NCBI GenBank assembly: GCA_021555105.2
Contig: CP134604.1
Location: 124,001 to 188,000 of the forward strand
Source of the DNA: Thalassospiraceae bacterium LMO-JJ14
GTDB taxonomy: Bacteria; Pseudomonadota; Alphaproteobacteria; Rhodospirillales; Casp-alpha2
DNA length: 64,000 nt
Direction of reading: 5' to 3'
Shown here: positions 1-64,000 of the stretch, in pieces
How the letters are laid out: each line of letters opens with the position of its first letter
How positions within the stretch are numbered: the first letter of the stretch is position 1
Program-made: the position numbers and the translations under genes
The notes under the pieces: model-generated
What the model was told of the DNA's origin: nothing
The model's input: only the letters and a program-made list of their open reading frames with translations
Database searches by the model: none

Positions 1-100
1 CCTGGGTCAGCTTTTCGTTGAACTTTTCCGGATTCTTGTACTGCGCGAAGTGTATCGGCAGCGGGAAGAATGCCTCGATCGATCGTTCTACATTGTCCAT
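1..100 (-). CDS. N-terminus of a possible 2OG-Fe(II) oxygenase (partial)
   Basis: The reverse strand reads ATG at 98-100 and stays open for 33 codons to the window edge (MDNVERSIEAFFPLPIHF...). An acidic start followed by F-P-L-P-I resembles the N-terminus of the putative 2OG-Fe(II) oxygenase family known as TIGR02466, but the iron and oxoglutarate ligands would lie outside the window, so the family is a guess. An AAGGA lies about 14 nt upstream of the ATG. It would be read in the same direction as the porin, downstream of the porin terminator. Confidence 0.45.
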   Translation of the reverse strand, partial: MDNVERSIEAFFPLPIHFAQYKNPEKFNEKLTQ

Positions 101-190
101 GGAAGTCTCTCTGTCCTTGCGCATCCCCCGGTCACAGGAAACGGCGCGGATTTGCCGGCGCCATCCCGGGCTGTCCTGGCGGCATAGCAT

Positions 191-220
191 AAAAAAGGGG
201 AGGCATAAATGCCTCCCCTT
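191..220 (-). terminator. Rho-independent terminator of the porin gene
   Basis: A perfect 10-bp stem (195-204 with 211-220, AAGGGGAGGC arm) with a 6-nt loop is followed on the minus strand by a run of six T (191-196). It lies 30 bp past the porin stop codon. Confidence 0.9.
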
Positions 221-249
221 CTTAAACGAGTCTGTTTCTAATTACAGAA

Positions 250-1368
250 TTAGAAAACGACTTTGGTACCGGCGAAGACGGTGGTAACTGCGTCGTAGGA
301 GACGCCAGCTGCCTGATCGACTTCGTCATGCTGGTAACCGACGTAAGCAGCAACGCCTTCGGCGACAGACTGCTCAGCACCAACCATGAAACCGACGATT
401 TCATCGTTGGCTGCGGTCGCGTCTTCCGACTTCGAGTAAGCAACACGGAACGTCGTGGTGCCCATCGAGGTCAGGTCGGCGGCGTAGTTAACACCAACGC
501 TCCAACCAACCGGCGTACGGGTAGAGCCAGCCACCAAGTCGAGCTTGGAGTAGCTGAAGTCAACAGCCAGACCGCTGTCGTGGCTCAGCTGAGCGCTACC
601 GCCCCACTGTGAGTCCTGCGTAGTCGAGCTGGCGCCCGTGGATTTGTAACCGACACCGGCTTTAACACCGATACCACCGAACTTGCCGGAGAACTTAACG
701 TCTGCAGCGGAGTTCTGTTCGTTGGTGTGCGAAACACCGACAACGATACCGCCCATGGACGGCGTGTTGTAGCGGATGACGCTGGAACGCGTACCGTCAG
801 CGGAAACGCGGAAAGCGCCGAGGTCGGTACCGGCAGCACGTGCTTTGGTTGACGAGTTGACCAGCGTCACGGAACCACCGAACAGCATGTTCGAGCCGTA
901 CTGCAGGTTGCCGACGCCACCGTTTTCAGTGATGCCGTCAGTTGCTTCGGAAGTGTGACCGATGGCGACCGAACCGAACTGCTTGTGAGCGAAAGACACA
1001 TAGTTGTGGCGCAGCGTGAAGAAGCTGTCCGTACCGGCTTCGGTACCGTTGGTGCCGTTGCCGTTGACGTTCGCATCAGCCGGATCCAGCGTGGATTCGT
1101 TCGAAGCCGTCATGGCCCACTCGGAGGTGCCTGAAACGCTCATGGCTTCGTTGATCTTGCCTTTGGCGACGATGCGGGCACGCGTCTGCGAACCGCCGTT
1201 GTCACCCTGGTACACGCCGGCGTCTTCGCCGTTGTTGTAGTACCACATGCCTTTGTTGAAGTGACCGGACACGGACATTTCCATGTTGGCCGCTTCGGCA
1301 ACCGGAACGGCAACCACGAACAGAGCGGCAGCAGCAACGGATGCTTTGAGAGTTGTTTTGATGTTCAC
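250..1368 (-). CDS. Outer-membrane general porin (Gram-negative porin family)
   Basis: This is a beta-barrel porin for passive diffusion of small hydrophilic solutes across the outer membrane. The 372-residue protein has a clear signal peptide (VNIKTTLKASVAAAALFVVA, then AEAA cleavage region), Gly/Ser/Asn-rich alternating strands and a C-terminal Phe (GTKVVF), the assembly signal of outer-membrane proteins. A longer frame is open to 1506, but I place the start at GTG 1366-1368 because GGAG lies 8 nt upstream and the signal peptide begins exactly there. It is monocistronic, with its own strong terminator, typical of a highly expressed porin. The transported substrates cannot be read from the sequence. 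Confidence 0.88.
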   Translation of the reverse strand: MNIKTTLKASVAAAALFVVAVPVAEAANMEMSVSGHFNKGMWYYNNGEDAGVYQGDNGGSQTRARIVAKGKINEAMSVSGTSEWAMTASNESTLDPADANVNGNGTNGTEAGTDSFFTLRHNYVSFAHKQFGSVAIGHTSEATDGITENGGVGNLQYGSNMLFGGSVTLVNSSTKARAAGTDLGAFRVSADGTRSSVIRYNTPSMGGIVVGVSHTNEQNSAADVKFSGKFGGIGVKAGVGYKSTGASSTTQDSQWGGSAQLSHDSGLAVDFSYSKLDLVAGSTRTPVGWSVGVNYAADLTSMGTTTFRVAYSKSEDATAANDEIVGFMVGAEQSVAEGVAAYVGYQHDEVDQAAGVSYDAVTTVFAGTKVVF

Positions 1369-1896
1369 TTTGGTTTCTCCTTCACCAAACGAGATGGGGT
1401 ATCCCCAGTTTAAAGGGAAGCCGCAATACGGCGGGCGTCCCAGCCGCGAACGGCGGCTTCCGATACGCATCTTATGCATTTCCGCCGAACGGCAAAGCGA
1501 ATTCACATGCTTGTGAGGATTTTAGGCGTCACTGTGGTATAAAGAACACACCTGCTCCAACGCCCTGCGGGGCCTCGTTTTTTAACCATATCATCCGCCG
1601 CCGTGACAAAAAGGACTCAATTTGTGCGCACAGGCGGCTTTCCGGCGATATCTTGTGGCTCTTTGGTTAACGCGTTCGCGCAGAATCACGAGAAACTGTA
1701 TATCCACGCAACAATTTAAAGCTTCACCGGGACACCCGCTGCAACGACAGTCCCTTTTAAAATCACGGACGATGCATTACATCATGATCCATGAAGTCCG
1801 CTTAGGGATGATGACTTCACGAATCGTATTTACCAGGCCATGCAACGTGGACACGCAGATGGACCGGCATGGCAAACCCGAGGAGACTTATTTCCT
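1369..1896. other. Intergenic region between divergent porin and gabD
   Basis: About 530 bp with no supported gene. It must carry the leftward porin promoter and leader and the rightward promoter of the aldehyde dehydrogenase. The frames open here lack ribosome-binding sites and protein-like composition. I could not place convincing -35/-10 boxes. Confidence 0.6.
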
Positions 1897-3351
1897 ATGC
1901 AACTTTCCGATCCGAAACTTTTCCGCCAGCAATGCTATATAGACGGCGCCTGGGTTGACGCAGACAGTGGCGAAACCATTGATGTAAACAACCCTGCAAC
2001 CGGCGAAAAGCTGGGCACGGTCCCGAAAGCCGGAGCCACCGAGACGAAGCGCGCCATCGACGCCGCCAACGCCGCGTGGCCCGCCTGGCGCGCCAAAACC
2101 GCCAAGGAACGCTCACAGATCCTGCGCCGCTGGTTCGAGCTGATGATGGCCAACCAGGAAGATCTCGGCATCCTGATGACCGCCGAACAAGGCAAGCCGC
2201 TGGCCGAAGCCAAGGGCGAGGTCGGTTATGCCGCGTCGTTCATCGAGTGGTTCGCCGAGGAAGGCAAGCGCATCTATGGCGACACCATCCCGCAACACGG
2301 TGCCGACAAACGGATTGTCGTGATCAAGGAACCGGTCGGCGTCGTCTGCGCCATCACGCCGTGGAATTTCCCGGCCGCCATGATCACCCGCAAGGCCGGC
2401 CCGGCACTGGCCGCCGGTTGTCCGATCGTCATCAAGCCGGCCACGGAAACCCCTTACTCGGCGTTCGCCATGGCCGAATTGGCCGAGCGCGCCGGCGTAC
2501 CGAAAGGCATCATCAACGTCATCACCGGCAAATCGGGCGAGATCGGCGGCGAAATGACGTCGAACCCGATCGTCCGCAAACTGACCTTCACCGGGTCCAC
2601 CGAAGTCGGCAAAATCCTGCTCGGGCAGTGCGCCGGCACGGTCAAGAAAGTGTCGATGGAACTGGGCGGCAACGCACCGTTCATCGTCTTCGATGACGCC
2701 GATCTGGATGCGGCGGTTCAGGGGGCCATGGCGTCCAAATACCGCAACACCGGCCAGACCTGCGTCTGCGCCAACCGCATCTACGTGCAGGACGGCGTCT
2801 ATGACGAGTTCCTGTCGCGCTTCAGTCAGGCGATCTCGGCGATGAAAGTCGGTGATGGTCTCAAGGGTGAAACCCAGCAGGGCCCGCTGATCAACATGTC
2901 CGCCGTGGAAAAGGTCGAAGAACACCTGCAGGACGCCGTCGACAAGGGGGCGCGCGTCGTCACCGGCGGCAAGCGCCATGCACTGGGCGGTACTTTCTAT
3001 GAGCCGACCTTGATCGCCGACGTGACGCAGAAGATGAAAGTCGCCAAGGAAGAAACCTTCGGGCCGCTGGCGCCGGTCTTCCGCTTCAAGTCCGACGAAG
3101 AAGTCGTGCAGTGGGCCAACGATACCGAGTTCGGTCTCGCCGCCTACTTCTATTCGCGCGATATCGGCCGCATCTGGAAAACCGCCGAGCAACTGGAATA
3201 CGGCATCGTCGGCATCAACGAAGGCATTATCTCGACCGAAGTGGCGCCGTTCGGCGGCATGAAGGAATCCGGCATGGGCCGCGAAGGCTCCAAGTACGGA
3301 ATCGATGACTATGTCGAAACGAAATATCTGTGTATGGGCGGTATTCAGTAG
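1897..3351 (+). CDS. gabD: NAD(P)-dependent succinate-semialdehyde dehydrogenase
   Basis: It oxidises succinic semialdehyde to succinate, the last step of the GABA shunt, in the cytoplasm. The 484-residue length matches the GabD subfamily of aldehyde dehydrogenases. Visible hallmarks are the FTGSTEVGK cofactor loop, the general-base Glu in MELGG (about residue 255), the catalytic Cys in GQTCVCANR (about 289) and the C-terminal GMGREG motif. The frame is open from 1840, but ATG 1897 has AGGAG 11 nt upstream and gives the usual N-terminus. No GABA transaminase is adjacent, so the physiological source of the aldehyde is unknown. The subfamily assignment is strong; exact substrate preference is inferred. 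Confidence 0.88.
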   Translation: MQLSDPKLFRQQCYIDGAWVDADSGETIDVNNPATGEKLGTVPKAGATETKRAIDAANAAWPAWRAKTAKERSQILRRWFELMMANQEDLGILMTAEQGKPLAEAKGEVGYAASFIEWFAEEGKRIYGDTIPQHGADKRIVVIKEPVGVVCAITPWNFPAAMITRKAGPALAAGCPIVIKPATETPYSAFAMAELAERAGVPKGIINVITGKSGEIGGEMTSNPIVRKLTFTGSTEVGKILLGQCAGTVKKVSMELGGNAPFIVFDDADLDAAVQGAMASKYRNTGQTCVCANRIYVQDGVYDEFLSRFSQAISAMKVGDGLKGETQQGPLINMSAVEKVEEHLQDAVDKGARVVTGGKRHALGGTFYEPTLIADVTQKMKVAKEETFGPLAPVFRFKSDEEVVQWANDTEFGLAAYFYSRDIGRIWKTAEQLEYGIVGINEGIISTEVAPFGGMKESGMGREGSKYGIDDYVETKYLCMGGIQ

Positions 3352-3392
3352 AAGCTGCACCGATCACGGTGATTTGAAAGAACGATCATCCA

Positions 3393-3426
3393 AAGGGGTG
3401 GCCGGATTGCCGGTCACCCCTTATTT
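3393..3426 (+). terminator. Terminator after gabD
   Basis: A 13-bp stem (3393-3405 with 3410-3422, one G-U pair) with a 4-nt loop is followed by a short T-rich tract (ttattt). It separates gabD from gor. Confidence 0.7.
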
Positions 3427-3454
3427 ATGGGGTCCGAACGGATAAGGACGAGAC

Positions 3455-4822
3455 ATGGCTGAGTACGATTACGACCTGATTACCATTGGCGGCGGTTCCG
3501 GCGGGGTCCGGGCATCGCGCTTTTCCGCACAGCGTTACGCAAAGAAAGTCGCCGTCATCGAAAATCTGCGCATCGGCGGCACCTGCGTCATGCGCGGCTG
3601 CGTGCCGAAGAAGCTGCTGGTTTACGGCGCACACTTCGCCGGTGACTTCGAGGACGCCGCCGGGTTCGGCTGGAACGTCGGCGAGCGGTCGCACGACTGG
3701 CCGAAGCTGATGCGCGCCAAGACCGAAGAACTGAACCGACTCGAAGATGTCTATCACCGCCTGCTGCGCGAGGCCGGCGTCGAGGAAATTACCGGCACCG
3801 GCAAGCTTGTCGATGCGCATACCGTCGAGGTCGCGGGCAAGACCTATACCGCCGAACATATCCTGATCGCCACCGGCGGCTGGCCTAAGCTGCCGGACGT
3901 GCCGGGCATCGAACACGCCATCACGTCCAATGAGGCGCTCGATCTCGAAGACCTGCCGAAACGCATCGTCATCGTCGGCGGCGGCTACATCGCCGTCGAG
4001 TTCGCCGGCATCTTCAAGGCGCTGGGCGCCGACGTGACGGTGATTATCCGCGCCGAGAACATTCTCCGCGGCTTCGATCAGACGATGCGCGATGCGCTGC
4101 GCGACGAAATGACCAAGAAGGGCATCGAGGTGCTGTCCGAATGCCAGGTCAAATCCATCGAAAAAACAGACACCGGCTATTCGCTGCGTCTCGATCATGT
4201 GGATTTCCTGGAGACCGATCTGGTCATGTACGCCACCGGGCGCGGGCCGAACACCAAGGGCATCGGCCTCGAGGATGTCGGCGTCGAGATGGACAGGAAC
4301 GGCGCCATCGTCGTCGATGAATACTCGAAAACCAGTGTCGACAACATCTATGCCATCGGCGACGTCACCGACCGCATTCAATTGACGCCGGTGGCGCTGG
4401 CCGAGGGCATGGCCTTCGCGCGGACCATCTATGACGGCAAGCCGACGTCGGTCAGCTACGACAACGTGCCGTCAGCCGTCTTTTCACATCCGCCGATCGG
4501 CACGGTCGGCCTGACCGAAGAAGACGCCCGCAAGGATCACAATGTCGCCATCTATCAGTCCCGCTTCCGGCCCATGAAACACACCCTTTCGGGCCGTGAC
4601 GAGCATTCCGTGATGAAGCTGATCGTCGACAGGGACACCGACAAAATCCTCGGCGCCCACATGATCGGCGACGATGCGCCGGAAATCATTCAGGGCATCG
4701 GCATTGCCGTCAAAGCGGGTGCGACCAAGGCCGACTTCGACGCCACCATCGGCATCCATCCGACGGCGGCGGAGGAGTTTGTGACCATGCGCGAGCCGCT
4801 CAGGGACGAGGACGAAGACTAA
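3455..4822 (+). CDS. gor: Glutathione-disulfide reductase
   Basis: It reduces oxidised glutathione with NADPH through FAD and a redox-active disulfide, keeping the cytosolic thiol pool reduced. The 455-residue flavoprotein shows the N-terminal GGGSGG FAD fold, the CVMRGC redox pair at about residues 43-48 within GGTCVMRGCVPKK, a second Rossmann motif VGGGYIAVE, and the C-terminal HPTAAEE with the proton-relay His. These separate it from mercuric reductase and lipoamide dehydrogenase. It stands between the gabD terminator and a convergent methyltransferase, so it is probably transcribed alone. Nearby glutathione-using genes in the window are a GST (28067) and a GFA-family protein (18407). Confidence 0.92.
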   Translation: MAEYDYDLITIGGGSGGVRASRFSAQRYAKKVAVIENLRIGGTCVMRGCVPKKLLVYGAHFAGDFEDAAGFGWNVGERSHDWPKLMRAKTEELNRLEDVYHRLLREAGVEEITGTGKLVDAHTVEVAGKTYTAEHILIATGGWPKLPDVPGIEHAITSNEALDLEDLPKRIVIVGGGYIAVEFAGIFKALGADVTVIIRAENILRGFDQTMRDALRDEMTKKGIEVLSECQVKSIEKTDTGYSLRLDHVDFLETDLVMYATGRGPNTKGIGLEDVGVEMDRNGAIVVDEYSKTSVDNIYAIGDVTDRIQLTPVALAEGMAFARTIYDGKPTSVSYDNVPSAVFSHPPIGTVGLTEEDARKDHNVAIYQSRFRPMKHTLSGRDEHSVMKLIVDRDTDKILGAHMIGDDAPEIIQGIGIAVKAGATKADFDATIGIHPTAAEEFVTMREPLRDEDED

Positions 4823-4828
4823 TATTCG

Positions 4829-5533
4829 TTAGTCCCGGGCGTAGACGGCGAGGACGTTGGCCGTCCAGATTTCCGGGTGATAGCTGAGCATTTTTGCCAG
4901 CAAACCGTTCACGATACGCTCACGCCAGCGGCGGAGAACCGGGACCGGCTCCTGCGGCATCACGGAAACGCAGTTCCAGCCGGTCATCGCCGCAAGCTCG
5001 CGCAGGCGCCCGGGCCCGAGCTGCGTCACATGATCGAACGTGCCGAAGAACATTCTGAGCCCCCACGGACTCTCGATGTTCGGCACGCGGAGCAACAGCC
5101 GCCCGTCGTCCGCAAGATGCGTACGCAGCATCTTCAGCAAAGTGACGAGGTCCGGCAAGTCGATATGCTCGGCGACGTCGAACATGACGATCCGGTCGAA
5201 CGACCGGCCGGCGAAATGCTCGGCCAGGACCGCCGGCGCATCGCCGATGTGAATCTCGCTCCCGGCCAGGCCGGACAACGTCTCGAGAAGGTTTTCATCC
5301 GAATCGATGCCCGCGACCTGCCGGTAACCGCCGGCTTCGAGATACCGCAGGAACAATCCCGTGCCGCAGCCGATCTCCAGAACGGACATCGAAGGATCCG
5401 CCCCGGTCAGATCGCGGAATTCCCGGTCGAACTGGCGTCGGTGCTTCTTTTTATAGGTGGTTGCCGAACGCTCGCGGTGCGATTTGTAGAATTCTGCACG
5501 ATGCGTATCTGGCAGCTTGGAGTCGTCGGTCAC
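4829..5533 (-). CDS. Class I SAM-dependent methyltransferase
   Basis: A 234-residue methyltransferase of unknown substrate. Motif I (VLEIGCGTG) binds SAM; the acidic residue of motif II is in GIDSDEN and a motif IV-like stretch MFDVAEHI follows. The N-terminus is basic (SHRERSATTYKKKHRRQF). The frame is open to 5638, but GTG 5531-5533 has GGGAGG 8 nt upstream, which I prefer. It converges on gor with 6 bp between the stop codons. The architecture resembles UbiG-like and sugar or lipid methyltransferases, and nothing around it fixes the role. Confidence 0.75.
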   Translation of the reverse strand: MTDDSKLPDTHRAEFYKSHRERSATTYKKKHRRQFDREFRDLTGADPSMSVLEIGCGTGLFLRYLEAGGYRQVAGIDSDENLLETLSGLAGSEIHIGDAPAVLAEHFAGRSFDRIVMFDVAEHIDLPDLVTLLKMLRTHLADDGRLLLRVPNIESPWGLRMFFGTFDHVTQLGPGRLRELAAMTGWNCVSVMPQEPVPVLRRWRERIVNGLLAKMLSYHPEIWTANVLAVYARD

Positions 5534-5748
5534 GGTAGCGGCCTCCCGGCACGGAATTGCGTCGAACGGCCGCCATTCAGTTTCGGCGGATGACCCGGCG
5601 ATGATAGGACATAATTCCTGACGGTGAAACAGCGCCATCCCGTCCGGGTCGGTTCCGCCGTCGCCATAACCCGGTTTTCGCTGGAAAACCCTGCCGGATA
5701 CGACTATATCGTGAGGCTGATTTTGGGCAGAGACATTTGAGGTTCACC

Positions 5749-7128
5749 ATGGCCAAGAACTGGACGCCGACGAGCTGGCGCGAAAAACCGATCTTACAGG
5801 TGCCGGAATATCCGGACGCCGCGAAGCTGGCCGAGGTCGAAGCCGCACTTTCGCGCGTGCCGCCGCTGGTGTTCGCCGGCGAGGCGCGGAGCCTGAAGAA
5901 ATCGCTGGGCGCCGTCTCCGACGGCAAGGCGTTCGCGCTGATGGGCGGCGATTGTGCCGAGAGCTTCGCCGAGTTCCATCCCGACAACATCCGCGACACC
6001 TTCCGCGTGATCCTGCAGATGGCATTCGTTCTCACGTTCGGCGCCGCCATGCCGGTGGTCAAGATCGGCCGCATGGCCGGTCAGTTCGCCAAACCGCGCT
6101 CGGCCCCGACGGAAACGATCGATGATGTGACGCTCGACAGCTACCGCGGCGACATGGTCAACGCCATGCCGTTCACGCCGGAAGACCGGGCGCCCGACCC
6201 GGACCGGCTGATGCGCGTCTACAACCAGTCGGCAGCGACGCTGAACCTGCTGCGGGCCTTCGCCCAGGGCGGCTATGCCGACCTGCACAAGGTGCATCAG
6301 TGGACGCTCGGCTTCATTGCCGACAGCCCGGAAGCGGAGCGCTACAAGGACCTCGCCGACCGACTGGATGAGACGCTGGCGTTCATGGCGGCCTGCGGAC
6401 TTACCGCCGAGAACACGCCGCAGCTTCGCGAGACGGATTTCTACACCGCGCACGAAGCCCTGCTTTTGAATTACGAGCAGGCCCTGACCCGCGTCGATTC
6501 GACGACCGGCGACTGGTACGACACGTCGGCGCATTTCGTCTGGATCGGCGATCGCACGCGTCAGCCCGACCACGCGCACGTCGAATTCATGCGCGGTATC
6601 GGCAACCCGATCGGCATGAAGTGCGGCCCAAGCACCGACCCCGACGAGCTGATCCGCCTGATCGATATGCTGAACCCGGAAAACGAGGCGGGCCGGTTGA
6701 CCCTGATCGCACGGATGAGTTCGGATAAGGTCCTCGACCTGCTGCCGCCTTTGCTGCGCCGCGTGAAACAGGAAGGGCGCAACGTCGCCTGGGTCTGCGA
6801 TCCGATGCACGGCAACGTCATCAAGGCAACGAGCGGTTACAAAACCCGCCCGTTCGAGCGCATCGTCGGCGAGGTCAAAGGCTTCTTCGAGGCGCACGAA
6901 GCCGAAGGCACTTATGCCGGCGGCGTGCATCTGGAAATGACCGGCCAGAACGTCACCGAATGCACGGGCGGCGCCATGGCGATTACGGATGCCGACCTTT
7001 CGGACCGTTACCACACGCATTGCGATCCGCGCCTGAATGCGCAGCAATCGCTGGAACTGGCTTTCCTGCTGGCCGAGGAACTGAAATCGGCGCGTACCGC
7101 CGTGCAGTCCGCCCGGGCCGCGGGATAA
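5749..7128 (+). CDS. Class II 3-deoxy-7-phosphoheptulonate (DAHP) synthase
   Basis: It condenses phosphoenolpyruvate with erythrose-4-phosphate, the first step of the shikimate pathway. The 459-residue length and motifs [24 protein letters not shown] and CDPMHGN identify the plant-like class II enzyme rather than the AroFGH type. ATG 5749 is preferred to the upstream TTG 5737 because GAGG lies 6 nt before it. Class II enzymes are the usual DAHP synthase in many Alphaproteobacteria. It is followed 45 bp later by pncB, which may share the transcript, though the two pathways are unrelated. Confidence 0.92.
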
Positions 7129-7173
7129 GCAACGGTCCGGACAACCCAGGGCCAACGACTGAAGGAGGGGCCG

Positions 7174-8355
7174 ATGGCCTCCGATCAGGACAACACATCG
7201 AAGGAAACCGCGTCACGGCACGTCGTGCATGCGACGCAGAACCCTTCCGCGGCCGATGTCTCGCGCTGGAGCGATCACTATTTCACGCGCACCAAGGAAA
7301 TCGTCGGGCGCTTCGGCGACCAGCGGGTGACCTATGCGGTGTTCATGCGCCGCCCGGTCATTTTCGCACCGAAGCTGATGCTGGACTGGCTGCAAAAAAT
7401 CGCCGACGAGCGTGGCGTCAGTTTCGACATCAAGCTGAATTACGACGAAGGCCACTGGGTCGGCGCCGGTGAACCGCTGCTCTATATCACCGGCTCGATG
7501 TATCATCTTGTCGATCTGGAAACCCTGTATCTGCAGAAACTGGGCGCGGCCTGCGTTGCCGCCAACAACGCCTTCACCATGTGCGTCGAGTTGCCGGAAG
7601 TGGCCTTTCTCGCCATGGACGCACGCCATTCGACAGGCATCGAGATGGCCGAGACCATGGCCTATGCCGCGTCCGTCGGGTCCAGGGCGGCGCGCGATCA
7701 GGTCGGCGCCAAGGGCTTTGTCGGCAACGCCACCGAAGCGACCGCGCATTATTTCGGCGAAACGCACGGCAAGGGCACCATGCCGCATGCCCTGATCGGC
7801 TATGCCGGCTCAACGCTCAAGGCCGCCGAAATGTTCGTCGACACCTTCCCCGATCAGCCGCTGACGGCACTGGTCGACTATTTCGGGCAGGAAATCACCG
7901 ACGCCCTGACCGTCTGCCGCCGCTTTCCGGCGATGGCGACGGAAGGCCGCATCGCGATCCGGCTCGACACCCACGGCGGCCGCTTTGTCGAGGGTCTGGA
8001 TCCGCAGGAATCCTACAGCGTGCTCGAACGTCATGCCCCGCAGGCGATCCGCCGCTATCGCAACGATGCGGAACTGCGCTACCTGACCGGCACCGGCGTC
8101 TCGGCGGCGGCGATCTTCCATCTGCGCGAACAACTCGACAAAGGCGGCTTCGATGCCGTGAAAATCGTCGTATCCAGCGGCTTCGACGTTGAGAAATGCA
8201 AGGTCATGGCCGATGCGAAAGCGCCGATCGACATGATCGGCACCGGTTCGTTCCTGCCGAACAAATGGACGGAAACCTATGCCACGGCGGATATCGTCGA
8301 TTACGGCGGGCGGCCGTCGGTCAAGGTCGGCCGGGAATTCCTGATCCGAAAATAA
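7174..8355 (+). CDS. pncB: Nicotinate phosphoribosyltransferase
   Basis: It converts nicotinate and PRPP to nicotinate mononucleotide, the entry step of NAD salvage. The 393-residue protein has the family N-terminus with the WSDHYFTRTKEIV segment, the central ALVDYFGQE region, the active-site stretch IRLDTHGGRF and the phosphate-binding C-terminal IGTGSF motif. A strong AAGGAGG precedes ATG 7174. The genes around it include nadE (9628), so salvage and the last step of NAD synthesis lie close together, separated by an opposite-strand gene. Confidence 0.92.
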   Translation: MASDQDNTSKETASRHVVHATQNPSAADVSRWSDHYFTRTKEIVGRFGDQRVTYAVFMRRPVIFAPKLMLDWLQKIADERGVSFDIKLNYDEGHWVGAGEPLLYITGSMYHLVDLETLYLQKLGAACVAANNAFTMCVELPEVAFLAMDARHSTGIEMAETMAYAASVGSRAARDQVGAKGFVGNATEATAHYFGETHGKGTMPHALIGYAGSTLKAAEMFVDTFPDQPLTALVDYFGQEITDALTVCRRFPAMATEGRIAIRLDTHGGRFVEGLDPQESYSVLERHAPQAIRRYRNDAELRYLTGTGVSAAAIFHLREQLDKGGFDAVKIVVSSGFDVEKCKVMADAKAPIDMIGTGSFLPNKWTETYATADIVDYGGRPSVKVGREFLIRK

Positions 8356-8364
8356 GAGCGGGCG

Positions 8365-9447
8365 TCAGCCCATCAACAGACGCTTCAGCGCCGTGTTGGC
8401 ATTGTCGACGATCTCGGCGCCGTGCCGTTTGACCAGCCGTTCGCGGCCCTTCTCCGAAGACAACACTTTTCTGAGATCGGACAGCATCGCATCCATCATG
8501 CGCCGGAACCCCGGCTCGTCGAGCGACCAGCGCTGTTCGGCTTCGCCGGCGCTGTCGGGCAGGGCGCCCAGATGCGAATTCACCAGATTGATGAACCAGC
8601 CCGAGCGCTTGTCATAGTCGCTGAACTGTGCCGCCACGATGACCTGCGCATCGAGCCTGACCGTCAGCGCGTCGCGTTCGCCATAGAACGACTCCCAGTC
8701 GAAATGCTCTTCGCCGGCCTCGCTTTTCAGGCGCGCGACGATGCCGCGGCAGCGCTCGTGATAATTCGAAACGATATCGGGTCCCAACAGCATGCCGATA
8801 GCCATGAAATAGCCGGGCAGAATCCGCCGCGTCACGCCCTTGCGGCTCGGTTTCTCTGCGAACATATGCGCGAAAGGCTTCACCATCAGGCGGAAAAACG
8901 GATCGACCCGTTCCTTGCTCCATTTCTGCTGATCGCGGGCCTCGGCATAATTATCGAGCGTGGCCTCGATCTGGGCCTGCATTTCCCGGGCTTTTTGCTC
9001 GAAGCTCGACTGCATCGCGTCAATATCGTGCAAGGACAGCACGCCGCCGTTGGCCTGTGCCGCCTGCTTCATCTGATCGACGAACGAGCCGACCGCACTG
9101 CTGGCCAGCGCCTTGCTCTGTTCCTTGGCGGACGCCGGGTTTTTGATCTTCGAGGCCGGTTTTTTGGCCGGTGCCGCTGCGGGTGCCGGTGCTTTTGCGG
9201 CCACCTGGGGCTTTTGCGCGGCAGGGGCCGGTGCCGGTTTGGGTTGCGCCTGCTGCGGGGCCGGCTGCTGAGCAGATTTTGGGGACGGCTTCGGCTTTTG
9301 TTGCTGTTGGGGCGTGCTCACAATCCCGCCCTTTTCAACGATCGGCTTGCCGTCCTTCCCGACTGAAATGATCTCGGCGTGCTGCGCCGACGGCGGCGCC
9401 TTCTCGCCATACATAAGAACTTCGGAACTTTTCGGCGTTTTGACCAT
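8365..9447 (-). CDS. Conserved-looking protein with Pro/Ala/Lys-rich N-terminal half, unknown function
   Basis: I do not recognise this 360-residue protein. Residues of about 45-120 are low-complexity (Q, P, A, K repeats such as QPAPQQAQPKPAPAPAA), probably disordered. Residues of about 120-360 are charged and helix-rich, without obvious catalytic motifs, signal peptide or membrane segments. Conserved-looking patches are WSKERVDPFFRLMVKPF and LLGPDIVSNYHERCRG. It converges on pncB (9 bp between stops) and diverges from nadE. The composition suggests a cytoplasmic scaffold or linker protein, but this is only an impression. Confidence 0.7.
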   Translation of the reverse strand: MVKTPKSSEVLMYGEKAPPSAQHAEIISVGKDGKPIVEKGGIVSTPQQQQKPKPSPKSAQQPAPQQAQPKPAPAPAAQKPQVAAKAPAPAAAPAKKPASKIKNPASAKEQSKALASSAVGSFVDQMKQAAQANGGVLSLHDIDAMQSSFEQKAREMQAQIEATLDNYAEARDQQKWSKERVDPFFRLMVKPFAHMFAEKPSRKGVTRRILPGYFMAIGMLLGPDIVSNYHERCRGIVARLKSEAGEEHFDWESFYGERDALTVRLDAQVIVAAQFSDYDKRSGWFINLVNSHLGALPDSAGEAEQRWSLDEPGFRRMMDAMLSDLRKVLSSEKGRERLVKRHGAEIVDNANTALKRLLMG

Positions 9448-9627
9448 GATTCCAGAAGCATACTTTGTCGAAGCGAATTATGACAACGCCTGTTTCACCG
9501 TGCGCGGGGACACCTAACGGCTTGATCTTGTTGCACTCGGGTGCCAATTGACATAAGGCGTATGGCACGCCTAGGGTCCGCCTTTCCAAACGACTGCCCA
9601 TGAACGGCCGCACAACAGAATGATCCG

Positions 9628-11292
9628 ATGACCGACCGACTTTTAATTGCCGTAGCCCAGATCAACCCGACCGTCGGCGATATCGCCGGCAACACCGAAC
9701 TGATCGAACAATACGCCGCCGATGCGCATGCCATGGGCGCGGATCTGGTGGTCGTGCCGGAACTGGCGATGTCCGGTTATCCGCCCGAGGATCTGGTCCT
9801 CAAGGAAGCTTTTCAGGATCGGATCGAAAGCGCCGTCACCGCCCTTGCCGGGCGCATGGGGGACAAGAATTTCCCGGCGATGCTGGTCGGTGCGCCGTGG
9901 CGGGTCGACGGCAAACTCTACAATGCCGCGCTGTTGCTCGACGCCGGCGCGGTCAAACACATCCGGCTCAAGCACGAACTGCCGAATTACGGCGTGTTCG
10001 ACGAAAAACGCGTCTTTGCGCAAGGCCCGCTGCCGGGGCCGATCCCGTTCCGGGACGTGCGCCTCGGCGTCATGGTGTGCGAGGACCTGTGGTTCCCCGA
10101 CGTTGCCGAATGCCTGCAGGAAAGCGGCGCCGAAATCCTGATTTCGCTGAACGGCTCGCCATTCGACGTCAACAAGGTCGATGTGCGCCTGAATACCGCT
10201 ATTGAGCGGGTCACCGAAACCGGGCTTGCCTCGCTTTATGTCAATCAGGTCGGCGGTCAGGACGAACTGGCCTTCGACGGCGGTTCGTTCGTCGTCAATG
10301 CCGACTACAAGATGGTGATGCGCGCACCGTTCTGGCGCGAGGCCCTGGTGATGACGGAATGGGTACGCGGCGAAGACGGCTGGGCATGCAGCGAAACCGA
10401 TACGCAGCCGAGCCTGGGCATGGAAGAGAACGTCTATCAGGCGATGACGCTGGGTTTGCGCGATTATGTCACCAAGAACGGCTTTCCGGGTGTCGTCATC
10501 GGTCTGTCGGGCGGCATCGACAGCGCGCTCAGCGCGGCCGTCGCCGTCGATGCGCTGGGCGCGGACAAGGTGCTGTCCGTGATGATGCCATCGCCCTATA
10601 CGTCCGAAGAAAGCCTGGAAGATGCCACCCAATGCGCCGACTTGCTCGGCATCCGGCTCGAAAGCATCAACATCGGCCCGGCCATGCAGGCCTTCGATCA
10701 GATGCTGGCGCCGGTCTTCGAGGGCCGAGAGCCCGACATCACCGAGGAAAACATCCAGGCGCGGGCGCGCGGTCTGCTTTTGATGGGCATGTCCAACAAG
10801 CTCGGCCACATGGTGCTGACGACCGGCAACAAATCGGAAATGTCGGTCGGCTATGCGACGCTGTACGGCGACATGTGCGGCGGCTATTCGGTGCTCAAGG
10901 ATGTCTACAAGACGACCGTGTTCCAGCTGTCGTACTGGCGTAACGCACACCGTCCGCCGGGCGCGATGGGGCCCGAGGGTATGGTCATCCCCGAACGCAT
11001 CATCACCAAGCCGCCGTCGGCGGAGCTGCGCCCGGACCAGAAGGACGAGGATTCGCTGCCGCCCTATGACGCGCTCGACGGCATTCTCCGTGCCCTGATC
11101 GAAGAGGAAAAATCGGTCGACGAGGCCGTGCAGCGGGGCTACGACATCGACACCGTGAAGCGCATATGGAAGCTTCTCGACCGGGCCGAATACAAGCGCC
11201 GTCAGGCCCCGCCCGGCGTCAAGATCACCGAACGCGCCTTCGGCCGGGACCGCCGCTATCCGATCACCAACGGGTTTACGAAGCAGATCTGA
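9628..11292 (+). CDS. nadE: Glutamine-dependent NAD+ synthetase
   Basis: It amidates nicotinate adenine dinucleotide to NAD+ using glutamine-derived ammonia and ATP, the last step of NAD synthesis. The 554-residue two-domain form is visible: an N-terminal nitrilase domain (Glu in PELAMSGYPPED, Lys in KHELPNYGVF, Cys in MVCEDLWFPD) and a C-terminal synthetase with the PP-loop SGGIDSAL. The stop codon overlaps the cysS start by one base (TGATG), so the two are translationally coupled. Confidence 0.94.
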   Translation: MTDRLLIAVAQINPTVGDIAGNTELIEQYAADAHAMGADLVVVPELAMSGYPPEDLVLKEAFQDRIESAVTALAGRMGDKNFPAMLVGAPWRVDGKLYNAALLLDAGAVKHIRLKHELPNYGVFDEKRVFAQGPLPGPIPFRDVRLGVMVCEDLWFPDVAECLQESGAEILISLNGSPFDVNKVDVRLNTAIERVTETGLASLYVNQVGGQDELAFDGGSFVVNADYKMVMRAPFWREALVMTEWVRGEDGWACSETDTQPSLGMEENVYQAMTLGLRDYVTKNGFPGVVIGLSGGIDSALSAAVAVDALGADKVLSVMMPSPYTSEESLEDATQCADLLGIRLESINIGPAMQAFDQMLAPVFEGREPDITEENIQARARGLLLMGMSNKLGHMVLTTGNKSEMSVGYATLYGDMCGGYSVLKDVYKTTVFQLSYWRNAHRPPGAMGPEGMVIPERIITKPPSAELRPDQKDEDSLPPYDALDGILRALIEEEKSVDEAVQRGYDIDTVKRIWKLLDRAEYKRRQAPPGVKITERAFGRDRRYPITNGFTKQI

Positions 11293-12635
11293 TGAACAAA
11301 GACCCCATCCAGATTCACGACACCCTGACGCGTAACAAACGTCCGTTCGTCCCCATCGACGCCGACAATGTGCGGATGTACGTGTGCGGGCCGACGGTCT
11401 ACGACCTGGCGCACGTCGGCAATGCGCGGCCGATCGTCGTCTTCGACGTGATGGCGCGGCTTTTGCGTCACGTCTATGGCGCGGAACACGTGACGTACGT
11501 GCGCAACATCACGGACATCGACGACAAGATCAACGCGCGCGCGCATGAACGCGGCATCCCGATCCGCGAACTGACGGAAGAAACCGTCAAGGTCTTCCAT
11601 GACGATATCGCCCTGCTCGGCGCTTTACCGCCGGACCATGAGCCGCGGGCCACCGAAACCATCGATGAGATGCAATCGATGATCGCGGACCTGATCGCGT
11701 CAGGCCACGCCTATGAGGCGGCAGGCCATGTGCTGTTCCGGGTACAATCCATGCCCGAATACGGCCGGCTTTCCAGACGCAATCAGGATGAACTGATCGC
11801 CGGTGCGCGGGTCGAGGTCGCCCCTTACAAGGAAGACCCGCGCGACTTCGTTCTGTGGAAACCGTCCGACCCGGAAAAGGGAGAGCCCGGCTGGGACAGC
11901 GACTGGGGCTTCGGGCGGCCCGGCTGGCACATCGAATGCTCGGCGATGAGCGAGAAGCATCTGGGCAAGGTGTTCGACATTCACGGCGGCGGGCTGGACC
12001 TGATCTTTCCGCACCACGAAAACGAAATCGCCCAGTCGCGCTGCGCGCACGGCACCGACGTCATGGCGAATTACTGGATGCACAACGGCTATCTGATGGC
12101 CGAAGGCGAGAAGATGTCGAAGTCGCTCGGCAACTTCTACACCGTCAACGAGCTGCTGCAGGAATTCCCCGGCGAGGCGATCCGGCTGTTATTGCTGAAA
12201 ACCCACTACCGCCAGCCGCTCGACTTCACCAAGGAAGGTCTCGCCGATGCGAAACGGGAACTGGACGGCTGGTATCGGCTCAAGGCGGACGGCGGCGAAG
12301 TGCCGGCGGGCCTGATTGATGCGCTATGCGACGACTTGAATACGCCGGGCGCCATCACCGTGCTCAGAGGGGCGAGCAACGACCCGTCAACCCTGACGGC
12401 CGGCGCGAATTTCCTCGGCCTTCTGCAACAAGACCCCGAAGACTGGTTCAAGTGGCAGCCGAAATCCGCCGAGGGTGGGCTGACGGACGCCGAGATCGAC
12501 GCCAAAATCGACGCCCGCACCGAAGCCCGCAAGAACAAGGACTTCGCGACCTCGGACGCGATCCGCGACGAGTTGCAGGCGGCGGGGGTCATCCTCGAAG
12601 ACGGCGCCGGCGGCACCACCTGGCGGCGCGGCTGA
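11292..12635 (+). CDS. cysS: Cysteinyl-tRNA synthetase
   Basis: A class I aminoacyl-tRNA synthetase that charges tRNA-Cys. The 447-residue protein has the Zn/Cys-binding CGPTVYDLAHVGN region with the HVGN form of the HIGH motif, further Zn ligands in WHIECSAMS and FPHHENE, and the KMSKS loop (GEKMSKSLGN). The frame is open upstream to 11166 inside nadE, but the ATG at 11292 begins the normal N-terminus (MNKDPIQIHDTLTRNK) and overlaps the nadE stop. The protein is slightly short at the C-terminus compared with the E. coli enzyme but appears complete. Confidence 0.94.
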   Translation: MNKDPIQIHDTLTRNKRPFVPIDADNVRMYVCGPTVYDLAHVGNARPIVVFDVMARLLRHVYGAEHVTYVRNITDIDDKINARAHERGIPIRELTEETVKVFHDDIALLGALPPDHEPRATETIDEMQSMIADLIASGHAYEAAGHVLFRVQSMPEYGRLSRRNQDELIAGARVEVAPYKEDPRDFVLWKPSDPEKGEPGWDSDWGFGRPGWHIECSAMSEKHLGKVFDIHGGGLDLIFPHHENEIAQSRCAHGTDVMANYWMHNGYLMAEGEKMSKSLGNFYTVNELLQEFPGEAIRLLLLKTHYRQPLDFTKEGLADAKRELDGWYRLKADGGEVPAGLIDALCDDLNTPGAITVLRGASNDPSTLTAGANFLGLLQQDPEDWFKWQPKSAEGGLTDAEIDAKIDARTEARKNKDFATSDAIRDELQAAGVILEDGAGGTTWRRG

Positions 12636-12640
12636 TCTGA

Positions 12641-12689
12641 CGCCCCTCTCCCTCGGGAGAGGGTGGCGCGAAGCGCCGGGAGAGGGGTG
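12641..12689. repeat. CCCTCTCC/GGAGAGGG palindromic intergenic repeat, probable bidirectional terminator
   Basis: Three short alternating palindromes (CCCCTCTCCC, TCGGGAGAGGG, GGCGCGAAGCGCC, GGGAGAGGGG) can fold into nested hairpins between the convergent cysS and formyltransferase genes. This form is common among dispersed intergenic repeats of high-G+C proteobacteria. There is no T-run, so a role as terminator is inferred from position. Confidence 0.6.
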
Positions 12690-12694
12690 TCCGG

Positions 12695-13294
12695 TTACCC
12701 GAACGCCCGGTAGCGCCGGACGATCTCTTCCTCGCTCAGATCGGCCTCGATCTCCTGTAGCCGCTCGGCTTCGGCCCGCGTGCGGGCAACGCCGGTCCAC
12801 GGCTCGACGCCGCTCGGCAAGGGCTCGTCATTCGTCGCCATGTGCGGCGCATAGTCCGCAAACAGCTGCAGGACCTGCTTGAAAGCCTCGATCTCCAGTT
12901 CCTGGAATTTCGCGCCGTCCGGCACGGGAAAGCGCCGGACCTCGACGATCGGACCGGTATCCACCTTGTCCGCCATCTCATGCAGCGTGACGCCGAAAGT
13001 CCTGGCGCCGTCGTAAACCGCAAACCCGGCCACGTAGCTGCCGGGGTATTCGGGCGGGCCGGGATGAAAATTGTAAGCCGGTCCTTCGAGTGCCGCCAAA
13101 ACCGCTTTGGGAACGATAACGGACGTCAGGAAGGCGATCAGGCGAACCCCGTGAAGACCGGCGTTCACGGCTGAAAGCAGGGCATCCTTATCAAACGCCG
13201 GGACCACATCGAGGGATGGGTTGTGCTGACGCAGCATCCCGCTCAAGTGCGGGGCTTCGACCTCTCCGGTCAATAAAATGATTCGTTCAGGCAT
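12695..13294 (-). CDS. Formyltransferase-fold protein (PurN/Fmt-like)
   Basis: A 199-residue protein with the N-formyltransferase signature: catalytic Asn-His in NFHPGPPEYPGS and Asp in DKVDTGPIV, with VTLHEM between. Only the catalytic domain is present, and the N-terminus (RIILLTGEVEAPHL) departs from canonical PurN, which usually begins with a Gly-rich SGxGSN motif. It may therefore be a sugar-nucleotide or methionyl-type formyltransferase or a stand-alone hydrolase-like homologue. It is isolated between convergent and divergent neighbours, so context gives no substrate. Confidence 0.75.
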   Translation of the reverse strand: MPERIILLTGEVEAPHLSGMLRQHNPSLDVVPAFDKDALLSAVNAGLHGVRLIAFLTSVIVPKAVLAALEGPAYNFHPGPPEYPGSYVAGFAVYDGARTFGVTLHEMADKVDTGPIVEVRRFPVPDGAKFQELEIEAFKQVLQLFADYAPHMATNDEPLPSGVEPWTGVARTRAEAERLQEIEADLSEEEIVRRYRAFG

Positions 13295-13518
13295 GGCACA
13301 AAGCTAGCATGCACCGGGCAAACCGAGTAGAGTATTCATGTGTGAACGTCCGAAGCGGAATTAATCCGTAGTGGATGCGATAGAATTGCCCGCCTATAAG
13401 GGTTCATTGTGCCAGAGGGTGACGGAACTGTAATAACAGCACCTTAAACGCTGTCCAGTTACGTTCGTAGTCTGAATTCTGTTCAGTGAAACCGGGCCAA
13501 GAGCAACAATAGAACATA

Positions 13519-15828
13519 ATGGCGAACGAAGCAGATATCGACGGCGGAAACGCTCCCAAGGCCTACCTGGACCTCGTACGAACCCTCACCCACGAGGTTC
13601 GGACACCCCTCAGCACCATCATCGGCTTTGCCGACATGATCGAGAACGAGATGCTGGGTCCGCTCGGCAATCACCGCTATCGCGATTATGCCGAGGACAT
13701 TCACAAAGCGGCCCGGGTAATCCTCGAAACCCTGGATGACATCTCGCAGCCGGCCCACTTTGCACACTACAAGGAAGCCGAAGAAGACTTCCGCCACCTG
13801 ATCGAGCTTGCCCCGGATCTGATCTGTATCTGCCGCGACGGACGCATTGAACTGATCAATCCCGCCGGTGCCGGCATGCTCGGCGTCTGGCCCATCGAAA
13901 CCCTGAAAGACCGGTTGCTGTACGATTTCATCCATCCGGATTTTCAAAGCACGATCAGCCCGGACCTGAAAGACCTGGCAAAGGAAAAGCTCAGGGTGCC
14001 GATAAAACTGCGCAGGAGCGATGAGCTTTCCGTTGATGTCGAAATCGCCGCCCTGCCCTATAAAGCGACCGGCACGAACGACAGCGACGCGGTCATGGTC
14101 ATTGCCCGCGATGTCACGGAACGAAACCGCGCCCTGTCCGCCGTCCAGCAACGCGAGGAAAACCTTCAGCTGGTCCTGGATGCCGTTGCCGACGGCATCG
14201 TAACCGTCGATCAAACCGGCCGCATCGAACTGGCCAACGCGGCCATCGAACGGATGTTCGGCAGCAATGCCGAGACCCTGATAGACCAGCACATCGGCGT
14301 ACTTATCCCGGCGTTTGAGAACGCGACATCGCAGACATTCCTGATAAAAAGGGAACCTCACGATGACGATTTCGGTCTTGAACAAGAAAATGAAATGACC
14401 GGCCGTCATGTTGACGGTCATGACATTCCTGTCGAGGTCGTTTTCACGGAGTCGTCCAGTGCCGGCAGGCAGCGCTATATCGGCGCCATTCGCGATATTA
14501 CGGCGCGCAAGAATTACGAGAACCGGCTCAGGACCATGGCGACCCGGGATGAACTGACGGGGCTAGCCAACCGCAACCTGCTGGGCGAGCGCCTGTCCGA
14601 CGCCATGAAGCGAACCGATGCGAACGGCGGCAACCTGGCCTTGATCTATGTCGACCTGGATCAGTTTCAAAACATCAACGACGCCTTCGGCCACGAGGTC
14701 GGCGACCAGGTCATTCAGATGGCCAGTCACCGGCTGCAATCGTGCGCCCGTGACGGCGACACCATCGCCCGTGTCGGCGGGGACGAATTCCATATTCTGA
14801 TGCCGGGTGTTTCCGGCGAAGAGGAAGCCGCCTCCCTGGCCGGTGACCTGCTGGTGGCATTATCGATCCCCTATGACATCGATGGCCGGGAAATCTTTTC
14901 ATCCGCCAGTATCGGCGTCGGTACGTATCCGGCACACGCTGCGACACTGTCGGAATTGATGCGCAACGTCGATACCGCCGCCAACAATGCGAAAAGGGAC
15001 GGCCGCGCGAATTACAAGATATACACGCCGCGCATGTCGGAAGAAGTGCACCGCCGCGTCGATCTTGGCCACCAGCTCAGACGCGCGCTGGAGAACGACG
15101 AGCTGACCCTGAATTATCAGGCCAAGGTCGATCTGTCGTCGCAACGGATTGTCGGCGCCGAAGCACTGCTGCGCTGGTCGAACGAGAACCTGGGCTTCGT
15201 ATCGCCGGCGGAATTCATCCCCATCGCCGAGGAAACGGGGCTGATCGTGCCGATCGGCGAATGGGTCTTGCATACCGCCTGCCGGGAAGCGGCGGAGTGG
15301 AAAACCACGGACGGCTTGCGCCCGCAGGTCGCGGTTAACCTGTCGGCCTTGCAGTTTCTGCATGGCGACCTGATCTCGCGCGTCACCAGCAGTCTCGCCG
15401 ATTCCGGTCTCGACCCTGAAAACCTGGACCTCGAACTGACGGAAAGTCTTCTCGTCGAACGCCCGGACGAAACCATTCACACGCTGAAAATTTTAAAGAA
15501 CAAGGGGATTACGATCTCCATGGACGACTTCGGGACCGGCTACTCGTCGCTCAGTTACCTGACGCGATTCCCGCTGGATTCCCTCAAGGTTGACCGTGCC
15601 TTCGTGACAGACCTGCCTGACGACCGCGATGCCGTCGTCGTGGTCCGCGCCATCGTCGGCATGGCCAAGCAGCTGGATTTGCATATTGTCGCCGAAGGGA
15701 TCGAAACCGAACGGCAGATGGAATTTTTGCACGGGCTGGGCTGTCATACCGGGCAGGGGTATTTGTTTTCGAAGCCTGTCAGCAATGCCCAGTTCAAGGA
15801 ACTGTTGCTGGCCCGTGCCGCCGAATAA
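13519..15828 (+). CDS. HisKA-PAS-PAS-GGDEF-EAL cyclic-di-GMP signalling protein
   Basis: A 769-residue soluble protein predicted to make and/or break cyclic di-GMP. From the N-terminus: a histidine-kinase dimerisation-like helix pair with an H-box (LTHEVRTPLSTIIGFADMI, about residues 18-36), two PAS domains (about 90-210 and 215-340), a GGDEF domain with intact GGDEF (about 420), and an EAL domain with intact EAL (about 548), DDFGTGYSS and the downstream Glu (VAEGIE). No HATPase domain follows the H-box, so it cannot autophosphorylate as a kinase; the helix pair may dimerise or accept phosphate. There is no transmembrane segment. The ATG lacks a strong ribosome-binding site. Both output motifs being intact, the net activity cannot be predicted. 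Confidence 0.9.
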   Translation: MANEADIDGGNAPKAYLDLVRTLTHEVRTPLSTIIGFADMIENEMLGPLGNHRYRDYAEDIHKAARVILETLDDISQPAHFAHYKEAEEDFRHLIELAPDLICICRDGRIELINPAGAGMLGVWPIETLKDRLLYDFIHPDFQSTISPDLKDLAKEKLRVPIKLRRSDELSVDVEIAALPYKATGTNDSDAVMVIARDVTERNRALSAVQQREENLQLVLDAVADGIVTVDQTGRIELANAAIERMFGSNAETLIDQHIGVLIPAFENATSQTFLIKREPHDDDFGLEQENEMTGRHVDGHDIPVEVVFTESSSAGRQRYIGAIRDITARKNYENRLRTMATRDELTGLANRNLLGERLSDAMKRTDANGGNLALIYVDLDQFQNINDAFGHEVGDQVIQMASHRLQSCARDGDTIARVGGDEFHILMPGVSGEEEAASLAGDLLVALSIPYDIDGREIFSSASIGVGTYPAHAATLSELMRNVDTAANNAKRDGRANYKIYTPRMSEEVHRRVDLGHQLRRALENDELTLNYQAKVDLSSQRIVGAEALLRWSNENLGFVSPAEFIPIAEETGLIVPIGEWVLHTACREAAEWKTTDGLRPQVAVNLSALQFLHGDLISRVTSSLADSGLDPENLDLELTESLLVERPDETIHTLKILKNKGITISMDDFGTGYSSLSYLTRFPLDSLKVDRAFVTDLPDDRDAVVVVRAIVGMAKQLDLHIVAEGIETERQMEFLHGLGCHTGQGYLFSKPVSNAQFKELLLARAAE

Positions 15829-15920
15829 ATCGCGCATGCCCCTAAGTGCTTGAGCATTCGGGCCATTTTGGGCATTCTCGGCGCGTTTTTCCGCTTCGCC
15901 ATAAATAAAGACCGAAAATC

Positions 15921-17525
15921 ATGACCGAGAACCGCGTCTACCTGTTCGATACCACGCTGCGCGACGGTGCGCAGACCCAGGGTGTTGATTTCAATCCCGC
16001 CGACAAGGAACTGATTGCGCGCGAACTTGATAACATCGGCCTCGATTACATCGAAGGCGGCTGGCCCGGCGCCAACCCGACCGACAACAGTTTTTTCGGC
16101 AATCCGCCGAAGCTGAAACGTGCCAAGCTGACGGCCTTCGGCATGACGCGCCGCGCCGGGCGCAGTGCCGACAATGATCCGGGTCTGACGGCGATCCTCG
16201 AGCCCGATGTGCCGTGTGTCTGCATGGTCGGGAAATCGTGGGATTTTCATGTCGACGTGGCACTCGAAATCGAGCACGCGGAAAATATCCGCATGATTGC
16301 CGATAGCGTCGCGCTTGCGAAAACCCGCAAGGATGAGGTCATGTACGACGCCGAGCACTTCTTCGACGGCTACAAGTCGAACCCGGATTTTGCCCTGGCA
16401 TGCCTGAAAGCGGCATACGATAACGGCGCGCGCTGGGTCGTGCTGTGCGACACCAACGGCGGCACCTTGCCGCATGAAATATCCCGCATCGTCGGCGAAG
16501 TCACCGAGCACATTCCCGGCAGCCATGTCGGCATCCACGCACATAACGATACCGGCAACGCCATCGCCAATTCCCTGGCCGCCGTTGTCGCCGGTGCCCG
16601 TCAGGTTCAAGGCACGCTGAACGGCCTCGGCGAACGCTGCGGCAATGCCGATCTGATTGCGATCATTCCGTCGCTGACCGTGAAAATGGGGTTCGAGACC
16701 AACGTCCGCCCGGAAGACATGAAACAGCTGACGCACATTTCCCGGCTGCTCGACGAGCGGCTGAACCGCGCCCCCGCCAAGGGCGCGCCGTATGTCGGCG
16801 AGTCCGCCTTCGCGCACAAGGGCGGCCTGCACGTCTCGGCCGTCGAAAAAGACCCCAGAACGTACGAACATATCGACCCCGAACTTGTCGGCAATCATCG
16901 GCATATCGTGGTTTCGGATCAGTCGGGACGGTCCAATATCCTGGCGCGGTTCCGCGAAGTCGGCATCGAGGTCGACCCCAAGGACAAGCGCATCGGCCGC
17001 CTCGTCGAGGAGGTCAAGGAGAACGAGTTCAACGGTTATGCCTATGACGGCGCCGAGGCGAGCTTCGAGCTTCTGGCCAGGCGCGCGTTGGGTAGTGTAC
17101 CGGAATATTTCAAATGTTCGAATTTCCGCGTCATCGACGAGCGCCGCTGGGATTCCAACGGCAATCTGGTGACGTTGTCGGAAGCGACCGTCAAGCTCAC
17201 CGTCGGCGGCGAGGATCACATGACCGTGGCCGAGGGGAACGGCCCCGTGAACGCACTGGATGCGGCCATGCGCAAGGTGCTGACGCCGATCTATCCGACC
17301 CTCGAAGGGTTGCGCCTCGTCGACTACAAGGTGCGCATCCTGACCCCGGGTGACGGCACGCGCGCCATTACCCGCGTCATGATCGAAAGCGCGGACAGCG
17401 ACGGCGAACACTGGTCGACCGTCGGCGTTTCCGCCAACATCATCGATGCCTCCTATAACGCACTCCGCGACTCGCTGGTCTATCTGCTGTACCGGGATGG
17501 CGCGGAAGAACCTTCCGCCGACTGA
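15921..17525 (+). CDS. cimA: (R)-citramalate synthase
   Basis: It condenses pyruvate and acetyl-CoA to citramalate, the threonine-independent route to isoleucine. The 534-residue protein starts with the HMGL-like TIM-barrel motif FDTTLRDGAQTQGVDF, has the metal-site HAHNDTGNAIANS and the GERCGNADL signature, and ends with a LeuA dimer-type regulatory domain (LVDYKVRIL, TRVMIESADSDG). GWPGANPTD near residue 50 favours CimA over 2-isopropylmalate or homocitrate synthase. The trmJ gene starts 8 bp after it, so both are probably co-transcribed. Confidence 0.88.
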   Translation: MTENRVYLFDTTLRDGAQTQGVDFNPADKELIARELDNIGLDYIEGGWPGANPTDNSFFGNPPKLKRAKLTAFGMTRRAGRSADNDPGLTAILEPDVPCVCMVGKSWDFHVDVALEIEHAENIRMIADSVALAKTRKDEVMYDAEHFFDGYKSNPDFALACLKAAYDNGARWVVLCDTNGGTLPHEISRIVGEVTEHIPGSHVGIHAHNDTGNAIANSLAAVVAGARQVQGTLNGLGERCGNADLIAIIPSLTVKMGFETNVRPEDMKQLTHISRLLDERLNRAPAKGAPYVGESAFAHKGGLHVSAVEKDPRTYEHIDPELVGNHRHIVVSDQSGRSNILARFREVGIEVDPKDKRIGRLVEEVKENEFNGYAYDGAEASFELLARRALGSVPEYFKCSNFRVIDERRWDSNGNLVTLSEATVKLTVGGEDHMTVAEGNGPVNALDAAMRKVLTPIYPTLEGLRLVDYKVRILTPGDGTRAITRVMIESADSDGEHWSTVGVSANIIDASYNALRDSLVYLLYRDGAEEPSAD

Positions 17526-17533
17526 CCCGCCCC

Positions 17534-18280
17534 ATGAGCGGAAAAACCTTCGCGGTGGTGCTGGTCGAGCCGCAACTCGGCGAAAACATCGGCATGTGCG
17601 CACGCGCCATGTGGAACTGCGGCCTCGACGATCTGCGTCTCGTTCAGCCGCGTGACGGCTGGCCGTCCGAAAGTGCGCGCGCCGCCGCATCCGGCGCCGA
17701 TACGGTCATCGACAATGCCCGCGTCTTCGAAACCACCGCGGACGCCATCGCCGATCTCGACTTCGTCCTGGCGACAACCGCCAGACCGCGCGACATGACC
17801 AAGCCGGTCTTCACACCCGAAGCCGCCGCCCGGGACATGCGGACACGCCTGGACGGCGGACAACATACCGGTGTGCTGTTCGGCAAGGAAGCCTGGGGCC
17901 TCAACAACGATGACGTGGTTCTCGCCAACGCCATCCTGACGGTGCCGCTGAACCCGGCGTTCACCTCGCTCAATCTGGCCCAGGCGGTGCTTTTGATGAG
18001 TTACGAGTTCTACAAGCTGGACGACGAGACGCCGGCACACGAGCTGCGGATGCCGTCCGACACCCGCCCGGCCAACAAGGACGAGTTGAACCATCTGTAC
18101 GAACATCTTGAAAAAGAACTCGAAGGCGCCGGTTTTTTCACCTCCGCCGAGAAACGGCCGACGATGGTCCGAAGGCTGCGCAACATGCTCGGCCGTGCCG
18201 GCATGACGGAACAGGAAGTACGCATGTTCAGGGGCATCATCTCGGCGCTGACCCGGCGCAACCGGATCAAGCCGGACTGA
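17534..18280 (+). CDS. trmJ: TrmJ-like tRNA (Cm32/Um32) 2'-O-methyltransferase
   Basis: A 248-residue SPOUT-family RNA methyltransferase. Motif 1 is VEPQLGENIGMCARAMWNCG with the conserved Asn-Arg pair, motif 2 is FGKEAWGLNNDD, and motif 3 is VPLNPAFTSLNLAQAV, which forms the trefoil-knot SAM site. The C-terminal helical extension after about residue 165 matches the TrmJ group rather than TrmL or TrmH. The likely target is the ribose of residue 32 in tRNA, from family knowledge. It lies 8 bp downstream of cimA. Confidence 0.85.
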   Translation: MSGKTFAVVLVEPQLGENIGMCARAMWNCGLDDLRLVQPRDGWPSESARAAASGADTVIDNARVFETTADAIADLDFVLATTARPRDMTKPVFTPEAAARDMRTRLDGGQHTGVLFGKEAWGLNNDDVVLANAILTVPLNPAFTSLNLAQAVLLMSYEFYKLDDETPAHELRMPSDTRPANKDELNHLYEHLEKELEGAGFFTSAEKRPTMVRRLRNMLGRAGMTEQEVRMFRGIISALTRRNRIKPD

Positions 18281-18339
18281 CAAGATTTTTCGCATTAACC
18301 GCAGAGGCACAGAAAAGCCTTGGCTTCCTGCCTCTCCAC

Positions 18340-18367
18340 CGTCATTCCCGCGCAAGCGGGGATGACG
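18340..18367. repeat. CGTCATTCCCGC / GCGGGGATGACG palindromic repeat
   Basis: A 12-bp inverted repeat with a very short loop (cgtcattcccgc gcaa gcggggatgacg) sits between the convergent trmJ and GFA genes. It has the form of the dispersed REP-like elements seen in many proteobacteria and may stop transcription from both sides. Copies elsewhere in the genome cannot be checked here. Confidence 0.65.
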
Positions 18368-18406
18368 TACAGGTTTCGAATGAATATCTCTGTGGTCCAG
18401 CCGCCG

Positions 18407-18886
18407 CTATTTCCCAATCGCAGCGTTGAGGCGCGCCAGAGACTCTTCGGGCCAGTACGCCGGGCGATCATACGCTTCAGGCACCTGCGGCTTGCCGTCG
18501 CCGAGCACGACCCACGGCTGCTTGGTCGATGTATAGATATGAATATCCGGCGGCATGGCATCCGGATTCAGCAGCGCACCGACGCGGATGAAATTCACGG
18601 CGGGCCCGAGGCGGTTGTAATTGCTCCACACCGTGACGCGGCATTCCGGGCATCGCCAGTGGGTCTGTCCATGGCCGCTCGGCGACGGCACGGTGACCGC
18701 CACCGGTTGCCCTTCGATCAGTTCGACCCGGTCCGCCTCGATGAACGCGTTGAGCGCAAAGGCCGAACCGGTTTCGCGCTGACACCAGCGGCAATGGCAG
18801 CAATGCACGAACATCGGTGCGCCGTGCACCCGGTAGCGCACATGCCCGCAGGTGCATTTGCCTTCGTGTTCGGTGTCCGCGGTCAT
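18407..18886 (-). CDS. GFA-family protein (glutathione-dependent formaldehyde-activating enzyme-like)
   Basis: A 159-residue zinc protein of the GFA/CENP-V fold. The Cys ligands appear as CTCGHVRY, HCCHCRWCQRETGSAF and WRCPECRVTV. In the founding member the fold speeds S-hydroxymethylglutathione formation, but most family members have no proven reaction. The stop of coq7 lies just downstream on the same strand direction (5 bp from this start to the coq7 stop), so this gene is the last in a leftward run VTT-dsbB-coq7-GFA. Confidence 0.85.
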   Translation of the reverse strand: MTADTEHEGKCTCGHVRYRVHGAPMFVHCCHCRWCQRETGSAFALNAFIEADRVELIEGQPVAVTVPSPSGHGQTHWRCPECRVTVWSNYNRLGPAVNFIRVGALLNPDAMPPDIHIYTSTKQPWVVLGDGKPQVPEAYDRPAYWPEESLARLNAAIGK

Positions 18887-18891
18887 TGTGA

Positions 18892-19452
18892 CTAAATCCT
18901 TTTCGAGAGCCAGATCGCGATCCGCGAGCCCGTCTTGACGGCGGCTTTCAGCACCTCGTAACCGGGGGCTTCCTCGGCGCCTTTTTCAAGCGCTGTCGCG
19001 CGGTGTTCGAGTTCTTCGAGGCGGAATTTCTCGCAGGTGTCGCGCAGGTCCTGCTGATCGCCCTCGGCATCCAGCGCCGCGACCTGCTCGGCGTAATGTT
19101 CGTCGATCACTTCCTCGACGGCGACGGTGCAGGCGTGCGCCGCTTTCTCGCCCAGCAGTGCCGTGCCCGCGCCCAGCGCGAACCCGGCGGCATGCCACAG
19201 CGGCATCAGCGCCGTCGGCCGCACCTTGTTGGCGCGGATCAGCTGATTGAACTTGTCGAGATGAGCGCGTTCCTGATCGGCCATGTGTTCGATATCGGCC
19301 CGGTCGGCGCTCTTACCGAGCACCGCGAGTTGGCCCTCGTAAATCCTGACAGCACCGTATTCACCCGCATGATCGACGCGGATCATGCTTTCCAGCATGT
19401 CTTTCCTGGAAAGGTCGCCCGGCATGCGGTGCGGTTTTCGGCGCGTGCTCAT
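18892..19452 (-). CDS. coq7: COQ7-type demethoxyubiquinone hydroxylase
   Basis: A di-iron monooxygenase that adds the C6 hydroxyl in ubiquinone synthesis. The 186-residue protein has the six ligands of the COQ7 four-helix bundle: Glu in DHAGEYGA, ExxH in QERAHL, Glu in VEEVIDEHYAEQ and ExxH in LEELEHR, arranged as two repeats. COQ7 replaces the flavin enzyme UbiF in many Alphaproteobacteria. It directly follows dsbB (no spacer). Ubiquinone genes ubiE and ubiB are elsewhere in the window (54.9-57.2 kb). It probably binds the membrane through hydrophobic helix surfaces such as HAAGFALGAGTALLG. Confidence 0.92.
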   Translation of the reverse strand: MSTRRKPHRMPGDLSRKDMLESMIRVDHAGEYGAVRIYEGQLAVLGKSADRADIEHMADQERAHLDKFNQLIRANKVRPTALMPLWHAAGFALGAGTALLGEKAAHACTVAVEEVIDEHYAEQVAALDAEGDQQDLRDTCEKFRLEELEHRATALEKGAEEAPGYEVLKAAVKTGSRIAIWLSKRI

Positions 19453-19962
19453 CTAGACCTCGTCGGTGTTAGCCAGTCTGCGCCATGCACAAAACGATGC
19501 CACGGCAAAAGCCAGCGATGCGGCGACATTGTAGGTCGCCATGGAGACGCCGAAAAGTGTCCAGTCGATATCGCCGCACGACTTCACGGGTTTTTTCTGC
19601 AGCGCGGCGAGGAAATCCTGCGTCGTCGTGATGGTTTCGCCGCTCGAGCCGCAGGGCGCCGCCGAGGCCCACCACAGTTGCTCGACGCCGACATGATAGA
19701 AAGCGATCCCGGCCCCTGTCAGGAACGTCAGCGACGCCAGCAGAACGATCCGCCGCCTGGCACCGGCGTCATGCATGAAGAACGCGGCGATGCCCAGCAC
19801 GAGGATCGCGCCATAAGGGACGCGCTGATAAAGGCACAGCACGCAGGGTTCGTAATCGAAACCGAATTCGGCGATATAGGCGGTGGCGAGCGGGCCGATG
19901 GCGGCCGCCAACAGCGCCCAGGGCAGATAACGGTTGAGGGTCTCGGCGTTCGGCATGTTCAA
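19453..19962 (-). CDS. dsbB: DsbB-family disulfide-bond oxidoreductase
   Basis: An inner-membrane protein that passes electrons from periplasmic DsbA to ubiquinone. The 169 residues hold four hydrophobic segments. The first redox pair is CVLC (in EPCVLCLYQRVPYG) and the second pair comprises the Cys in APCGSSG and the later KSCGD. The linkage to coq7 makes sense because ubiquinone is its electron acceptor. It starts at ATG 19962, and its stop abuts the coq7 start. Confidence 0.85.
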   Translation of the reverse strand: MNMPNAETLNRYLPWALLAAAIGPLATAYIAEFGFDYEPCVLCLYQRVPYGAILVLGIAAFFMHDAGARRRIVLLASLTFLTGAGIAFYHVGVEQLWWASAAPCGSSGETITTTQDFLAALQKKPVKSCGDIDWTLFGVSMATYNVAASLAFAVASFCAWRRLANTDEV

Positions 19963-19987
19963 GATATAGGCGCGAACGCCCCTCCGG

Positions 19988-20569
19988 TTAAGTCAAAAAC
20001 TTGAGAACGACAATACCGACGACCAGCAGGGCGCAGAAGGCAAGGGTCAGCAGCCCCAGGCGTTTTTCGATAAACGCCTGTATCGGCTTGCCGAATTTCC
20101 ACAACAGCAGCGCGACGAGGAAGAACCGCGCGCCGCGCCCGACCGCGGACGCGATCACGAAGGGTGCGATGTCCATCCCCGTGACGCCGCTGGCGATGGT
20201 GAAGATTTTGTACGGGATCGGGCTGAACCCGGCGGTAAAGACGATCCATACGCCGTTTTCGTTGTAGGCCGCGCGCACCGCCTCGAACTTCGCCGAGGCA
20301 TGGTACATATCGAGGATCGGCCGCCCGATCTCGTCGAACAGAAAGGCGCCGATGAAATACCCGAACAGCCCGCCCAGAACCGACGCAACGGTGCAGACAA
20401 GTGCAATCCGGAACCATTTCGTGCGCGCCGACAAGACCATCGGGATCAGTAAAACATCCGGCGGAATCAGGAAGAACGAGCTTTCGGCGAACGAAACCAG
20501 CGCCAGAATCCAGATCGCGTGCCGGTGAGCCGACCATTCAAGAGCCTTGTCATAAAGCGCGCGCAACAT
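19988..20569 (-). CDS. VTT/DedA-like (SNARE-associated) membrane protein
   Basis: A 193-residue multipass inner-membrane protein of the VTT/DedA superfamily, typified by the FAESSFFLIPPDVLLIPM segment, a Gly-rich GGLFGYFIGAFLFDEIGRP loop and FSPIPYKIFTIASG before the last helices. Members are implicated in lipid flipping and proton-coupled membrane homeostasis; the substrate here is unknown. The frame is open upstream to 20674, but ATG 20569 gives a normal start with AAGGA about 13 nt before it. It is first in the leftward VTT-dsbB-coq7-GFA run. Confidence 0.82.
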   Translation of the reverse strand: MLRALYDKALEWSAHRHAIWILALVSFAESSFFLIPPDVLLIPMVLSARTKWFRIALVCTVASVLGGLFGYFIGAFLFDEIGRPILDMYHASAKFEAVRAAYNENGVWIVFTAGFSPIPYKIFTIASGVTGMDIAPFVIASAVGRGARFFLVALLLWKFGKPIQAFIEKRLGLLTLAFCALLVVGIVVLKFLT

Positions 20570-20732
20570 CAGATATAGGGTATCCTTGCAAGCCGGTGGT
20601 TGGCAGCGGTGAGACGTCTTTAGCAGCCCTGCCCGGGGCTGGCAACGGGGGCGGAAATTGCCGCCCGAAAGCACCCTCGCCGCAGTGGACAGAGACGCCC
20701 CGATACCCTATGTTCCCACCGCTCCACCGTGT

Positions 20733-20817
20733 GCGGGTGTGGCGGAATTGGTAGACGCGCCGGATTCAAAATCCGGTTTCTTCGGAAGTGTCGGTTCGAG
20801 TCCGACCACCCGCACCA
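20733..20817 (+). tRNA. tRNA-Leu (anticodon CAA)
   Basis: An 85-nt cloverleaf with encoded CCA. The acceptor GCGGGTG pairs with CACCCGC, the anticodon stem CCGGA/TCCGG encloses the loop TTCAAAA with anticodon CAA, a long variable arm follows, and the T-arm has GGTTCGAGTCC. The kinase gene begins only 21 bp downstream. Confidence 0.96.
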
Positions 20818-20838
20818 CCTCAACCAGGAGAATCCACT

Positions 20839-22173
20839 TTGGCATATGAAGTCGTTGAAAGGATCGGAAATGGAGGATTTGGCGTAGTCGATGAGGTAAA
20901 GGATGACGAAGGTGAATATTGGGCAAAAAAAACGTTAGACGTCGCCCTTCAGCCTCACATTGACCCGGACGAGCTTCGCGCAAGATTCGAGAGAGAAGTA
21001 AGATATCAAAGCGAAGTAGCACATCCAAATGTCGTGAAAATTCATGATTATGACTTAGATGCCGATCCGCCATGGTTCATAATGGAGCTTGCGGAAAACA
21101 GCTTAGCGGATGAGCTTGAAGATGATCACACACTTAGTGGCGATCCAAGACAACCATTGTTTGACATATTGGCAGGTTTACAGGCACTGCATGAGCGTGG
21201 GTTCAAACATCGCGACCTAACTCCCGCAAACGTGCTGAAATTTGTCGAAGAAGATGGTGGCATCAGATATGCAATCTCTGATTTTGGGCTTATTGCGCCT
21301 GAGGCTGGGCAAACGACCACGTTGACTGGCAGTAATATGGGAGGCGGCACCCCGATGTATCGCGCGCCGGAATGCGCGATAAACTTCAAGCGGGCAACCG
21401 CACAGTCAGACATATATTCTGTTGGAGCGATCCTGCATGACATATTTGGCGGGAAACAAACTCGCATACCCCACATTGAACTGACTGTTCCTGGCCCATT
21501 GGGAGAAATTGTACAACATTGTACAAAAACAAATCCACGCAGACGTTATTCAAACGTCGGGGCGTTGCGGGAACGTTTGTATGAAGTTCTCAGCGTTGAA
21601 GAGATTAGTTTTACCTCTGTTGAAGAAGAAGAAATCGTAACGTTGCTCAAAGGGTCCGATCATTTATCCGACGACGAATGGGATCGGGTTTTTAACCAAA
21701 TCGATGAAAACGATGCTGGAAATCAGTCGAACCACGCAATTTTTCGTGTATTGAGTATTACTCATATAGAGCAATTGGCTGACGAGGCACCTGAGTTATT
21801 AGCTTCTCTCGGAGACGATTATGCAAAATATGCACAACTTTCTGGGTTTGATTTCGATTATTGCGATGTGATTGGGACTAGAGCGCGTGCAATCTTCGAA
21901 AGGGCCGAACTCGACCTGCAGGCAAGGATAGCTGTCTCAATGTTTATGCTCGGCACCCGTCACAATAGATGGTTTGTTGAACGCATTTTCTTGCGTATGG
22001 CAGGAAAAGAGATATCTGACACGCTCGCCGAAAGAATAAAGATTGAGCTAGAAGTCCAAAATATCAATTTTTCAAGAGGAATAGAGCACTTAGAATGGTC
22101 TATCTCGGCTTCACGTGAGGATCTTCATTCTATTTTGCAAGACTTCTTAAATGATGCAGAAAATGGAAATTGA
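20839..22173 (+). CDS. Hanks-type Ser/Thr protein kinase
   Basis: A 444-residue soluble protein kinase. The N-terminal kinase domain (about 1-265) shows the Gly-rich loop (GNGGFG), the ATP-anchoring Lys in WAKKTLD, the catalytic loop HRDLTPANVL, DFG and the APE-like RAPE. In HRDLTPAN a Thr replaces the Lys that most Ser/Thr kinases keep, so activity is likely but unusual. Residues of about 270-444 form an unrecognised helical region; there is no transmembrane or PASTA domain. I choose TTG 20839 because AGGAG lies 8 nt upstream and the kinase fold begins right after it. Its end overlaps the PP2C gene by 23 bp, so the two act as a coupled kinase-phosphatase pair. Confidence 0.88.
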   Translation: MAYEVVERIGNGGFGVVDEVKDDEGEYWAKKTLDVALQPHIDPDELRARFEREVRYQSEVAHPNVVKIHDYDLDADPPWFIMELAENSLADELEDDHTLSGDPRQPLFDILAGLQALHERGFKHRDLTPANVLKFVEEDGGIRYAISDFGLIAPEAGQTTTLTGSNMGGGTPMYRAPECAINFKRATAQSDIYSVGAILHDIFGGKQTRIPHIELTVPGPLGEIVQHCTKTNPRRRYSNVGALRERLYEVLSVEEISFTSVEEEEIVTLLKGSDHLSDDEWDRVFNQIDENDAGNQSNHAIFRVLSITHIEQLADEAPELLASLGDDYAKYAQLSGFDFDYCDVIGTRARAIFERAELDLQARIAVSMFMLGTRHNRWFVERIFLRMAGKEISDTLAERIKIELEVQNINFSRGIEHLEWSISASREDLHSILQDFLNDAENGN

Positions 22174-22873
22174 TATTGGTCATTTTTCCTGCCCAGGAAG
22201 AAATGGGGGCAATCAAGATGTCGTATTACCGCCACTATTTGAGGGCGGATACGTTTGGGCGGCGATTGCGGACGGAGTCGGGGGCCATGTCGGCGGAGAA
22301 GTCGCTGCGCGAACCGCAATTGAGACCGTAAAACAAGAAGCCACCCAAGGCTCTAAGGCTAAATTAAAGTCTATAATTAACTCTGCTCATAAAGCGTTAG
22401 TGTCAAAAGCTGAGACTGCCGCCTCATTGACCGAAATGTCGACAACACTCTCCATTGTTCGCGCATCACGCAAGCAGGCAGAAGTTGCTCACATTGGTGA
22501 CTCTAGGATTTATCATCTCCGCGACAATGGCCTCATGACAAGGACTAAAGATCAAACAGAAGTAAATGAACTTATTGAAAACAGAGTTCTCACAAAAAAA
22601 GAAGCGCGAAGATACCCAAGACGTCATGTTCTTCTAAATTCACTATCGGTCAGAGAGCATTCCAACGTTTTTGAAACATCCTTTAGTGTGTGTCCTGGGG
22701 ATAGAATTATTTTGCTTACCGACGGGGTATATGAAGTCCTACTTCGATCCGAGATACGAGACCTATCGTTGAAAAGTGCAACATGTAACGAACTGTGCGC
22801 ACATATAAAGTCTGAAATAGAAGACCGTGGGATCGTTGATGATTATTCTGTTTGTGCATTTTCAATCAACTAA
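22151..22873 (+). CDS. PP2C-family (PPM) Ser/Thr protein phosphatase
   Basis: A 240-residue metal-dependent phosphatase. Motifs in order are GGNQD (metal Asp), ADGVGGHVGGE, VAHIGDSRIYHL, LLTDGVYE and the C-terminal DDYSV, all with the Asp ligands of the two-metal site. It lies inside the 3' end of the kinase gene (start candidates 22151, 22154 and 22163), which shows translational coupling. The natural role is to reverse phosphorylation by the partner kinase. In other bacteria such pairs occur in stress, secretion and phage-defence contexts; nothing here fixes which. Confidence 0.9.
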   Translation: MMQKMEIDIGHFSCPGRNGGNQDVVLPPLFEGGYVWAAIADGVGGHVGGEVAARTAIETVKQEATQGSKAKLKSIINSAHKALVSKAETAASLTEMSTTLSIVRASRKQAEVAHIGDSRIYHLRDNGLMTRTKDQTEVNELIENRVLTKKEARRYPRRHVLLNSLSVREHSNVFETSFSVCPGDRIILLTDGVYEVLLRSEIRDLSLKSATCNELCAHIKSEIEDRGIVDDYSVCAFSIN

Positions 22874-22935
22874 AGTTTTTTCTCCCCCGAGGCTTCTTTC
22901 AAAAAATTCATAGCCACCTCAAACGAGGACAATCC

Positions 22936-23907
22936 TTGAGCCAGAATCCACAGCACGCCGAACCGGAATACGCCGTCGAGATCGAAGGCCTGAGCAAGGT
23001 CTACGAAAGCTCCAACAAGCAGGCGCCGAAGCACGCCTTGAAGGACGTTTCGCTGAAGATTAAGCGCGGCTCGTTCTTCGGCCTTTTGGGGCCGAACGGG
23101 GCCGGTAAATCGACGCTGATCAACATTCTCGCGGGCCTCGTCAACCGCACGTCGGGTAGCGCGAAAATCTGGGGCCACGACATCGAAACCGACATGCGCG
23201 CGGCGCGCCGCTCGATCGGCGTGGTGCCGCAGGAGCTCAACATCGATCCGTTCTTCACGCCCAGGGAGCTGCTCGATCTGCAAGCCGGCCTCTATGGCGT
23301 GCCGGCGGCCGAGCGCCAGACCGACGACGTGCTTGCCGCCGTCGGTCTTTCCGACAAGGCCGACGCCTATACCCGTTCGCTGTCGGGCGGCATGCGGAGA
23401 CGGCTACTTGTCGGCAAGGCGATGGTGCACCGCCCACCGGTTTTGGTCCTCGACGAGCCGTCGGCGGGCGTCGATGTCGATCTGCGCCGCCAGCTCTGGA
23501 CCCATGTCCGCGAAATGAACGAGCAGGGAATCACCGTCCTTTTGACGACCCATTACCTGGAAGAGGCCGAGGCGATGTGCGACGAGATCGCCATCATCAA
23601 CCACGGCCGCATCATCGCCTGCGAGCCGACCGAGACCATGCTGCGCCGGATCGACGCCAAGCAGATGAAGGTCGTGCTCAGCAAGCCGCTGACCAGGATC
23701 CCCGATGCGCTCAAGCCCTACAACCCGACGCTGGGCGAGGCGGATTGCCTGTCGGTCAGCTTTGCGCCGTCGGAGACCCCGGCCCGCAAGGTTCTTCAGG
23801 ACATCGAGGACGCGGGGCTTGTTGTCCGGGATTTCTCGACCACGGATTCCGATCTCGAAGACATCTTCATCCGTCTGACGCACGGTGACGACGATGAAGG
23901 TTGTTGA
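22936..23907 (+). CDS. ABC transporter ATP-binding protein
   Basis: A 323-residue ABC-2-type export ATPase. Walker A is GPNGAGKST, the Q-loop is VPQELN, the signature is LSGGMRR, Walker B is VLVLDEPSAG and the switch His is in TTHYLEEAEAM. The C-terminal domain of about 100 residues is typical of the CcmA/drug-lipid exporter group. No permease gene is adjacent, so its membrane partner must be encoded elsewhere. The frame is open to 22852, but TTG 22936 with GAGGA 8 nt upstream is the likely start. The lipase gene overlaps its 3' end. Confidence 0.85.
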   Translation: MSQNPQHAEPEYAVEIEGLSKVYESSNKQAPKHALKDVSLKIKRGSFFGLLGPNGAGKSTLINILAGLVNRTSGSAKIWGHDIETDMRAARRSIGVVPQELNIDPFFTPRELLDLQAGLYGVPAAERQTDDVLAAVGLSDKADAYTRSLSGGMRRRLLVGKAMVHRPPVLVLDEPSAGVDVDLRRQLWTHVREMNEQGITVLLTTHYLEEAEAMCDEIAIINHGRIIACEPTETMLRRIDAKQMKVVLSKPLTRIPDALKPYNPTLGEADCLSVSFAPSETPARKVLQDIEDAGLVVRDFSTTDSDLEDIFIRLTHGDDDEGC

Positions 23908-24895
23908 GCGCCGCCTGCTTGCCTTTCTTTTCCTGCCACTCCTTCTTTTAGCGGTCGCCTGCACGCCCCGGCTCGTCGATACCGGCCCGGCGGCGTGGAC
24001 CCCCGCGCTTTACGAGACGCACTTCTGGACCCGCGACGGCATCGCGCTTTCCTACCGGCGCTGGCTGCCGGAAACAGCGCCGAAAGCGGTGATCGTCGCA
24101 CTGCACGGTTTCAACGATTACTCGGCGTTTTTCGAACAGCCGGCGGCTTATCTGATGCGGCAGGGCATCGCCAGCTATGCCTACGACCAACGCGGCTTCG
24201 GCGCCAACGGCTTTCGCGGCCGCTGGTTCGCGAACGACCGCCTGCGTATGGACGCTCTTGATTTCACCCGCGCCGTGGCCGCGAAGCACCCGGGCGTGCC
24301 CGTTTACCTGCTCGGCGAAAGCATGGGCGGCGCCGTCGCCATGACGCTGGGGGCGGAACACGCAACGCCGTGGATCGCCGGCACCATCCTGTCGGCGCCC
24401 GCCGTCTGGTCCCGCGACACCATGCCCTGGTATCAGCGCGCCTCGCTTTGGCTTGCCGCGCATACCCTGCCGGCGCTGCCGTTGAGCGGCCGGGGCTTCA
24501 AGATCAAACCGTCCGATAACATCGAAATGCTGATCCAGCTCGGCCGCGACCCGCTGGTGATCAAGGGCACCCGCGTCGATGCCATCAACGGCCTTGTCGA
24601 CCTGATGGACGAAGCCATGGCGGCGGCCCCCGGCTTGCGCGGCCAGGCGCTGATCCTGTACGGCGGCAAGGATGAAATCATCCGCCGGGGACCGACACAG
24701 CAGATGCTGGAACGGCTGCCGCCGTCACCCGAAGAGACCCGGAAGCTGGCCGTCTATCCAGGCGGCTATCACATGCTGCTGCGCGATCTGGCGGCGGAAA
24801 CGGTGTGGGCGGATATCGCGCACTGGCTCGATAACCCGGCCTCGGCGTTGCCGTCCGGTGCCGACAAGGACGCCCGCCGGCAGCTCAACCCGTAG
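23894..24895 (+). CDS. Lipoprotein alpha/beta hydrolase (monoacylglycerol lipase-like)
   Basis: A 333-residue hydrolase with a lipoprotein signal peptide (LLLLAVAC, Cys as lipidation site), so it is probably anchored to an outer or inner membrane. The serine-hydrolase-4 features are ALHGFNDYS (oxyanion region), DQRGFGAN, the nucleophile elbow GESMGG, a late Asp in YGGKDEII and the His in GGYHMLL. Monoglyceride or lysophospholipid hydrolysis is the family's usual reaction. The start overlaps the end of the ABC gene, suggesting one transcript. GTG 23885 is an alternative start. Confidence 0.82.
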   Translation: MKVVERRLLAFLFLPLLLLAVACTPRLVDTGPAAWTPALYETHFWTRDGIALSYRRWLPETAPKAVIVALHGFNDYSAFFEQPAAYLMRQGIASYAYDQRGFGANGFRGRWFANDRLRMDALDFTRAVAAKHPGVPVYLLGESMGGAVAMTLGAEHATPWIAGTILSAPAVWSRDTMPWYQRASLWLAAHTLPALPLSGRGFKIKPSDNIEMLIQLGRDPLVIKGTRVDAINGLVDLMDEAMAAAPGLRGQALILYGGKDEIIRRGPTQQMLERLPPSPEETRKLAVYPGGYHMLLRDLAAETVWADIAHWLDNPASALPSGADKDARRQLNP

Positions 24896-25004
24896 CCTGT
24901 ATAATTATTTTTCCTGGCCGCTTAAATCGTCTTGCACGGCGAAAAATTATATCCAATTGATATATCGTTCCGGCGAACCGCCGGTTCTTATGGAGAAACC
25001 GAAG

Positions 25005-25310
25005 ATGTTCTCGCGTCAGCTGAGTTTAACCTTGGCAGGAGCGTTTCTGCTCGTCTCGACCGCAGCCCACGCCGTCGATGTCCGCAACGAAAATGAAAAA
25101 CCGCAAGAGGTTCTGCTGAGCGTCTGGAAAGACGCCAACGGGACCGACACCGTGGACACCCTGATCACCCTCGCACCGGGCGAAAGCCGTTCGGGCGTTT
25201 GCGCAGCCTGCATCGTGTCGCTCGGGAAAAGCGAAGAAGCGGAATCCGTGTCCGCTGAACAGACCGATGTGGTGGTGATTGAAAAATCCGGCCTTTTGCG
25301 TCTGAACTGA
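25005..25310 (+). CDS. Small secreted protein, unknown function
   Basis: A 101-residue protein with a signal peptide (SRQLSLTLAGAFLLVSTAAHA) and a mature part of about 75 residues holding two Cys close together (VCAACIV). No family is recognised. GGAG lies 9 nt before ATG 25005. It stands alone between the lipase and a strong terminator. Confidence 0.6.
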   Translation: MFSRQLSLTLAGAFLLVSTAAHAVDVRNENEKPQEVLLSVWKDANGTDTVDTLITLAPGESRSGVCAACIVSLGKSEEAESVSAEQTDVVVIEKSGLLRLN

Positions 25311-25320
25311 TCACGATAAC

Positions 25321-25354
25321 AAAAGGGCGGCACCGCGTGATGCCGCCCTCTTTT
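25321..25354. terminator. Bidirectional terminator
   Basis: A 9-bp stem (AGGGCGGCA / TGCCGCCCT) flanked by aaaa on the left and cTTTT on the right lies between the convergent small secreted protein and solute-binding protein genes. Confidence 0.8.
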
Positions 25355-25375
25355 GTGTCTTGATCGCGCCGGAAT

Positions 25376-26104
25376 TCAGCTTTTCCCGGCAACGGCCAGT
25401 TTGCCGGTGACGCCGTGTTTGTCGATCAGTTCGGCGACGAACCCGCCGGCAATGGCGTCGGCGACGAATTCATTCACGAATGCCGCCAGGTTCTTGTTTT
25501 CGTGCTTGGTGCCGATGGCCTGCTGCACGGCGGTGTATTGACCCGGCATCAGCCGCGAACCCGGCAGCTCTTCCGCGTTTTCCCGGAGCGCGGGGACAAG
25601 CCCGGCCAGGGCATCGAGCTTTTCCGTCTTGAACAGCTCGAACGCGCCGGGCAGGCCGACGCCGCGGTGCAGGGTCGCGTGTTTCAGGGTCCGGCTCAGA
25701 TACAGGTCATAGGCCGCGCGTTCGGAAACGGCGATCCGGATGCCCGGCTGGTCCACATCCTCGATCGTCTGCAACGGCGATCCTTCGGGGACAAGATAGG
25801 TGGCTTCGATCTCGACATACGGATCGCTGAAAAAGATCGTCTCGGCGCGCTTCGGCTCGATGGCGATCAGCGCGATGTCCCAGGCGTCTTCTTCCAGGGC
25901 GTCGGCCAGATCGCCCGGACGCGGGCGCGTGACGTAGCGGACATCGACGCCGAGCTTTTCAGCGATCGCCGCCGACATGTCCGGCGAAATCCCTTCCGGG
26001 TCGCCGTTGGCGCTTTCGCCGGTCACCAGCAGGATGTTGCCGAGATTAACGCCGACACGCAGCACGCCGGGTTCGCTCAATTCCGAAAGAATGTCTTCAT
26101 ACAC
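25376..26104 (-). CDS. Family 3 solute-binding-like protein without signal peptide
   Basis: A 242-residue protein with the fold of amino-acid-type periplasmic binding proteins: LRVGVNLGNILL, GISPDMSAAIAEKLGVDVRYV, WDIALIAIEPKRAETIFFSDPYVEIEA and AVSERAAYDLYL. These match SBP_bac_3. Its N-terminus (MYEDILSELSEPG) is hydrophilic with no signal peptide, so it is predicted cytoplasmic, and no ABC permease genes adjoin. It may be a repurposed enzyme (cyclohexadienyl dehydratase-like members share this fold) or a cytosolic ligand sensor. No upstream in-frame start that would add a signal peptide is visible. Confidence 0.75.
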   Translation of the reverse strand: MYEDILSELSEPGVLRVGVNLGNILLVTGESANGDPEGISPDMSAAIAEKLGVDVRYVTRPRPGDLADALEEDAWDIALIAIEPKRAETIFFSDPYVEIEATYLVPEGSPLQTIEDVDQPGIRIAVSERAAYDLYLSRTLKHATLHRGVGLPGAFELFKTEKLDALAGLVPALRENAEELPGSRLMPGQYTAVQQAIGTKHENKNLAAFVNEFVADAIAGGFVAELIDKHGVTGKLAVAGKS

Positions 26105-26281
26105 CTGTCTTGTCTCCCCTAAGTGAATTCATTGTCCGTTGAATACCGCCGGATGGCGCCCCGTAACTGTGCGGCGGGCAGCATGCCCTTCTTTATGCAG
26201 ATCGGCAATCGCGGCCCGAAATCAAGACCCAGTTGGAAGGCGCAGGGGGAAAGCTATGGGGATAATGCTCAAGGGTAAAGC

Positions 26282-27268
26282 TCAAGGAAGACCTTCAATC
26301 TGCACACGTCCGCATCCCCGGTTTGCGGCGCTGACGACATTCTTTGGCAATTGGCGGATATCCGCGAGTGTCAGTCCCTTGATCTTAGTCCCGCCGGGCC
26401 GGTTGTTGATATCCGCATTCACCTTGGCCGCGACACTCGCGATCATCGCATTGTCCGCATTGCGGCCGGCTTTCGTGGCCGCCCCCATATGCAACAGTAC
26501 ACCTTCGATGATCCACGGAGACAGCGAACATATTTTGCCGATCTTGTCTTTTTCGCCGATCTCGATCAGGGGAATGATCGAGAGCCGACGCCGCGTACCG
26601 TCGATAAGCACGTCGCTCAGAATCGGCTTCAGCACGATCCTTTCCTTCGCAGGCGTTTTACGCGTTACCTTGGGCGGCGCCTTGGCTGCTGACGGCTCGG
26701 TTTCCTGTTCCGTCTGCCTTGCTGCTTCCGTGGTTGCCGCGTCATTTCCATCCGGGGTGTCTGCGGGGAGGATTATCAAGCCCACCACGACGGCAATCAG
26801 GCCCAACACCACGGCAACGGCGCTGCCAAGAAACAACGGATTGCCGATGAAGGCCTCGAACGCACTTTCGTCGGCGCTGCTTCGGCGTTTTTCGATACTT
26901 TGCGTGGTCGCCTTGTTCTTGACATGCAAGGCCGCTTTTTCGGTCCGGAGCTGCTTTTCGGCGTTCAGGATACCGAGAATCCGGGCCTGAACGGCCTCAA
27001 ATCCCTCCGTCGCTTCACTGTCCAGAGCGTTCTCGATTCTCGCGGTAAATTCCGCGCGCGGCCCGGCATCGCGTTTCCGCTTGAACAGCAGCAAGGCCAC
27101 ATTCTCCATCACGGCACGCAGTTGCCGTGCGGAACTTGTCGCGCTGACGGCGGCCAGAATACCTTGCTCGGTGTCCTCGAATACGACGGTCCAGTTTGTC
27201 GTACCGTCCGGATTCAGCACGCGCTGACCAACAGCGTCGCCCTGCATCGGGTTTTGCTCCTCGTTCAT
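26282..27268 (-). CDS. Single-pass membrane protein, unknown function
   Basis: A 328-residue protein I do not recognise. The N-terminal part of about 150 residues is charged and helical, one transmembrane segment follows (AVAVVLGLIAVVVGLIIL, about residues 151-168), then a low-complexity Thr/Glu/Lys-rich linker, and a C-terminal domain of about 110 residues with two Cys (KICSL, RGCGRV) that is probably periplasmic. ATG 27268 is preferred to the GTG two codons upstream. It is flanked by unrelated genes and has no evident partner. Confidence 0.65.
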   Translation of the reverse strand: MNEEQNPMQGDAVGQRVLNPDGTTNWTVVFEDTEQGILAAVSATSSARQLRAVMENVALLLFKRKRDAGPRAEFTARIENALDSEATEGFEAVQARILGILNAEKQLRTEKAALHVKNKATTQSIEKRRSSADESAFEAFIGNPLFLGSAVAVVLGLIAVVVGLIILPADTPDGNDAATTEAARQTEQETEPSAAKAPPKVTRKTPAKERIVLKPILSDVLIDGTRRRLSIIPLIEIGEKDKIGKICSLSPWIIEGVLLHMGAATKAGRNADNAMIASVAAKVNADINNRPGGTKIKGLTLADIRQLPKNVVSAANRGCGRVQIEGLP

Positions 27269-27428
27269 ACACACTCCATGCCTGCGCCTATTCGTGGCGC
27301 TTTGAACGCATCCCTAGCATGTTTTATGCCGTCATACTGCGATGGCCGTCACATCATTGAAAAAAAGAGGTAATTAGTCGTTAACGCCATGCCCGAGGCT
27401 TCTCACAAAACCCACGCCTGCATCCGAT

Positions 27429-27459
27429 GCCCGGGCATCCGCGAAACGGGTGCCCGGGC
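27429..27459. other. Strong GC-rich hairpin upstream of the DsrE-like gene
   Basis: A 13-bp stem (27429-27441 with 27447-27459, one G-U pair) closes a 5-nt cgaaa loop. There is no T-run on either side. It lies about 90 bp upstream of the DsrE-like start, just before an A+T-rich tract with two TATAAT-like boxes (27516-27521 and 27525-27530). It could end transcripts from the left or be part of a leader. Confidence 0.4.
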
Positions 27460-27551
27460 CCGATGAGCCGATCACCCCGCTTGCAGAAAGAGAAAATGCA
27501 TCTCAATATATACACTATAATGAATATAATGAGCTTTATGGGAGACTCACC

Positions 27552-28010
27552 ATGTTAAGACGCCTATTTACATCTGCTGTATTGATTCTTGTGGCAGCCT
27601 TCATGGCAATGCCCGTTTCCATCGCCAACGCCCATGACGGATCCGATCACCACCTGATCATTCATGTCGACGAAAACGATCCTTCAAAAATGAACCTCGC
27701 CATGAACAATGCGGCGAACGTCACATCCTATTACGCAGGCAAAGGCCAGAAGGTCAAAATCGAGATCGTCGCCTACGGCCCGGGCCTGATGATGCTTCGC
27801 CCTGACAAGTCACCGGTCGCTGACCGCATCAAGCATTTCGCCGGCAGTTTCGACAACATCACCTTCGACGCCTGTGGCAACACCATGCAAAAAATGTCGA
27901 AGAAAGAAGGTACGCCGGTCAAAGTCTACGATTTCGCGCAAGTCGTGCCGTCCGGGGTTATCCAGATCATGACCCGCCAGGACGAGGGCTGGCATTATCT
28001 GCGCCCCTGA
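27552..28010 (+). CDS. Periplasmic DsrE/DsrF-like protein
   Basis: A 152-residue secreted protein. The signal peptide is LFTSAVLILVAAFMAMPVSI with the cleavage region ANAHD. The mature part has the DsrE-like pattern HLIIHVDENDPSKMNLAMNN, IVAYGPGLMML and one Cys in FDACGNTM, a typical position for the sulfur-carrying Cys of this superfamily. Exported members of the family are of unknown substrate. The frame is open from 27450, but ATG 27552 has GGGAG 7 nt upstream and begins the signal peptide. Confidence 0.78.
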   Translation: MLRRLFTSAVLILVAAFMAMPVSIANAHDGSDHHLIIHVDENDPSKMNLAMNNAANVTSYYAGKGQKVKIEIVAYGPGLMMLRPDKSPVADRIKHFAGSFDNITFDACGNTMQKMSKKEGTPVKVYDFAQVVPSGVIQIMTRQDEGWHYLRP

Positions 28011-28034
28011 GGCTGAGGCTTGAATCAACGTCGC

Positions 28035-28068
28035 GGCGCCGGGGATCATCTCCGGTGCCGTTTTTTTT
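28035..28068 (+). terminator. Terminator of the DsrE-like gene
   Basis: An 11-bp stem (GGCGCCGGGGA / TCTCCGGTGCC, two G-U pairs) is followed by eight T (28061-28068). The T-run touches the stop codon of the convergent GST gene. Confidence 0.88.
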
Positions 28069-28735
28069 AAGCCGGTGGAAAGACCGGCTCTTCCATACCG
28101 GTTTCCCAGGCAGGATACTTTTCCATCACGCCGAGGAAACGGTCCGATTCCAAGATAACCTGCAACCAGCGTTGCACGCCGGTGAGCGCGAGGGCATCGA
28201 ACCAGGCGCGATCCGTATTGGCGAACTGGCGGACGAACGGCGCAATCGCCGCATCGGCGAGCGAGAAATCATCGCCGCACAGATACGCCGTTTTATTCAG
28301 GCGTGCGTCCAGTTTCTCGAGAAATATCAACCCCCCGGCACGATGCGCGGCGGGATCGGCGTTCTGATAACGGGTCGGATATTTGTAGCGATCCAGATCG
28401 TCCTTGAACGGGCCGTCGTTTTCTGCGATCAGCGCCTCGACCCCGGCGCGGTCATCATGTAGCGGGGTCAGCCAGCCTTCGGGATCGTTGCGGCCGAGCG
28501 CCCAATACATGATCTCCAGGCTTTCCTCGATCACCTGGCGGTCGCCCAGCGCCAGTACGGGGACCGTGCCCTTGGGCGACGCCGCGATCATTTCCGGCGG
28601 TTTGTTTGCAAGCACGACTTCGCGCAAGGCGCACCTTTGCCCGGCGGCGGCAATCGCCATGCGCGCCCGCATTGCATAGGGGCAGCGGCGGAACGAGTAC
28701 AGGACGGGCATCTCGTCAATGCTGCTGTCCGTCAT
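28067..28735 (-). CDS. Glutathione S-transferase family protein
   Basis: A 222-residue cytosolic GST. The N-terminal thioredoxin-like domain has LYSFRRCPYAMRARMAI, with a glutaredoxin-like CPYA that suggests a Cys-type (omega or beta-like) thiol transferase, followed by KGTVPVLAL (the cis-Pro region) and VIEESLEIMYW. The C-terminal helical domain follows with SLADAAIAPFVRQF. It starts 9 bp after trhO ends on the same strand, so it probably follows trhO on one transcript. The substrate is unknown. Confidence 0.85.
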   Translation of the reverse strand: MTDSSIDEMPVLYSFRRCPYAMRARMAIAAAGQRCALREVVLANKPPEMIAASPKGTVPVLALGDRQVIEESLEIMYWALGRNDPEGWLTPLHDDRAGVEALIAENDGPFKDDLDRYKYPTRYQNADPAAHRAGGLIFLEKLDARLNKTAYLCGDDFSLADAAIAPFVRQFANTDRAWFDALALTGVQRWLQVILESDRFLGVMEKYPAWETGMEEPVFPPA

Positions 28736-28744
28736 GCGGCTGCC

Positions 28745-29692
28745 TCAACCGCTCTCGGCGGATGATTTATTGAGGGGTCTATAAATTGCGCCCAGATGCG
28801 CCTCGCCGCGTTCTTCCGCCCGCTCGACCTGGGCCTGCCGCGCCGCATAGCGCGCGCGCTGTTCGTCCGTGCGTTCGTCGATGCAGTGGTCGCACGACAC
28901 GCCCGGCACATAGTTCGGCGACGCGCGCCCGGCCGGATCGACGGGGCGGCGGCAGGCGTGACACAGTTCGTGCTCGCCGAGTTCAAGGCCGTGTTTCACC
29001 GACACCCGGTAATCGAAGACGAAGCATTCGCCCTGCCAGCGGCTCTCGGTTTCGGGAACCTCCTCCAGGTATTTCAGGATGCCGCCCTTGAGGTGGAACA
29101 CGTCATCGATGCCCTGTGCCTTCAGATACGACGTCGCCTTTTCGCAGCGGATGCCGCCGGTGCAGAACATCGCGACCTTTTTGTTTTCCAGCTCTGCGCG
29201 GTGTTCCTGCAGCCACCCGGGAAAGTCGCGGAAGCTGGCCGTCTGCGGATTGATCGCCCCTTCGAAGCTGCCGATCCCGACTTCGTAATCGTTGCGGGTG
29301 TCGATCACGACCGTGTCCGGGTCGCAGATCAGGTCGTTCCAGTCGGCCGGCGCGACATAGGTGCCGACGCTCGACGACGGATCGATATCCGCCACGCCCA
29401 TGGTGACGATTTCCTTCTTCAGGCGCACCTTGAGGCGATAGAACGGCATCTCCTCGGCGTAGGATTCCTTGTGCTCGAGCGCGCAGCACCCGGGCAAGGC
29501 CCGCAGCGCCGCCAGAGCCGCATCGATACCCGCCCGCGTGCCGGCGAGCGTGCCGTTGACGCCCTCCGGCGCGATCAGCACCGTCCCCTTCAGGCCGTGA
29601 TCCGACAGCCGCGCCCGTAACGGCACGCACAATCCCGCCGGATCGTCGAAGCGGGTGAAATGGTAAAATGCGGCAACAACGATATCCGTCAT
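28745..29692 (-). CDS. trhO: tRNA uridine(34) hydroxylase (rhodanese family)
   Basis: It introduces the 5-hydroxyl at U34 of tRNA. The 315-residue protein has the N-terminal acylphosphatase-like domain ([29 protein letters not shown]), a rhodanese domain with [11 protein letters not shown] and the active-site loop [10 protein letters not shown], and a C-terminal Cys-rich segment ([13 protein letters not shown]), all as in the TrhO/YceA family. ATG 29692 is preferred to the start three codons upstream. Confidence 0.9.
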
Positions 29693-29854
29693 GGGGGGCA
29701 ATATACGCCGCCAGCAGGGGAGATCAAATCCTCACACCCGCACGCCGCCTAGGCGGTCACGACCAGAACGCATACCCTCGAACAACCCGGCGTTATATCC
29801 CAGGCGTAGCGGATCAAACGGCCGGTCTCTGTGCCGGGCCCATTCACGTCATGC

Positions 29855-29989
29855 TCAGGATTTCTTTTTGCCCGTCAGGGTCACCGCCGGCTTTCTGGCG
29901 CCGGAGTCCGCCGTTGCGGACACTTTCTCCTTAACTTTCTTGGGTTTCTTGGCTTCTCTGTTCCCGCGCTGATTATTACCTTTAGCCAT
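29855..29989 (-). CDS. Small lysine-rich conserved protein (44 aa)
   Basis: A short gene with ATG 29989 and TGA 29855-29857; a GAGGG lies about 9 nt upstream. The product begins MAKGNNQRGNREAKKPKK and ends TGKKKS. Small proteins with a very similar MAKG(N)xxRxNREAKKPKK start recur across Alphaproteobacteria, from memory; their role is unknown. The high Lys content suggests nucleic-acid or ribosome association. It lies in an otherwise empty 520-bp gap between trhO and tRNA-Arg. Confidence 0.7.
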   Translation of the reverse strand: MAKGNNQRGNREAKKPKKVKEKVSATADSGARKPAVTLTGKKKS

Positions 29990-30210
29990 TCTGATACCCT
30001 CGGGTTTGCAGCAGGTTCGGCGCTGAGGATCAAGGACGCTCCGCCAACTGCGTGCTGTCCGCGACGCGCATCGATGATGCGGTGCCGACCGCTTACACTA
30101 GGCGCAATTCAGCGAATAGCAACGTGAACCGCTCTCAGCATGCCCGCATCCAATCCTTGCACCGCGGCACCTTGAAAGGGTATGTTCCGCGCGTCCTTAC
30201 ATAAGGCACG

Positions 30211-30287
<77 letters not shown>

Positions 30288-30318
30288 TTTTCCATGTTAA
30301 ATCAATTAGTTGCAAAGT

Positions 30319-31374
30319 TTACTCTCCCAACGAAGTCTTGGGTGTGACCATAGTGTGTCCATAATCGTCCAATACACTTACCGCTCGCCGAAGGTGATCG
30401 GGCGCGAGGTGAGCGTATCGCTGGACCATATCGAGCGATTTGTGCCCCATTAAGTGCATGGCGTCATAGAGAGGGATGCCGTTCTGAACGAGGCGTGATG
30501 CATAGGTATGACGAAGGTCGTGAAAACGGACATCCGGCATACCAGCGTCGTTACGAGCGCGATTGAACGCGCTTTTAATATCCGACAGCCCCCTACCTCG
30601 ATACGTGAACACGCGCCCATGGTCTTGAGGATGAAGGCTCGCCAAAACAGCGAGCGCCGGGCGCGGCAAGGGTATATGTCGATCCTCCCCGTTCTTCGTT
30701 TCGCGGAACGTCACAAGCCCACGCTCCATATCAACATCTCGCCAATCGAGATTGAGTATTTCGCCCTTCCTTCCGCCCGTACTTAGCGCAAATCTGATGA
30801 TGGGAACCAAGTGGGCCGGTGAGCACATGACCAGCCGTTGCTCTTCTTCCTCACTGAGGAAGCGATCTCTCCGATGATCTTTCGGCAATCTGGGGAACCG
30901 AGGCTGAACCTCCAGAAGATCGTTTCGCCAAGCTTTGTTGAGTATCGCGCGAAGGATTGATACCTCGCGCCGTACAGTCGCCGGTGCAACGCGTTGCAAT
31001 CTTTCTTCCATATAGTTCGAGATCACTGAGGGCGTTATATCGCCAGCATTGTATGCCCCAAACCAAGCCGCCAAATCTCGCAAACGATACCGCGCGCTAC
31101 TCATGAATGTTTTAAGGTGGTCTCTTTTTTGCTCTTGCGCGTAGCGGTTTACCGCTTCAATGAAGGGCAAAGGTGGTTTTTTATCAAAGTTCTCGGAGAG
31201 AAATTTCTGACGCGTCAGGTCTGCTAAGAGGGCCTTCGCTTCTTCAAGGTCGGAAGTTCCAGTACTTCTGCGAATTCGCTCGCCTGTCTTCTTGACCCGA
31301 TAGTCAATGTAGAACTTTGACGAATTTGGCCGCTGGTAAAGGCCGTCCGGCAGACGTGACTGTTTTCTTGGCAT
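30319..31374 (-). CDS. Tyrosine recombinase / island integrase
   Basis: A 351-residue site-specific recombinase that catalyses integration and excision at the tRNA-Arg site. It has a SAM-like core-binding domain (about 65-150), and the catalytic residues are all visible: Arg in STGGRKGE, HxxR in HDLRHTYAS, His/Trp position in LMGHKS and the nucleophile Tyr in MVQRYAHLAP. The start has a strong GGGAAGG upstream. Its stop is only 32 bp from the tRNA end, the normal place for an integrase using this attachment site. The first 150 bp overlap the 3' end of the excisionase-like gene in another frame. Confidence 0.95.
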   Translation of the reverse strand: MPRKQSRLPDGLYQRPNSSKFYIDYRVKKTGERIRRSTGTSDLEEAKALLADLTRQKFLSENFDKKPPLPFIEAVNRYAQEQKRDHLKTFMSSARYRLRDLAAWFGAYNAGDITPSVISNYMEERLQRVAPATVRREVSILRAILNKAWRNDLLEVQPRFPRLPKDHRRDRFLSEEEEQRLVMCSPAHLVPIIRFALSTGGRKGEILNLDWRDVDMERGLVTFRETKNGEDRHIPLPRPALAVLASLHPQDHGRVFTYRGRGLSDIKSAFNRARNDAGMPDVRFHDLRHTYASRLVQNGIPLYDAMHLMGHKSLDMVQRYAHLAPDHLRRAVSVLDDYGHTMVTPKTSLGE

Positions 31375-31709
31375 TGCGCCTTCCCCTCTCGAAACTCCTT
31401 TGAAGAGACAAATTCATTGATGGTTTTGACATCCCAAACGTGCAGGCGGGTCGACAGCGGGCAAGATGGGATGCCGATGGCATTGAAGGTATCAATACCG
31501 ATGCCAAGATATGCTGCCGCCTCACTTCGCCTCAAAAAACGGCGTGTTGGGACCCCATTAGCTGAAGTTGGAGAAACTTCCGGGTTAGAACTCTCGCGAA
31601 GCTTCTCAGGGCCTGGCTCGCGTCGATAATTGTCCGCTGGCTTTTCACGGTGTCTGAAGCCAGCGGTAATTATTTTTGAACCCCGCCGATATCTGAGGCG
31701 AACGGTCAT
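31224..31709 (-). CDS. Excisionase-like HTH protein overlapping the integrase
   Basis: A 161-residue frame whose middle (about residues 57-105: RFLRRSEAAAYLGIGIDTFN, then VWDVKTINEFV) has the winged-helix pattern of AlpA/Xis-type DNA-binding proteins. The last 50 residues are encoded inside the integrase in another frame and look unconserved. The start overlaps the stop of the upstream regulator by 4 bp (ATGA). By position and fold it is likely the directionality factor of the island; an early frameshift that lengthened the frame cannot be ruled out. Confidence 0.6.
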   Translation of the reverse strand: MTVRLRYRRGSKIITAGFRHREKPADNYRREPGPEKLRESSNPEVSPTSANGVPTRRFLRRSEAAAYLGIGIDTFNAIGIPSCPLSTRLHVWDVKTINEFVSSKEFREGKAQCQENSHVCRTAFTSGQIRQSSTLTIGSRRQASEFAEVLELPTLKKRRPS

Positions 31710-32314
31710 TTGTCCAACCTTGCTTGGACCAATTCCTCCGCCTTTTCACGGCTCAACTCGACATTACCTAATTCAAGCCTTCGACCTTTCTTCTCCCGAA
31801 CCTGACATCGCTCATGCCACTCGGAGATCAACTTAATGGCTTCGTTGATTTGATTTTTTTCACCACCTCTGAACACAGCCCTGAACATGACAAAGATTGA
31901 GAAATCTAAATTCAGCGCAACGAGAAAATCTGGTGCGCGCCGTCTTGCGCGAGAGCCGATTTCTTCCCAAACGCCGACAGAATGAACTTCCGAAAAATCT
32001 GAATACAGGAACGGGGCGCTGCCTTGACGCCAAATCTTGAGAATTTGGTCAGGGAACTGCTCACCACCGATTAGTTCCAACAACATAGATTGCTCAGAGA
32101 ACGGGAAGCCCGAACGGCCTTTCAATTCTCTCAGCACAGCAAGGCGCATTACATCGATTGGCGAGAAGAGACGCCACTTCCCAGATTCACGGCTTTTGGG
32201 CTTTATCCCTGTGATCTCGCACCAGACATGGAGTTGCCTACCAGACAACTCAATCTCCGGGAAATGGCGCGGCTGAAGGGTCGCAAGCGCAAGCGGGGGC
32301 AAATTACTATCCAT
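31706..32314 (-). CDS. Putative island regulator (MerR-like helix-turn-helix)
   Basis: A 202-residue protein. Residues of about 18-60 (FPEIELSGRQLHVWCEITGI, then RLFSPIDVMRLAVLRELK) resemble a MerR-type winged HTH in which the ligand of DNA is set by a short basic helix; the rest is unrecognised. It overlaps the excisionase-like gene by 4 bp. Two similar inverted repeats lie just upstream of its start (32322-32372), as expected for an autoregulated gene. No good ribosome-binding site precedes ATG 32314, so translation may be leaderless or begin further in. Confidence 0.5.
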   Translation of the reverse strand: MDSNLPPLALATLQPRHFPEIELSGRQLHVWCEITGIKPKSRESGKWRLFSPIDVMRLAVLRELKGRSGFPFSEQSMLLELIGGEQFPDQILKIWRQGSAPFLYSDFSEVHSVGVWEEIGSRARRRAPDFLVALNLDFSIFVMFRAVFRGGEKNQINEAIKLISEWHERCQVREKKGRRLELGNVELSREKAEELVQARLDK

Positions 32315-32321
32315 AAAAAAA

Positions 32322-32372
32322 TGATACCAAGGTATTGATTTTTGTCAAGTGTTATTGATATGTAGGTATCAA
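32322..32372. promoter_or_regulatory. Pair of operator-like inverted repeats
   Basis: Two 17-bp sites, tgataccaaggtattga at 32322-32338 and tgatatgtaggtatcaa at 32356-32372, match at 12 positions and each is partly palindromic (TGATA...GGTAT). They are 34 bp apart, about three helical turns, between the divergent regulator and HNH genes. Confidence 0.5.
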
Positions 32373-32441
32373 TTATTGAGGCATTCGGATTTCAACCATT
32401 TGGCTTCCGAAAACCCGAACACAGAGTATGGAGCACTTGAT

Positions 32442-33314
32442 ATGAAGAAGTTTTCGTATTGGACCCACGGCGACGGTCATTACTATCGTGTACGCAAAAG
32501 GCCAGCCAGTTTTCAGTATCAACGTTGCAATCGCGCCACCTACCGCCATCGCCAGAGGCCTATACAGCCTCTCAAGATGCCATATTCAGGACCCTTTAAA
32601 AGCGGACCAGAACATCCCCGCTGGGTTAACCGAGACGCGCTCTTGATCGAGCTAAAATCCCGAATTTATGGGTCTTGGGTCGTAATCGGCACTGAGATAG
32701 TAACGGTAGGGCGTTCGCGAAAAGTACTTTGTCGGTGCTACAAAACGGGCCAAGAGCATTTAGTAAATGTCGACAATTTACTAGCCGGCAAAACTAAGGG
32801 GCCACGTGGCGTTAAACATCAGATATCAAAAAACTCAAAGGTTCTTGGGGAGAGATACGACGCAATGATGCAGCGGTGTAAGAACCCTCGCGACCGTAAC
32901 TATCCGAATTATGGCGGCCGGGGAATCGAGGTCCGTTTCGAGTCGCGCCCTGAATTCATCCTTTGGATGGAGGAGAATCTTCCTCATGAAAATTACAGAG
33001 GCGTTGAGATAGATCGCACCGACAACAATGGTCATTACGAGCCAGGAAATTTGAGACTCGTTACTCCACGAGAAAACCTCTGCAACACGCGACGAAATCG
33101 TCACGTTATTTATCGAGGGCAATCTGTCTTACAGACTCATTTTTGGCACGTGGTTAAACATGACATTCCCAATTTCAGTTACAGCAGAGAATGGACGACA
33201 AAGCTACTTGCAATGGATCTGTCGCCAGATGAAGTGATAAGACGTAGTCGAAATTGGCAGACAAAAGTAATTGAGTTTCCTTCCCCTGAGATTGTTAGAA
33301 TTTACAGGGAGTGA
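32442..33314 (+). CDS. HNH homing-type endonuclease
   Basis: A 290-residue protein with a Cys-poor HNH-like nuclease core typical of phage and intron endonucleases: RYDAMMQRCKNPRDRNYPNY, GGRGIEVRFES, then GVEIDRTDNNGHYEPGNLRL and the closing Asn/His region RENLCNTRR. The N-terminal part is basic and probably binds DNA. The frame is open from 32349, but ATG 32442 has GGAG 8 nt upstream. Its 3' end overlaps the antisense polymerase fragment by 20 bp, which suggests that the nuclease gene invaded a DNA polymerase gene. Confidence 0.8.
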   Translation: MKKFSYWTHGDGHYYRVRKRPASFQYQRCNRATYRHRQRPIQPLKMPYSGPFKSGPEHPRWVNRDALLIELKSRIYGSWVVIGTEIVTVGRSRKVLCRCYKTGQEHLVNVDNLLAGKTKGPRGVKHQISKNSKVLGERYDAMMQRCKNPRDRNYPNYGGRGIEVRFESRPEFILWMEENLPHENYRGVEIDRTDNNGHYEPGNLRLVTPRENLCNTRRNRHVIYRGQSVLQTHFWHVVKHDIPNFSYSREWTTKLLAMDLSPDEVIRRSRNWQTKVIEFPSPEIVRIYRE

Positions 33315-33858
33315 TGGCTTTGGCCCGGAACCTGAGCAGCTTCACAAAGTCCTTGAACGTGGCTGTTCGTCTGGCGTCTCCAGACAGGTTGCGGAGCCAC
33401 TGGCCGATCCCCTCGAAGCGGTTGGCCTCTTCTGGATGCTCAAGAACAATGCGCTCGTCGTTCTTGTAGGATGCCAGTTGTTCTTCGGTCATACCAATGG
33501 TCGCTGCTGCCGTCGCAATGTGGATGTCACCACCGCGTCGGTAGATGTCGATCATCGTGGTTTCGTTGGCCATCCATGCAGCGATACGAAGCTCTGCCTG
33601 AGACAAGTCGGCCCCGACCATGACGAACCCGGGCGACGGAATGAATGAGGACTGGTATTGTTTCGCCCATCTGTTCCGCTTAGGGAAGTTTTGGCCGTTG
33701 GGGTCCATGCTGGCCGTACGGCCGGTGACGGCTACGTGCAGCATGTAGGACGGGTGGATGTAGCCGTTTCGGTCCGTGTAGTTGTCGTAGAAGCCCCGCA
33801 GATAAACTATCGTTCGTCCACTCAAACTCGTATTGGTCGTTTGAAACCTTGCGTACAA
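33295..33858 (-). pseudogene. Fragment of a phage-type family A DNA polymerase
   Basis: About 187 codons that match the centre of Pol I-type polymerases: VAVTGRTASMDPNGQNFPK, then motif A VGADLSQAELRIAAWMAN with the metal-binding Asp, and DIHIATAAATIGM. The reading frame ends at RFRAKAI followed by unrelated residues, exactly where motif B (RxxAKxxNFG) should continue, and no remaining 3' part is found. Upstream, the matching reading continues in another frame (33680-33883 holds KVSNDQYEFEWTND), so the fragment is also frameshifted. It is dead as a polymerase and marks a phage origin for this part of the island. Confidence 0.75.
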
Positions 33859-34163
33859 AAGCTTGCTTGTTCTTCCTAAGCAACCGACTAGGATATAGTC
33901 TAAGATTTTCTATCTTTTGGCGAAAGCGTGGGTGCTTGGTTTTTTAATTCTCAAATACAAACTGATGGGAAAGACGCCTCATATATTTGGGACTCTCTTA
34001 AAAGAAAGTGAAATAATCAATATTAATTTTCAATTTAAAGATGTTGGATGCTTTATTAGATTGTTCGAGACTGGTGTACTAATTTTCTGGGCATTTTTTA
34101 AATCTAATTCTAATGCTCAGCAGACACCTTAGTGACGTCACTTAAAAGAATCAGAGGGATAGA
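33859..34163. other. A+T-rich gap before the chaperone operon
   Basis: About 300 bp with no supported gene; a 71-codon open frame here has low-complexity composition and no ribosome-binding site. The right end carries the palindrome at 34131-34142 and must hold the promoter of the operon. Confidence 0.55.
34131..34142. promoter_or_regulatory. Perfect 12-bp palindrome, candidate operator of the chaperone operon
   Basis: AGTGACGTCACT is a perfect palindrome ending 21 bp upstream of the first start codon of the operon, in an A+T-rich surrounding. Its position fits a repressor or activator site; no cognate protein is identified. Confidence 0.45.
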
Positions 34164-34829
34164 ATGGGGCTTTTTGGGAAAATTTTTGGGGGTGACAAGA
34201 AGCCTTCCTCTGACCTCCCGCCAGAGGTCAGAAAGATATTCGACAAGATGGCGCGGGTTATGGAGGACGAAAAACTTCAAAACTCGATGTATCCAGACCA
34301 GATAAAAAGTCAGATTGAAAATGGTCAAGATACCGATGAAATTTCATATGCCGTTGGCGAATTCGGCCGTACTGAAGACAATCCTATCCCAGTTAATGGT
34401 CCCATCGGGGAGCTGGTTTATCTTTCTTGCCTAAAAACAAAAAGTAACGCGCGGTTACTATTCCATCGACTCGGTTCAATGGACGGGATCGATTTTTATG
34501 AGACCGTGACCATCGACGGCCGAGACTGGGATGTCCTTTTCTTTTCTATGTATCATCCACGCAAATCCAAAAAGGCTCCATCTGGCTACGTTTTAACGAG
34601 CACAAATGAGCAACCATTGCTGTTTGGGACAAACCGGCGTGTCGAAAATTTTCCGTACAGTCTGCAACAAGCCATCCGAAGTACTACATCAGAGATATTT
34701 GGTTTTCCATTGCCGCCGCCCCAGGTTCGACAAGCCGAAGAAAGCGTGAAATTTCAGAGGCCCAAGGACCACCTTCAGCGAGTTAAAAGCCTCGTCGCCC
34801 AGTCCCAAGGTTACAGGAGAGACTCATGA
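34164..34829 (+). CDS. First gene of the Hsp70 operon, unknown function
   Basis: A 221-residue soluble protein I cannot name. After a basic Gly-rich start (MGLFGKIFGGDKK) and a charged helix, residues of about 60-140 form a compact alpha/beta domain with conserved-looking motifs NPIPVNGPIGELVYL, LLFHRLGS, YETVTIDGRDWDVLFF and MYHPRKSKKAPSGY. No catalytic motif is recognised. It overlaps the GrpE-like gene by 4 bp (ATGA). Its constant place beside the chaperone genes here suggests a client-recognition or effector part; this is inference. Confidence 0.65.
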   Translation: MGLFGKIFGGDKKPSSDLPPEVRKIFDKMARVMEDEKLQNSMYPDQIKSQIENGQDTDEISYAVGEFGRTEDNPIPVNGPIGELVYLSCLKTKSNARLLFHRLGSMDGIDFYETVTIDGRDWDVLFFSMYHPRKSKKAPSGYVLTSTNEQPLLFGTNRRVENFPYSLQQAIRSTTSEIFGFPLPPPQVRQAEESVKFQRPKDHLQRVKSLVAQSQGYRRDS

Positions 34830-35206
34830 GCGAAGAGCCATCCAATGAGCCGACGACGGAAGCGTTAACGCAGTCACTGTTGGACATATCGGTAGAGTCT
34901 TGGCGATTTGGTAAGTTGTTTGATCGTCTTCTGGGAAAACTAGATGCTGGAGAACAGAGCCGGTACCGAGGCCAATTCAGATGGTTCCAAAAGAAAGTAG
35001 AAGAGTCACTGGTCTCGGCGCAGCTTCGAGTGGTCAATGTTGAGGGACAACAATACGACACCGGCATGGCAGCGACTCCCTTGAATATTGACGAGTTTGA
35101 CCCGAATGACATCCTCGTTGTCGATCAAATGCTCGAACCCATCCTTATGGGACCAAATGGGATTATTAAGACTGGAACCGTTACGCTCAGGAAGAAGCAG
35201 CTATGA
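34826..35206 (+). CDS. GrpE-like nucleotide-exchange protein (short)
   Basis: A 126-residue protein, shorter than normal GrpE (about 190). A helical N-terminal half (QSLLDISVESWRFGKLFDRL, RYRGQFRWFQKKVEESL) is followed by a C-terminal part (EGQQYDTGMAATPLNIDEFD, VDQMLEPILMGPNGIIKTGT) that recalls the beta-domain of GrpE, which opens the Hsp70 nucleotide cleft. The similarity is weak by eye. The ATGA overlaps on both sides (with the upstream gene and with the Hsp70 gene) show strict translational coupling to Hsp70, which supports this role. Confidence 0.55.
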   Translation: MSEEPSNEPTTEALTQSLLDISVESWRFGKLFDRLLGKLDAGEQSRYRGQFRWFQKKVEESLVSAQLRVVNVEGQQYDTGMAATPLNIDEFDPNDILVVDQMLEPILMGPNGIIKTGTVTLRKKQL

Positions 35207-37698
35207 GTCATTTCGTTGGTATTGACCTCGGCACAACAAACAGCGCCATTTCATCGTTTGACGGTGAAGAAGTTCGAATTTGGAAGAGTCCCGAGCAAAA
35301 CGATGTAACTCCCTCGGTGATCTACATTGATCGAAGGGGTAATAAGTACGTTGGAAAGCGAGCCTACGACTCTGCGCCAAACAGTCCTGACAACGCCGCC
35401 AGTCTTTTTAAACGGCTTATGGGAACTAGCACTCCCATTCAACTATCAGCAGTGAACGAGACAAAAACGCCTGAAGAATGCTCAGCAGAAGTTTTGAGAG
35501 TGCTTTTTGGATACCTACCCGAAGAAATCCGCAATTCCGATGAAACCGGAACCGTTATCACAGTGCCTGCGGCGTTCAACCAAATGCAAAAGGATGCAAC
35601 GATGCAGGCTGCCGAATTGGCCGGCATCGGCAAGGTTGCACTCATGCAGGAGCCGGTTGCCGCAGTTATGAGCGTCATGCGCGGACGAAAAACGGACGGC
35701 ATTTTTCTAATCTACGATCTTGGCGGTGGCACTCTAGACATAGCAATTGCAGAAAGTTTGGGTGGGCGAGTAAATCTACTCGCGCACGGCGGCATTGCAA
35801 TGTGTGGCGGTCGTGACTGGGATCGCACACTCGTCGATAACATTATTAAGCCATGGCTTTTCGAGAACTTTGATTTACCAGAGGATCTCGCAAGCAATGC
35901 CGATTACAAAGCCCTAATGCGTTTGGCCGCTTGGTCTACAGAACGAGCAAAAATTGAACTTTCTGCCCGAGAAGATGCGGTAATTAGCCTTTCCGAAACA
36001 GAAGCGCGGGTTCGCGATAAATCAGGTGCTGAGGTTTACCTCGATATTCCAATTGATCGAGATACGCTGGACCGCCTGATTGAAGAACGCATCAACGACA
36101 CAATTGAGTCTGCACGTGACACTTTGACGAAGGCCGGATTGACGGCAAGCGATGTCGAGCGCGTTGTCTTCGTGGGGGGACCAACAAATTATAAACCGCT
36201 GCGCGACAAGGTCTCTTTCGAATTAGGGATTCCTGGCAGTTCGGAAGTCAATCCAATGACAGCCGTATCTGAAGGTGCGGCATTATTTGCGGAATCAATT
36301 GACTGGAGTTCCCAAAGCCGTGGAAGGAAAAGCAACCGAGGCAAATTGTCTTCGAGCGGCCAACTCGACGTAAGCTTTAACTACATTGCACGAACGCCTG
36401 ACTCACGGGCGAAGATTGCAACTCAAGTGAATGGAGAAGTGCTTGAAGGTGCTGAGTTTCAGATTGATAGCTTGGATACAGGTTGGACCTCGGGTCGTCT
36501 ACCCTTGACGAATGGCGCGACTATCGATGTGACACTTGGCAAGAATGGCGACAACGCTTTTAAGGTGTTTGTATTTGATGCCTCTGGTGGTCCGCTCTCC
36601 CTTGAGCAAGATAAGATCGTCATTACGCGAACGGCAGCCACAGTCGATGCAATTCCGGCTTCATATTCGATAGGAATAGAAGTCTTGGACAAACTCGGCG
36701 GACGGCCAACGCTAGAATGGTTGGTAAGGGCGGGCGACCAACTCCCTAAAAAGGGAAATCGTGTTTTTAAGACAAGCGAGTCCATTAAGGCAGGAAGCTC
36801 AAGCGCTATTAACTTCAAACTTTGGGAAGGCGAAATTGACGACCCGGTAACGGATAATCGCTTTGTCGGAATGCTCAGGGTTTCAGGCTCTGACTTTGAC
36901 GATGGTGTCATACCTGCAGGCGCTGATCTGAACTGTGATTATGAAGTCTTAGACTCTGGCAACATCGTCTTAGAAGTATCCGTCCCTAGCATTGGCGGAA
37001 CTTTTCATTCAGGCCACAACTTCTATTCTCGAGTTGATGGCCAACTCGACTACTCAAATGTGGCGGCAAGGGTGGCGGAAGACTCAAGCCATACAATGGG
37101 CCGCCTTGATGAAATTAGCGATGTAGTTGACGACCCTAAATTAGAACAAGCACGAAAAAAATTGTCTCGTGCGTCTGACGTCGATCTAGAACAGCCCGAC
37201 ACAGAGCAGGCTCAAGAAGCGATGGAGAGCGTTCTTGAAGCGAAAAAATTGCTCGCTCAGGTTCGCAAGGATCACCTTAAGGAAATTCGACAGCTCGACC
37301 TCGACCAAGTGAAAAGCTTCTTTGACAATCATATCCGGGAGCATGCCCGCCCCAGCGAAGAAACTGCTTTCGACAACCTTGTTCGCACGGCGCAGCGTGA
37401 GATTGACAGAAACGGTAGAGGCTTTGAGAGCCACCTTGACGAATTGCAGACCAAAAATTTTGAAATTCTATGGCGGCAAGATTGGTTTGTTGTGGAGAAA
37501 TTCAAGCACATGGTTCAATCGCCATTCAATTTCTCAGACAAGCAAAGATTTGAAGAGTTGGCATCTCAAGGTCTGGAGCACCTCCGATCAGACGATATAG
37601 ATGCGCTCCGTCAAGTGGTCGCCTTAATGGGAATGATGCAGATTGGTTCCACGTCCGAGACGGATATGTTGGATATCGTCAATATTGTTAGGGGCTAA
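35203..37698 (+). CDS. Hsp70-family chaperone with extra domains
   Basis: An 831-residue Hsp70, larger than DnaK (about 640). The N-terminal nucleotide-binding domain (about 1-370) has the phosphate loops GIDLGTTNSA and YDLGGGTLDIA (about 172-182), VPAAFN, and the adenosine motif VFVGGPTNYKPLRD (about 322). Between it and a recognisable substrate-binding beta domain (about 485-600, with KLGGRPTLEWLVRAG and LRVSG) lies an extra stretch of about 100 residues, rich in beta strands. The C-terminal 220 residues are a charged helical extension, well beyond the normal lid. It is coupled to the GrpE-like gene and followed after 3 bp by the AAA+ gene. ATP-driven client binding is expected; the client is unknown. 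Confidence 0.88.
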   Translation: MSHFVGIDLGTTNSAISSFDGEEVRIWKSPEQNDVTPSVIYIDRRGNKYVGKRAYDSAPNSPDNAASLFKRLMGTSTPIQLSAVNETKTPEECSAEVLRVLFGYLPEEIRNSDETGTVITVPAAFNQMQKDATMQAAELAGIGKVALMQEPVAAVMSVMRGRKTDGIFLIYDLGGGTLDIAIAESLGGRVNLLAHGGIAMCGGRDWDRTLVDNIIKPWLFENFDLPEDLASNADYKALMRLAAWSTERAKIELSAREDAVISLSETEARVRDKSGAEVYLDIPIDRDTLDRLIEERINDTIESARDTLTKAGLTASDVERVVFVGGPTNYKPLRDKVSFELGIPGSSEVNPMTAVSEGAALFAESIDWSSQSRGRKSNRGKLSSSGQLDVSFNYIARTPDSRAKIATQVNGEVLEGAEFQIDSLDTGWTSGRLPLTNGATIDVTLGKNGDNAFKVFVFDASGGPLSLEQDKIVITRTAATVDAIPASYSIGIEVLDKLGGRPTLEWLVRAGDQLPKKGNRVFKTSESIKAGSSSAINFKLWEGEIDDPVTDNRFVGMLRVSGSDFDDGVIPAGADLNCDYEVLDSGNIVLEVSVPSIGGTFHSGHNFYSRVDGQLDYSNVAARVAEDSSHTMGRLDEISDVVDDPKLEQARKKLSRASDVDLEQPDTEQAQEAMESVLEAKKLLAQVRKDHLKEIRQLDLDQVKSFFDNHIREHARPSEETAFDNLVRTAQREIDRNGRGFESHLDELQTKNFEILWRQDWFVVEKFKHMVQSPFNFSDKQRFEELASQGLEHLRSDDIDALRQVVALMGMMQIGSTSETDMLDIVNIVRG

Positions 37699-37701
37699 TC
37701 A

Positions 37702-39168
37702 ATGCCGGGCGACAGATGGCTTCCAATAAATTACGAAACCTCTGAGGGTATAGTATTCCGTAAGCTCGTCAGCTTTGGCGATCATTGGCAAATATATGAT
37801 TCAGGACGCGGCGCCCGCGTTCTCGTCTGCGAAAAAATGATAGGCGAACGATGGATTTCAGAGGGCTTCCTGGATGAATCAGCGCTAACCAGCTTTTCCT
37901 TTGGGCAGAATAATTTTTTCGCAATCGAGTCGGGCCAGAATCAGCAACTGGCGGCTGTGACTGAGTTCATAACTCCCGAGACTAAAGCAGATGCCGCCGC
38001 CTTTGCCGTCAGCTTGCGTCACACTCGTCAAATTGATCATGAAGTCTCATTGCATGACGCAATATTCGTCGAACGCTTTTCCCGGTTACTTCCAACCTGG
38101 ACAGTTTCAGAAAAGATTAGTGATGATCACGTTCTGGGACGTTGGCTAACAGGTGGCGTATCAGTATCAACTTCCTCGTTTCGCCGGATTTCCAATCTTC
38201 TTGGATGGCTGAAAAAAGACGAAGTTCTAGATGTTATTGCATTGGGCGGCCTCCCTTTGCCGGATGGTGGTGTTCGCACCGAGGGCAACACTAGATCGAA
38301 AGAAGCGCAACAAAATAAGGACGCTGAAACCAGAAAATCTAAAACAGACAGTGCAACGATTCTGAAAGAACCTTCTAGCAATAGTCCATCGGAGTTCAAG
38401 CTCAGTGGCCGACCATTCCTTGAAGATTTTTTCAACGAACATGTCGTAGATATCATTCTCCACGAGGACCGTTATCGAGCTCTAGGCGTGGACTTTCCCT
38501 CGGCAGTCGTTTTGCATGGTCCGCCAGGGTGCGGAAAAACATTCGCTGTTGATCGTCTCGTCGAATATTTGGATTGGCCTGTTTATCATGTGGACTCTAA
38601 CAGTGTAGGCAGCCCTTATATTCACGAGACCAGTCGCAAAGTTGCAGAAATCTTTGAAACAGCGATAGAGAACGCTCCAGCGGTCATAGTTATTGACGAG
38701 ATGGAATCTTTTCTGTCTGACCGCCAATTACATCAGTCCACTGGCTTGCATCACGTTGAGGAAGTAGCGGAATTCCTGCGCCGAATTCCAGAGGCCATTT
38801 CTCGCCGAGTATTAATCATCGGCATGACGAATAGACTGGAAATGATTGATCCCGCGATTCTCCGAAGAGGACGTTTCGATCATGTAATTGAAGTCGGCAT
38901 GCCTACCAGATCTGAAGTTGCCGATTTGGTCTCTTCCTTGCTCGAAAAAATGCCTGTCGCAGGGGAAGTTTCTGTCGAGAAGGCAATCTCAGCACTTACC
39001 GGGCGCCCCCTATCAGACGTTGCATTCTCAATTCGTGAGGCTGGGCGCTTAGCTGCAAGATCGGGTAAGGACAAGTTGAGCCAAGACGCCTTAGACCAGG
39101 CGATTGCCAGACTTCCGAATGTCTCTGACGAAGAGAAAAGCCGCCCCATAGGGTTTATCTGGGATTGA
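37702..39168 (+). CDS. AAA+ ATPase of the Hsp70 operon
   Basis: A 488-residue protein. The N-terminal region of about 190 residues has no recognised fold, then a low-complexity linker (about 190-235), then a single AAA+ domain with Walker A GPPGCGKT (about 273), Walker B VIVIDEME (about 328), sensor 1 GMTNR and the Arg finger region RRGRFD. This places it near the classical AAA clade (Cdc48/FtsH/SpoVK), without a protease domain. Such enzymes remodel or unfold proteins as hexamers. Its direct coupling to Hsp70 suggests a disaggregase-like pair similar in idea to DnaK-ClpB, but built on a different ATPase. Confidence 0.85.
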   Translation: MPGDRWLPINYETSEGIVFRKLVSFGDHWQIYDSGRGARVLVCEKMIGERWISEGFLDESALTSFSFGQNNFFAIESGQNQQLAAVTEFITPETKADAAAFAVSLRHTRQIDHEVSLHDAIFVERFSRLLPTWTVSEKISDDHVLGRWLTGGVSVSTSSFRRISNLLGWLKKDEVLDVIALGGLPLPDGGVRTEGNTRSKEAQQNKDAETRKSKTDSATILKEPSSNSPSEFKLSGRPFLEDFFNEHVVDIILHEDRYRALGVDFPSAVVLHGPPGCGKTFAVDRLVEYLDWPVYHVDSNSVGSPYIHETSRKVAEIFETAIENAPAVIVIDEMESFLSDRQLHQSTGLHHVEEVAEFLRRIPEAISRRVLIIGMTNRLEMIDPAILRRGRFDHVIEVGMPTRSEVADLVSSLLEKMPVAGEVSVEKAISALTGRPLSDVAFSIREAGRLAARSGKDKLSQDALDQAIARLPNVSDEEKSRPIGFIWD

Positions 39169-39169
39169 T

Positions 39170-40822
39170 ATGGAACTTTTTGAAAATCCATTTTGGCTAC
39201 TCGGCGCATCATCGCGAGATGATCGGCGGAAGATAATGGAGCTAGCAGAGGAAAAAAGCTTACTCGCAGATGATGACTCGATTTCAAATGCAAGCGGCGC
39301 TCTGACAAATCCACGCAAAAGATTGGAAGTTGAGACAGCCTGGCTTCCTGGACTAGCTCCGAAACGAGCGAGCGAAGTTATCGATCAACTAAAAACCAAT
39401 CCAAGGGATATCTTGGAACAGAAGAATGTTCCAGGCTTAGCGAGGGCAAACCTTTTAGCCACTGGCCTAAAGCACGTGACTGGGAATCTGAATGAAGCAG
39501 AACTATGTGAATGGATTATCGAAATCGCCGACGTTTTCGACGACGTTGATACCGAAGAAATAATTACCATCATCAACGAGGACAGGGGCATAGCTGGTTT
39601 TCCAATTGTTTCCGATCACCATGCGCTGGAACTCGAAATTGATAACCGTAGGCAGTTTATTCGTTCCTCTATTAGAGCGGCACTCAACGAACTTCCGCCA
39701 ATGAGTCTGGTGAAAGTGATCACAGACGCAGTGGAGAAAACTACCGATGTCGGTGAACGACCTGCACCTCTTCTAATTGATGAAATCGTCGACATGTACG
39801 AGGTTGAGGCGCAAGATTTTCTTGATAAGGAAGAAGCCAATATCGATGCGCTCTTGGAGCGTATCCGCGATATTGCAGATAAGAAAAAGTCGGACAAAAT
39901 CCTCTCGCCGATAATCGATGAACTGATTTCTGTTGTCCAAAATTGGGATGTTGTTGCCCAGCCAATTCAAGTCAGCACAAAAAGCCGAGGGTTAGGACAC
40001 GAAGCAAGTGCTCGCGTCGCTCACAATGTTCGGGACTTAGCCGTATATCTGTTTAACGAGCACGACAAATTAGAGATTTCTCAGAAGATTGCGGCAATGC
40101 TTCGTGAAGTTTTTGCAGAAGTCGTATCCGTTGCAGACAAGACTGACGAGGATATAGGTGCGCTCGACGATATCGCCGAGCAAAGAAAGCTAAGTGGGCA
40201 CCTAGAACCGATAACAGAGCTTTGCTCACAAGCGTTAGAGAGGATTGAATCCCACCCATCATCTGCACATGGCGAGGCCCAAAAAATCACGAGGGTCGCG
40301 CAACGTCTTATAGCCGGGCTGGAGTCAGCAAAGTTACCGCAGAACCTAGTCGAACAAGGCAAAGATGAAATTGCGTTGACTTTGATGCAGTGCGCGATCG
40401 CATACGCAAACGAAACGAGCAAATGGAACGAATGTGTCGAAATGCTCGAAGACGCTATGAAATATGCCTCTAGCGCTGAGGCGCGAAAACATATTCGAGG
40501 GAACTTGCTGACTGCCAACCAAAACAAGGCAATGTATGGAAATTTATCTCCGATCTCTTCTGCTCCGACTCTATGGACGCTAAATGGTTTCGGATTCACT
40601 CTATACGGCAGCACAGATGTTGACCCTGTTAGCCGGTCACATATCGCTACATATTATTTCACCGCCCTGTTCATTCCAATTTTTCCAATATCTCGTTACC
40701 GGGTAATACAGGATGGGAATAACTACAGATTCCTCGGCAAAGCGCCACTTAGGCAATTTGACAAGATTCACTTATTAATTTCGGTGGTTGCAATCGTAGC
40801 TGTCTTTATTGGCGCACAATGA
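39170..40822 (+). CDS. J-domain-like, membrane-anchored protein
   Basis: A 550-residue protein with an N-terminal stretch (NPFWLLGASSRDDRRKIMEL, then SNASGALTNPRKRLEVE) that resembles a degenerate J domain: the helix pattern is present but the HPD tripeptide that stimulates Hsp70 is absent. A long helical middle follows. Near the C-terminus is a distinct domain (GFGFTLYGSTD, YYFTALFIPIFPISRYRV, YRFLGKAPLR), then a final transmembrane helix (HLLISVVAIVAVFIGA), so it would sit on the inner membrane facing the cytoplasm. It starts 1 bp after the AAA+ stop. It is the likely adaptor that recruits the chaperone to the membrane. Confidence 0.65.
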   Translation: MELFENPFWLLGASSRDDRRKIMELAEEKSLLADDDSISNASGALTNPRKRLEVETAWLPGLAPKRASEVIDQLKTNPRDILEQKNVPGLARANLLATGLKHVTGNLNEAELCEWIIEIADVFDDVDTEEIITIINEDRGIAGFPIVSDHHALELEIDNRRQFIRSSIRAALNELPPMSLVKVITDAVEKTTDVGERPAPLLIDEIVDMYEVEAQDFLDKEEANIDALLERIRDIADKKKSDKILSPIIDELISVVQNWDVVAQPIQVSTKSRGLGHEASARVAHNVRDLAVYLFNEHDKLEISQKIAAMLREVFAEVVSVADKTDEDIGALDDIAEQRKLSGHLEPITELCSQALERIESHPSSAHGEAQKITRVAQRLIAGLESAKLPQNLVEQGKDEIALTLMQCAIAYANETSKWNECVEMLEDAMKYASSAEARKHIRGNLLTANQNKAMYGNLSPISSAPTLWTLNGFGFTLYGSTDVDPVSRSHIATYYFTALFIPIFPISRYRVIQDGNNYRFLGKAPLRQFDKIHLLISVVAIVAVFIGAQ

Positions 40823-40857
40823 GATGTGTGGATTCTAAGGATAGGACTAGGATTTGA

Positions 40858-42933
40858 ATGGGTGACGAGAACGAAAAAAAGGGGTTCGGAGCTCTCTCAT
40901 CACTAACGTCTAAAGTTGGTGATCCACCTGCTGCGCCTGAGCACGAGAAAACACCCAATAACCAAGACAATCAAACTTCTAACAAGACTTCAAAACAAGG
41001 AGAGGAAAAGCGTAGCAGCGCACCACCCCCCTCTTCACCTCCTCCCAATCCTCCTCCTCCGCCATCTCCACCACCGCCATCGTCGCCGAAACCAACCAAC
41101 CAGGGCAGCTCTTCAAATCTCAAATGGTTTCTGGGGCTCATAGGCGTTGTTATCGCCATAGCAATTTATAACTCTCAAGAAAGCAAAAAGCCTTCTGCGC
41201 CGACATATACTTCCTCTCCCAGCAAAAGCATCGACACTGGATCAAGCAATAGGATACTAAGTCCGCCAACAACTACACCGAAGAAATCTCCGCTATCATA
41301 CCCTCAGCCTAATGAGATCACTTATGAACGGCCTCCAATTGGGAGGAATAACGTTCTCTCTGTCGCCCAAATTCGATGGTGTGTACGTGCAGGAATCCAA
41401 ATAGAGGCGAAAAGACCGCTTATAAGTAGCGATGCTCAGTCACGGTCCTTTAATGAGAGCGTTGACGACTATAACTCAAGGTGTGGAAGCTACAGGTACA
41501 GAAGAAGCAATCTTGAGTTGGCAACGCAGCAGGTCAATAAGCAGCGTTCTCAAATCGAGAGGGATGCAAGACAAGAGTTGTCGTCCATACCAAAACAAAA
41601 TTTATTTTCGCCAGATATAAATCAGCCAAGAATTCAGCCAGCGCCTGCCCCTCTGACAGAGTCCAAACCAAGCCCATCTAAAGGAACTGTCCGTGAGGTT
41701 CAAAAACTACTCAAGGAATTAGGGTACGATCCAGGCCCAATTGACGGGCAGATGGGGCCCAAGACCAGGACAGCTATAAAATCTTTTCAGCGCGAGGCGC
41801 TTTTACCTCCCGACGCAGAGATTGATCAGGACTTTTTGCGGGCTCTTAGAGATGCTCATTCGGAAAGGCAAAAATTCAAAAGCCAGCAAGAAAGTCGAAC
41901 CGGCACCAAAAAATTTACAGTATCGGAGAAGCAATTCTTGACCATTTTTCAAGATCAAAATGGTGAGATGAAGCTCTTTGACTCGACCCGCGTCCCATTT
42001 AATACGGAAAACTCCTGCTACGGCTGGCGCATGCGAATCAACGGCATTAGCGGAAGCATCAAGATGCGTGAAATATTGAGGTTGCCGTCAAAACCACTGG
42101 GCGGATGGCCTGTTATCACTGACGGCTCAAAAAAGGTCACGCCGTCCTCTGATGGAAAAAGCGCCGTTACAGATATGATGCTCGAAATAAAGGATGACAT
42201 GGTGAGCCATGTCTGGTGCATAGCGGAAGGTGATCCGATTGGCGACTACTCGATTGATGTATTTTTAGATGACGTTTTTGTTGAGACCTTCGACTTTGAA
42301 GTGGTTAAGGCGTCACAACAGGCACCTAGTAAAACTCAAGCAGAAGCGGGGAACAGCCCATCTAGCAAACAGGTTTACATCCCAGAGAACGCTAGTGTGG
42401 ATTACACGGGGAAGGGTTGGACATGCGATAGAGGTTATAGGCCTGACGGTGATAGGTGTGTCAAATTCGTCGTCCCAGCACATGCCAGCGTAGATTATAC
42501 AGGCCGGGATTGGACTTGTGATAGAGGTTATAACCAGCAAGGCAATCAGTGCGTCAAATTTGTTGTGCCTGATCACGCCAGCGTAGATTACACAGGCCGA
42601 GATTGGACTTGTGATAGAGGTTATAACCAGCAAGGTGACAGATGTATCAAATTCGCAGTGCCTGCAAATGCTAGCATTGATTATACAGGTCGGGATTGGA
42701 CTTGTGACAGAGGCTACAAGCAGCAAGGCAACCGATGCATCAAATTCGCAGTGCCTGCAAATGCTAGAATTGATTATACAGGTCGGGATTGGACTTGTGA
42801 CAGAGGCTACAAGCAGCAAGGCGAAAATTGCATTAAGTTTGCCGTTCCTAAAAATGCTAGCGTCGATTACACAGGACGCAATTGGGTCTGTAATTCCGGT
42901 TTTATGGAAGTGGGAGACCAATGCGTTAGATAG
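40858..42933 (+). CDS. Single-pass envelope protein with peptidoglycan-binding domain and Cys repeats
   Basis: A 691-residue protein. A cytosolic N-terminal region of about 85 residues is very Pro-rich (about 55-80), then one transmembrane helix (about 89-104), a periplasmic domain with IRWCVRAGIQIEAKR and DYNSRCGSYRYRR (about 165-230), a PG_binding_1 domain (VREVQKLLKELGYDPGPIDG, about 275-335), an unrecognised domain of about 120 residues, and six 31-residue repeats at the C-terminus (509-691), each with two Cys. It would tie the inner membrane to the cell wall. It is last in the operon after a 35-bp gap and no clear terminator follows. Confidence 0.8.
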   Translation: MGDENEKKGFGALSSLTSKVGDPPAAPEHEKTPNNQDNQTSNKTSKQGEEKRSSAPPPSSPPPNPPPPPSPPPPSSPKPTNQGSSSNLKWFLGLIGVVIAIAIYNSQESKKPSAPTYTSSPSKSIDTGSSNRILSPPTTTPKKSPLSYPQPNEITYERPPIGRNNVLSVAQIRWCVRAGIQIEAKRPLISSDAQSRSFNESVDDYNSRCGSYRYRRSNLELATQQVNKQRSQIERDARQELSSIPKQNLFSPDINQPRIQPAPAPLTESKPSPSKGTVREVQKLLKELGYDPGPIDGQMGPKTRTAIKSFQREALLPPDAEIDQDFLRALRDAHSERQKFKSQQESRTGTKKFTVSEKQFLTIFQDQNGEMKLFDSTRVPFNTENSCYGWRMRINGISGSIKMREILRLPSKPLGGWPVITDGSKKVTPSSDGKSAVTDMMLEIKDDMVSHVWCIAEGDPIGDYSIDVFLDDVFVETFDFEVVKASQQAPSKTQAEAGNSPSSKQVYIPENASVDYTGKGWTCDRGYRPDGDRCVKFVVPAHASVDYTGRDWTCDRGYNQQGNQCVKFVVPDHASVDYTGRDWTCDRGYNQQGDRCIKFAVPANASIDYTGRDWTCDRGYKQQGNRCIKFAVPANARIDYTGRDWTCDRGYKQQGENCIKFAVPKNASVDYTGRNWVCNSGFMEVGDQCVR
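42382..42930 (+). repeat. Six tandem 93-bp repeats (31-residue Cys repeats)
   Basis: Units begin at residues 509, 540, 571, 602, 633 and 664 with the pattern P-x-N/H-A-S-V/I-D-Y-T-G-x-x-W-x-C-x-x-G-Y-x-x-x-G-x-x-C. Neighbouring units four and five are almost identical at the DNA level, which points to recent duplication. Confidence 0.92.
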
Positions 42934-43126
42934 CGGAAACTCACCAAGCTAACGTTTCTTTTTTCTCCGTATTCCTCTCATCGCCATTTTTGAAACTCCT
43001 TCGCCCTCTGAATGGTGATGCTCAATCCGAGACATAACCAATCTGCAAAGTTTCCTTGTGTCGACCGAACCTGCGTATCGGCTAATGCCCTCGAGATATT
43101 CTCAACCATACCCCGATCAATTTTTG

Positions 43127-43858
43127 CTATTTCGCGAGTAGATTGGCTTTTTGAGCTTTAAATTCTTCCTCGGTGATCAAACCTTTTTCAAGCAGGGTCG
43201 CTAGTTTCTCAATCTCGTCAGCAATCGATTTTCCTGAAACATTTTGCAATTTGGGCATTTGACTCTCGTCATTTTCGGAAAGTCTTTTGAGGATAGTAGA
43301 TAGTCGGGAATGCCACGCAGCAGCCTCCTCTATAGCTTGTTTGTAAATGATACTTTCCTTTTCAACCCCCTTGGTAGAGTCCGAAAAATCCAACATAACT
43401 ATATCAAAATTTGGTTTCTGGAAATCATCCGTCACGATACGCAAAGTTATTTTTTTAGCGCGATTGCTCGTAGTCGACGAACCGCTAAGGCCTCCGATAA
43501 CGGCTCCAACTCCACCTAATAAAACTCCTCCAACAGCCGCACCCACAATCTGGCTGCCTCTGTTCGTGCTAGAGATTGATACACCATCTTCTAATACCTC
43601 AGTCGCTATTAAGCTCCTGAAAGGAAATACTGATTGATGACCATGGTCCGAAAAAAGAATTTGATTATTTGTTTTGTCTATCGCCAATCCTTTTTGATTA
43701 TATGGGCTCACATAATGTACGTCTGATTGGAAACCGTCTCGCTTAACAATTGCTTGTCCTGCTGCTTTCGCTTTGCTGGACTTTTCGAGACCCACCAAAA
43801 CAGGAATGAAAATTGCTGCTACTATTCCAAGACCCACTAGCCAAAATATTGCTTCCAT
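43127..43858 (-). CDS. Membrane-anchored SHOCT-domain protein
   Basis: A 243-residue protein. An N-terminal transmembrane helix (IFWLVGLGIVAAIFIPVLV) is followed by a domain with SDVHYVSPYNQKGLAID, a Gly-rich hydrophobic stretch (VGAAVGGVLLGGVGAVIGG) that may insert in membranes, and the short C-terminal SHOCT motif (EIEKLATLLEKGLITEEEF). SHOCT domains are small oligomerisation or localisation modules. It is convergent with the chaperone operon and belongs to the island cargo; function unknown. Confidence 0.72.
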   Translation of the reverse strand: MEAIFWLVGLGIVAAIFIPVLVGLEKSSKAKAAGQAIVKRDGFQSDVHYVSPYNQKGLAIDKTNNQILFSDHGHQSVFPFRSLIATEVLEDGVSISSTNRGSQIVGAAVGGVLLGGVGAVIGGLSGSSTTSNRAKKITLRIVTDDFQKPNFDIVMLDFSDSTKGVEKESIIYKQAIEEAAAWHSRLSTILKRLSENDESQMPKLQNVSGKSIADEIEKLATLLEKGLITEEEFKAQKANLLAK

Positions 43859-43987
43859 GATGTTTTGCCCCCGCTACTCATTAGATTAATAATAACATTT
43901 ATATTTACCAATGATAGATTGCATTCTGTCGTTCGAAACACAGTTTCTGGCGTCAGATTATTCACCGAAGTTGCTGCAGGACTCGTT

Positions 43988-44608
43988 TCAAAACCCACTG
44001 TAAGCTGGGAAGCCAACGTATGACCGTTCATGACGCGGCTTGTGATTGGCCATTCCAGGCTTCGTCAGGCACCCCTTTGGCGAGATATAGCTATCTATCC
44101 TGCGAACCGGATTTTCACTCCAAGTGATGTTAAAGGCAGCTAGCTTGGGAAAGAAGAACAGGCGGCTATAGGGAAGATGGTCATGTATCCACCAAGCCAG
44201 TGAACGCCAATCAGCACCTTCTTCGTAGCGATCAGCGAACCACGGGACAACGATACAGGCTGTTGCCCCCATATATCCGAAATTATCGAGACGGTCCCAG
44301 ATATGCTTGCCAGAGTTATAGTGGTTCGATCCGCAATTTAGTCTCTGTTGATGGCCAAAACCATTTACTGAACTGGAACGATAGGCCGACCTAATAGCGA
44401 TACCACCAAAGGATTTTGAAATTGGCTCCAATAGCTCGTTACACAGGCGCTTTCCCGCCGCGATGGCCAGTTCGGGGTCATTTGGAATATTCGGAATACC
44501 GTAGAAGCTAGAGATTTCACTGTATAAAAAATCTCTCATATAGAAGGATTCTGACAAACGGGTACGCCCGAACTGTTCAAGCGCCGCGATATCCGACACC
44601 GGTCTCAT
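43988..44608 (-). CDS. M15-like peptidase-fold protein, unknown substrate
   Basis: A 206-residue soluble protein with a segment IAIRSAYRSSSVNGFG and the downstream GKHIWDRLD, WWIHDHLPYS that recall D-Ala-D-Ala carboxypeptidases of the M15 group, where Arg-Ser-x-Tyr-Arg and the His/Asp ligands bind zinc and substrate. The exact metal ligands are not clear, so activity is uncertain. Conserved-looking parts (GATACIVVPWFADRY, FFPKLAAFNI, DSYISPKGCLTKPG) suggest a distinct family. It is the last gene before the right border of the island. Confidence 0.6.
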   Translation of the reverse strand: MRPVSDIAALEQFGRTRLSESFYMRDFLYSEISSFYGIPNIPNDPELAIAAGKRLCNELLEPISKSFGGIAIRSAYRSSSVNGFGHQQRLNCGSNHYNSGKHIWDRLDNFGYMGATACIVVPWFADRYEEGADWRSLAWWIHDHLPYSRLFFFPKLAAFNITWSENPVRRIDSYISPKGCLTKPGMANHKPRHERSYVGFPAYSGF

Positions 44609-44845
44609 AAGAGCCCTGACGCCTTCAACTTGATATTCGTCTCAACGGGAGAATGAGCTAATTCGTTCTTGGAGATCATAAGATTTGCAACCCGTTGCAC
44701 GGCGGGCTGCCTTCACAACCTACTGTGACCGAACTGTGTCCACCTCGATCCAGATTTATCCGCGTCAATCTGTGGAAATCGGCATTGCTGGATTTTTGAC
44801 ACACATAACTATCTGATATTATTAGGTTTCTATTGCATAGCTGCA

Positions 44846-44890
44846 CTCCGAAGGCAGAGGTCACAGGTTCGAATCCTGTCGGGTGCGCCA
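44846..44890 (+). repeat. attR-type copy of the 45-bp direct repeat (tRNA-Arg remnant)
   Basis: Identical to 30243-30287 from ctccgaagg to gcgcca. The acceptor 5' half and D-arm are missing, so it is not a tRNA gene. The 340 bp between the M15-like gene and the TauE gene hold only this site and, just right of it, iterated AGCCA(A)TT-type short repeats up to 44945. Confidence 0.95.
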
Positions 44891-44949
44891 ATTTCGCCAG
44901 CCAATTCAAACAGCCAATTTTAGCCAGACAATTTCAGCCAGCCAGCCCT

Positions 44950-45720
44950 TTACAGCCAGCCCTTGCCGAGCGCGCCGTCGTAGATCAGCTTGATTCCGGC
45001 GACGAACAGCAGCACATAGCAGACCTTGTAGAAGGTCTCTGCATCGATGATCCGGATCAGCTTCCAGCCCATCCACACCCCCAGCGGCACCGCCGGCATC
45101 AGCACCAGGCTGGTGCTCAGGTTGTCGCTCGAGAACTGCCCCAGCCACAGATACGGCCAGATCTTCACCTGATTGACGATAAAGAAGAAATACACGTTGG
45201 TGCCGACGAACACCCGCTTGTCGAGCCGCTGCGGCAGCAAAAACATCTTCACCGGGCCGCCGCCGGCATGGGCGACGAAACTGGTGAACCCGCCCAGCGC
45301 ACCGCACAGCGCACCGAACCAGCGGCCCCAGCGCGTTTCCGCACTGACCGGCGCCTGCTGCACGAAATAGGTCAATGAAAAGATCAGCGAAAGCCCGCCC
45401 AGCATGAGGCGGATCGCGTCGTCATCGAGATGTCGGAAGGTCAGCGCGCCGATGCCGATGCCGACAACCGCGCCCGGCACCATCGCCACGAGGTTGCCGC
45501 GATGGAAATCCCGCCGGTAGCCCCAGATGTTGAACAGGTCGATGGTGCACAGGATCGGCAGCATGATCGCCGCCGCCGCCACGGGCGAAATGAAAACCGC
45601 CATGATCGGCACCGAAAGCTGCCCCAGCCCGCCGCCGAGACCGCTTTTCGAGATGCCGGTGATGAGCACGGCGAAAAGCGCGGCGGCAATGAATACCGGA
45701 TCAAAAGTCGCTTCGAACAC
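44950..45720 (-). CDS. TauE/SafE-family permease
   Basis: A 256-residue multipass membrane protein of the sulfite exporter TauE/SafE family, with the repeat-start motif AVLITGISKSGLGGGLGQLS, PVAAAAIMLPIL and the second-half FTSFVAHAGGGPVKMFLLPQ. Family members move sulfite, sulfonates or other organic anions; the substrate here is unknown. It is the first chromosomal gene right of the island. Confidence 0.85.
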   Translation of the reverse strand: MFEATFDPVFIAAALFAVLITGISKSGLGGGLGQLSVPIMAVFISPVAAAAIMLPILCTIDLFNIWGYRRDFHRGNLVAMVPGAVVGIGIGALTFRHLDDDAIRLMLGGLSLIFSLTYFVQQAPVSAETRWGRWFGALCGALGGFTSFVAHAGGGPVKMFLLPQRLDKRVFVGTNVYFFFIVNQVKIWPYLWLGQFSSDNLSTSLVLMPAVPLGVWMGWKLIRIIDAETFYKVCYVLLFVAGIKLIYDGALGKGWL

Positions 45721-45830
45721 GGGACGGCGCTTTCAGGTTCAAGGGCTGCAAGGCGGGGTACTACCCTAATAAATGCATCCACCCGGCAAGTTACAAGTCA
45801 TCCCCCGTCCGGGTCCGGTCAGATACCCGC

Positions 45831-48353
<2,523 letters not shown>

Positions 48354-49511
48354 TCAGGCATCGAAGGCGCAAAGCGCGCCGTCTGCCACTTGAAAAAATT
48401 CGGACCGATCCCGCATGCCGTCAAACAGGCCGGGGTCGGTACCGGTCATCCATGCCTGGGTGTTCAGGCCGTCGATCAGGTCGAACAATGCCGTGCGCCG
48501 CGCCTGATCGAGATGCGCCGCAACCTCGTCCAGAAGCAGGATCGGCGATGCGCCGCGCTCAACGCCCTGCATCCGGGCATGCGCCAGAACAAGGCCGATC
48601 AGCAGCGCCTTCTGCTCGCCCGTCGAACACAGTGCCGCTTCGCGCTGCTTCGCGGCGTGGCGGACCTCCAGATCGGTCCGGTGCGGTCCGCTGCGCGTGC
48701 GCCCGTCATGCGCATCGCGGTGGCGATCTTCGGACAATTGCCGGCGCAGCCGTTCCTCGGCGGCCAATGCCGGCATTTCGTCGAGCCAGCCTTCGGGGCC
48801 GCCGGCAAGTGCCAGTTCGGCACCGGGAAACGGCCCCATGCGATGCGCCGAGCCGGTATCGATAAACGCCGCCAGCCGGCCCACCATGTCGCGCCGCGCC
48901 GCGGCCACGGCCATGCCCTTTTCCGCCATGGTCGCTTCCAGCGCATCGAGCCAGGTGGCGTCCGCCCCCGACCCGTGTTCCGACAACAGCCGCGCGCGCT
49001 CACGCATGGCCTGTTCATAGGCGCTGACGCGCCCCGCATGCGCCGGATCGGCGGCATAGACGAGGCGGTCGAGAAAACGTCTTCGCGCACCCGGCCCTTC
49101 GATAAACAAACCGTCCATCTGCGGCGTCAGCCAGACCACGGCGACATGTTCGGCCAATGCGCTTTGCGCACGTTCCGTCTGCCCGTCGACCCGGACCACC
49201 CGGCGTTCGCGGACGTTGCCCGGTTCCGGATCAAGGCCGGTGCCGATCGTTACAGGCCCGTCGGGCCCCGTGATATCCGCGGCGACGGCCCAGTAGCGGC
49301 CTTCGGCAGCGCTTTCGGCGCCTGCGTCGGTGCGGGTCACCTCGCCCAGCCTGGCACGGCGCAACCCGCGCCCGGGCGCAAGGAAGGAAACGGCTTCGAG
49401 AATATTCGTTTTTCCGGCGCCGTTGACGCCCGTCAGGATAACGCTCTGTCCGTTCGACGTCAGACGGGTCTGGGCGTGGTTCCTGAAATCCGTCAGCGTC
49501 AGCCGTGTCAC
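48354..49511 (-). CDS. recF: DNA replication and repair protein RecF
   Basis: An SMC-like ATPase that loads RecA at single-strand gaps through RecOR. Motifs are Walker A GVNGAGKTN, the signature region GEQKALLIG and Walker B-like ILLLDEVAAHLD. The frame is open to TTG 49595, but the family start (TRLTLTDFRNH) begins at GTG 49509-49511, giving 385 residues, the usual size; I choose this start without a strong ribosome-binding site. It lies between dnaN and gyrB. Confidence 0.92.
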   Translation of the reverse strand: MTRLTLTDFRNHAQTRLTSNGQSVILTGVNGAGKTNILEAVSFLAPGRGLRRARLGEVTRTDAGAESAAEGRYWAVAADITGPDGPVTIGTGLDPEPGNVRERRVVRVDGQTERAQSALAEHVAVVWLTPQMDGLFIEGPGARRRFLDRLVYAADPAHAGRVSAYEQAMRERARLLSEHGSGADATWLDALEATMAEKGMAVAAARRDMVGRLAAFIDTGSAHRMGPFPGAELALAGGPEGWLDEMPALAAEERLRRQLSEDRHRDAHDGRTRSGPHRTDLEVRHAAKQREAALCSTGEQKALLIGLVLAHARMQGVERGASPILLLDEVAAHLDQARRTALFDLIDGLNTQAWMTGTDPGLFDGMRDRSEFFQVADGALCAFDA

Positions 49512-49620
49512 GGCGACGCGCTGTCCATGGACATTTTCCTGAGCCGACAAGGGTTCGGCGCTCAAGCTTCGGGAAATCGCCGCTATACCTGTCAAAATCT
49601 TCCGTCCACGTCGTTTACCA

Positions 49621-50736
49621 TCAAACCCGCATCGGCATCAGCACGTAGATCGTTCCGGTGTCGTCGGAACCGCGGATAATCGTCGGCGAGGCGGCATCCG
49701 CCAGCATGAAGATGGCGGTGTCGCTGTCGATCTGGCGCGCGATATCCAGCAGATAGGCAGAGTTGAAACCGATCTCGATGTTATCGAGACCGTAGCCGAT
49801 TTCGATCTCTTCCTGGGCCGTGCCGTTTTCCGGGCTCGACGCCGACAGCGACAGCGTATCGCCGCCGATGGCCAGCTTCACGGCGCGGGATTTCTCCGAC
49901 GAAATCGCCGACACGCGGTCGACCGCATCCGACAGCGCCTTGCGGCTTACCGTCATTTCCTTGTCGTTGCCCGTGGGGATGACGCGCTGATAATCCGGGA
50001 AGGTCCCGTCGATCAGCTTCGACGTCAGGATCGCATCGTCGAACGAGAAACGGATTTTCGCTTCGGAGAGTGAAATTTCGATGTCGTCGCCGGTTTCGTC
50101 GATCAGCTTGCGGATTTCACCGACCGTCTTGCGCGGCACGATCACGCCCGGCATGCCCTCGGCGCCAGCCGGCAGCGGCAGCTCGACGCTGGCAAGGCGA
50201 TGCCCGTCCGTGGAAACGGCGCGCAGCACCTGGGTGCCGTCACGATCGAAGACATGCAGATAGATGCCGTTCAGATAATAACGGGTTTCCTCCGTCGAGA
50301 TCGCAAACCGGGTACGGTCGATCAGTTCCCTGAGATCGCCGGCGGGCAGCGAAAACGTATGCCCGTATTCGCCGCCGGCCATGACCGGAAAATCCTCGGT
50401 CGGCAGGCATGAAAGGGTGAAACGCGAGCGGCCGGCACGGATCGTCAGCTTGCCGTCCCCGGGCGCTTCCAGTTCGATCTGCGCGCCGTCGGGCAGCTTG
50501 CGGACGATCTCGAAGAACGTCAGCGCCGGCGCCGTCGTTGCACCCGGCGTTGAAATATCGGCGGGAACGCTCTCGACGATATCCAGATCCATATCCGTCG
50601 CGTTGAGCGAAAGCTGTTCGCCGTCCGCTTCAATCTTCACATTCGACAAAATCGGAATTGTATTTCTGCGTTCGACAACGCTTTGCACGTGTCCGAGGGA
50701 GCGTAAAAGATTCGTCCGTTCGATCGTCAGTTTCAT
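49621..50736 (-). CDS. dnaN: DNA polymerase III sliding clamp (beta subunit)
   Basis: The ring-shaped clamp that tethers DNA polymerase III to the template. The 371 residues form three repeats of the clamp fold, starting MKLTIERTNLLRSLGHVQSV and ending in the conserved YVLMPMRV. It lies downstream of dnaA in the same direction, with a 281-bp gap that probably carries its own promoter. Confidence 0.97.
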   Translation of the reverse strand: MKLTIERTNLLRSLGHVQSVVERRNTIPILSNVKIEADGEQLSLNATDMDLDIVESVPADISTPGATTAPALTFFEIVRKLPDGAQIELEAPGDGKLTIRAGRSRFTLSCLPTEDFPVMAGGEYGHTFSLPAGDLRELIDRTRFAISTEETRYYLNGIYLHVFDRDGTQVLRAVSTDGHRLASVELPLPAGAEGMPGVIVPRKTVGEIRKLIDETGDDIEISLSEAKIRFSFDDAILTSKLIDGTFPDYQRVIPTGNDKEMTVSRKALSDAVDRVSAISSEKSRAVKLAIGGDTLSLSASSPENGTAQEEIEIGYGLDNIEIGFNSAYLLDIARQIDSDTAIFMLADAASPTIIRGSDDTGTIYVLMPMRV

Positions 50737-50985
50737 TACCTAAAGCCCACATTTCTATCCGGTGCGGCGCACGGCAGCGCCCATCGCAGTTCAAATTCAA
50801 CGCCTTGAAATATCCGATGAAAAATCGGCAAAATGTCGCCTGAAACGCTGAAAATCAGCAAATTTTCCAGGTGCCGAAAGGCGTTCGCAAGTATAGCAGA
50901 CGTTAACCATGACCCAAGCCTTTTAACGGCCGGTTAAGCCGCGAAAAGCGCCTGAATTAATGGTTTACAATCAAGGGCTTGGGCA

Positions 50986-51005
50986 GGCCCCGCATCTTCG
51001 GGGCC
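50986..51005. terminator. GC-rich hairpin after dnaA
   Basis: GGCCCCG / CGGGGCC with a 6-nt loop, 13 bp past the dnaA stop. There is no T-run, so it is at best a weak or Rho-assisted terminator. Further GGGCC-type repeats next to it offer alternative pairings. Confidence 0.4.
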
Positions 51006-51017
51006 CGGGCCTGGGCC

Positions 51018-52448
51018 TCAGCCTTCCAGCATGCGGCGCAAAAGCTCGACATCTTCCGCGAATCCGGGATCCATCGACTTCAGCTCTTCGACCTTTTTAA
51101 CGGCATGCATCACGGTCGTATGATCCCTGCCGCCGAACTTGCGGCCGATTTCCGGCAGCGAACGCGCCGTCAGCTGCTTGGCCAAATACATGGCCACCTG
51201 ACGCGGACGGGCCACCGAGCGCGCACGCCGGGCGGAATGCATATCCGAAATCCGGATGTTGAAGTGGTTCGCCACCTGCTTCTGGATTTCTTCGATGGTG
51301 ACGCGGCGGTCGTTGGCGCGCAGCAGATCGTGCAGCACCTCCTGTGTCGCCTCGATGGTGATGTCACGGCCGATCAGTTGCGCATGGGCAACGACCCGGT
51401 TCAGCCCGCCTTCGAGCTCGCGCACGTTGGACGTGATCTTGTGTGCCAGGAACTCCATGACCTTGGGCGGAATGTCGGCGCGGATTTGCGCCGCCTTGGA
51501 CTGCAGAATGCCGAGCCGAAGCTCATACGTGGTCGCATGAATATCGGCGACAAGCCCGCAGTTGAGGCGTGAAATCAGGCGCTCTTCCATGCCGACGAGA
51601 TCGGACGGGGACTTGTCCGCCGAAATGACGATCTGCCGCCCCTGATCCACCAGCGCATTGAAAGTGTGGAAGAATTCCTCTTGCGTTGATTCCTTGCCGG
51701 CAATGAACTGGACGTCGTCGATCATCAGCACGTCGACCGAGCGGAACTGATTCTTGAAGTCCATGGTCGTGCTTTCGCGGATCGCCTGCACGAAACGGTG
51801 CATGAACTTTTCCGCCGACAGGTAGAGCACGGTCCGGTCCGGATCGGTCTGGCGGATATGCCAGGCGATGGCGTGCATCAGGTGCGTCTTGCCAAGGCCG
51901 ACGCCGCCGTAAAGGAACAGCGGATTGAACGGCACCCTGTCGGCTTCGGCGACACGCCGGGCGGCGGCGTAAGCGAACTCGTTGGGCTTGCCGACGACAA
52001 AATTCTCGAACACGAAACGCGGATCGATGGCGGCGCTCAGCCCCTGCCGTGCGCCGGACATGTCTGCGTGGCCGTCACCGGCGGGCGGGGTTTGGCGGCG
52101 GATCGACCCTTCGCGGGGTTGCGCCGGGGAACGGTCGCTGCGCACGGAAACCTCGAGCGAAGCCACTTCCGGCGCTTCCGATTGCCAAAGTGTCGCAATA
52201 CGCTCGGCATAATGGGCAACGACCCAATCACGCATGAAACGGGTCGGCACGGTGACATGCACCACACCGTCTTCGACGGTGCGGATCTTCATCGGCTTGA
52301 TCCAGCTCTGGAATGCAGCCTCACCGATCTCGTCGCGAAGTTGCGCGTTTACAGTATTCCACTGCGCAAGGACCACATCCTTATCCGCATCGTGATGCGG
52401 ACCGTCCTCGGTGTTCGATGTGGCGTCGAATGACGTCGCGTCGATCAT
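51018..52448 (-). CDS. dnaA: Chromosomal replication initiator DnaA
   Basis: An ATP-dependent initiator that opens the origin. The 476-residue protein has domain I (LRDEIGEAAFQSWIKPM), a variable acidic-basic linker, the AAA+ domain with Walker A GGVGLGKTHL and Walker B VLMIDDVQF, and the C-terminal DNA-binding domain with the signature GGRDHTTVMHAVKKVE. Two GANTC sites lie 27-42 nt upstream of the start (52475-52479 and 52486-52490), matching the CcrM-methylated sites that control dnaA in Caulobacter. Confidence 0.97.
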   Translation of the reverse strand: MIDATSFDATSNTEDGPHHDADKDVVLAQWNTVNAQLRDEIGEAAFQSWIKPMKIRTVEDGVVHVTVPTRFMRDWVVAHYAERIATLWQSEAPEVASLEVSVRSDRSPAQPREGSIRRQTPPAGDGHADMSGARQGLSAAIDPRFVFENFVVGKPNEFAYAAARRVAEADRVPFNPLFLYGGVGLGKTHLMHAIAWHIRQTDPDRTVLYLSAEKFMHRFVQAIRESTTMDFKNQFRSVDVLMIDDVQFIAGKESTQEEFFHTFNALVDQGRQIVISADKSPSDLVGMEERLISRLNCGLVADIHATTYELRLGILQSKAAQIRADIPPKVMEFLAHKITSNVRELEGGLNRVVAHAQLIGRDITIEATQEVLHDLLRANDRRVTIEEIQKQVANHFNIRISDMHSARRARSVARPRQVAMYLAKQLTARSLPEIGRKFGGRDHTTVMHAVKKVEELKSMDPGFAEDVELLRRMLEG

Positions 52449-53116
52449 GCGTCGGCTGCCCCCCTTAAATAGGCGATTCTTTCATGACTCCGGCCGAAAC
52501 CGGCGTCTTTATTTTTAATCCGGATAAATGACGAAAAGAGGATTATTTGAGCATCGCCCAAACAAGCTAATGAGACTTCACGCTTAAGTTCTTATCGAAA
52601 CCTGCCGGCGCTCCCCCATAAAAGAACCGAACGGCTTCATTTTGAACACGCCACCCCTTGCCCGCCTTAACGGCCACCGGCAAAAGACCGCCCCCCTTGC
52701 AAATCCTTCCCTCATATATCCAGACAAAGTAATAAAATAAAATCTTTATATAGAACTAAATGACAAAACAAATGCACATAAAATACTTAAACAATAGAAT
52801 AAAGCTTAATGCTTACTGTGATTTATCGAGTTTTCATATTGATATAATGATCTTCGGATATTACGACCACACCTCCGAGGCAGCGACGTCGCGGCGGACG
52901 TCCGCCTGCTTGTCTTGACGGCTTGGATATTACGAACCTCGGTCACGGCTGACAACATGATCGAAAGGAGAACAGGGCAAATAAACTTAAATAAAAAACT
53001 TGACTCTCGTTACCTGCTTGAAAGCGCGGCGTTTTTGTTCAAGCCCATGGTGAGCAAGGGTTTGCGCCGCTCATAGCGGGCTACTACCTACATATAAACC
53101 GTCCCCATGCGCGCAC
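52449..53116. other. A+T-rich non-coding region upstream of dnaA, candidate origin or promoter region
   Basis: About 670 bp without a supported gene between dnaA and the rpsT terminator. It holds a long A+T-rich stretch (about 52720-52855), a repeated 11-mer ggatattacga (52856-52866 and 52925-52935), several GANTC sites and only degenerate DnaA-box matches (7 of 9, for example around 52519 on the minus strand and 52591 on the plus strand). It surely contains the dnaA promoter; an origin function is possible but not shown. Confidence 0.35.
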
Positions 53117-53148
53117 GAAAAAGCCGCAAGTCTGAAAGACTGCGGCTT
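53117..53148 (-). terminator. Terminator of rpsT
   Basis: An AAGCCGCA(G)TCT stem (53121-53132 with 53137-53148, one bulge) is followed on the minus strand by five T. It lies 34 bp after the rpsT stop. Confidence 0.88.
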
Positions 53149-53182
53149 ATCAATACCTTGTTGGAAAAAGCGAAGAGATGGC

Positions 53183-53449
53183 TTAAGCGGCCATCCCTTT
53201 GATGCGGCGTGACAAGCGCGACAGCTTGCGCGATACGGCATTTCCAGCAAGTACATTTTTTTGTGCGCCACGTGCCATCAGCGGCTGGGCATTCTTGAAA
53301 GCGGCCTGGGCGGCGGCAACATCGCCACTGCCGATCGCTTCTTCGACTTTGCGGACAGCCGAACGGATCTCGCTGACACGCGTGCGGTTGATCTGGGTAC
53401 GCCGAGTGTTCTGGCGGATACGTTTTTTCGCGGATGCGCTGTTAGCCAT
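53183..53449 (-). CDS. rpsT: 30S ribosomal protein S20
   Basis: An 88-residue basic helical protein that binds 16S rRNA. The start [17 protein letters not shown] and the inner [19 protein letters not shown] motif are typical. It lies upstream of dnaA in the same direction, a neighbourhood seen in many Alphaproteobacteria. Confidence 0.97.
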
Positions 53450-53552
53450 CTCTAAAACCTCTTAAATTCAAACCCTTTGCTCATGGGACCGCGAGCTTAT
53501 ATAGACACTACCGCCGTCCGTCAAGCGGCTCTGGTGCGTTTCCGGCCCGCCT

Positions 53553-53933
53553 TCATTTTCCGCTGAACGGACTCACGGAAAAACCGACCACGGCGCCCCC
53601 CGCACCGTCCGCCTCGATCGCGATCTTCAAGCGCTCGCGCTCGCGCTGATACAGCCCCTCATCGAGACGCGCCCAGCCGAGTTGCGGCAAGACATCAGCA
53701 TAAAACCGGGCCGCTTCAAGCGGGCCGACATTGCCCCTGGCCTCGGCTTCGGCAATGCGCCCGCCGGCGGTATCGAACGCCACGGCGGCATTCTCGTTCT
53801 CGACCAGACCATCCATCAGCGGCAGATCCTCGATCACGGAAACGAAGCGGTCGCTGGCGGCGGCGGGTGCTGCGCCGGCGGCAAATGCCATCAGGCAAAG
53901 GATAAATGTCCGTATCACGAATGCGCGTATCAT
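53553..53933 (-). CDS. Small periplasmic protein, unknown function
   Basis: A 126-residue protein with signal peptide (FVIRTFILCLMAFAAGAAPA, then AASD). The mature part has DLPLMDGLVENENAAVAFDT, a helix-strand pattern and RERERLKIAIEADG. It begins 16 bp after the mutM stop and is probably co-transcribed with it. A longer frame is open to 54056 inside mutM, but ATG 53933 starts the signal peptide. No family is recognised. Confidence 0.65.
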   Translation of the reverse strand: MIRAFVIRTFILCLMAFAAGAAPAAASDRFVSVIEDLPLMDGLVENENAAVAFDTAGGRIAEAEARGNVGPLEAARFYADVLPQLGWARLDEGLYQRERERLKIAIEADGAGGAVVGFSVSPFSGK

Positions 53934-53949
53934 AGGTGTGCTTCTAACA

Positions 53950-54780
53950 TCAGCGCTGGCGTTTGGCACAGAAAAATGTCGAACGCCCGCCCTGGACGAT
54001 CTGCTGAATGGCATTTTCACAATCGCAATCCGGGCATTTCTCACCGCCCCGGCCATAGACCTTGAAGCGGTGCTGGAAGTATCCCAGTTCGCCGGACGTC
54101 TGGCGGTGATCGCGCAACGACGACCCCCCGGCGTCGATGGCTTCGTTCAACACATCGCGGATCGACTGCGCCAATCGGTCGGCGCGCCCGCCCTTCACCG
54201 TCCGCGCCATGCGCCTGGGCGAGATACCGGCCCGGTACAGGGCTTCCGAGGCATAGATGTTGCCGACCCCGGCCACCACACGCTGATCCAGCAACGCAAC
54301 CTTGATTGCCGTCCGGCGTTCGCCCAATCCCGCCGCCAGCGCAGCGCCGTCGAACGCGTTCGACAGCGGCTCCGGGCCTAGACCGCAAAGCAGCTTGTGC
54401 GTCGCCATTTGATCCGCCGCGAACAGGTCCATGAAGCCGAAGCGGCGCGGATCGTTATACCGGATCGTCACCCCGTCAGCGGTGATCAGCTCGACATGGT
54501 CATGCTTTTCCAGTGCCGGCGGCGCGTCCTTGTAGATCCGAAACCGCCCGGACATCCCCAGATGCGCCAATAAAACGAGATCGCCACTGAGGCGGATCAA
54601 CAGGTACTTTGCGCGGCGCTCGACACTGATCACCTTGCGGCCGGTCAACTGCGCGGCAAACCCGGGCGGCAGCGGAAACCGCAGATCCGGCCGGAACGCG
54701 CGGGCCCCGGCGATCACGGCACCTTCCAGAACGGGGGCAAGGCCGCGTCTGACGGTCTCGACTTCGGGCAATTCGGGCAT
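53950..54780 (-). CDS. mutM: Formamidopyrimidine-DNA glycosylase
   Basis: A base-excision glycosylase that removes 8-oxoguanine. The 276-residue protein starts with the catalytic Pro-Glu ([14 protein letters not shown]), has the conserved Lys in [20 protein letters not shown], the H2TH region ([13 protein letters not shown]) and a C-terminal zinc finger. In the finger the first three Cys are present (CPDC ... FFC), but the fourth position is Arg (FFCAKRQR, codon CGC instead of TGC). Spare Cys in CPDCDC may compensate. The rest is intact, so it is probably functional. Confidence 0.92.
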
Positions 54781-54860
54781 AAACGGCTTCCCTATAAAAA
54801 GCGTCCAACAATGCGTGCAGAGCGTAGCGTCTTCGCTCCCGTTCGGCTATTGTCGCGTCC

Positions 54861-55637
54861 ATGGAAGAGCAAAAACAATCGCCCGACGCGGCAAAAGCCA
54901 AAACCGAGAAGGTCTCGTTCGGTTTCAGGGATGTCCTGCCCGGCGAAAAAACCGAGATGGTGCACGGCGTGTTCGCCTCGGTCGCCGGCAAATACGACCT
55001 GATGAACGACCTGATGAGCCTCGGCATCCACCGTCTGTGGAAAAGCGCGATGCTGGACTGGCTCAACCCGCAACCGGGCCAGACGCTGGTCGACGTCGGC
55101 GGCGGTACCGGGGATATCACCTTCCGCTGGCTGGAGCGCGGCGGCGGCCCGGCCCAGGTCATCGACTATTCGCCGGAAATGATCGGTGTCGGCCGCGACC
55201 GTGCCATCGACAAGGGCATTCTCGACGGTATCACGTGGACCGTCGGCAACGCCGAGGAACTGCCGCTCGAGAGCGCCTCCGTCGACGTCTATACCAGTGC
55301 CTTCTGCCTCCGCAATGTGGCCCGGCTCGACCGTGCCCTGGCCGAGGCCAGGCGCGTTTTGAAGCCGGGCGGGCGGTTCCTGTGCCTCGAATTCTCGCAC
55401 CTGATCGTCCCGGCGCTCGAAGAAGCTTACGATGCGTGGTCGTTCAAGGTGCTGCCGGCACTGGGCGAGCGCGTTGCCGCCGACCGGGAGTCCTATATCT
55501 ATCTGGCCGAAAGCATCCGCAAGTTCCCCGATCAGGACACCTTTGCCGGCATGATCCGCGACGCCGGCCTGGAACAGGTCAAGGTCCGCAACCTGTCGGC
55601 GGGCATTGCCGCGCTGCATTCCGCCTGGCGGCTCTGA
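54861..55637 (+). CDS. ubiE: Ubiquinone/menaquinone C-methyltransferase
   Basis: A SAM methyltransferase that adds the C2 methyl group in ubiquinone synthesis. The 258 residues show the family's [18 protein letters not shown] segment, motif [10 protein letters not shown] and the second signature [15 protein letters not shown]. It diverges from mutM and is followed after 10 bp by ubiB. Confidence 0.93.
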
Positions 55638-55647
55638 GGCCCTTCAT

Positions 55648-57195
55648 ATGTTCCGCTCGCTCAAGCATATTCGGCGTCTCCATGCGCTTGCGCGCCTGCT
55701 GGCCCGCCACGACGCGCTGTTCGCGCTCGAGCTGGCCGGTGTTTCGCCGGTTCTTTTGAAGCTCTGCGCCGTCGGTGTCAGCAAGGACCCGTCGGGCAGG
55801 CCCGGCGAGCGGCTGGCGCGCGCGCTGAACGAGGCCGGTCCCAGTTTCATCAAGCTCGGTCAGGCGATGTCGACCCGCTCCGACCTGCTCGGCGAAGAGC
55901 TGACCGAAGACCTGTCCAAGCTGCAGGACGACCTGCCGCCGTTTCCCGCCGTCGAGGCGCACGCCGCGATCGAGGAAGAACTGGGCGCACCCGTCGACGA
56001 ACTGTTCAAGTCGTTCGATGACGTCCCCGTCGCCGCCGCGTCCATCGCCCAGGTGCACTTCGCCGAAACCCACGACGGGCGCGAGGTCGCCGTCAAGGTC
56101 CTGCGGCCCGGCATCGAAGCCGCCTTTGAGCGCGATGTCGATCTGTTCCGCTGGATCGCCGAAATCGCCCAGCGCACGCAGCCGCAGCTGCGCCGCCTGA
56201 AGCCGGTGGAAACCATCGAAACCCTGGCCGATACGGTCGAACTGGAAATGGATCTGCGTTTCGAGGCCGCGGCCGCCGCCGAACTGCGCGAGAATTTCGC
56301 CGGCGACCCGGACTTGAAGGTGCCGGAAGTCGACTGGCAACTGACTGCGCGCCGTGTGCTGACGACGGAACGTCTGATCGACGGCATCCCGCTCGATGAC
56401 CGCGACGCCATCGTCGAAGCCGGGATGGACCCGGTCGAAATTCTCACCAAGGCGGCGTCGGCGTCGTTCCGCCAGGTTTTCCGTGACGGCTTTTTCCATG
56501 CCGACACCCATCCCGGTAACATGTTCGCACTCCCCGACGGTAAAATCGGCGTCGTCGATTTCGGCATCATGGGCCGGCTCGATCTGAAGTCACGGCGCGC
56601 CATCGCGGAAATGCTGGTTGCCTTTTTGAACCGGGATTACCGCCGCGCCGCCGAGGTCCATTTCGAGGCCGGCTGGGTGCCGCGCGACCGCTCGGTCGAC
56701 AGCTTCACGCAGGCCTGCCGGTCCATCGCCGAGCCTATCCTGGACAGGCCGCAGAACGAAATATCGATTGCCCGGTTGCTGGCGCAGCTGTTCCGCATCA
56801 CCGAAACCTTCCGTATGGAAACCCAGCCGCAGCTTCTGTTATTGCAGAAAACCATGCTGGTTGCCGAAGGCACCGCGCGCCGTCTGGCGCCCGACGCCAA
56901 CATGTGGTTCCTGATCCGCCCGCTGATCGAAGACTGGATGTATGAAAACCTCGGCCCCGAAGCCAAGGTCCGCGATGCCATCCACAACCTGCAATCGGCG
57001 CTGGAACGGCTGCCGGAAATGGTCGAAAGCGTCGAGCACGGCTCGCGCATGCTGGCCGACGGGCAGTTGAAGCTGCACCCGGACACGATCCGCGCACTCC
57101 GGGGCGAGGACACCGGCCCGCGCCGACCGGCACGCGGGCTGTGGCTGATCGTGCTGGCGCTGCTGGTGGTGTTCGTGGCGATTATTTTCGACTAG
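55648..57195 (+). CDS. ubiB: UbiB-family atypical kinase/ATPase for ubiquinone synthesis
   Basis: A membrane-linked UbiB/ABC1/COQ8 protein needed for ubiquinone assembly. Of 515 residues, the family KxGQ motif is in PSFIKLGQAMSTRSDLLG, the ATP-site Lys in VAVKVLRPGIE, the catalytic region in FFHADTHPGNMF and VDFGIMG, and a C-terminal transmembrane segment in GLWLIVLALLVVFVAIIF. ATG 55648 has GAGG 8 nt upstream; the longer frame runs back into ubiE. It is coupled with ubiE. Confidence 0.93.
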   Translation: MFRSLKHIRRLHALARLLARHDALFALELAGVSPVLLKLCAVGVSKDPSGRPGERLARALNEAGPSFIKLGQAMSTRSDLLGEELTEDLSKLQDDLPPFPAVEAHAAIEEELGAPVDELFKSFDDVPVAAASIAQVHFAETHDGREVAVKVLRPGIEAAFERDVDLFRWIAEIAQRTQPQLRRLKPVETIETLADTVELEMDLRFEAAAAAELRENFAGDPDLKVPEVDWQLTARRVLTTERLIDGIPLDDRDAIVEAGMDPVEILTKAASASFRQVFRDGFFHADTHPGNMFALPDGKIGVVDFGIMGRLDLKSRRAIAEMLVAFLNRDYRRAAEVHFEAGWVPRDRSVDSFTQACRSIAEPILDRPQNEISIARLLAQLFRITETFRMETQPQLLLLQKTMLVAEGTARRLAPDANMWFLIRPLIEDWMYENLGPEAKVRDAIHNLQSALERLPEMVESVEHGSRMLADGQLKLHPDTIRALRGEDTGPRRPARGLWLIVLALLVVFVAIIFD

Positions 57196-57417
57196 CCGAC
57201 GGTGCCTGAAACCGGGCCACGTTGAAAAATCAGGAAGTCCGACCACCAGGTCGACACACATCGGCAAGCACAACTGGAAATTCGCGAATTTCTGAAAATC
57301 TGTTGCAATGCAACTGCTATACGGGCGCTAATGTTCGGTTCCCGCTGCACTTTGAATTGCGTCTCTAAACGCCACGACAAAACTTAACTGCCATAAAATT
57401 TCGAATCGAGGCTGGCC

Positions 57418-57831
57418 ATGACGACCTCCGTACTGAAATATTTTTTCGCATTGGTTCTGTTTTTTACCATCAACATCGTGAGTTCCGTTTCTCATGCAGG
57501 GATGATCGATGGCAAAACCGCCATGACCGTGCTGATCGGCAAGACATGGGCCGGAAAAAACGAAAGTGGCGATGATTATTGGTTCTGGCACGAGCCGGGA
57601 TCTCGCTCAGGAACGTTTGGCGCGAAGTTCAAAAGCACACGCAAAGGCACGAGCGAACACCACGGCACTTGGGAAATAAAAGATGCACAAGTGTGTTGGT
57701 ATTGGCCCGATTGGAAGGCAACGCACTGCTACACCAAATTTGAACATGAGGGCGACAAGCTGAGCATGACTCGTTCAGATGGCCAGGTTCATTCCGGCAT
57801 GCTGATTGCTGGTAACGTCGAGGGTTTATAG
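57418..57831 (+). CDS. Small secreted protein, unknown function
   Basis: A 137-residue protein with a signal peptide (LKYFFALVLFFTINIVSSV, SHAG). The mature part has a lipocalin- or MliC-like pattern of Trp/Gly (GKTWAGKNESGDDYWFWHEP, GTWEIKDAQVCWYWP) with two Cys (QVCW, THCY) able to form a disulfide. No family can be named safely. GAGG precedes the ATG. It is isolated between ubiB and the SLC13 permease. Confidence 0.62.
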   Translation: MTTSVLKYFFALVLFFTINIVSSVSHAGMIDGKTAMTVLIGKTWAGKNESGDDYWFWHEPGSRSGTFGAKFKSTRKGTSEHHGTWEIKDAQVCWYWPDWKATHCYTKFEHEGDKLSMTRSDGQVHSGMLIAGNVEGL

Positions 57832-57937
57832 TCTCCATTTTTCGACCGCGTCCGGCTGCAAACATCCCCCTTCTCACTTGCCGCCGAGCATCTGTTTTGC
57901 GCAGCACGCCGGGGTGACGAAATCTCCGAGAACGCTT

Positions 57938-59767
57938 CTAGAACCCGTACAGCACCGGGAGCAGCCACGCCAGAACGGCCCAGACGATGACCGTCAGCGG
58001 CACCCCGACACGAACGAAATCCGAGAACGTATAGCCGCCGGCATTCATGACCAGGAGGTTGGTCTTGTAAGCCATGGGGGTGGCGTAGCTCATGTTCGCG
58101 CCGAACAGCACCGCCAGCACGAACGGCTCCACGGGCAGGCCGAGCTGCTGCGCCATGCCGACGGCAATCGGCGTGCCGATGACCGCCGCCGCATTGTTGG
58201 AGACGATGTTCGTCAGGACCGCCATGGTGGCCATCAGAACAGCGATCAGCACCGACGGCGGCGCGCCGTCGGCGACGGCCAGGATCAACTGCGCCAGATA
58301 ATCCGCACCGCCGGTCTTCAGCAAGGCGGTGCCGAGCGCCAGGCTGGCGACAACGATCATGATCACCGGAATGCTGAGGGCCTGTGCAACGTCGCTCCAG
58401 CGCAGGCAGCGGGTGACAAGCATCGCCAGAATGCCGCACGTCGCGCTTGCCGCAATCGGCATCCAGCCGACCGCCGCAAAGACGATGATCGCACCCATGA
58501 TCGCCAGCGCGACCGGCGCCCGGCTGGTCTTCGGCAGGTCGGTGGTGGCGTCGAGCACCAACACCTCGCCGCCCAGCTTCAGTTCGTGAATGCGTTCGCG
58601 CGGCCCCTGTACGAGCAACACATCGCCGACGCTCAGACGCACGTCCCCGACCTCCTCGCGCCGGGTTTGCACGCTCGCGCCGGCGCGGTGCAAGGCGAGG
58701 GAAACCAGTTGATAAGCGTCCGCGAACCGCGTGCTGGACAGCGAGCGTCCGTCCAGCGGCGAGCCCTGGGTGACGACAATCTCGGCGATCTGCTGATCGG
58801 CGTCCGACAGCGGATGTTCGTCGTCGACCGGATCGTCGCCTGCGTACAGGCGGACCCCGAGCACGGTTTCATATTCCTTCAGGTTTTCCGGCGTGTCGCG
58901 CACGCTCAACCGGTCCCCGGCGCGCAGAACCGCGTCGGGCAAAGGCAACATCACCCGGCCGCTGCCCCTGAAGATATTCAGGACCCGAAGCTGTCCGCCG
59001 GCCTTTTCCATCACTTCGCCGAGCGTACGCCCGTCGCAGAAGCTTTCTTCCTCGACGTTCAGATGCCCGTCGAAAAGCCGCGGCGAGGTGTCGTTCAGCC
59101 GAGCGTCGCGCTTCGGCAGGATCCTTGGCGCCACCAGCCACAGATAGACGATCCCGATCCCCCCGGCGATCGCCGCCGGCACCAGGAAATCGAACATCGC
59201 GAAGCGCGGCACCCCCATGTCGGCGGCGACCGAGACGACCAGCAGGTTTGTCGAGGTGCCGATCGTCGTGCTCATACCGCCGACCAGCGTCGCCATGCCC
59301 ATCGGCATGAGGATGCCGGACGCGGACTCGCCCGTGCGCACGGCGATACCGACCAGTATCGGCAACAAAAGCACGACGATGGGCACGTTGTTGACGAACG
59401 CGCTGAGCACCGCGCCGACCAGCAACGTGAGCAGCAGGGAGAGCGACGGGCTTATCGACCACAACTGGGCCAGCGCGCGCCCCACCGGCTCGAGCGCGCC
59501 GGTCCTGACAAGTCCCTGCCCCGCCACCATCAGGGCGCATACCGCGATCAGCGCCTCGTGGCCAAATCCATGGAAGAAATTGACGGCGTGCAGCGACGTG
59601 CCGTCGGCGGCGGCGTACGGAAACAGCTCGAAACCGGCAACCAGCAGCACCAGCACCCCGAGAGAGGAGGTTTCGAGGGGGATTTTCTCACGCGTGAACA
59701 GGAAAAGGGCGACGGCGATCAGAAGCAGAACGGCCTGGGCGTGCGGATCGGGTAAAGGCGGCAGCAT
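57938..59767 (-). CDS. SLC13/DASS-family permease with TrkA-C domains
   Basis: A 609-residue transporter with about 10-12 hydrophobic segments in two halves (FVNNVPIVVLLLPILVG and later FVLAVLFGANMSYATPMAY). Between them lie two RCK_C/TrkA_C-type regulatory domains (EVMEKAGGQLRVLNIFRG, LSVRDTPENLKEY, and a second copy with RFADAYQLVSLALHRAG, LLVQGPRERIHEL). Such proteins move dicarboxylates, sulfate or other anions with sodium; the substrate is unknown. ATG 59767 is preferred to the 13-codon longer frame. It is transcribed opposite to ubiB. Confidence 0.85.
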   Translation of the reverse strand: MLPPLPDPHAQAVLLLIAVALFLFTREKIPLETSSLGVLVLLVAGFELFPYAAADGTSLHAVNFFHGFGHEALIAVCALMVAGQGLVRTGALEPVGRALAQLWSISPSLSLLLTLLVGAVLSAFVNNVPIVVLLLPILVGIAVRTGESASGILMPMGMATLVGGMSTTIGTSTNLLVVSVAADMGVPRFAMFDFLVPAAIAGGIGIVYLWLVAPRILPKRDARLNDTSPRLFDGHLNVEEESFCDGRTLGEVMEKAGGQLRVLNIFRGSGRVMLPLPDAVLRAGDRLSVRDTPENLKEYETVLGVRLYAGDDPVDDEHPLSDADQQIAEIVVTQGSPLDGRSLSSTRFADAYQLVSLALHRAGASVQTRREEVGDVRLSVGDVLLVQGPRERIHELKLGGEVLVLDATTDLPKTSRAPVALAIMGAIIVFAAVGWMPIAASATCGILAMLVTRCLRWSDVAQALSIPVIMIVVASLALGTALLKTGGADYLAQLILAVADGAPPSVLIAVLMATMAVLTNIVSNNAAAVIGTPIAVGMAQQLGLPVEPFVLAVLFGANMSYATPMAYKTNLLVMNAGGYTFSDFVRVGVPLTVIVWAVLAWLLPVLYGF

Positions 59768-59838
59768 GGACCCATGATTGCATCCCGGCGACCCGCGCGT
59801 CATCAAGTTTCACATGGTCAACGGCGAAGCGGGGCATG

Positions 59839-59955
59839 TTAAGCGATCTCGATCACCGCCTCGACGTCGATCTCCATCAGCATCTCAGGACCTGAAGCGA
59901 CGTTGCAAAGTATCCAGCGAACGTCCGGGAGCGTCCCGTCAGTATAAAGATCGAA
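59839..59955 (-). pseudogene. 3' remnant of a second RidA-like gene
   Basis: Directly downstream of the ACR3 stop, the minus strand reads FDLYTDGTLPDVRWILCNVA, then a GPEMLMEIDVEAVI run ending EIA and a stop at 59839-59841. This matches the last 38 codons of a RidA-family gene, with no start or 5' part. Its last half shares 37 identical bases with the intact RidA gene at 61160, while the rest differs, so it is a paralogue rather than a simple duplication. Confidence 0.72.
59850..59886. repeat. 37-bp direct repeat, left copy
   Basis: Identical to 61171-61207, starting cgatcaccgcctcg. The two copies flank the ACR3 gene 1321 bp apart. Confidence 0.95.
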
Positions 59956-61014
59956 TTATGCGGGAAAGAAGCGCCGGGTCCGGTTTGCCAGTGCGACAAG
60001 CGTCAGCATCACCGGGACCTCCACGAGAACACCCACAACCGTTGCAAGCGCGGCACCGGAGTGCAGACCGAAGAGGCTAACCGCGACGGCGACCGCCAAT
60101 TCGAAGAAGTTTGAGGTGCCGATCAATGCGCACGGTGCTGCAATCCTGAACGGAATGCGCCACATAAAAGCGGCACCATATGCGATCACGAAGATACCGT
60201 ATGTCTGGATCAGAAGCGGGACCGCAATCATGGCGATGACCATTGGCCGGTCGAGTATGACCTGACCCTGAAAAGCGAACAGCAGGACAACGGTCGCCAG
60301 CAGACCGACAATGGACCATGGCTTGGCGCGTGACATAAAAGTATGCACGCTCGCCTCGCCACCCGCAGCCATCAACTTATGGCGCGTGACAAGCCCGGCA
60401 ATCAAAGGCGTCGCCACATACAATCCAACTGAAAGAAGCAGGGTCCCCCAGGGTACCGAGATATCGGTCACACCCAGAAGGAATGCGACAATGGGTGCAA
60501 AGGCGAAGATCATGACAACATCGTTCACACTGACCTGTACCAGCGTGTATGTCGGATCGCCCTTGGTCAGTTGCGACCAGACGAAAACCATCGCCGTACA
60601 TGGTGCTGCACCCAGCAGGATCACACCGGCCAGGTAGGCTTGTGCGTCGGCTTTCGGAATATATGCAGCAAATACGTGCTCAAAGAACAGGACACCAAGC
60701 GCCGCCATCGTGAAGGGTTTAATCAACCAGTTGACCGCGAGGGTCACAATCAGGCCTTTGGGCCGTTCGCCGATCTTGGAAAGCGCGGAAAAATCGACCC
60801 CCACCATCATCGGATAGATCATCGCCCAGATTAGTACGGCGATCAGAAAATTGACGTTCGCATATTCCAGTTTGGCAAGGGAGGCGACCATGTCGGGCGC
60901 AATGCGGCCCAGCCCGACGCCGGCCAACATAGCGGCGGCGACCCAGAGGCTGAGCCACTTCTCGAATATACCCATCGCCGCAGCTTCATCTTTCTGGGGA
61001 ACCGAATTATTCAT
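59956..61014 (-). CDS. ACR3-family arsenite efflux permease
   Basis: It exports arsenite, driven by the proton gradient. The 352-residue protein has ten hydrophobic segments and the ACR3 hallmarks [19 protein letters not shown] (with the essential Cys), [18 protein letters not shown] and the later [15 protein letters not shown]. No ArsR repressor or ArsC reductase is adjacent, so the gene is separated from a normal ars operon. The flanking 37-bp repeats and a RidA remnant suggest it came in by insertion or rearrangement. The short 145-bp upstream region holds no clear operator. Confidence 0.9.
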
Positions 61015-61159
61015 GTCAGGTGCTATCGATCATTGATTAAAGGACGTGTCATTGCGACCCGTCACGTCAGATAAATTGCCGAGTTAACGGGCGATGTAAA
61101 GATCGGACTCGATCCGGAGAAATATCTCTCGTCATGGGCATTGCGACATTTCATGACAG

Positions 61160-61570
61160 TTACGACACGTCGATCACCGCCTCGACGTCGATCTCCATCA
61201 GCATCTCCGGGCGGGCCAGGCCGTTGACGATCAGCCCGGTCTGGCAGGGCCGGACCCCCTTCAGCCATTTCGCCAGCACGGAAAAGACAGGGACGCGGTA
61301 TTCGCGGTCCGTCAGATAAACCGTGAGCTTGACGATATCGCTCAGCGAGGCGCCCGCTTCGCGCAACAGCGTGTCGGTGCAGCGCATGGCGGTTTCCGCC
61401 TGCGCCGCCGGGTCGCCTTCGCCGATGAAGTTGCCGTCAAGGTCGAGGCCGGTCTGGCCGCGCACCCAGACCCGGTTGCCGGCCCGCACAGCCATCGCCA
61501 GCTCATAATCGAAATCCTCGCCGTTGTGAGTGAGGCTATGCTCGTAGGGGCGGTAACGCTGATGCGGCAT
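61160..61570 (-). CDS. RidA-family protein
   Basis: A 136-residue member of the RidA/YjgF family, trimeric proteins that hydrolyse reactive enamines and imines made by amino-acid enzymes. Motifs are VRGQTGLDLDGNF, AMRCTDTLLREAGASLSDIVKLTVYL and a terminal PEMLMEIDVEAV. The catalytic Arg of archetypal RidA (in the RP(C/A)RS motif) is not visible: the region reads LARPEMLME. It is therefore a divergent subgroup. Confidence 0.85.
   Translation of the reverse strand: MPHQRYRPYEHSLTHNGEDFDYELAMAVRAGNRVWVRGQTGLDLDGNFIGEGDPAAQAETAMRCTDTLLREAGASLSDIVKLTVYLTDREYRVPVFSVLAKWLKGVRPCQTGLIVNGLARPEMLMEIDVEAVIDVS
61171..61207. repeat. 37-bp direct repeat, right copy (3' end of RidA gene)
   Basis: Identical to 59850-59886; it encodes EMLMEIDVEAVID near the C-terminus of the intact RidA gene. 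Confidence 0.95.
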
Positions 61571-61643
61571 GTGGGTCTCCGTTGTCTGTTAAGGGTGATC
61601 GTTCACTGCGTGATCTGTTCGCAACATTGCCTGAGTGCACCGC

Positions 61644-62426
61644 CTACTCTTCTTGATTATCCCGGCCGTCTTTTTTATCCCGGCCATCCGGCGCTTTCAC
61701 GTTCACCGCGAACGGCTTCAGGCGCAGCTTGGTGCGGTGCTCTTCGGGGGCTTTTTCGCCGTCCGGATGATAGCCCCGGTAATAGTCCTTCTGCCATTTC
61801 TGGTCGCGGGCGGCGGTGTCGGGTTTCAGCAGATCGGCGTTGAAGGTGTTGCGGCTTTCCGACCATGCCATGTGGCGGTCGTGGGTCTGCTTGTCGCTTT
61901 CGAACGCGGCGATGGACGGCTCTGCGGATTCCAGAAAACCGGGGGCGGTGGGAAAGACATGGCAGAACGGCTCGTCACGTTCGAAGCGGACCGGCGTATG
62001 CGCCCGCGTGAACATCCAGTTCATGGTGAAGGTATAGCTCGACCAGTCGGTTTCAACCATGCCCGACAGGGCGTAAATGCCGTCTTTCGGGCGGTTCACC
62101 GGGCCTTGCGCCATCAGGCCGATGCCGGGCTCGGTACGAAACAGATAGCCGACATGAAACGTCAGGATGCCGGAGCCGAAGTGCGTCGCAGGCATCAGCC
62201 CCGTGTCCTCGCTGCTGATGGTGATGTCCGATTTCGAGGCGCCGCCGTTCCAAACCGCCTCGAACGCCACCGGTGCGCAGATTTCCCAGCCGTGCGCGTT
62301 GGCCATCGTCAGCGGCAGGCAGCGATAGGCATACGCTTCGGGCAAATCGTCCATCCAGCCCCGCCCGGACGGGGCCGGACGCAGTTTCGGCGGATTGGCG
62401 ACGGTCGGATAGGCGACGATCTTCAC
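61644..62426 (-). CDS. DUF6065-like protein, unknown function
   Basis: A 260-residue soluble protein. The start MKIVAYPTVANPPKLRPAPS with WMDDLPEAYAYRCLPLTMAN and AHGWEICAPVAFEAVWNGG resembles the DUF6065 family from memory. The middle has GILTFHVGYLFRTEPG and NWMFTRAHTPVRF; the tail is charged. No enzyme motif is seen. It could belong with secondary-metabolism accessory proteins in which the family often occurs, but the neighbourhood gives no support. Confidence 0.6.
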   Translation of the reverse strand: MKIVAYPTVANPPKLRPAPSGRGWMDDLPEAYAYRCLPLTMANAHGWEICAPVAFEAVWNGGASKSDITISSEDTGLMPATHFGSGILTFHVGYLFRTEPGIGLMAQGPVNRPKDGIYALSGMVETDWSSYTFTMNWMFTRAHTPVRFERDEPFCHVFPTAPGFLESAEPSIAAFESDKQTHDRHMAWSESRNTFNADLLKPDTAARDQKWQKDYYRGYHPDGEKAPEEHRTKLRLKPFAVNVKAPDGRDKKDGRDNQEE

Positions 62427-62592
62427 GCGGGGTCCCCTTGTTACTCGCGACGATGGTAGCCCAAGCGCGCCGGGGCTTAAACATTGCTTTCACGTTGTTT
62501 TGATTGCGAAACGGGGATTTATACATTATTTACAGTTCGGTTTCGTGATTTAACTTGCTTATACATCAACGCGGTCGAAAGCGGCTCTGAAC

Positions 62593-63801
62593 ATGCATGG
62601 CAAACGGGTTTTATTGATCGTCTCGGGCGGCATCGCCGCCATCAAGATACCGGAAACGATCCGCCGCATCCGCGAGCGGGGCGGGGCGGTCCGCTGCGTG
62701 CTGACAAAAGGCGGCGAGCAATTCGTCACGCCGCTCAGCCTTTCGGCGCTTTCCGAAGACAAGGTCTACGGCGATCTTTTCTCGCTCACCGACGAACACG
62801 AGATGGGCCACATCAACCTGTCGCGCGACGCCGACGTCATCATGGTTGCGCCCGCCAGCGCCGATCTGCTGGCGAAAATGGCCGCGGGGCTGGCCTCGGA
62901 TCTGGCCTCGACGGTGCTTTTAGCGACCGACAAGCCGGTGATCTGCGCCCCGGCCATGAATGTCCGGATGTGGGAACACGCCGCGACGCAGGCCAATATC
63001 GAAACCCTCAAGGCCCGCGGCATCATCTTTGTCGGCCCGACCGAAGGCGACATGGCGTGCGGCGAATACGGCATGGGCCGGATGTCGGAACCGGCGGAGC
63101 TTGTCGGCGCGCTTGAAAATTTTTTCGAAGGCGCGCCGCGCCCCCTTGAAGGCCGGCACGCCATCGTCACCAGCGGCCCGACCTTTGAGCCGATCGACCC
63201 GGTGCGCTATATCGCCAACCGCTCGAGCGGCAAGCAGGGCCATGCCATCGCCGCCGCGCTGGCCGCACTCGGCTGCCGCACCACGCTGGTCAGCGGGCCG
63301 ACGCACCTCGCCGACCCTGCGGGCTGCGCCGTCATCCATATCGAAAGCGCGCGCGACATGCTGGCCGCCGCCCTTGCCGCACTGCCCGCCGACATCGCCG
63401 TCTGCGCCGCCGCCGTCGCCGACTGGCGCACGGCCGAAGCCCCCGATCAAAAAATCAAGAAGCAGGCCGGCAGCGCACCGCCGGCGCTGAGCATGGTCGA
63501 AAATCCGGACATCCTGGCGCAGCTCGCATCGGCGGGGAACAAGCGCCCGGCACTGGTCGTCGGCTTCGCCGCGGAAACCGACGATGTCATCGCCAATGCC
63601 CATGCCAAGCGCACGCGCAAGGGCTGCGACTGGATCGTCGCCAACGATGTTTCACCCGCGACCGGCACCTTTGCCGGCGACCACAACACCGTGCACCTGA
63701 TTACCGGCACTGGCGAGGAAAGCTGGCCGCGGATGAGCAAATCCGCTGTCGCCGATCAGCTCGCCTTGCGGATCGCCGGACATTTCGAGGCCGCCGAATG
63801 A
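62593..63801 (+). CDS. coaBC: Bifunctional phosphopantothenoylcysteine decarboxylase/ligase
   Basis: It makes 4'-phosphopantetheine precursors for coenzyme A. The 402-residue protein has the N-terminal FMN-binding CoaC domain (GGIAAIKIPETIRRI, MGHINLSRDADVIMVAPASA with the catalytic His, PAMNVRMWEH) with a substrate flap including ACGEYGMGRM, and the C-terminal CoaB ligase (VTSGPTFEPIDPVRYIANRS, VAAVADWR, ANDVS). It overlaps dut by 4 bp (ATGA), as in many Alphaproteobacteria. Confidence 0.95.
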   Translation: MHGKRVLLIVSGGIAAIKIPETIRRIRERGGAVRCVLTKGGEQFVTPLSLSALSEDKVYGDLFSLTDEHEMGHINLSRDADVIMVAPASADLLAKMAAGLASDLASTVLLATDKPVICAPAMNVRMWEHAATQANIETLKARGIIFVGPTEGDMACGEYGMGRMSEPAELVGALENFFEGAPRPLEGRHAIVTSGPTFEPIDPVRYIANRSSGKQGHAIAAALAALGCRTTLVSGPTHLADPAGCAVIHIESARDMLAAALAALPADIAVCAAAVADWRTAEAPDQKIKKQAGSAPPALSMVENPDILAQLASAGNKRPALVVGFAAETDDVIANAHAKRTRKGCDWIVANDVSPATGTFAGDHNTVHLITGTGEESWPRMSKSAVADQLALRIAGHFEAAE

Positions 63802-64000
63802 ACGAAATCCGCGTCGATGTCGTCCGCCTTGCACACGGCAAGGATTTGCCGCTACCGGCCTATGCCACGGCGGAAAGCGCCGGTATGGACCTGCTCTGCG
63901 CCGAGACCGGCAGCGTTACCCTTGAGCCCGGATCGCGCGCGATGATCGCCACCGGCATCGCCATCCAGTTGCCGCACGGGTTCGAGGCGCAGGTCCGCCC
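63798..64000 (+). CDS. dut: dUTP diphosphatase (partial, cut by window end)
   Basis: It hydrolyses dUTP to dUMP, keeping uracil out of DNA. The 67 visible residues (VVRLAHGKDLPLPAYATAES, AGMDLLCAE, IATGIAIQLPHGFEAQVRP) include motif I (AGMDL) and part of motif II of the trimeric dUTPase family. Coupled to coaBC by the ATGA overlap. Confidence 0.93.
   Translation, partial: MNEIRVDVVRLAHGKDLPLPAYATAESAGMDLLCAETGSVTLEPGSRAMIATGIAIQLPHGFEAQVR

Follow-up and report, generated by a model that had tools for sequence, protein, structure and literature searches.

In the window, by which we mean the whole 64,000-nucleotide stretch of DNA analyzed here, an insert of ~2.1 kb was found between a tRNA-Leu(CAA) gene and an ABC-transporter gene. 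Its content is a kinase gene and a PP2C phosphatase gene only (Table 1), and the G+C content is 43 to 49% across the kinase/PP2C stretch versus a background of ~61%. The coordinates and the drop in G+C agree with the first-pass annotation, which had described an A+T-rich kinase-phosphatase pair 21 bp past tRNA-Leu: 21 nt separate the tRNA end from the kinase TTG at 20839, the position of M-A-Y or M-T-Y in several homologues. The PP2C start (ATG 22151 or 22163) overlaps the kinase stop (22173), and a short overlap of this kind is common in the family. From this arrangement, PP2C is predicted to be, probably, a translationally coupled second gene.

Table 1. Features of the insert and its borders (positions in the window)
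Feature	Position	Strand	Evidence
tRNA-Leu(CAA), intact, insertion target	20733..20817	+	ARAGORN; same place in seven congeners
Direct repeat, left copy (CCACCTC-AACCAGGAGAATCC), begins in tRNA CCA	20815..20835	+	Sequence comparison
Eukaryote-like Ser/Thr kinase, TTG start, 444 aa	20839..22173	+	Pfam PF00069 E=3e-30
PP2C phosphatase, ATG start 22163 or 22151	22163..22873	+	Pfam PF13672 E=1e-13
Direct repeat, right copy (CCACCTCAAACGAGGACAATCC), native leader of the ABC gene	22914..22935	+	Congener leaders G002, G005
ABC-transporter ATPase gene, TTG start, native tRNA-Leu neighbour	22936..23907	+	Pfam PF00005; congener orthologues

The ORF list and an integrase motif scan revealed no tyrosine integrase in 20818-22935, no transposase-like ORF was seen in the insert, and its sole sizeable antisense ORF had no Pfam match. 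The earlier statement that no recombinase is present is correct for the insert, but not for its surroundings: a tyrosine integrase is encoded at 30319-31374, as part of a different island located at the tRNA that follows, tRNA-Arg(CCG). This integrase is 35% identical to that of L079, a locus holding a pair of the same family, and was considered as a helper; there was no sign that it acts on tRNA-Leu. At L079, a second, different kinase and PP2C are located nearby.

The same region was fetched from the seven congeners of the relatives search and from one further family member (G010), on whose contig no tRNA was present. In all seven congeners the order DsbB, DedA-like, tRNA-Leu(CAA), ABC is kept and the pair is absent. 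The ABC orthologue following tRNA-Leu is 75 to 87% identical, and an alpha/beta hydrolase comes next in all six congeners whose contig extends far enough. The tRNA and the ABC gene are separated by 19 bp in both G002 and G005, by 20 bp in G001 and by 48 bp in G007, and the distance amounts to ~0.2 kb in G006, ~0.9 kb in G003 and ~1.5 kb in G004. Thus, the empty site anticipated by the first-pass annotation exists, with tRNA-Leu followed by the ABC gene at 19 to 48 bp in four of the congeners, while conservation of the pair at this place in all relatives, the outcome that had been named against an insertion, was seen in 0/7. Since all seven lack the pair, we conclude that it was inserted in the species of the window, into an interval that itself varies. 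Other cargo at the same tRNA, for which a search had been proposed, is indeed present: a methyltransferase-like ORF in G003 and a thioredoxin-like ORF in G004. By eye, no att repeat was noticed at these two inserts.

The 9-mer CCACCTCAA, whose recurrence had been reported before, was found at 20815-20823 and at 22914-22922 (spacing, 2099). The exact 9-mer alone is at chance level, as the same 2.5 kb contain nine other exact 9-nt pairs. However, the repeat is longer than previously described: with one gap allowed, 20815-20835 and 22914-22935 share 19 identities in 22 columns (score 15), whereas elsewhere in the 64-kb window the left copy scored at most 12 (plus strand) and 11 (minus strand). 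Because this 22-column repeat is unequalled elsewhere in the window, the similar AGGA...TTG start regions noted earlier are best regarded as part of a single repeat. The Shine-Dalgarno-like AGGAG of the kinase lies inside the left copy, providing the ready-made translation start that had been suggested; the kinase TTG begins four bases past the end of this copy, and the right copy directly precedes the TTG of the ABC gene.

The leaders of G002 and G005 matched the right copy with a score of 17 and the left copy, from CCA on, with a score of 10 (P=0.002 against random window sites). The match of the G001 leader to the left copy was weak and not beyond chance (P=0.10), and the G007 leader did not match it (P=0.65; random window sites in both cases). 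Since the native leaders of G002 and G005 match both copies, the duplication is real. Judged by these alignments, the right copy is the native leader, while the left copy arrived with the insert and has the kinase start beside it. The right copy includes only the CCA (last 3 nt) of the tRNA, and a T-arm scan detected no displaced tRNA fragment (T-arm or anticodon arm) there. No pairing between the two insert ends, as expected of terminal inverted repeats, was found. Together with the P4-type integrases of relatives described below, this lack of inverted repeats favors an att-type duplication at a tDNA. Of the earlier proposal of an insertion with target duplication, insertion and duplication therefore stand, and a transposon target duplication is the less likely source.

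To describe the family, we searched genomes, plasmids and virus contigs. Among 61 genomes (own plus 60 relatives), a full-length kinase match was obtained in the own genome only. The C-terminal domain of the kinase was detected in 4/385 genomes of the class, own included (the weakest match, G437, was missed by the alignment model), and in 1/398 genomes of the phylum, which was the own genome; a protein-only scan of genome contigs yielded no relatives. The search with the C-terminal alignment A1 identified 33 loci from named genomes plus 6 from virus contigs. Furthermore, three small Acinetobacter plasmids, which also carry BrnTA genes, encode full-length relatives with 31 to 35% identity, each followed by a PP2C. 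Our set of 45 loci comprises these 33 and 6 loci, the window, G197, G155, the three plasmids and an E. coli prophage, minus one duplicate (L069, a second copy on the contig of L068, was dropped from the counts). It includes both L101 and L104, the kinases of which are nearly the same (zero branch lengths). With the pair of L102 as DNA query, 1/5426 E. coli genomes matched, and the Pseudescherichia pair found no match in E. coli genomes. Among phage records, 28 had a match, and 0/28 covered 80% of the kinase.

A PP2C gene lies right behind the kinase gene on the same strand in 40/45 loci, counting G155, where the two are on two contig ends. At L080 the PP2C is convergent, and none was found at L083 (a kinase remnant), L092 (which ends near a contig edge), L095 and L096. 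The two-gene unit is also present in the annotated loci L056 to L058 and L104. Kinase and PP2C identities were correlated (r=0.87 over the 30 usable loci of 35; 0/2000 permutations as high). In the kinase tree, 14 of 35 rows fell into the smallest starred set that includes the window, and the rows nearest to the window were L100, L070 and the tmRNA loci L064 and L065.

A tRNA or tmRNA gene was located by ARAGORN within 1.5 kb of the pair at 12/45 loci, and in all 12 its 3' end faces the pair. The genes are tRNA-Leu (the window), tRNA-Thr (L060, L075, L084), tRNA-Met (L072), tRNA-Phe (L073), tRNA-Val (L083), tRNA-Lys (L087), tRNA-Arg (L090), tRNA-Pro (L098) and tmRNA (L064, L065). The 12 include the kinase remnant L083 and exclude L079 and G155, whose tRNA genes are 4.2 kb and 2.1 kb away, as well as L091, where a tRNA 3' fragment lies 18 nt ahead of the open frame (13/45 if included). 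At the other 33 loci, no t(m)RNA gene lies within this distance. For control kinases outside the family the count was 0/40 (0/19 from relatives, 0/21 from the same genomes), a difference with a Fisher p of 0.00026 (0.00024 with 44 loci, L101 and L104 counted once); this control is modest, as the family loci span ~2 kb and the control matches ~0.6 kb before flanks, and several flanks end at contig ends.

Two of these sites were compared with related genomes. At 15 Microvirga loci, one of them L087 itself, tRNA-Lys is kept and the downstream sequence differs between species, a 57-bp match in L118 being the sole exception; no clean empty site could be defined from this comparison. By eye, a 3' half of a tRNA was seen just before the L087 kinase. 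Among the 14 other Sphingomonadaceae loci related to L090, the fetched stretch contained the kinase in none, and tRNA-Arg(TCT) stands beside a YhhQ-like gene in 12.

Island boundaries were recognizable in several relatives. In Bosea (L084), the tRNA-Thr 3' end recurs in degraded form 2334 bp away, and the repeats enclose just the two genes. In Cognaticolwellia (L064/L125), a second copy of ~140 bp of tmRNA 3' end plus terminator follows PP2C, and the 3.0 kb between the repeats contain no sizeable ORFs besides the two genes. A 50-bp tRNA-Met repeat in Pelomonas (L072/L127) surrounds 10.3 kb, in which the pair adjoins the tRNA, an Eco57I-like methylase is also encoded, and the gene of a P4-type integrase (PF13356 and PF00589) lies beside the far repeat. 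In Brevundimonas (L083), a 22-bp tRNA-Val repeat surrounds a truncated ORF, the kinase remnant and a resolvase. P4-type integrases are also encoded in a Campylobacteraceae MAG (L065), where the gene separates tmRNA from PP2C, and in Vibrio (L066), where it is split into two ORFs after PP2C. In Curvibacter (L067) and Acidovorax (L074), the pair comes immediately after the gene of a class I (E/Q) tRNA synthetase, the last ~40 bases of which are identical in the two. From the island repeats and the P4-type integrases of relatives, we interpret the window copy as an island whose integrase was lost or was absent from the start.

The insert could also be explained by homologous or illegitimate recombination, in which a donor segment with tRNA-Leu end, leader, kinase and PP2C genes entered through short stretches of homology rather than by site-specific recombination. 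Consistent with this, the repeat extends mainly past the tRNA end and is similar to the leaders found in two congeners, the Cognaticolwellia repeat would be long enough for RecA, and the small inserts of G003 and G004 occupy the same interval with no att repeat noticed by eye. That the window copy has no integrase and that its right repeat holds only CCA weaken the case for a crossover made by an integrase. On the other hand, 22 diverged bases are short for RecA, and site-specific integration is indicated by the bias towards t(m)RNA 3' ends and by the P4-type integrases that relatives carry. We regard this explanation as unlikely.

The predicted kinase consists of a kinase domain (residues ~1 to 250, with K31, HRD 124-126 and DFG 148-150) and a helical C-terminal domain (~255 to 444) with the motif HNRW[YF]VE at 375-381; the AlphaFold2 model has a pLDDT of 90.1 for the whole protein and 95.9 for the C-terminal domain. 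In an alignment of 31 kinases (without plasmid rows, fragments, the E. coli row and motif-less rows), K31, HRD and DFG are invariant, as are F339, C342, D343, G372, H375-W378, V380, E381 and I422. The exact motif HN[RK][WF].VE is present in 40/44 rows tested (one row is a duplicate) and absent from L074, L092, L095 and L096, a conservation that is in part due to selection, because the loci were partly found via a pattern made from the motif. The surface formed by HNRW[YF]VE may have a docking or sensing role. Among five aligned PP2C sequences, the aspartates D37, D113, D187 and D226 are invariant.

At E<=0.001, all 31 kinases matched only kinase models of Pfam, one of them also ABC1, and neither a cold-shock domain (PF00313) nor an FHA domain (PF00498) was detected in any of the 31. 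In PADLOC, the window kinase matched several kinase models, Stk2 among them, mainly in its kinase domain (best, mad6 and PD-T4-6), and PP2C matched one candidate model (PDC-M21C, 1e-10); as far as these matches show, no listed system equals a kinase-PP2C pair. Fold searches with the full-length kinase were dominated by kinase domains. When the C-terminal domain was compared with known folds, ARM/HEAT helical repeats being the candidate, the best Foldseek match had E=0.18, and VIA-align gave a designed repeat as the best match (Z 9.4, rmsd 5.4, 152 aligned) and also importin-alpha (Z 8.9, rmsd 4.5, 178 aligned), scores within the range of common helical arrangements. A specific relative of this fold was not found in the PDB or among viral models.

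Several family loci lie in defence contexts. The pair of E. coli KV7 (L104) belongs to a P2-type prophage, where it has the replication genes on one side and the portal gene on the other, and in the virus contigs L101 and L102 a portal gene comes right after the pair. This place in P2 prophages is a defence hotspot according to the excerpts of two reports (PMC9122126, PMC9519451). Furthermore, 8 of 10 neighbouring proteins, which were chosen by eye and are uncontrolled, matched PADLOC models below 1e-10, including type I restriction-modification (L068, L071), methylases (L072, L098), Hachiman HamB (L082) and pAgo (L089).

These contexts bear on the question whether the pair is an ordinary regulatory kinase/phosphatase couple for stress or secretion control, mobile by chance and not a defence module. 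The best NCBIfam matches were indeed the housekeeping models Stk1/PknB (NF033483) for the kinase and Stp1 (NF033484) for PP2C. However, with 114.6 bits versus 450 and 145.5 bits versus 230, respectively, the scores are far below the curated cut-offs. The sporadic distribution among the genomes searched and the locations in the P2 hotspot, near restriction-modification, Hachiman and pAgo genes or on small plasmids also argue against a housekeeping role, which we consider rather improbable. Least credible, and in our view very improbable, is a DNA-transposon or composite event that left a plain 9-bp target-site duplication at CCACCTCAA and whose transposase is gone: an exact 9-bp direct repeat does flank the insert, but the ends have no inverted repeats, no transposase-like ORF was seen, the similarity extends past 9 bp, and in relatives the pair adjoins the 3' end of t(m)RNA genes of several isotypes, in some cases with repeats that derive from the t(m)RNA.

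We therefore favor, as the likely explanation, an integrase-less tDNA island carrying a putative bipartite phage-defence module with the kinase as toxin and the phosphatase as antidote; that relatives reside at other tRNA genes, on plasmids and at a known phage-defence spot suggests a small mobile immunity module. An element with the kinase-PP2C operon would have recombined at the 3' end of tRNA-Leu(CAA), probably by means of a tyrosine (P4-type) integrase since lost or supplied in trans. The outcome would be the att-like duplication of ~22 bp, in which the right copy is the native leader and the left copy is that of the element; from the latter, the kinase would be translated.

Transcription would probably proceed by read-through from the tRNA promoter into the kinase. 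In a generic scan, whose promoter and terminator counts were near chance, nothing resembling a terminator turned up in the interval from tRNA-Leu to the kinase, and a promoter-like site was seen immediately before tRNA-Leu (20686-20714). Because the ABC gene begins 19 to 20 bp past the tRNA in three congeners, such read-through is likely the native arrangement, which the insert would have taken over. The borrowing of the tRNA promoter, as suggested by the first-pass annotation, is thus plausible in the window, but it is not general, since a T-run hairpin follows the tRNA or tmRNA in four relatives (L064, L072, L073 and L098; by eye).

In the cell, the kinase or its targets would be kept in the dephosphorylated state by PP2C. 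The balance could be tipped by a phage component that is sensed by the C-terminal domain of the kinase or that blocks PP2C, and the resulting hyperphosphorylation would arrest the infected cell. If this is true, a simpler, two-part kinase-phosphatase immunity exists in several bacterial phyla (according to record titles) on chromosomes, plasmids and prophages. The family would bring an uncharacterised sensor-like domain, with an E. coli representative at hand in a P2-type prophage. In addition, island surveys that demand an integrase would miss a class of very small (2 to 3 kb) integrase-free defence tDNA islands. More broadly, and as a tentative, rather doubtful generalization, the HNRW[YF]VE kinase-PP2C pairs could be a distinct bipartite defence system that spreads, among other ways, as recombinase-less two-gene tDNA islands with att repeats, which would rank among the smallest such islands, be integrated in trans by the integrases of other elements and be switched on immediately by the target leader, sometimes also by the tRNA promoter.

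How do these pairs compare with known systems? The TerY-P triad, another case of kinase and PP2C in a defence context, consists of a VWA protein, PP2C and STK; unlike it, the insert has no VWA gene and holds the pair alone. The kinase domains of Stk2, PD-T4-6 and the MADS kinase mad6 (PADLOC names) are related to that of the window kinase, which, in contrast to them, comes with a dedicated PP2C partner and a C-terminal domain of its own. Islander tDNA islands, as presented in excerpts of PMC4383910, have an intact t(m)RNA gene whose 3' end faces the island and, on the opposite side, a direct repeat of the target end; their definition requires an integrase gene. The insert resembles them in its intact target, far-side repeat and orientation, and differs in that it has no integrase gene and that its repeat comprises only the last 3 nt of the tRNA.

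Among the matches listed in the phage-defence literature, titles and abstract starts named no kinase-PP2C pair apart from KKP, and none is named in the available part of PMC13092281. KKP is the kinase-kinase-phosphatase module PfkA-PfkB-PfpC of Pf6 and other prophages, in which, according to the excerpts of PMC11341870, the PP2C phosphatase restrains kinase toxicity, and a phage protein that inhibits the phosphatase frees the kinase and thereby triggers defence. On the basis of these excerpts, both KKP and our family combine Ser/Thr kinase and PP2C (PF13672) on mobile DNA, occur in P2-type prophages and have restriction-modification or toxin-antitoxin gene neighbours. However, KKP has two kinases and one phosphatase, whereas the family has one of each, in the reverse order (kinase, then phosphatase), and the cold-shock domain of PfkA and the FHA domain of PfkB are absent from the 31 kinases scanned. 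Conversely, a helical C-terminal domain, mostly with HNRW[YF]VE, and the occasional location at t(m)RNA genes set the family apart from KKP as described there. With one kinase, a reversed order and neither domain, the family is therefore not KKP. By analogy, it may nevertheless work like KKP, whose kinase-toxin/phosphatase-antitoxin model we have borrowed here.

In two congeners that lack the kinase-PP2C pair at tRNA-Leu(CAA), we observed other small inserts between this tRNA gene and the ABC-transporter gene. The insert in G003 (locus L170, 1656-2541) carries a methyltransferase-like ORF, and that in G004 (locus L176, 8747-10270) carries a thioredoxin-like ORF. The site between tRNA-Leu and the ABC gene may be a hotspot for small cargo.

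The window harbors a second island (30211-44890), which starts 6.3 kb past the ABC gene. Its G+C content is 0.42 to 0.50 across most of its length, and its far boundary is formed by a repeat at position 44846 that matches the 3' end of tRNA-Arg perfectly over 45 bp.

Features of the second island (window coordinates)
Feature	Position	Strand	Remark
tRNA-Arg(CCG)	30211-30287		
XerC/D-like tyrosine integrase	30319-31374	-	
Hsp70	35203-37698		cargo
IetA-like AAA ATPase	37702-39168		cargo

Two genera, Curvibacter (L067 3308-6564) and Acidovorax (L074 3364-6567), have the kinase-PP2C pair immediately downstream of a gene for a class I (E/Q) tRNA synthetase. The final ~40 bases of the synthetase gene are identical in the two loci, and this gene end is possibly an integrase attachment (att) site within a protein gene.

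Other loci of the family gave further observations. In G197 (locus L060, about 8230-8300), a degraded piece that resembles an initiator tRNA's 3' half was noticed by eye between the PP2C gene and tRNA-Thr; it is perhaps an older att remnant. At locus L079 (5221-11905), the family pair is adjoined by an FHA/trypsin-domain gene, a second PP2C gene and a second kinase gene, and a tyrosine integrase gene is located at tRNA-Thr, ~3 kb upstream of the pair. Finally, the kinase gene of G155 is split across two contig ends (end of L061 and start of L062) near the HNRW motif of the C-terminal domain, a break that may reflect an insertion or an assembly repeat.

Follow-up and report, generated by a model that had tools for sequence, protein, structure and literature searches.

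What is a six-gene operon with its own Hsp70 doing as the main cargo of a mobile island? The question comes from a stretch of DNA of Thalassospiraceae bacterium LMO-JJ14 (GCA_021555105.2, contig CP134604.1, positions 124,001-188,000, forward strand; these 64,000 nucleotides are the window, and coordinates below are counted within it). A sequence-only reading had seen there a chaperone and ATPase machine, fixed to inner membrane and cell wall, and had asked whether it could be a system without a name.

A tRNA-Arg island and its cargo

The operon lies in a 14.6-kb island inserted in a tRNA-Arg gene. As first proposed, the island has the features of an integrated element: a perfect 45-bp direct repeat flanks it (att, 30243-30287 and 44846-44890) and corresponds to the 3' end of the tRNA gene, an integrase is encoded within, and the GC content is 0.480 vs 0.612 outside. 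The six genes, on the same strand between 34164 and 42933, overlap or touch each other exactly as described earlier, with spacings from g1 to g6 of -4, -4, 3, 1 and 35 bp, and their reading frames are intact. Matches in a promoter scan were no commoner than chance. Canonical DnaK and GrpE are encoded elsewhere in the same genome, so that we rejected a housekeeping chaperone cluster, and the operon's Hsp70 is absent from 7 other genomes of the genus. The features are the following.

30211..30287, + strand: tRNA-Arg (CCG), site of integration, whose 3' 45 bp (30243-30287) are attL
30319..31374, - strand: tyrosine integrase of the island (Pfam Phage_integrase, E 1.3e-28)
34164..34829, + strand: g1, 221 aa, conserved family
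34826..35206, + strand: g2, 126 aa, GrpE-like putative nucleotide exchange factor (profile)
35203..37698, + strand: g3, 831 aa, dedicated Hsp70 (Pfam HSP70, E 4.4e-55, residues 5-364)
36340..36633, + strand: g3 residues about 380-477, inserted beta domain between the nucleotide-binding (NBD) and substrate-binding (SBD) domains (DnaK alignment, predicted strands)
36634..37041, + strand: g3 residues 478-613, substrate-binding SBD-beta domain (Foldseek, VIA)
37048..37671, + strand: g3 residues about 616-823, long helical C-terminal region, predicted lid-like
37702..39168, + strand: g4, 488 aa, classical AAA ATPase, AAA domain at residues 269-399 (Pfam AAA, E 6.3e-28)
39170..40822, + strand: g5, 550 aa, J-like scaffold protein (AF2 pLDDT 92)
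39170..39355, + strand: g5 residues 1-62, putative J-like domain, degenerate and lacking HPD (AF2 model, profile)
39359..40537, + strand: g5 residues 64-456, helical solenoid (AF2 model, Foldseek, VIA)
40754..40813, + strand: g5 residues 529-548, C-terminal transmembrane helix (TM prediction, model)
40858..42933, + strand: g6, 691 aa, single-pass membrane protein
40882..40920, + strand: g6 residues 9-21, conserved N-terminal motif, presumably cytosolic, family consensus GFAGLSSLVSDVD (44/67 homologues)
41110..41166, + strand: g6 residues 85-103, transmembrane helix (TM prediction)
41332..41568, + strand: g6 residues 159-237, conserved domain, presumably periplasmic, with two conserved cysteines (RWC ... 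YNSRC)
41686..41847, + strand: g6 residues 277-330, PG_binding_1, variable addition (E 1.1e-14)
42370..42930, + strand: g6 residues about 505-691, Cys-rich EGF-like repeats, variable addition
44846..44890, + strand: attR, perfect 45-bp copy of the tRNA-Arg 3' end

An Hsp70 with dedicated partners

Judged from domain profiles and its structural model, g3 is an Hsp70: a nucleotide-binding domain is combined with a predicted peptide-binding domain, and the C-terminal region is long and helical. The Pfam HSP70 match covers the first of these, whose ATP-site motifs are conserved in an alignment to the genome's own DnaK, while the AF2 model of the SBD matched the DnaK SBD in Foldseek (E 1.8e-8) and in VIA (Z about 12, about 110 residues at 2.2-2.4 Å). 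The protein scores 202-209 bits against the canonical DnaK equivalog models of NCBIfam, below their cut-offs of 648-823. In the aligned homologues the conserved DnaK-type hydrophobic linker is replaced by a basic stretch and the beta insert of ~100 aa.

The partners of g3 had been read as a GrpE-like protein, an AAA ATPase and a degenerate J-like protein with a C-terminal membrane anchor; the analysis keeps this reading, with g2 as a putative exchange factor and the J-like fold of g5 as a tentative assignment. For g2, results of hhalign showed a full-length colinear match to GrpE over 108 columns, covering helix and beta wing (P 1.7e-4, prob 49%), with unrelated profiles used as negatives at prob 0.1-0.2%; Pfam and NCBIfam gave no GrpE match. 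This profile-level homology makes g2 a GrpE-like, putative nucleotide exchange factor. The AAA domain of g4 is preceded by an N-terminal region of about 240 aa without assigned domain. The g5 N-terminus forms four helices in the AF2 model and aligns colinearly, but weakly, with the J-domain profile (P 0.0023, prob 12%); the HPD tripeptide is found in 0/75 homologues, and a single TM segment is predicted at residues 530-548. The Foldseek and VIA matches listed for g5 are generic helical repeats (solenoids), with no J-domain entry among them. No Pfam family was assigned to g1, g2 or g5, and a solved-structure sequence search gave no credible match for g2, g5 or the C-terminal half of the Hsp70.

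In g6 the single TM helix, the PG-binding domain and the Cys repeats (five EGF-like stretches) noticed earlier are all present, but the last two turned out to be variable rather than core, as they occur in 24/60 and 10/67 homologues, respectively. What is conserved is the two-cysteine domain: YNxRC is found in 62/67 homologues and, in their alignment, C175 is invariant and C209 is kept in over 90%. At three loci (L011, L017 and L086) the J-like protein is fused to this g6-type periplasmic motif. The TM helices of g5 and g6, the g6 N-terminal motif, the paired cysteines and these fusions all point to a membrane link of the machine. Its proposed anchoring in the cell wall, on the contrary, can hold for some versions only, as the PG-binding domain is found in no more than 24 of the 60 g6 proteins. 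That same generic part is the sole reason why g6 matches PHROG endolysins, and a phage structural or lytic origin was rejected, considering that the system-specific proteins have no PHROG match of that kind. None of the six genes has a nuclease, toxin or pore domain that Pfam recognises; therefore, an effector step is not visible.

Recurrence, carriers and defence-gene neighbours

We scanned 84,980 genomes with the C-terminal half of the Hsp70, chosen as query because a first alignment of g5 was too diverse, and found 111 relatives; gene content was counted in the 62 loci whose flanking sequence was long enough. Of these, 59 retain the genes for the GrpE-like and J-like proteins, 56 the AAA gene and 52 the membrane gene, and neighbouring core genes are separated by 60 bp or less in 234 of 259 spacings. 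As the core stays together in this way, a chance arrangement is ruled out and the operon is a genuine recurring unit. Linkage is conserved across several phyla, with hosts mostly Pseudomonadota. The expected recurrence in unrelated bacteria and on mobile elements was thus borne out for a core of five genes, while g1, present in only 20/62 loci, is an optional member of the original set of six. The AAA gene is absent from the Poribacteria and Sinorhizobium-type branches and therefore not essential to every version. Clustering of the flanking genes revealed no conserved effector gene beyond the six, the largest cluster covering only 10 loci. Only one subgroup has a run of accessory genes after g1, one of them for an RDD membrane protein. 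Relatives were not found among 50,697 phage records, and in IMG/VR the Hsp70 and adjacent core genes are present on 7 contigs.

The carriers are diverse: Tn7-like transposons, in which the operon adjoins TnsE, plasmids of different types, tRNA islands and also chromosomes. Mobile islands are generally rich in defence genes, and such genes were found next to several loci. Zorya is near the operon in Polaromonas, BREX-2 is a further neighbour, and a tRNA-Phe island of E. coli has rdrB of RADAR and a remnant of dptF; other neighbours were HmaB/C, ZacA/B, GajB (Gabija-like), AbiEii, defence RTs, BilB/BilD and SoFic. Many operon loci have no known defence gene nearby. The random genome regions used as control contained none of these genes, only housekeeping look-alikes, and the enrichment that had been set as a check was indeed seen (Fisher p about 0.003, from counts judged by hand and against random genome regions, not other islands). 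Relative to this same control, the operon shows the pattern by which defence systems are recognised, recurrent siting near defence genes and on mobile elements.

Known systems and possible function

The gene set is not named in the databases and open literature searched, in agreement with the earlier statement that no named system has it, and those of its genes that are specific to the system are not modelled in PADLOC. The genes of the operon are mostly annotated as 'Hsp70 family protein', 'ATP-binding protein' or 'hypothetical protein'. The recurrence of closely similar gene sets in mobile and defence-rich DNA suggests that the operon is an undescribed system. The closest in composition are the GAP1-N2 GTPase conflict systems, predicted mainly in actinobacteria and firmicutes, where a dedicated Hsp70 is likewise accompanied by GrpE and J partners, with fusion of the J domain to FNIII, or with TPR repeats (Kaur et al. 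2020, PMC7159879). Those systems are GTPase-centred, whereas the operon, mostly of Pseudomonadota, has a classical AAA protein, a single-pass envelope protein and a J-like protein lacking HPD; membership was rejected as no GAP1-N2/TRAFAC GTPase domain occurs in the six genes. CoCoNuT type IV restriction loci contain Hsp70-like NBD/SBD units, predicted to hydrolyse ATP poorly and to bind RNA, which are either fusions with McrB/McrC GTPase and coiled-coil nuclease proteins or encoded beside them (PMC11090510). All these partners are missing from the operon, and CoCoNuT membership was also rejected, with no McrB-type GTPase or McrC/CnuC domain in the six genes. Likewise, g4 shares with IetAS nothing more than the AAA fold: its match to the IetA model (E 5e-27) reaches 82.7 bits, below the cut-off of 510, and no subtilisin-type IetS or other peptidase is encoded, so that this assignment was discarded. 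Zorya has a peptidoglycan-binding part and resembles the operon in its link to the inner membrane, but the engine differs, an Hsp70/AAA pair here; PADLOC and Pfam matched neither MotA-like ZorA nor OmpA-like ZorB in the operon, and membership was rejected. PMC11890865 describes Zorya as a defence machine of the inner membrane.

Two further known systems are comparable. Chaperone-based phage sensing has a precedent, as host DnaJ mediates phage sensing by bNACHT25 via the DnaJ-DnaK cycle (PMC12169576); there a host chaperone serves a NACHT protein, while in the operon the chaperone itself is mobile and no NACHT protein is found. In the mitochondrial import motor Pam16/Pam18, a degenerate J-like protein regulates Hsp70 at the membrane (PMC3806816). 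Pam16 is paired with the canonical J protein Pam18, unlike g5, and the likeness is an analogy that does not imply kinship.

Considering linkage across phyla, mobile carriers and defence-gene neighbours, we propose that the operon is an undescribed, horizontally spread chaperone system under the inner membrane, whose most likely role, on about evenly balanced chances, is against phages or mobile elements. We infer that g6 would hold the Hsp70/J-like/AAA complex at the membrane via its conserved N-terminal motif, and that the periplasmic domain with the two cysteines, to which PG-binding or Cys-repeat parts are added in some versions, may report on the envelope, for example on phage or plasmid entry. 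The Hsp70 would then capture a foreign or exposed polypeptide and be reset by the GrpE-like protein; g5 might scaffold or gate the Hsp70 instead of stimulating it as HPD-type proteins do, and the AAA ATPase could pull the captured protein or complex apart. A new class of bacterial immunity exerted at the entry site itself, with an Hsp70 that an envelope-sensing protein tethers under the inner membrane capturing phage or plasmid proteins and the AAA protein disassembling them, without nuclease or toxin, is a tentative and somewhat doubtful version.

A mobile module for envelope or protein stress, in which the Hsp70/AAA pair would repair damaged proteins of the inner membrane or damaged periplasmic precursors, or remove them, so that carriers are fitter under stress, seems to us rather unlikely. 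Every recognisable part of the operon belongs to proteostasis with no effector domain, the machine is tied to the membrane and has domains that face the envelope, and PMC9239167 places a DnaK-type system in cyanobacterial pilus and polysaccharide control. The neighbours are however more often defence than stress genes, and the distribution is sparse, patchy and on mobile elements, with the absence from congeners noted above. Such a module would share its purpose, but not its genes, with the transmissible locus of stress tolerance; ClpK, small HSP and FtsH-type protease genes are missing from the operon, and we rejected its assignment to that locus. Improbable, in our view, is a service to the element and not the host, such as entry exclusion, transfer or remodelling of replication proteins of its own plasmid, transposon or island. 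The operon is consistently on mobile DNA, also beside TnsE, and host DnaK/DnaJ/GrpE act on P1 plasmid and lambda replication (as cited in PMC12169576), but the carriers are mechanistically unrelated, so that no single element function fits, and the membrane and periplasmic parts would be unexplained. Hsp70 paralogues are common in bacteria (PMC11019930), but an ordinary duplicate or decaying cluster without special role is very improbable indeed, already contradicted by intact frames, ATP-site motifs, dedicated partners and an order conserved over the 62 loci, in a genome that has canonical DnaK and GrpE.

We know of no earlier defence system with a self-contained Hsp70 cycle; if the defence reading is right, the operon would, to our knowledge, be the first built on one. 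It would then tie proteostasis machinery to surveillance of the bacterial envelope and offer a way to study an Hsp70 with a J-like partner lacking HPD and an inserted domain in place of the interdomain linker. Whatever its function, the 62 linked loci in several phyla represent an unnamed mobile Hsp70/AAA machine.

The operon and its island

The six open reading frames of the sequence-only reading (g1 to g6) have exactly the coordinates that it proposed, all on the + strand, with successive spacings of -4, -4, 3, 1 and 35 bp. The island described around them was confirmed as well: an integrase gene is present, the ends form a 45-bp perfect direct repeat (30243-30287, inside tRNA-Arg, and 44846-44890), and GC content is 48.0% against 61.2% outside. 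In congeners, the flanks of the same tRNA-Arg site are likewise several kb apart and, therefore, other inserts occupy it; the site (window 30211-44890; congener genomes G289, G290 and G293) is an insertion hotspot, with congener flanks about 5-16 kb apart without the operon. None of the 7 further genomes of the genus has the g3-type Hsp70, which was found in 2 of the 48 genomes of the family, window genome counted.

Inside the island, a truncated phage-type family A DNA polymerase gene (33295-33858, - strand; PHROG 17, E 3e-33) adjoins an HNH endonuclease gene (32349-33314); both are remnants that speak for a phage ancestry of the island. The operon is itself adjoined by a gene for a SHOCT-domain protein (43127-43858, - strand) resembling phage-borne proteins of unknown function.

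Composition of the encoded machinery

Pfam recognizes Hsp70 in g3 (residues 5-364, E 4.4e-55). When g3 is aligned with the genome's own DnaK, the nucleotide-binding domain proves conserved; an insert of about 100 residues replaces the usual hydrophobic linker and leads to the substrate-binding region. For residues 369-831, the AF2 model (pLDDT 83) matches the peptide-binding domain of DnaK (E 1.8e-8; Z about 12, about 110 residues at 2.2-2.4 A) and continues into a long helical region. The g2 protein aligned over its full length with GrpE using hhalign (P 1.7e-4, 49%, versus about 0.1% for unrelated profiles), and g4 contains a classical AAA domain (Pfam E 6.3e-28). Pfam and NCBIfam hold no families for g1, g2 and g5, and g1 has no recognised relatives.

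The AF2 model of g5 (pLDDT 92) comprises four short helices, a helical solenoid (64-456), a small beta domain and a transmembrane helix, the single such segment (residues 530-548). Residues 1-62 give a weak but colinear alignment to genuine J domains (P 0.0023, prob 12%); the loop is shortened, and HPD is missing here as it is from all homologues examined (0 of 75). The g5 C-terminus is of the window type in 12 homologues (window counted) and of another conserved type in 53. That HPD and the usual linker have both been lost suggests a coordinated change in how the J-like protein and the Hsp70 are coupled. For a degenerate J-like protein that regulates an Hsp70 at a membrane, Pam16 offers a precedent (PMC3806816).

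The envelope domains previously assigned to g6, PG_binding_1 (Pfam) and EGF-like Cys repeats, are indeed present in the window; they do not belong to the core, being found in 24/60 and 10/67 homologues, respectively, and are therefore exchangeable tips. More widespread are the single transmembrane segment (residues 85-103; 52 of 72 homologues), the N-terminal consensus GFAGLSSLVSDVD (44/67) and YNxRC (62/67), whose partner cysteine is invariant.

Recurrence and gene order

A tblastn search with g5 located plasmid-borne relatives, with the same neighbour genes, in Shewanella, Aeromonas, Polaromonas, Vibrio and Sinorhizobium. We also searched 84,980 genomes with a profile built from the C-terminal half of the Hsp70, which gave 111 relatives; the best 80 were retained, and operon genes around them were identified with HMMs for all six. 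Recurrence in other bacteria, which the sequence-only reading had proposed as a check, was borne out, on carriers including plasmids and Tn7-like elements: in the 62 loci long enough to accommodate the operon, the counts are 62 for g3, 59 each for g2 and g5, 56 for g4, 52 for g6 and 20 for g1, and 234 of 259 core spacings are at most 60 bp. There is a single conserved order, most commonly g2-g3-g4-g6-g5(-g1) and second g2-g3-g4-g5-g6; that of the window, g1-g2-g3-g4-g5-g6, is matched by one other locus (L099). The operon is a conserved, mobile, single-strand unit encoding a complete Hsp70, its GrpE-like partner, an HPD-less J-like protein, an AAA ATPase and an envelope protein with a single membrane pass.

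Three loci (L011, L017 and L086) encode a fusion of the J-like protein to the g6 periplasmic motif, which argues that the two work jointly. A deep side branch with a three-gene form (J-like, GrpE-like and Hsp70) occurs in Sinorhizobium and on a viral contig; annotation suggests the same form on one Aminobacter and one Pseudomonas plasmid. In the tree, the window sequence is sister to a gammaproteobacterial metagenome bin, close to Chromatiaceae and Desulfococcus; phyla are intermixed, a pattern consistent with horizontal transfer, although caution is due because metagenome bins make up some of the rows.

Several loci carry additional genes. A 1,909-aa sacsin/NO VEIN-like protein lies immediately downstream of the operon in its closest relative (L022:15482-21208). 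One subgroup (L007:14312-17465, L008, L046 and related loci) shows a conserved accessory run after g1, with unknowns of 162, 349 and 217 aa, the 349-aa protein containing a g6-like part, and an RDD membrane protein. Mesosutterella (L086, L096) has several copies of the g2-g3 pair in one genome, with J-like genes on the opposite strand.

Defence neighbours, known systems and a possible mechanism

The Polaromonas operon is flanked by Zorya and BREX-2 genes. Of 5,426 E. coli genomes, a single one, HeN100, gave a match; there the operon shares a tRNA-Phe island with a dptF remnant and the rdrB gene of RADAR. PADLOC on 245 flanking proteins gave strong matches to HmaB/C, ZacA/B, GajB, AbiEii, HEC-09, SoFic, defence RTs, BilB/BilD, an HKD+Snf2 protein, a type II methylase and others, while 124 control proteins gave only housekeeping look-alikes (RtcR, SspA, DndA-like, helicases). 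The enrichment near defence genes that the sequence-only reading had named as a check was observed by a conservative, hand-judged count (15/245 versus 0/124, p ~0.003); as the control consisted of random genome stretches from the window's own class and not of other mobile islands, part of the excess may reflect shared mobile DNA.

PADLOC has no models matching g1 or g2, and its g5 match is marginal, at chance level. Chaperones are not mentioned in the Tn7-cargo survey, nor in the DefensePredictor main text. The nearest published idea, the GAP1-N2 GTPase systems (PMC7159879), shares the Hsp70/GrpE/DnaJ theme but differs in its GTPases and hosts, while CoCoNuTs (PMC11090510) also include Hsp70-like units but in a different architecture. 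The folds of the parts are already known and, as far as the libraries reach, the gene set is undescribed; the system, not its folds, would be categorically new, judged against an incompletely covered open-access literature (at least one relevant paper lies outside) in which no name for such a gene set was found.

We infer a mechanism whose steps are ranked by falling support. The complex would be located under the inner membrane, probably anchored by the N-terminal motif of g6, whose periplasmic domain may report envelope state; the Hsp70 might then bind foreign or exposed polypeptide, and the AAA ATPase, where present, could conceivably dismantle the product. The bNACHT25 system has been shown to sense phage by way of the DnaJ-DnaK cycle (PMC12169576).

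Elsewhere in the window, a second tRNA-associated low-GC patch (20733-23907, about 45% GC) directly follows tRNA-Leu. It carries a Ser/Thr kinase-like gene (20788-22173), a gene whose start resembles PP2C phosphatase (22151-22873) and a third gene (22852-23907), an arrangement suggestive of a small accessory kinase/phosphatase module.
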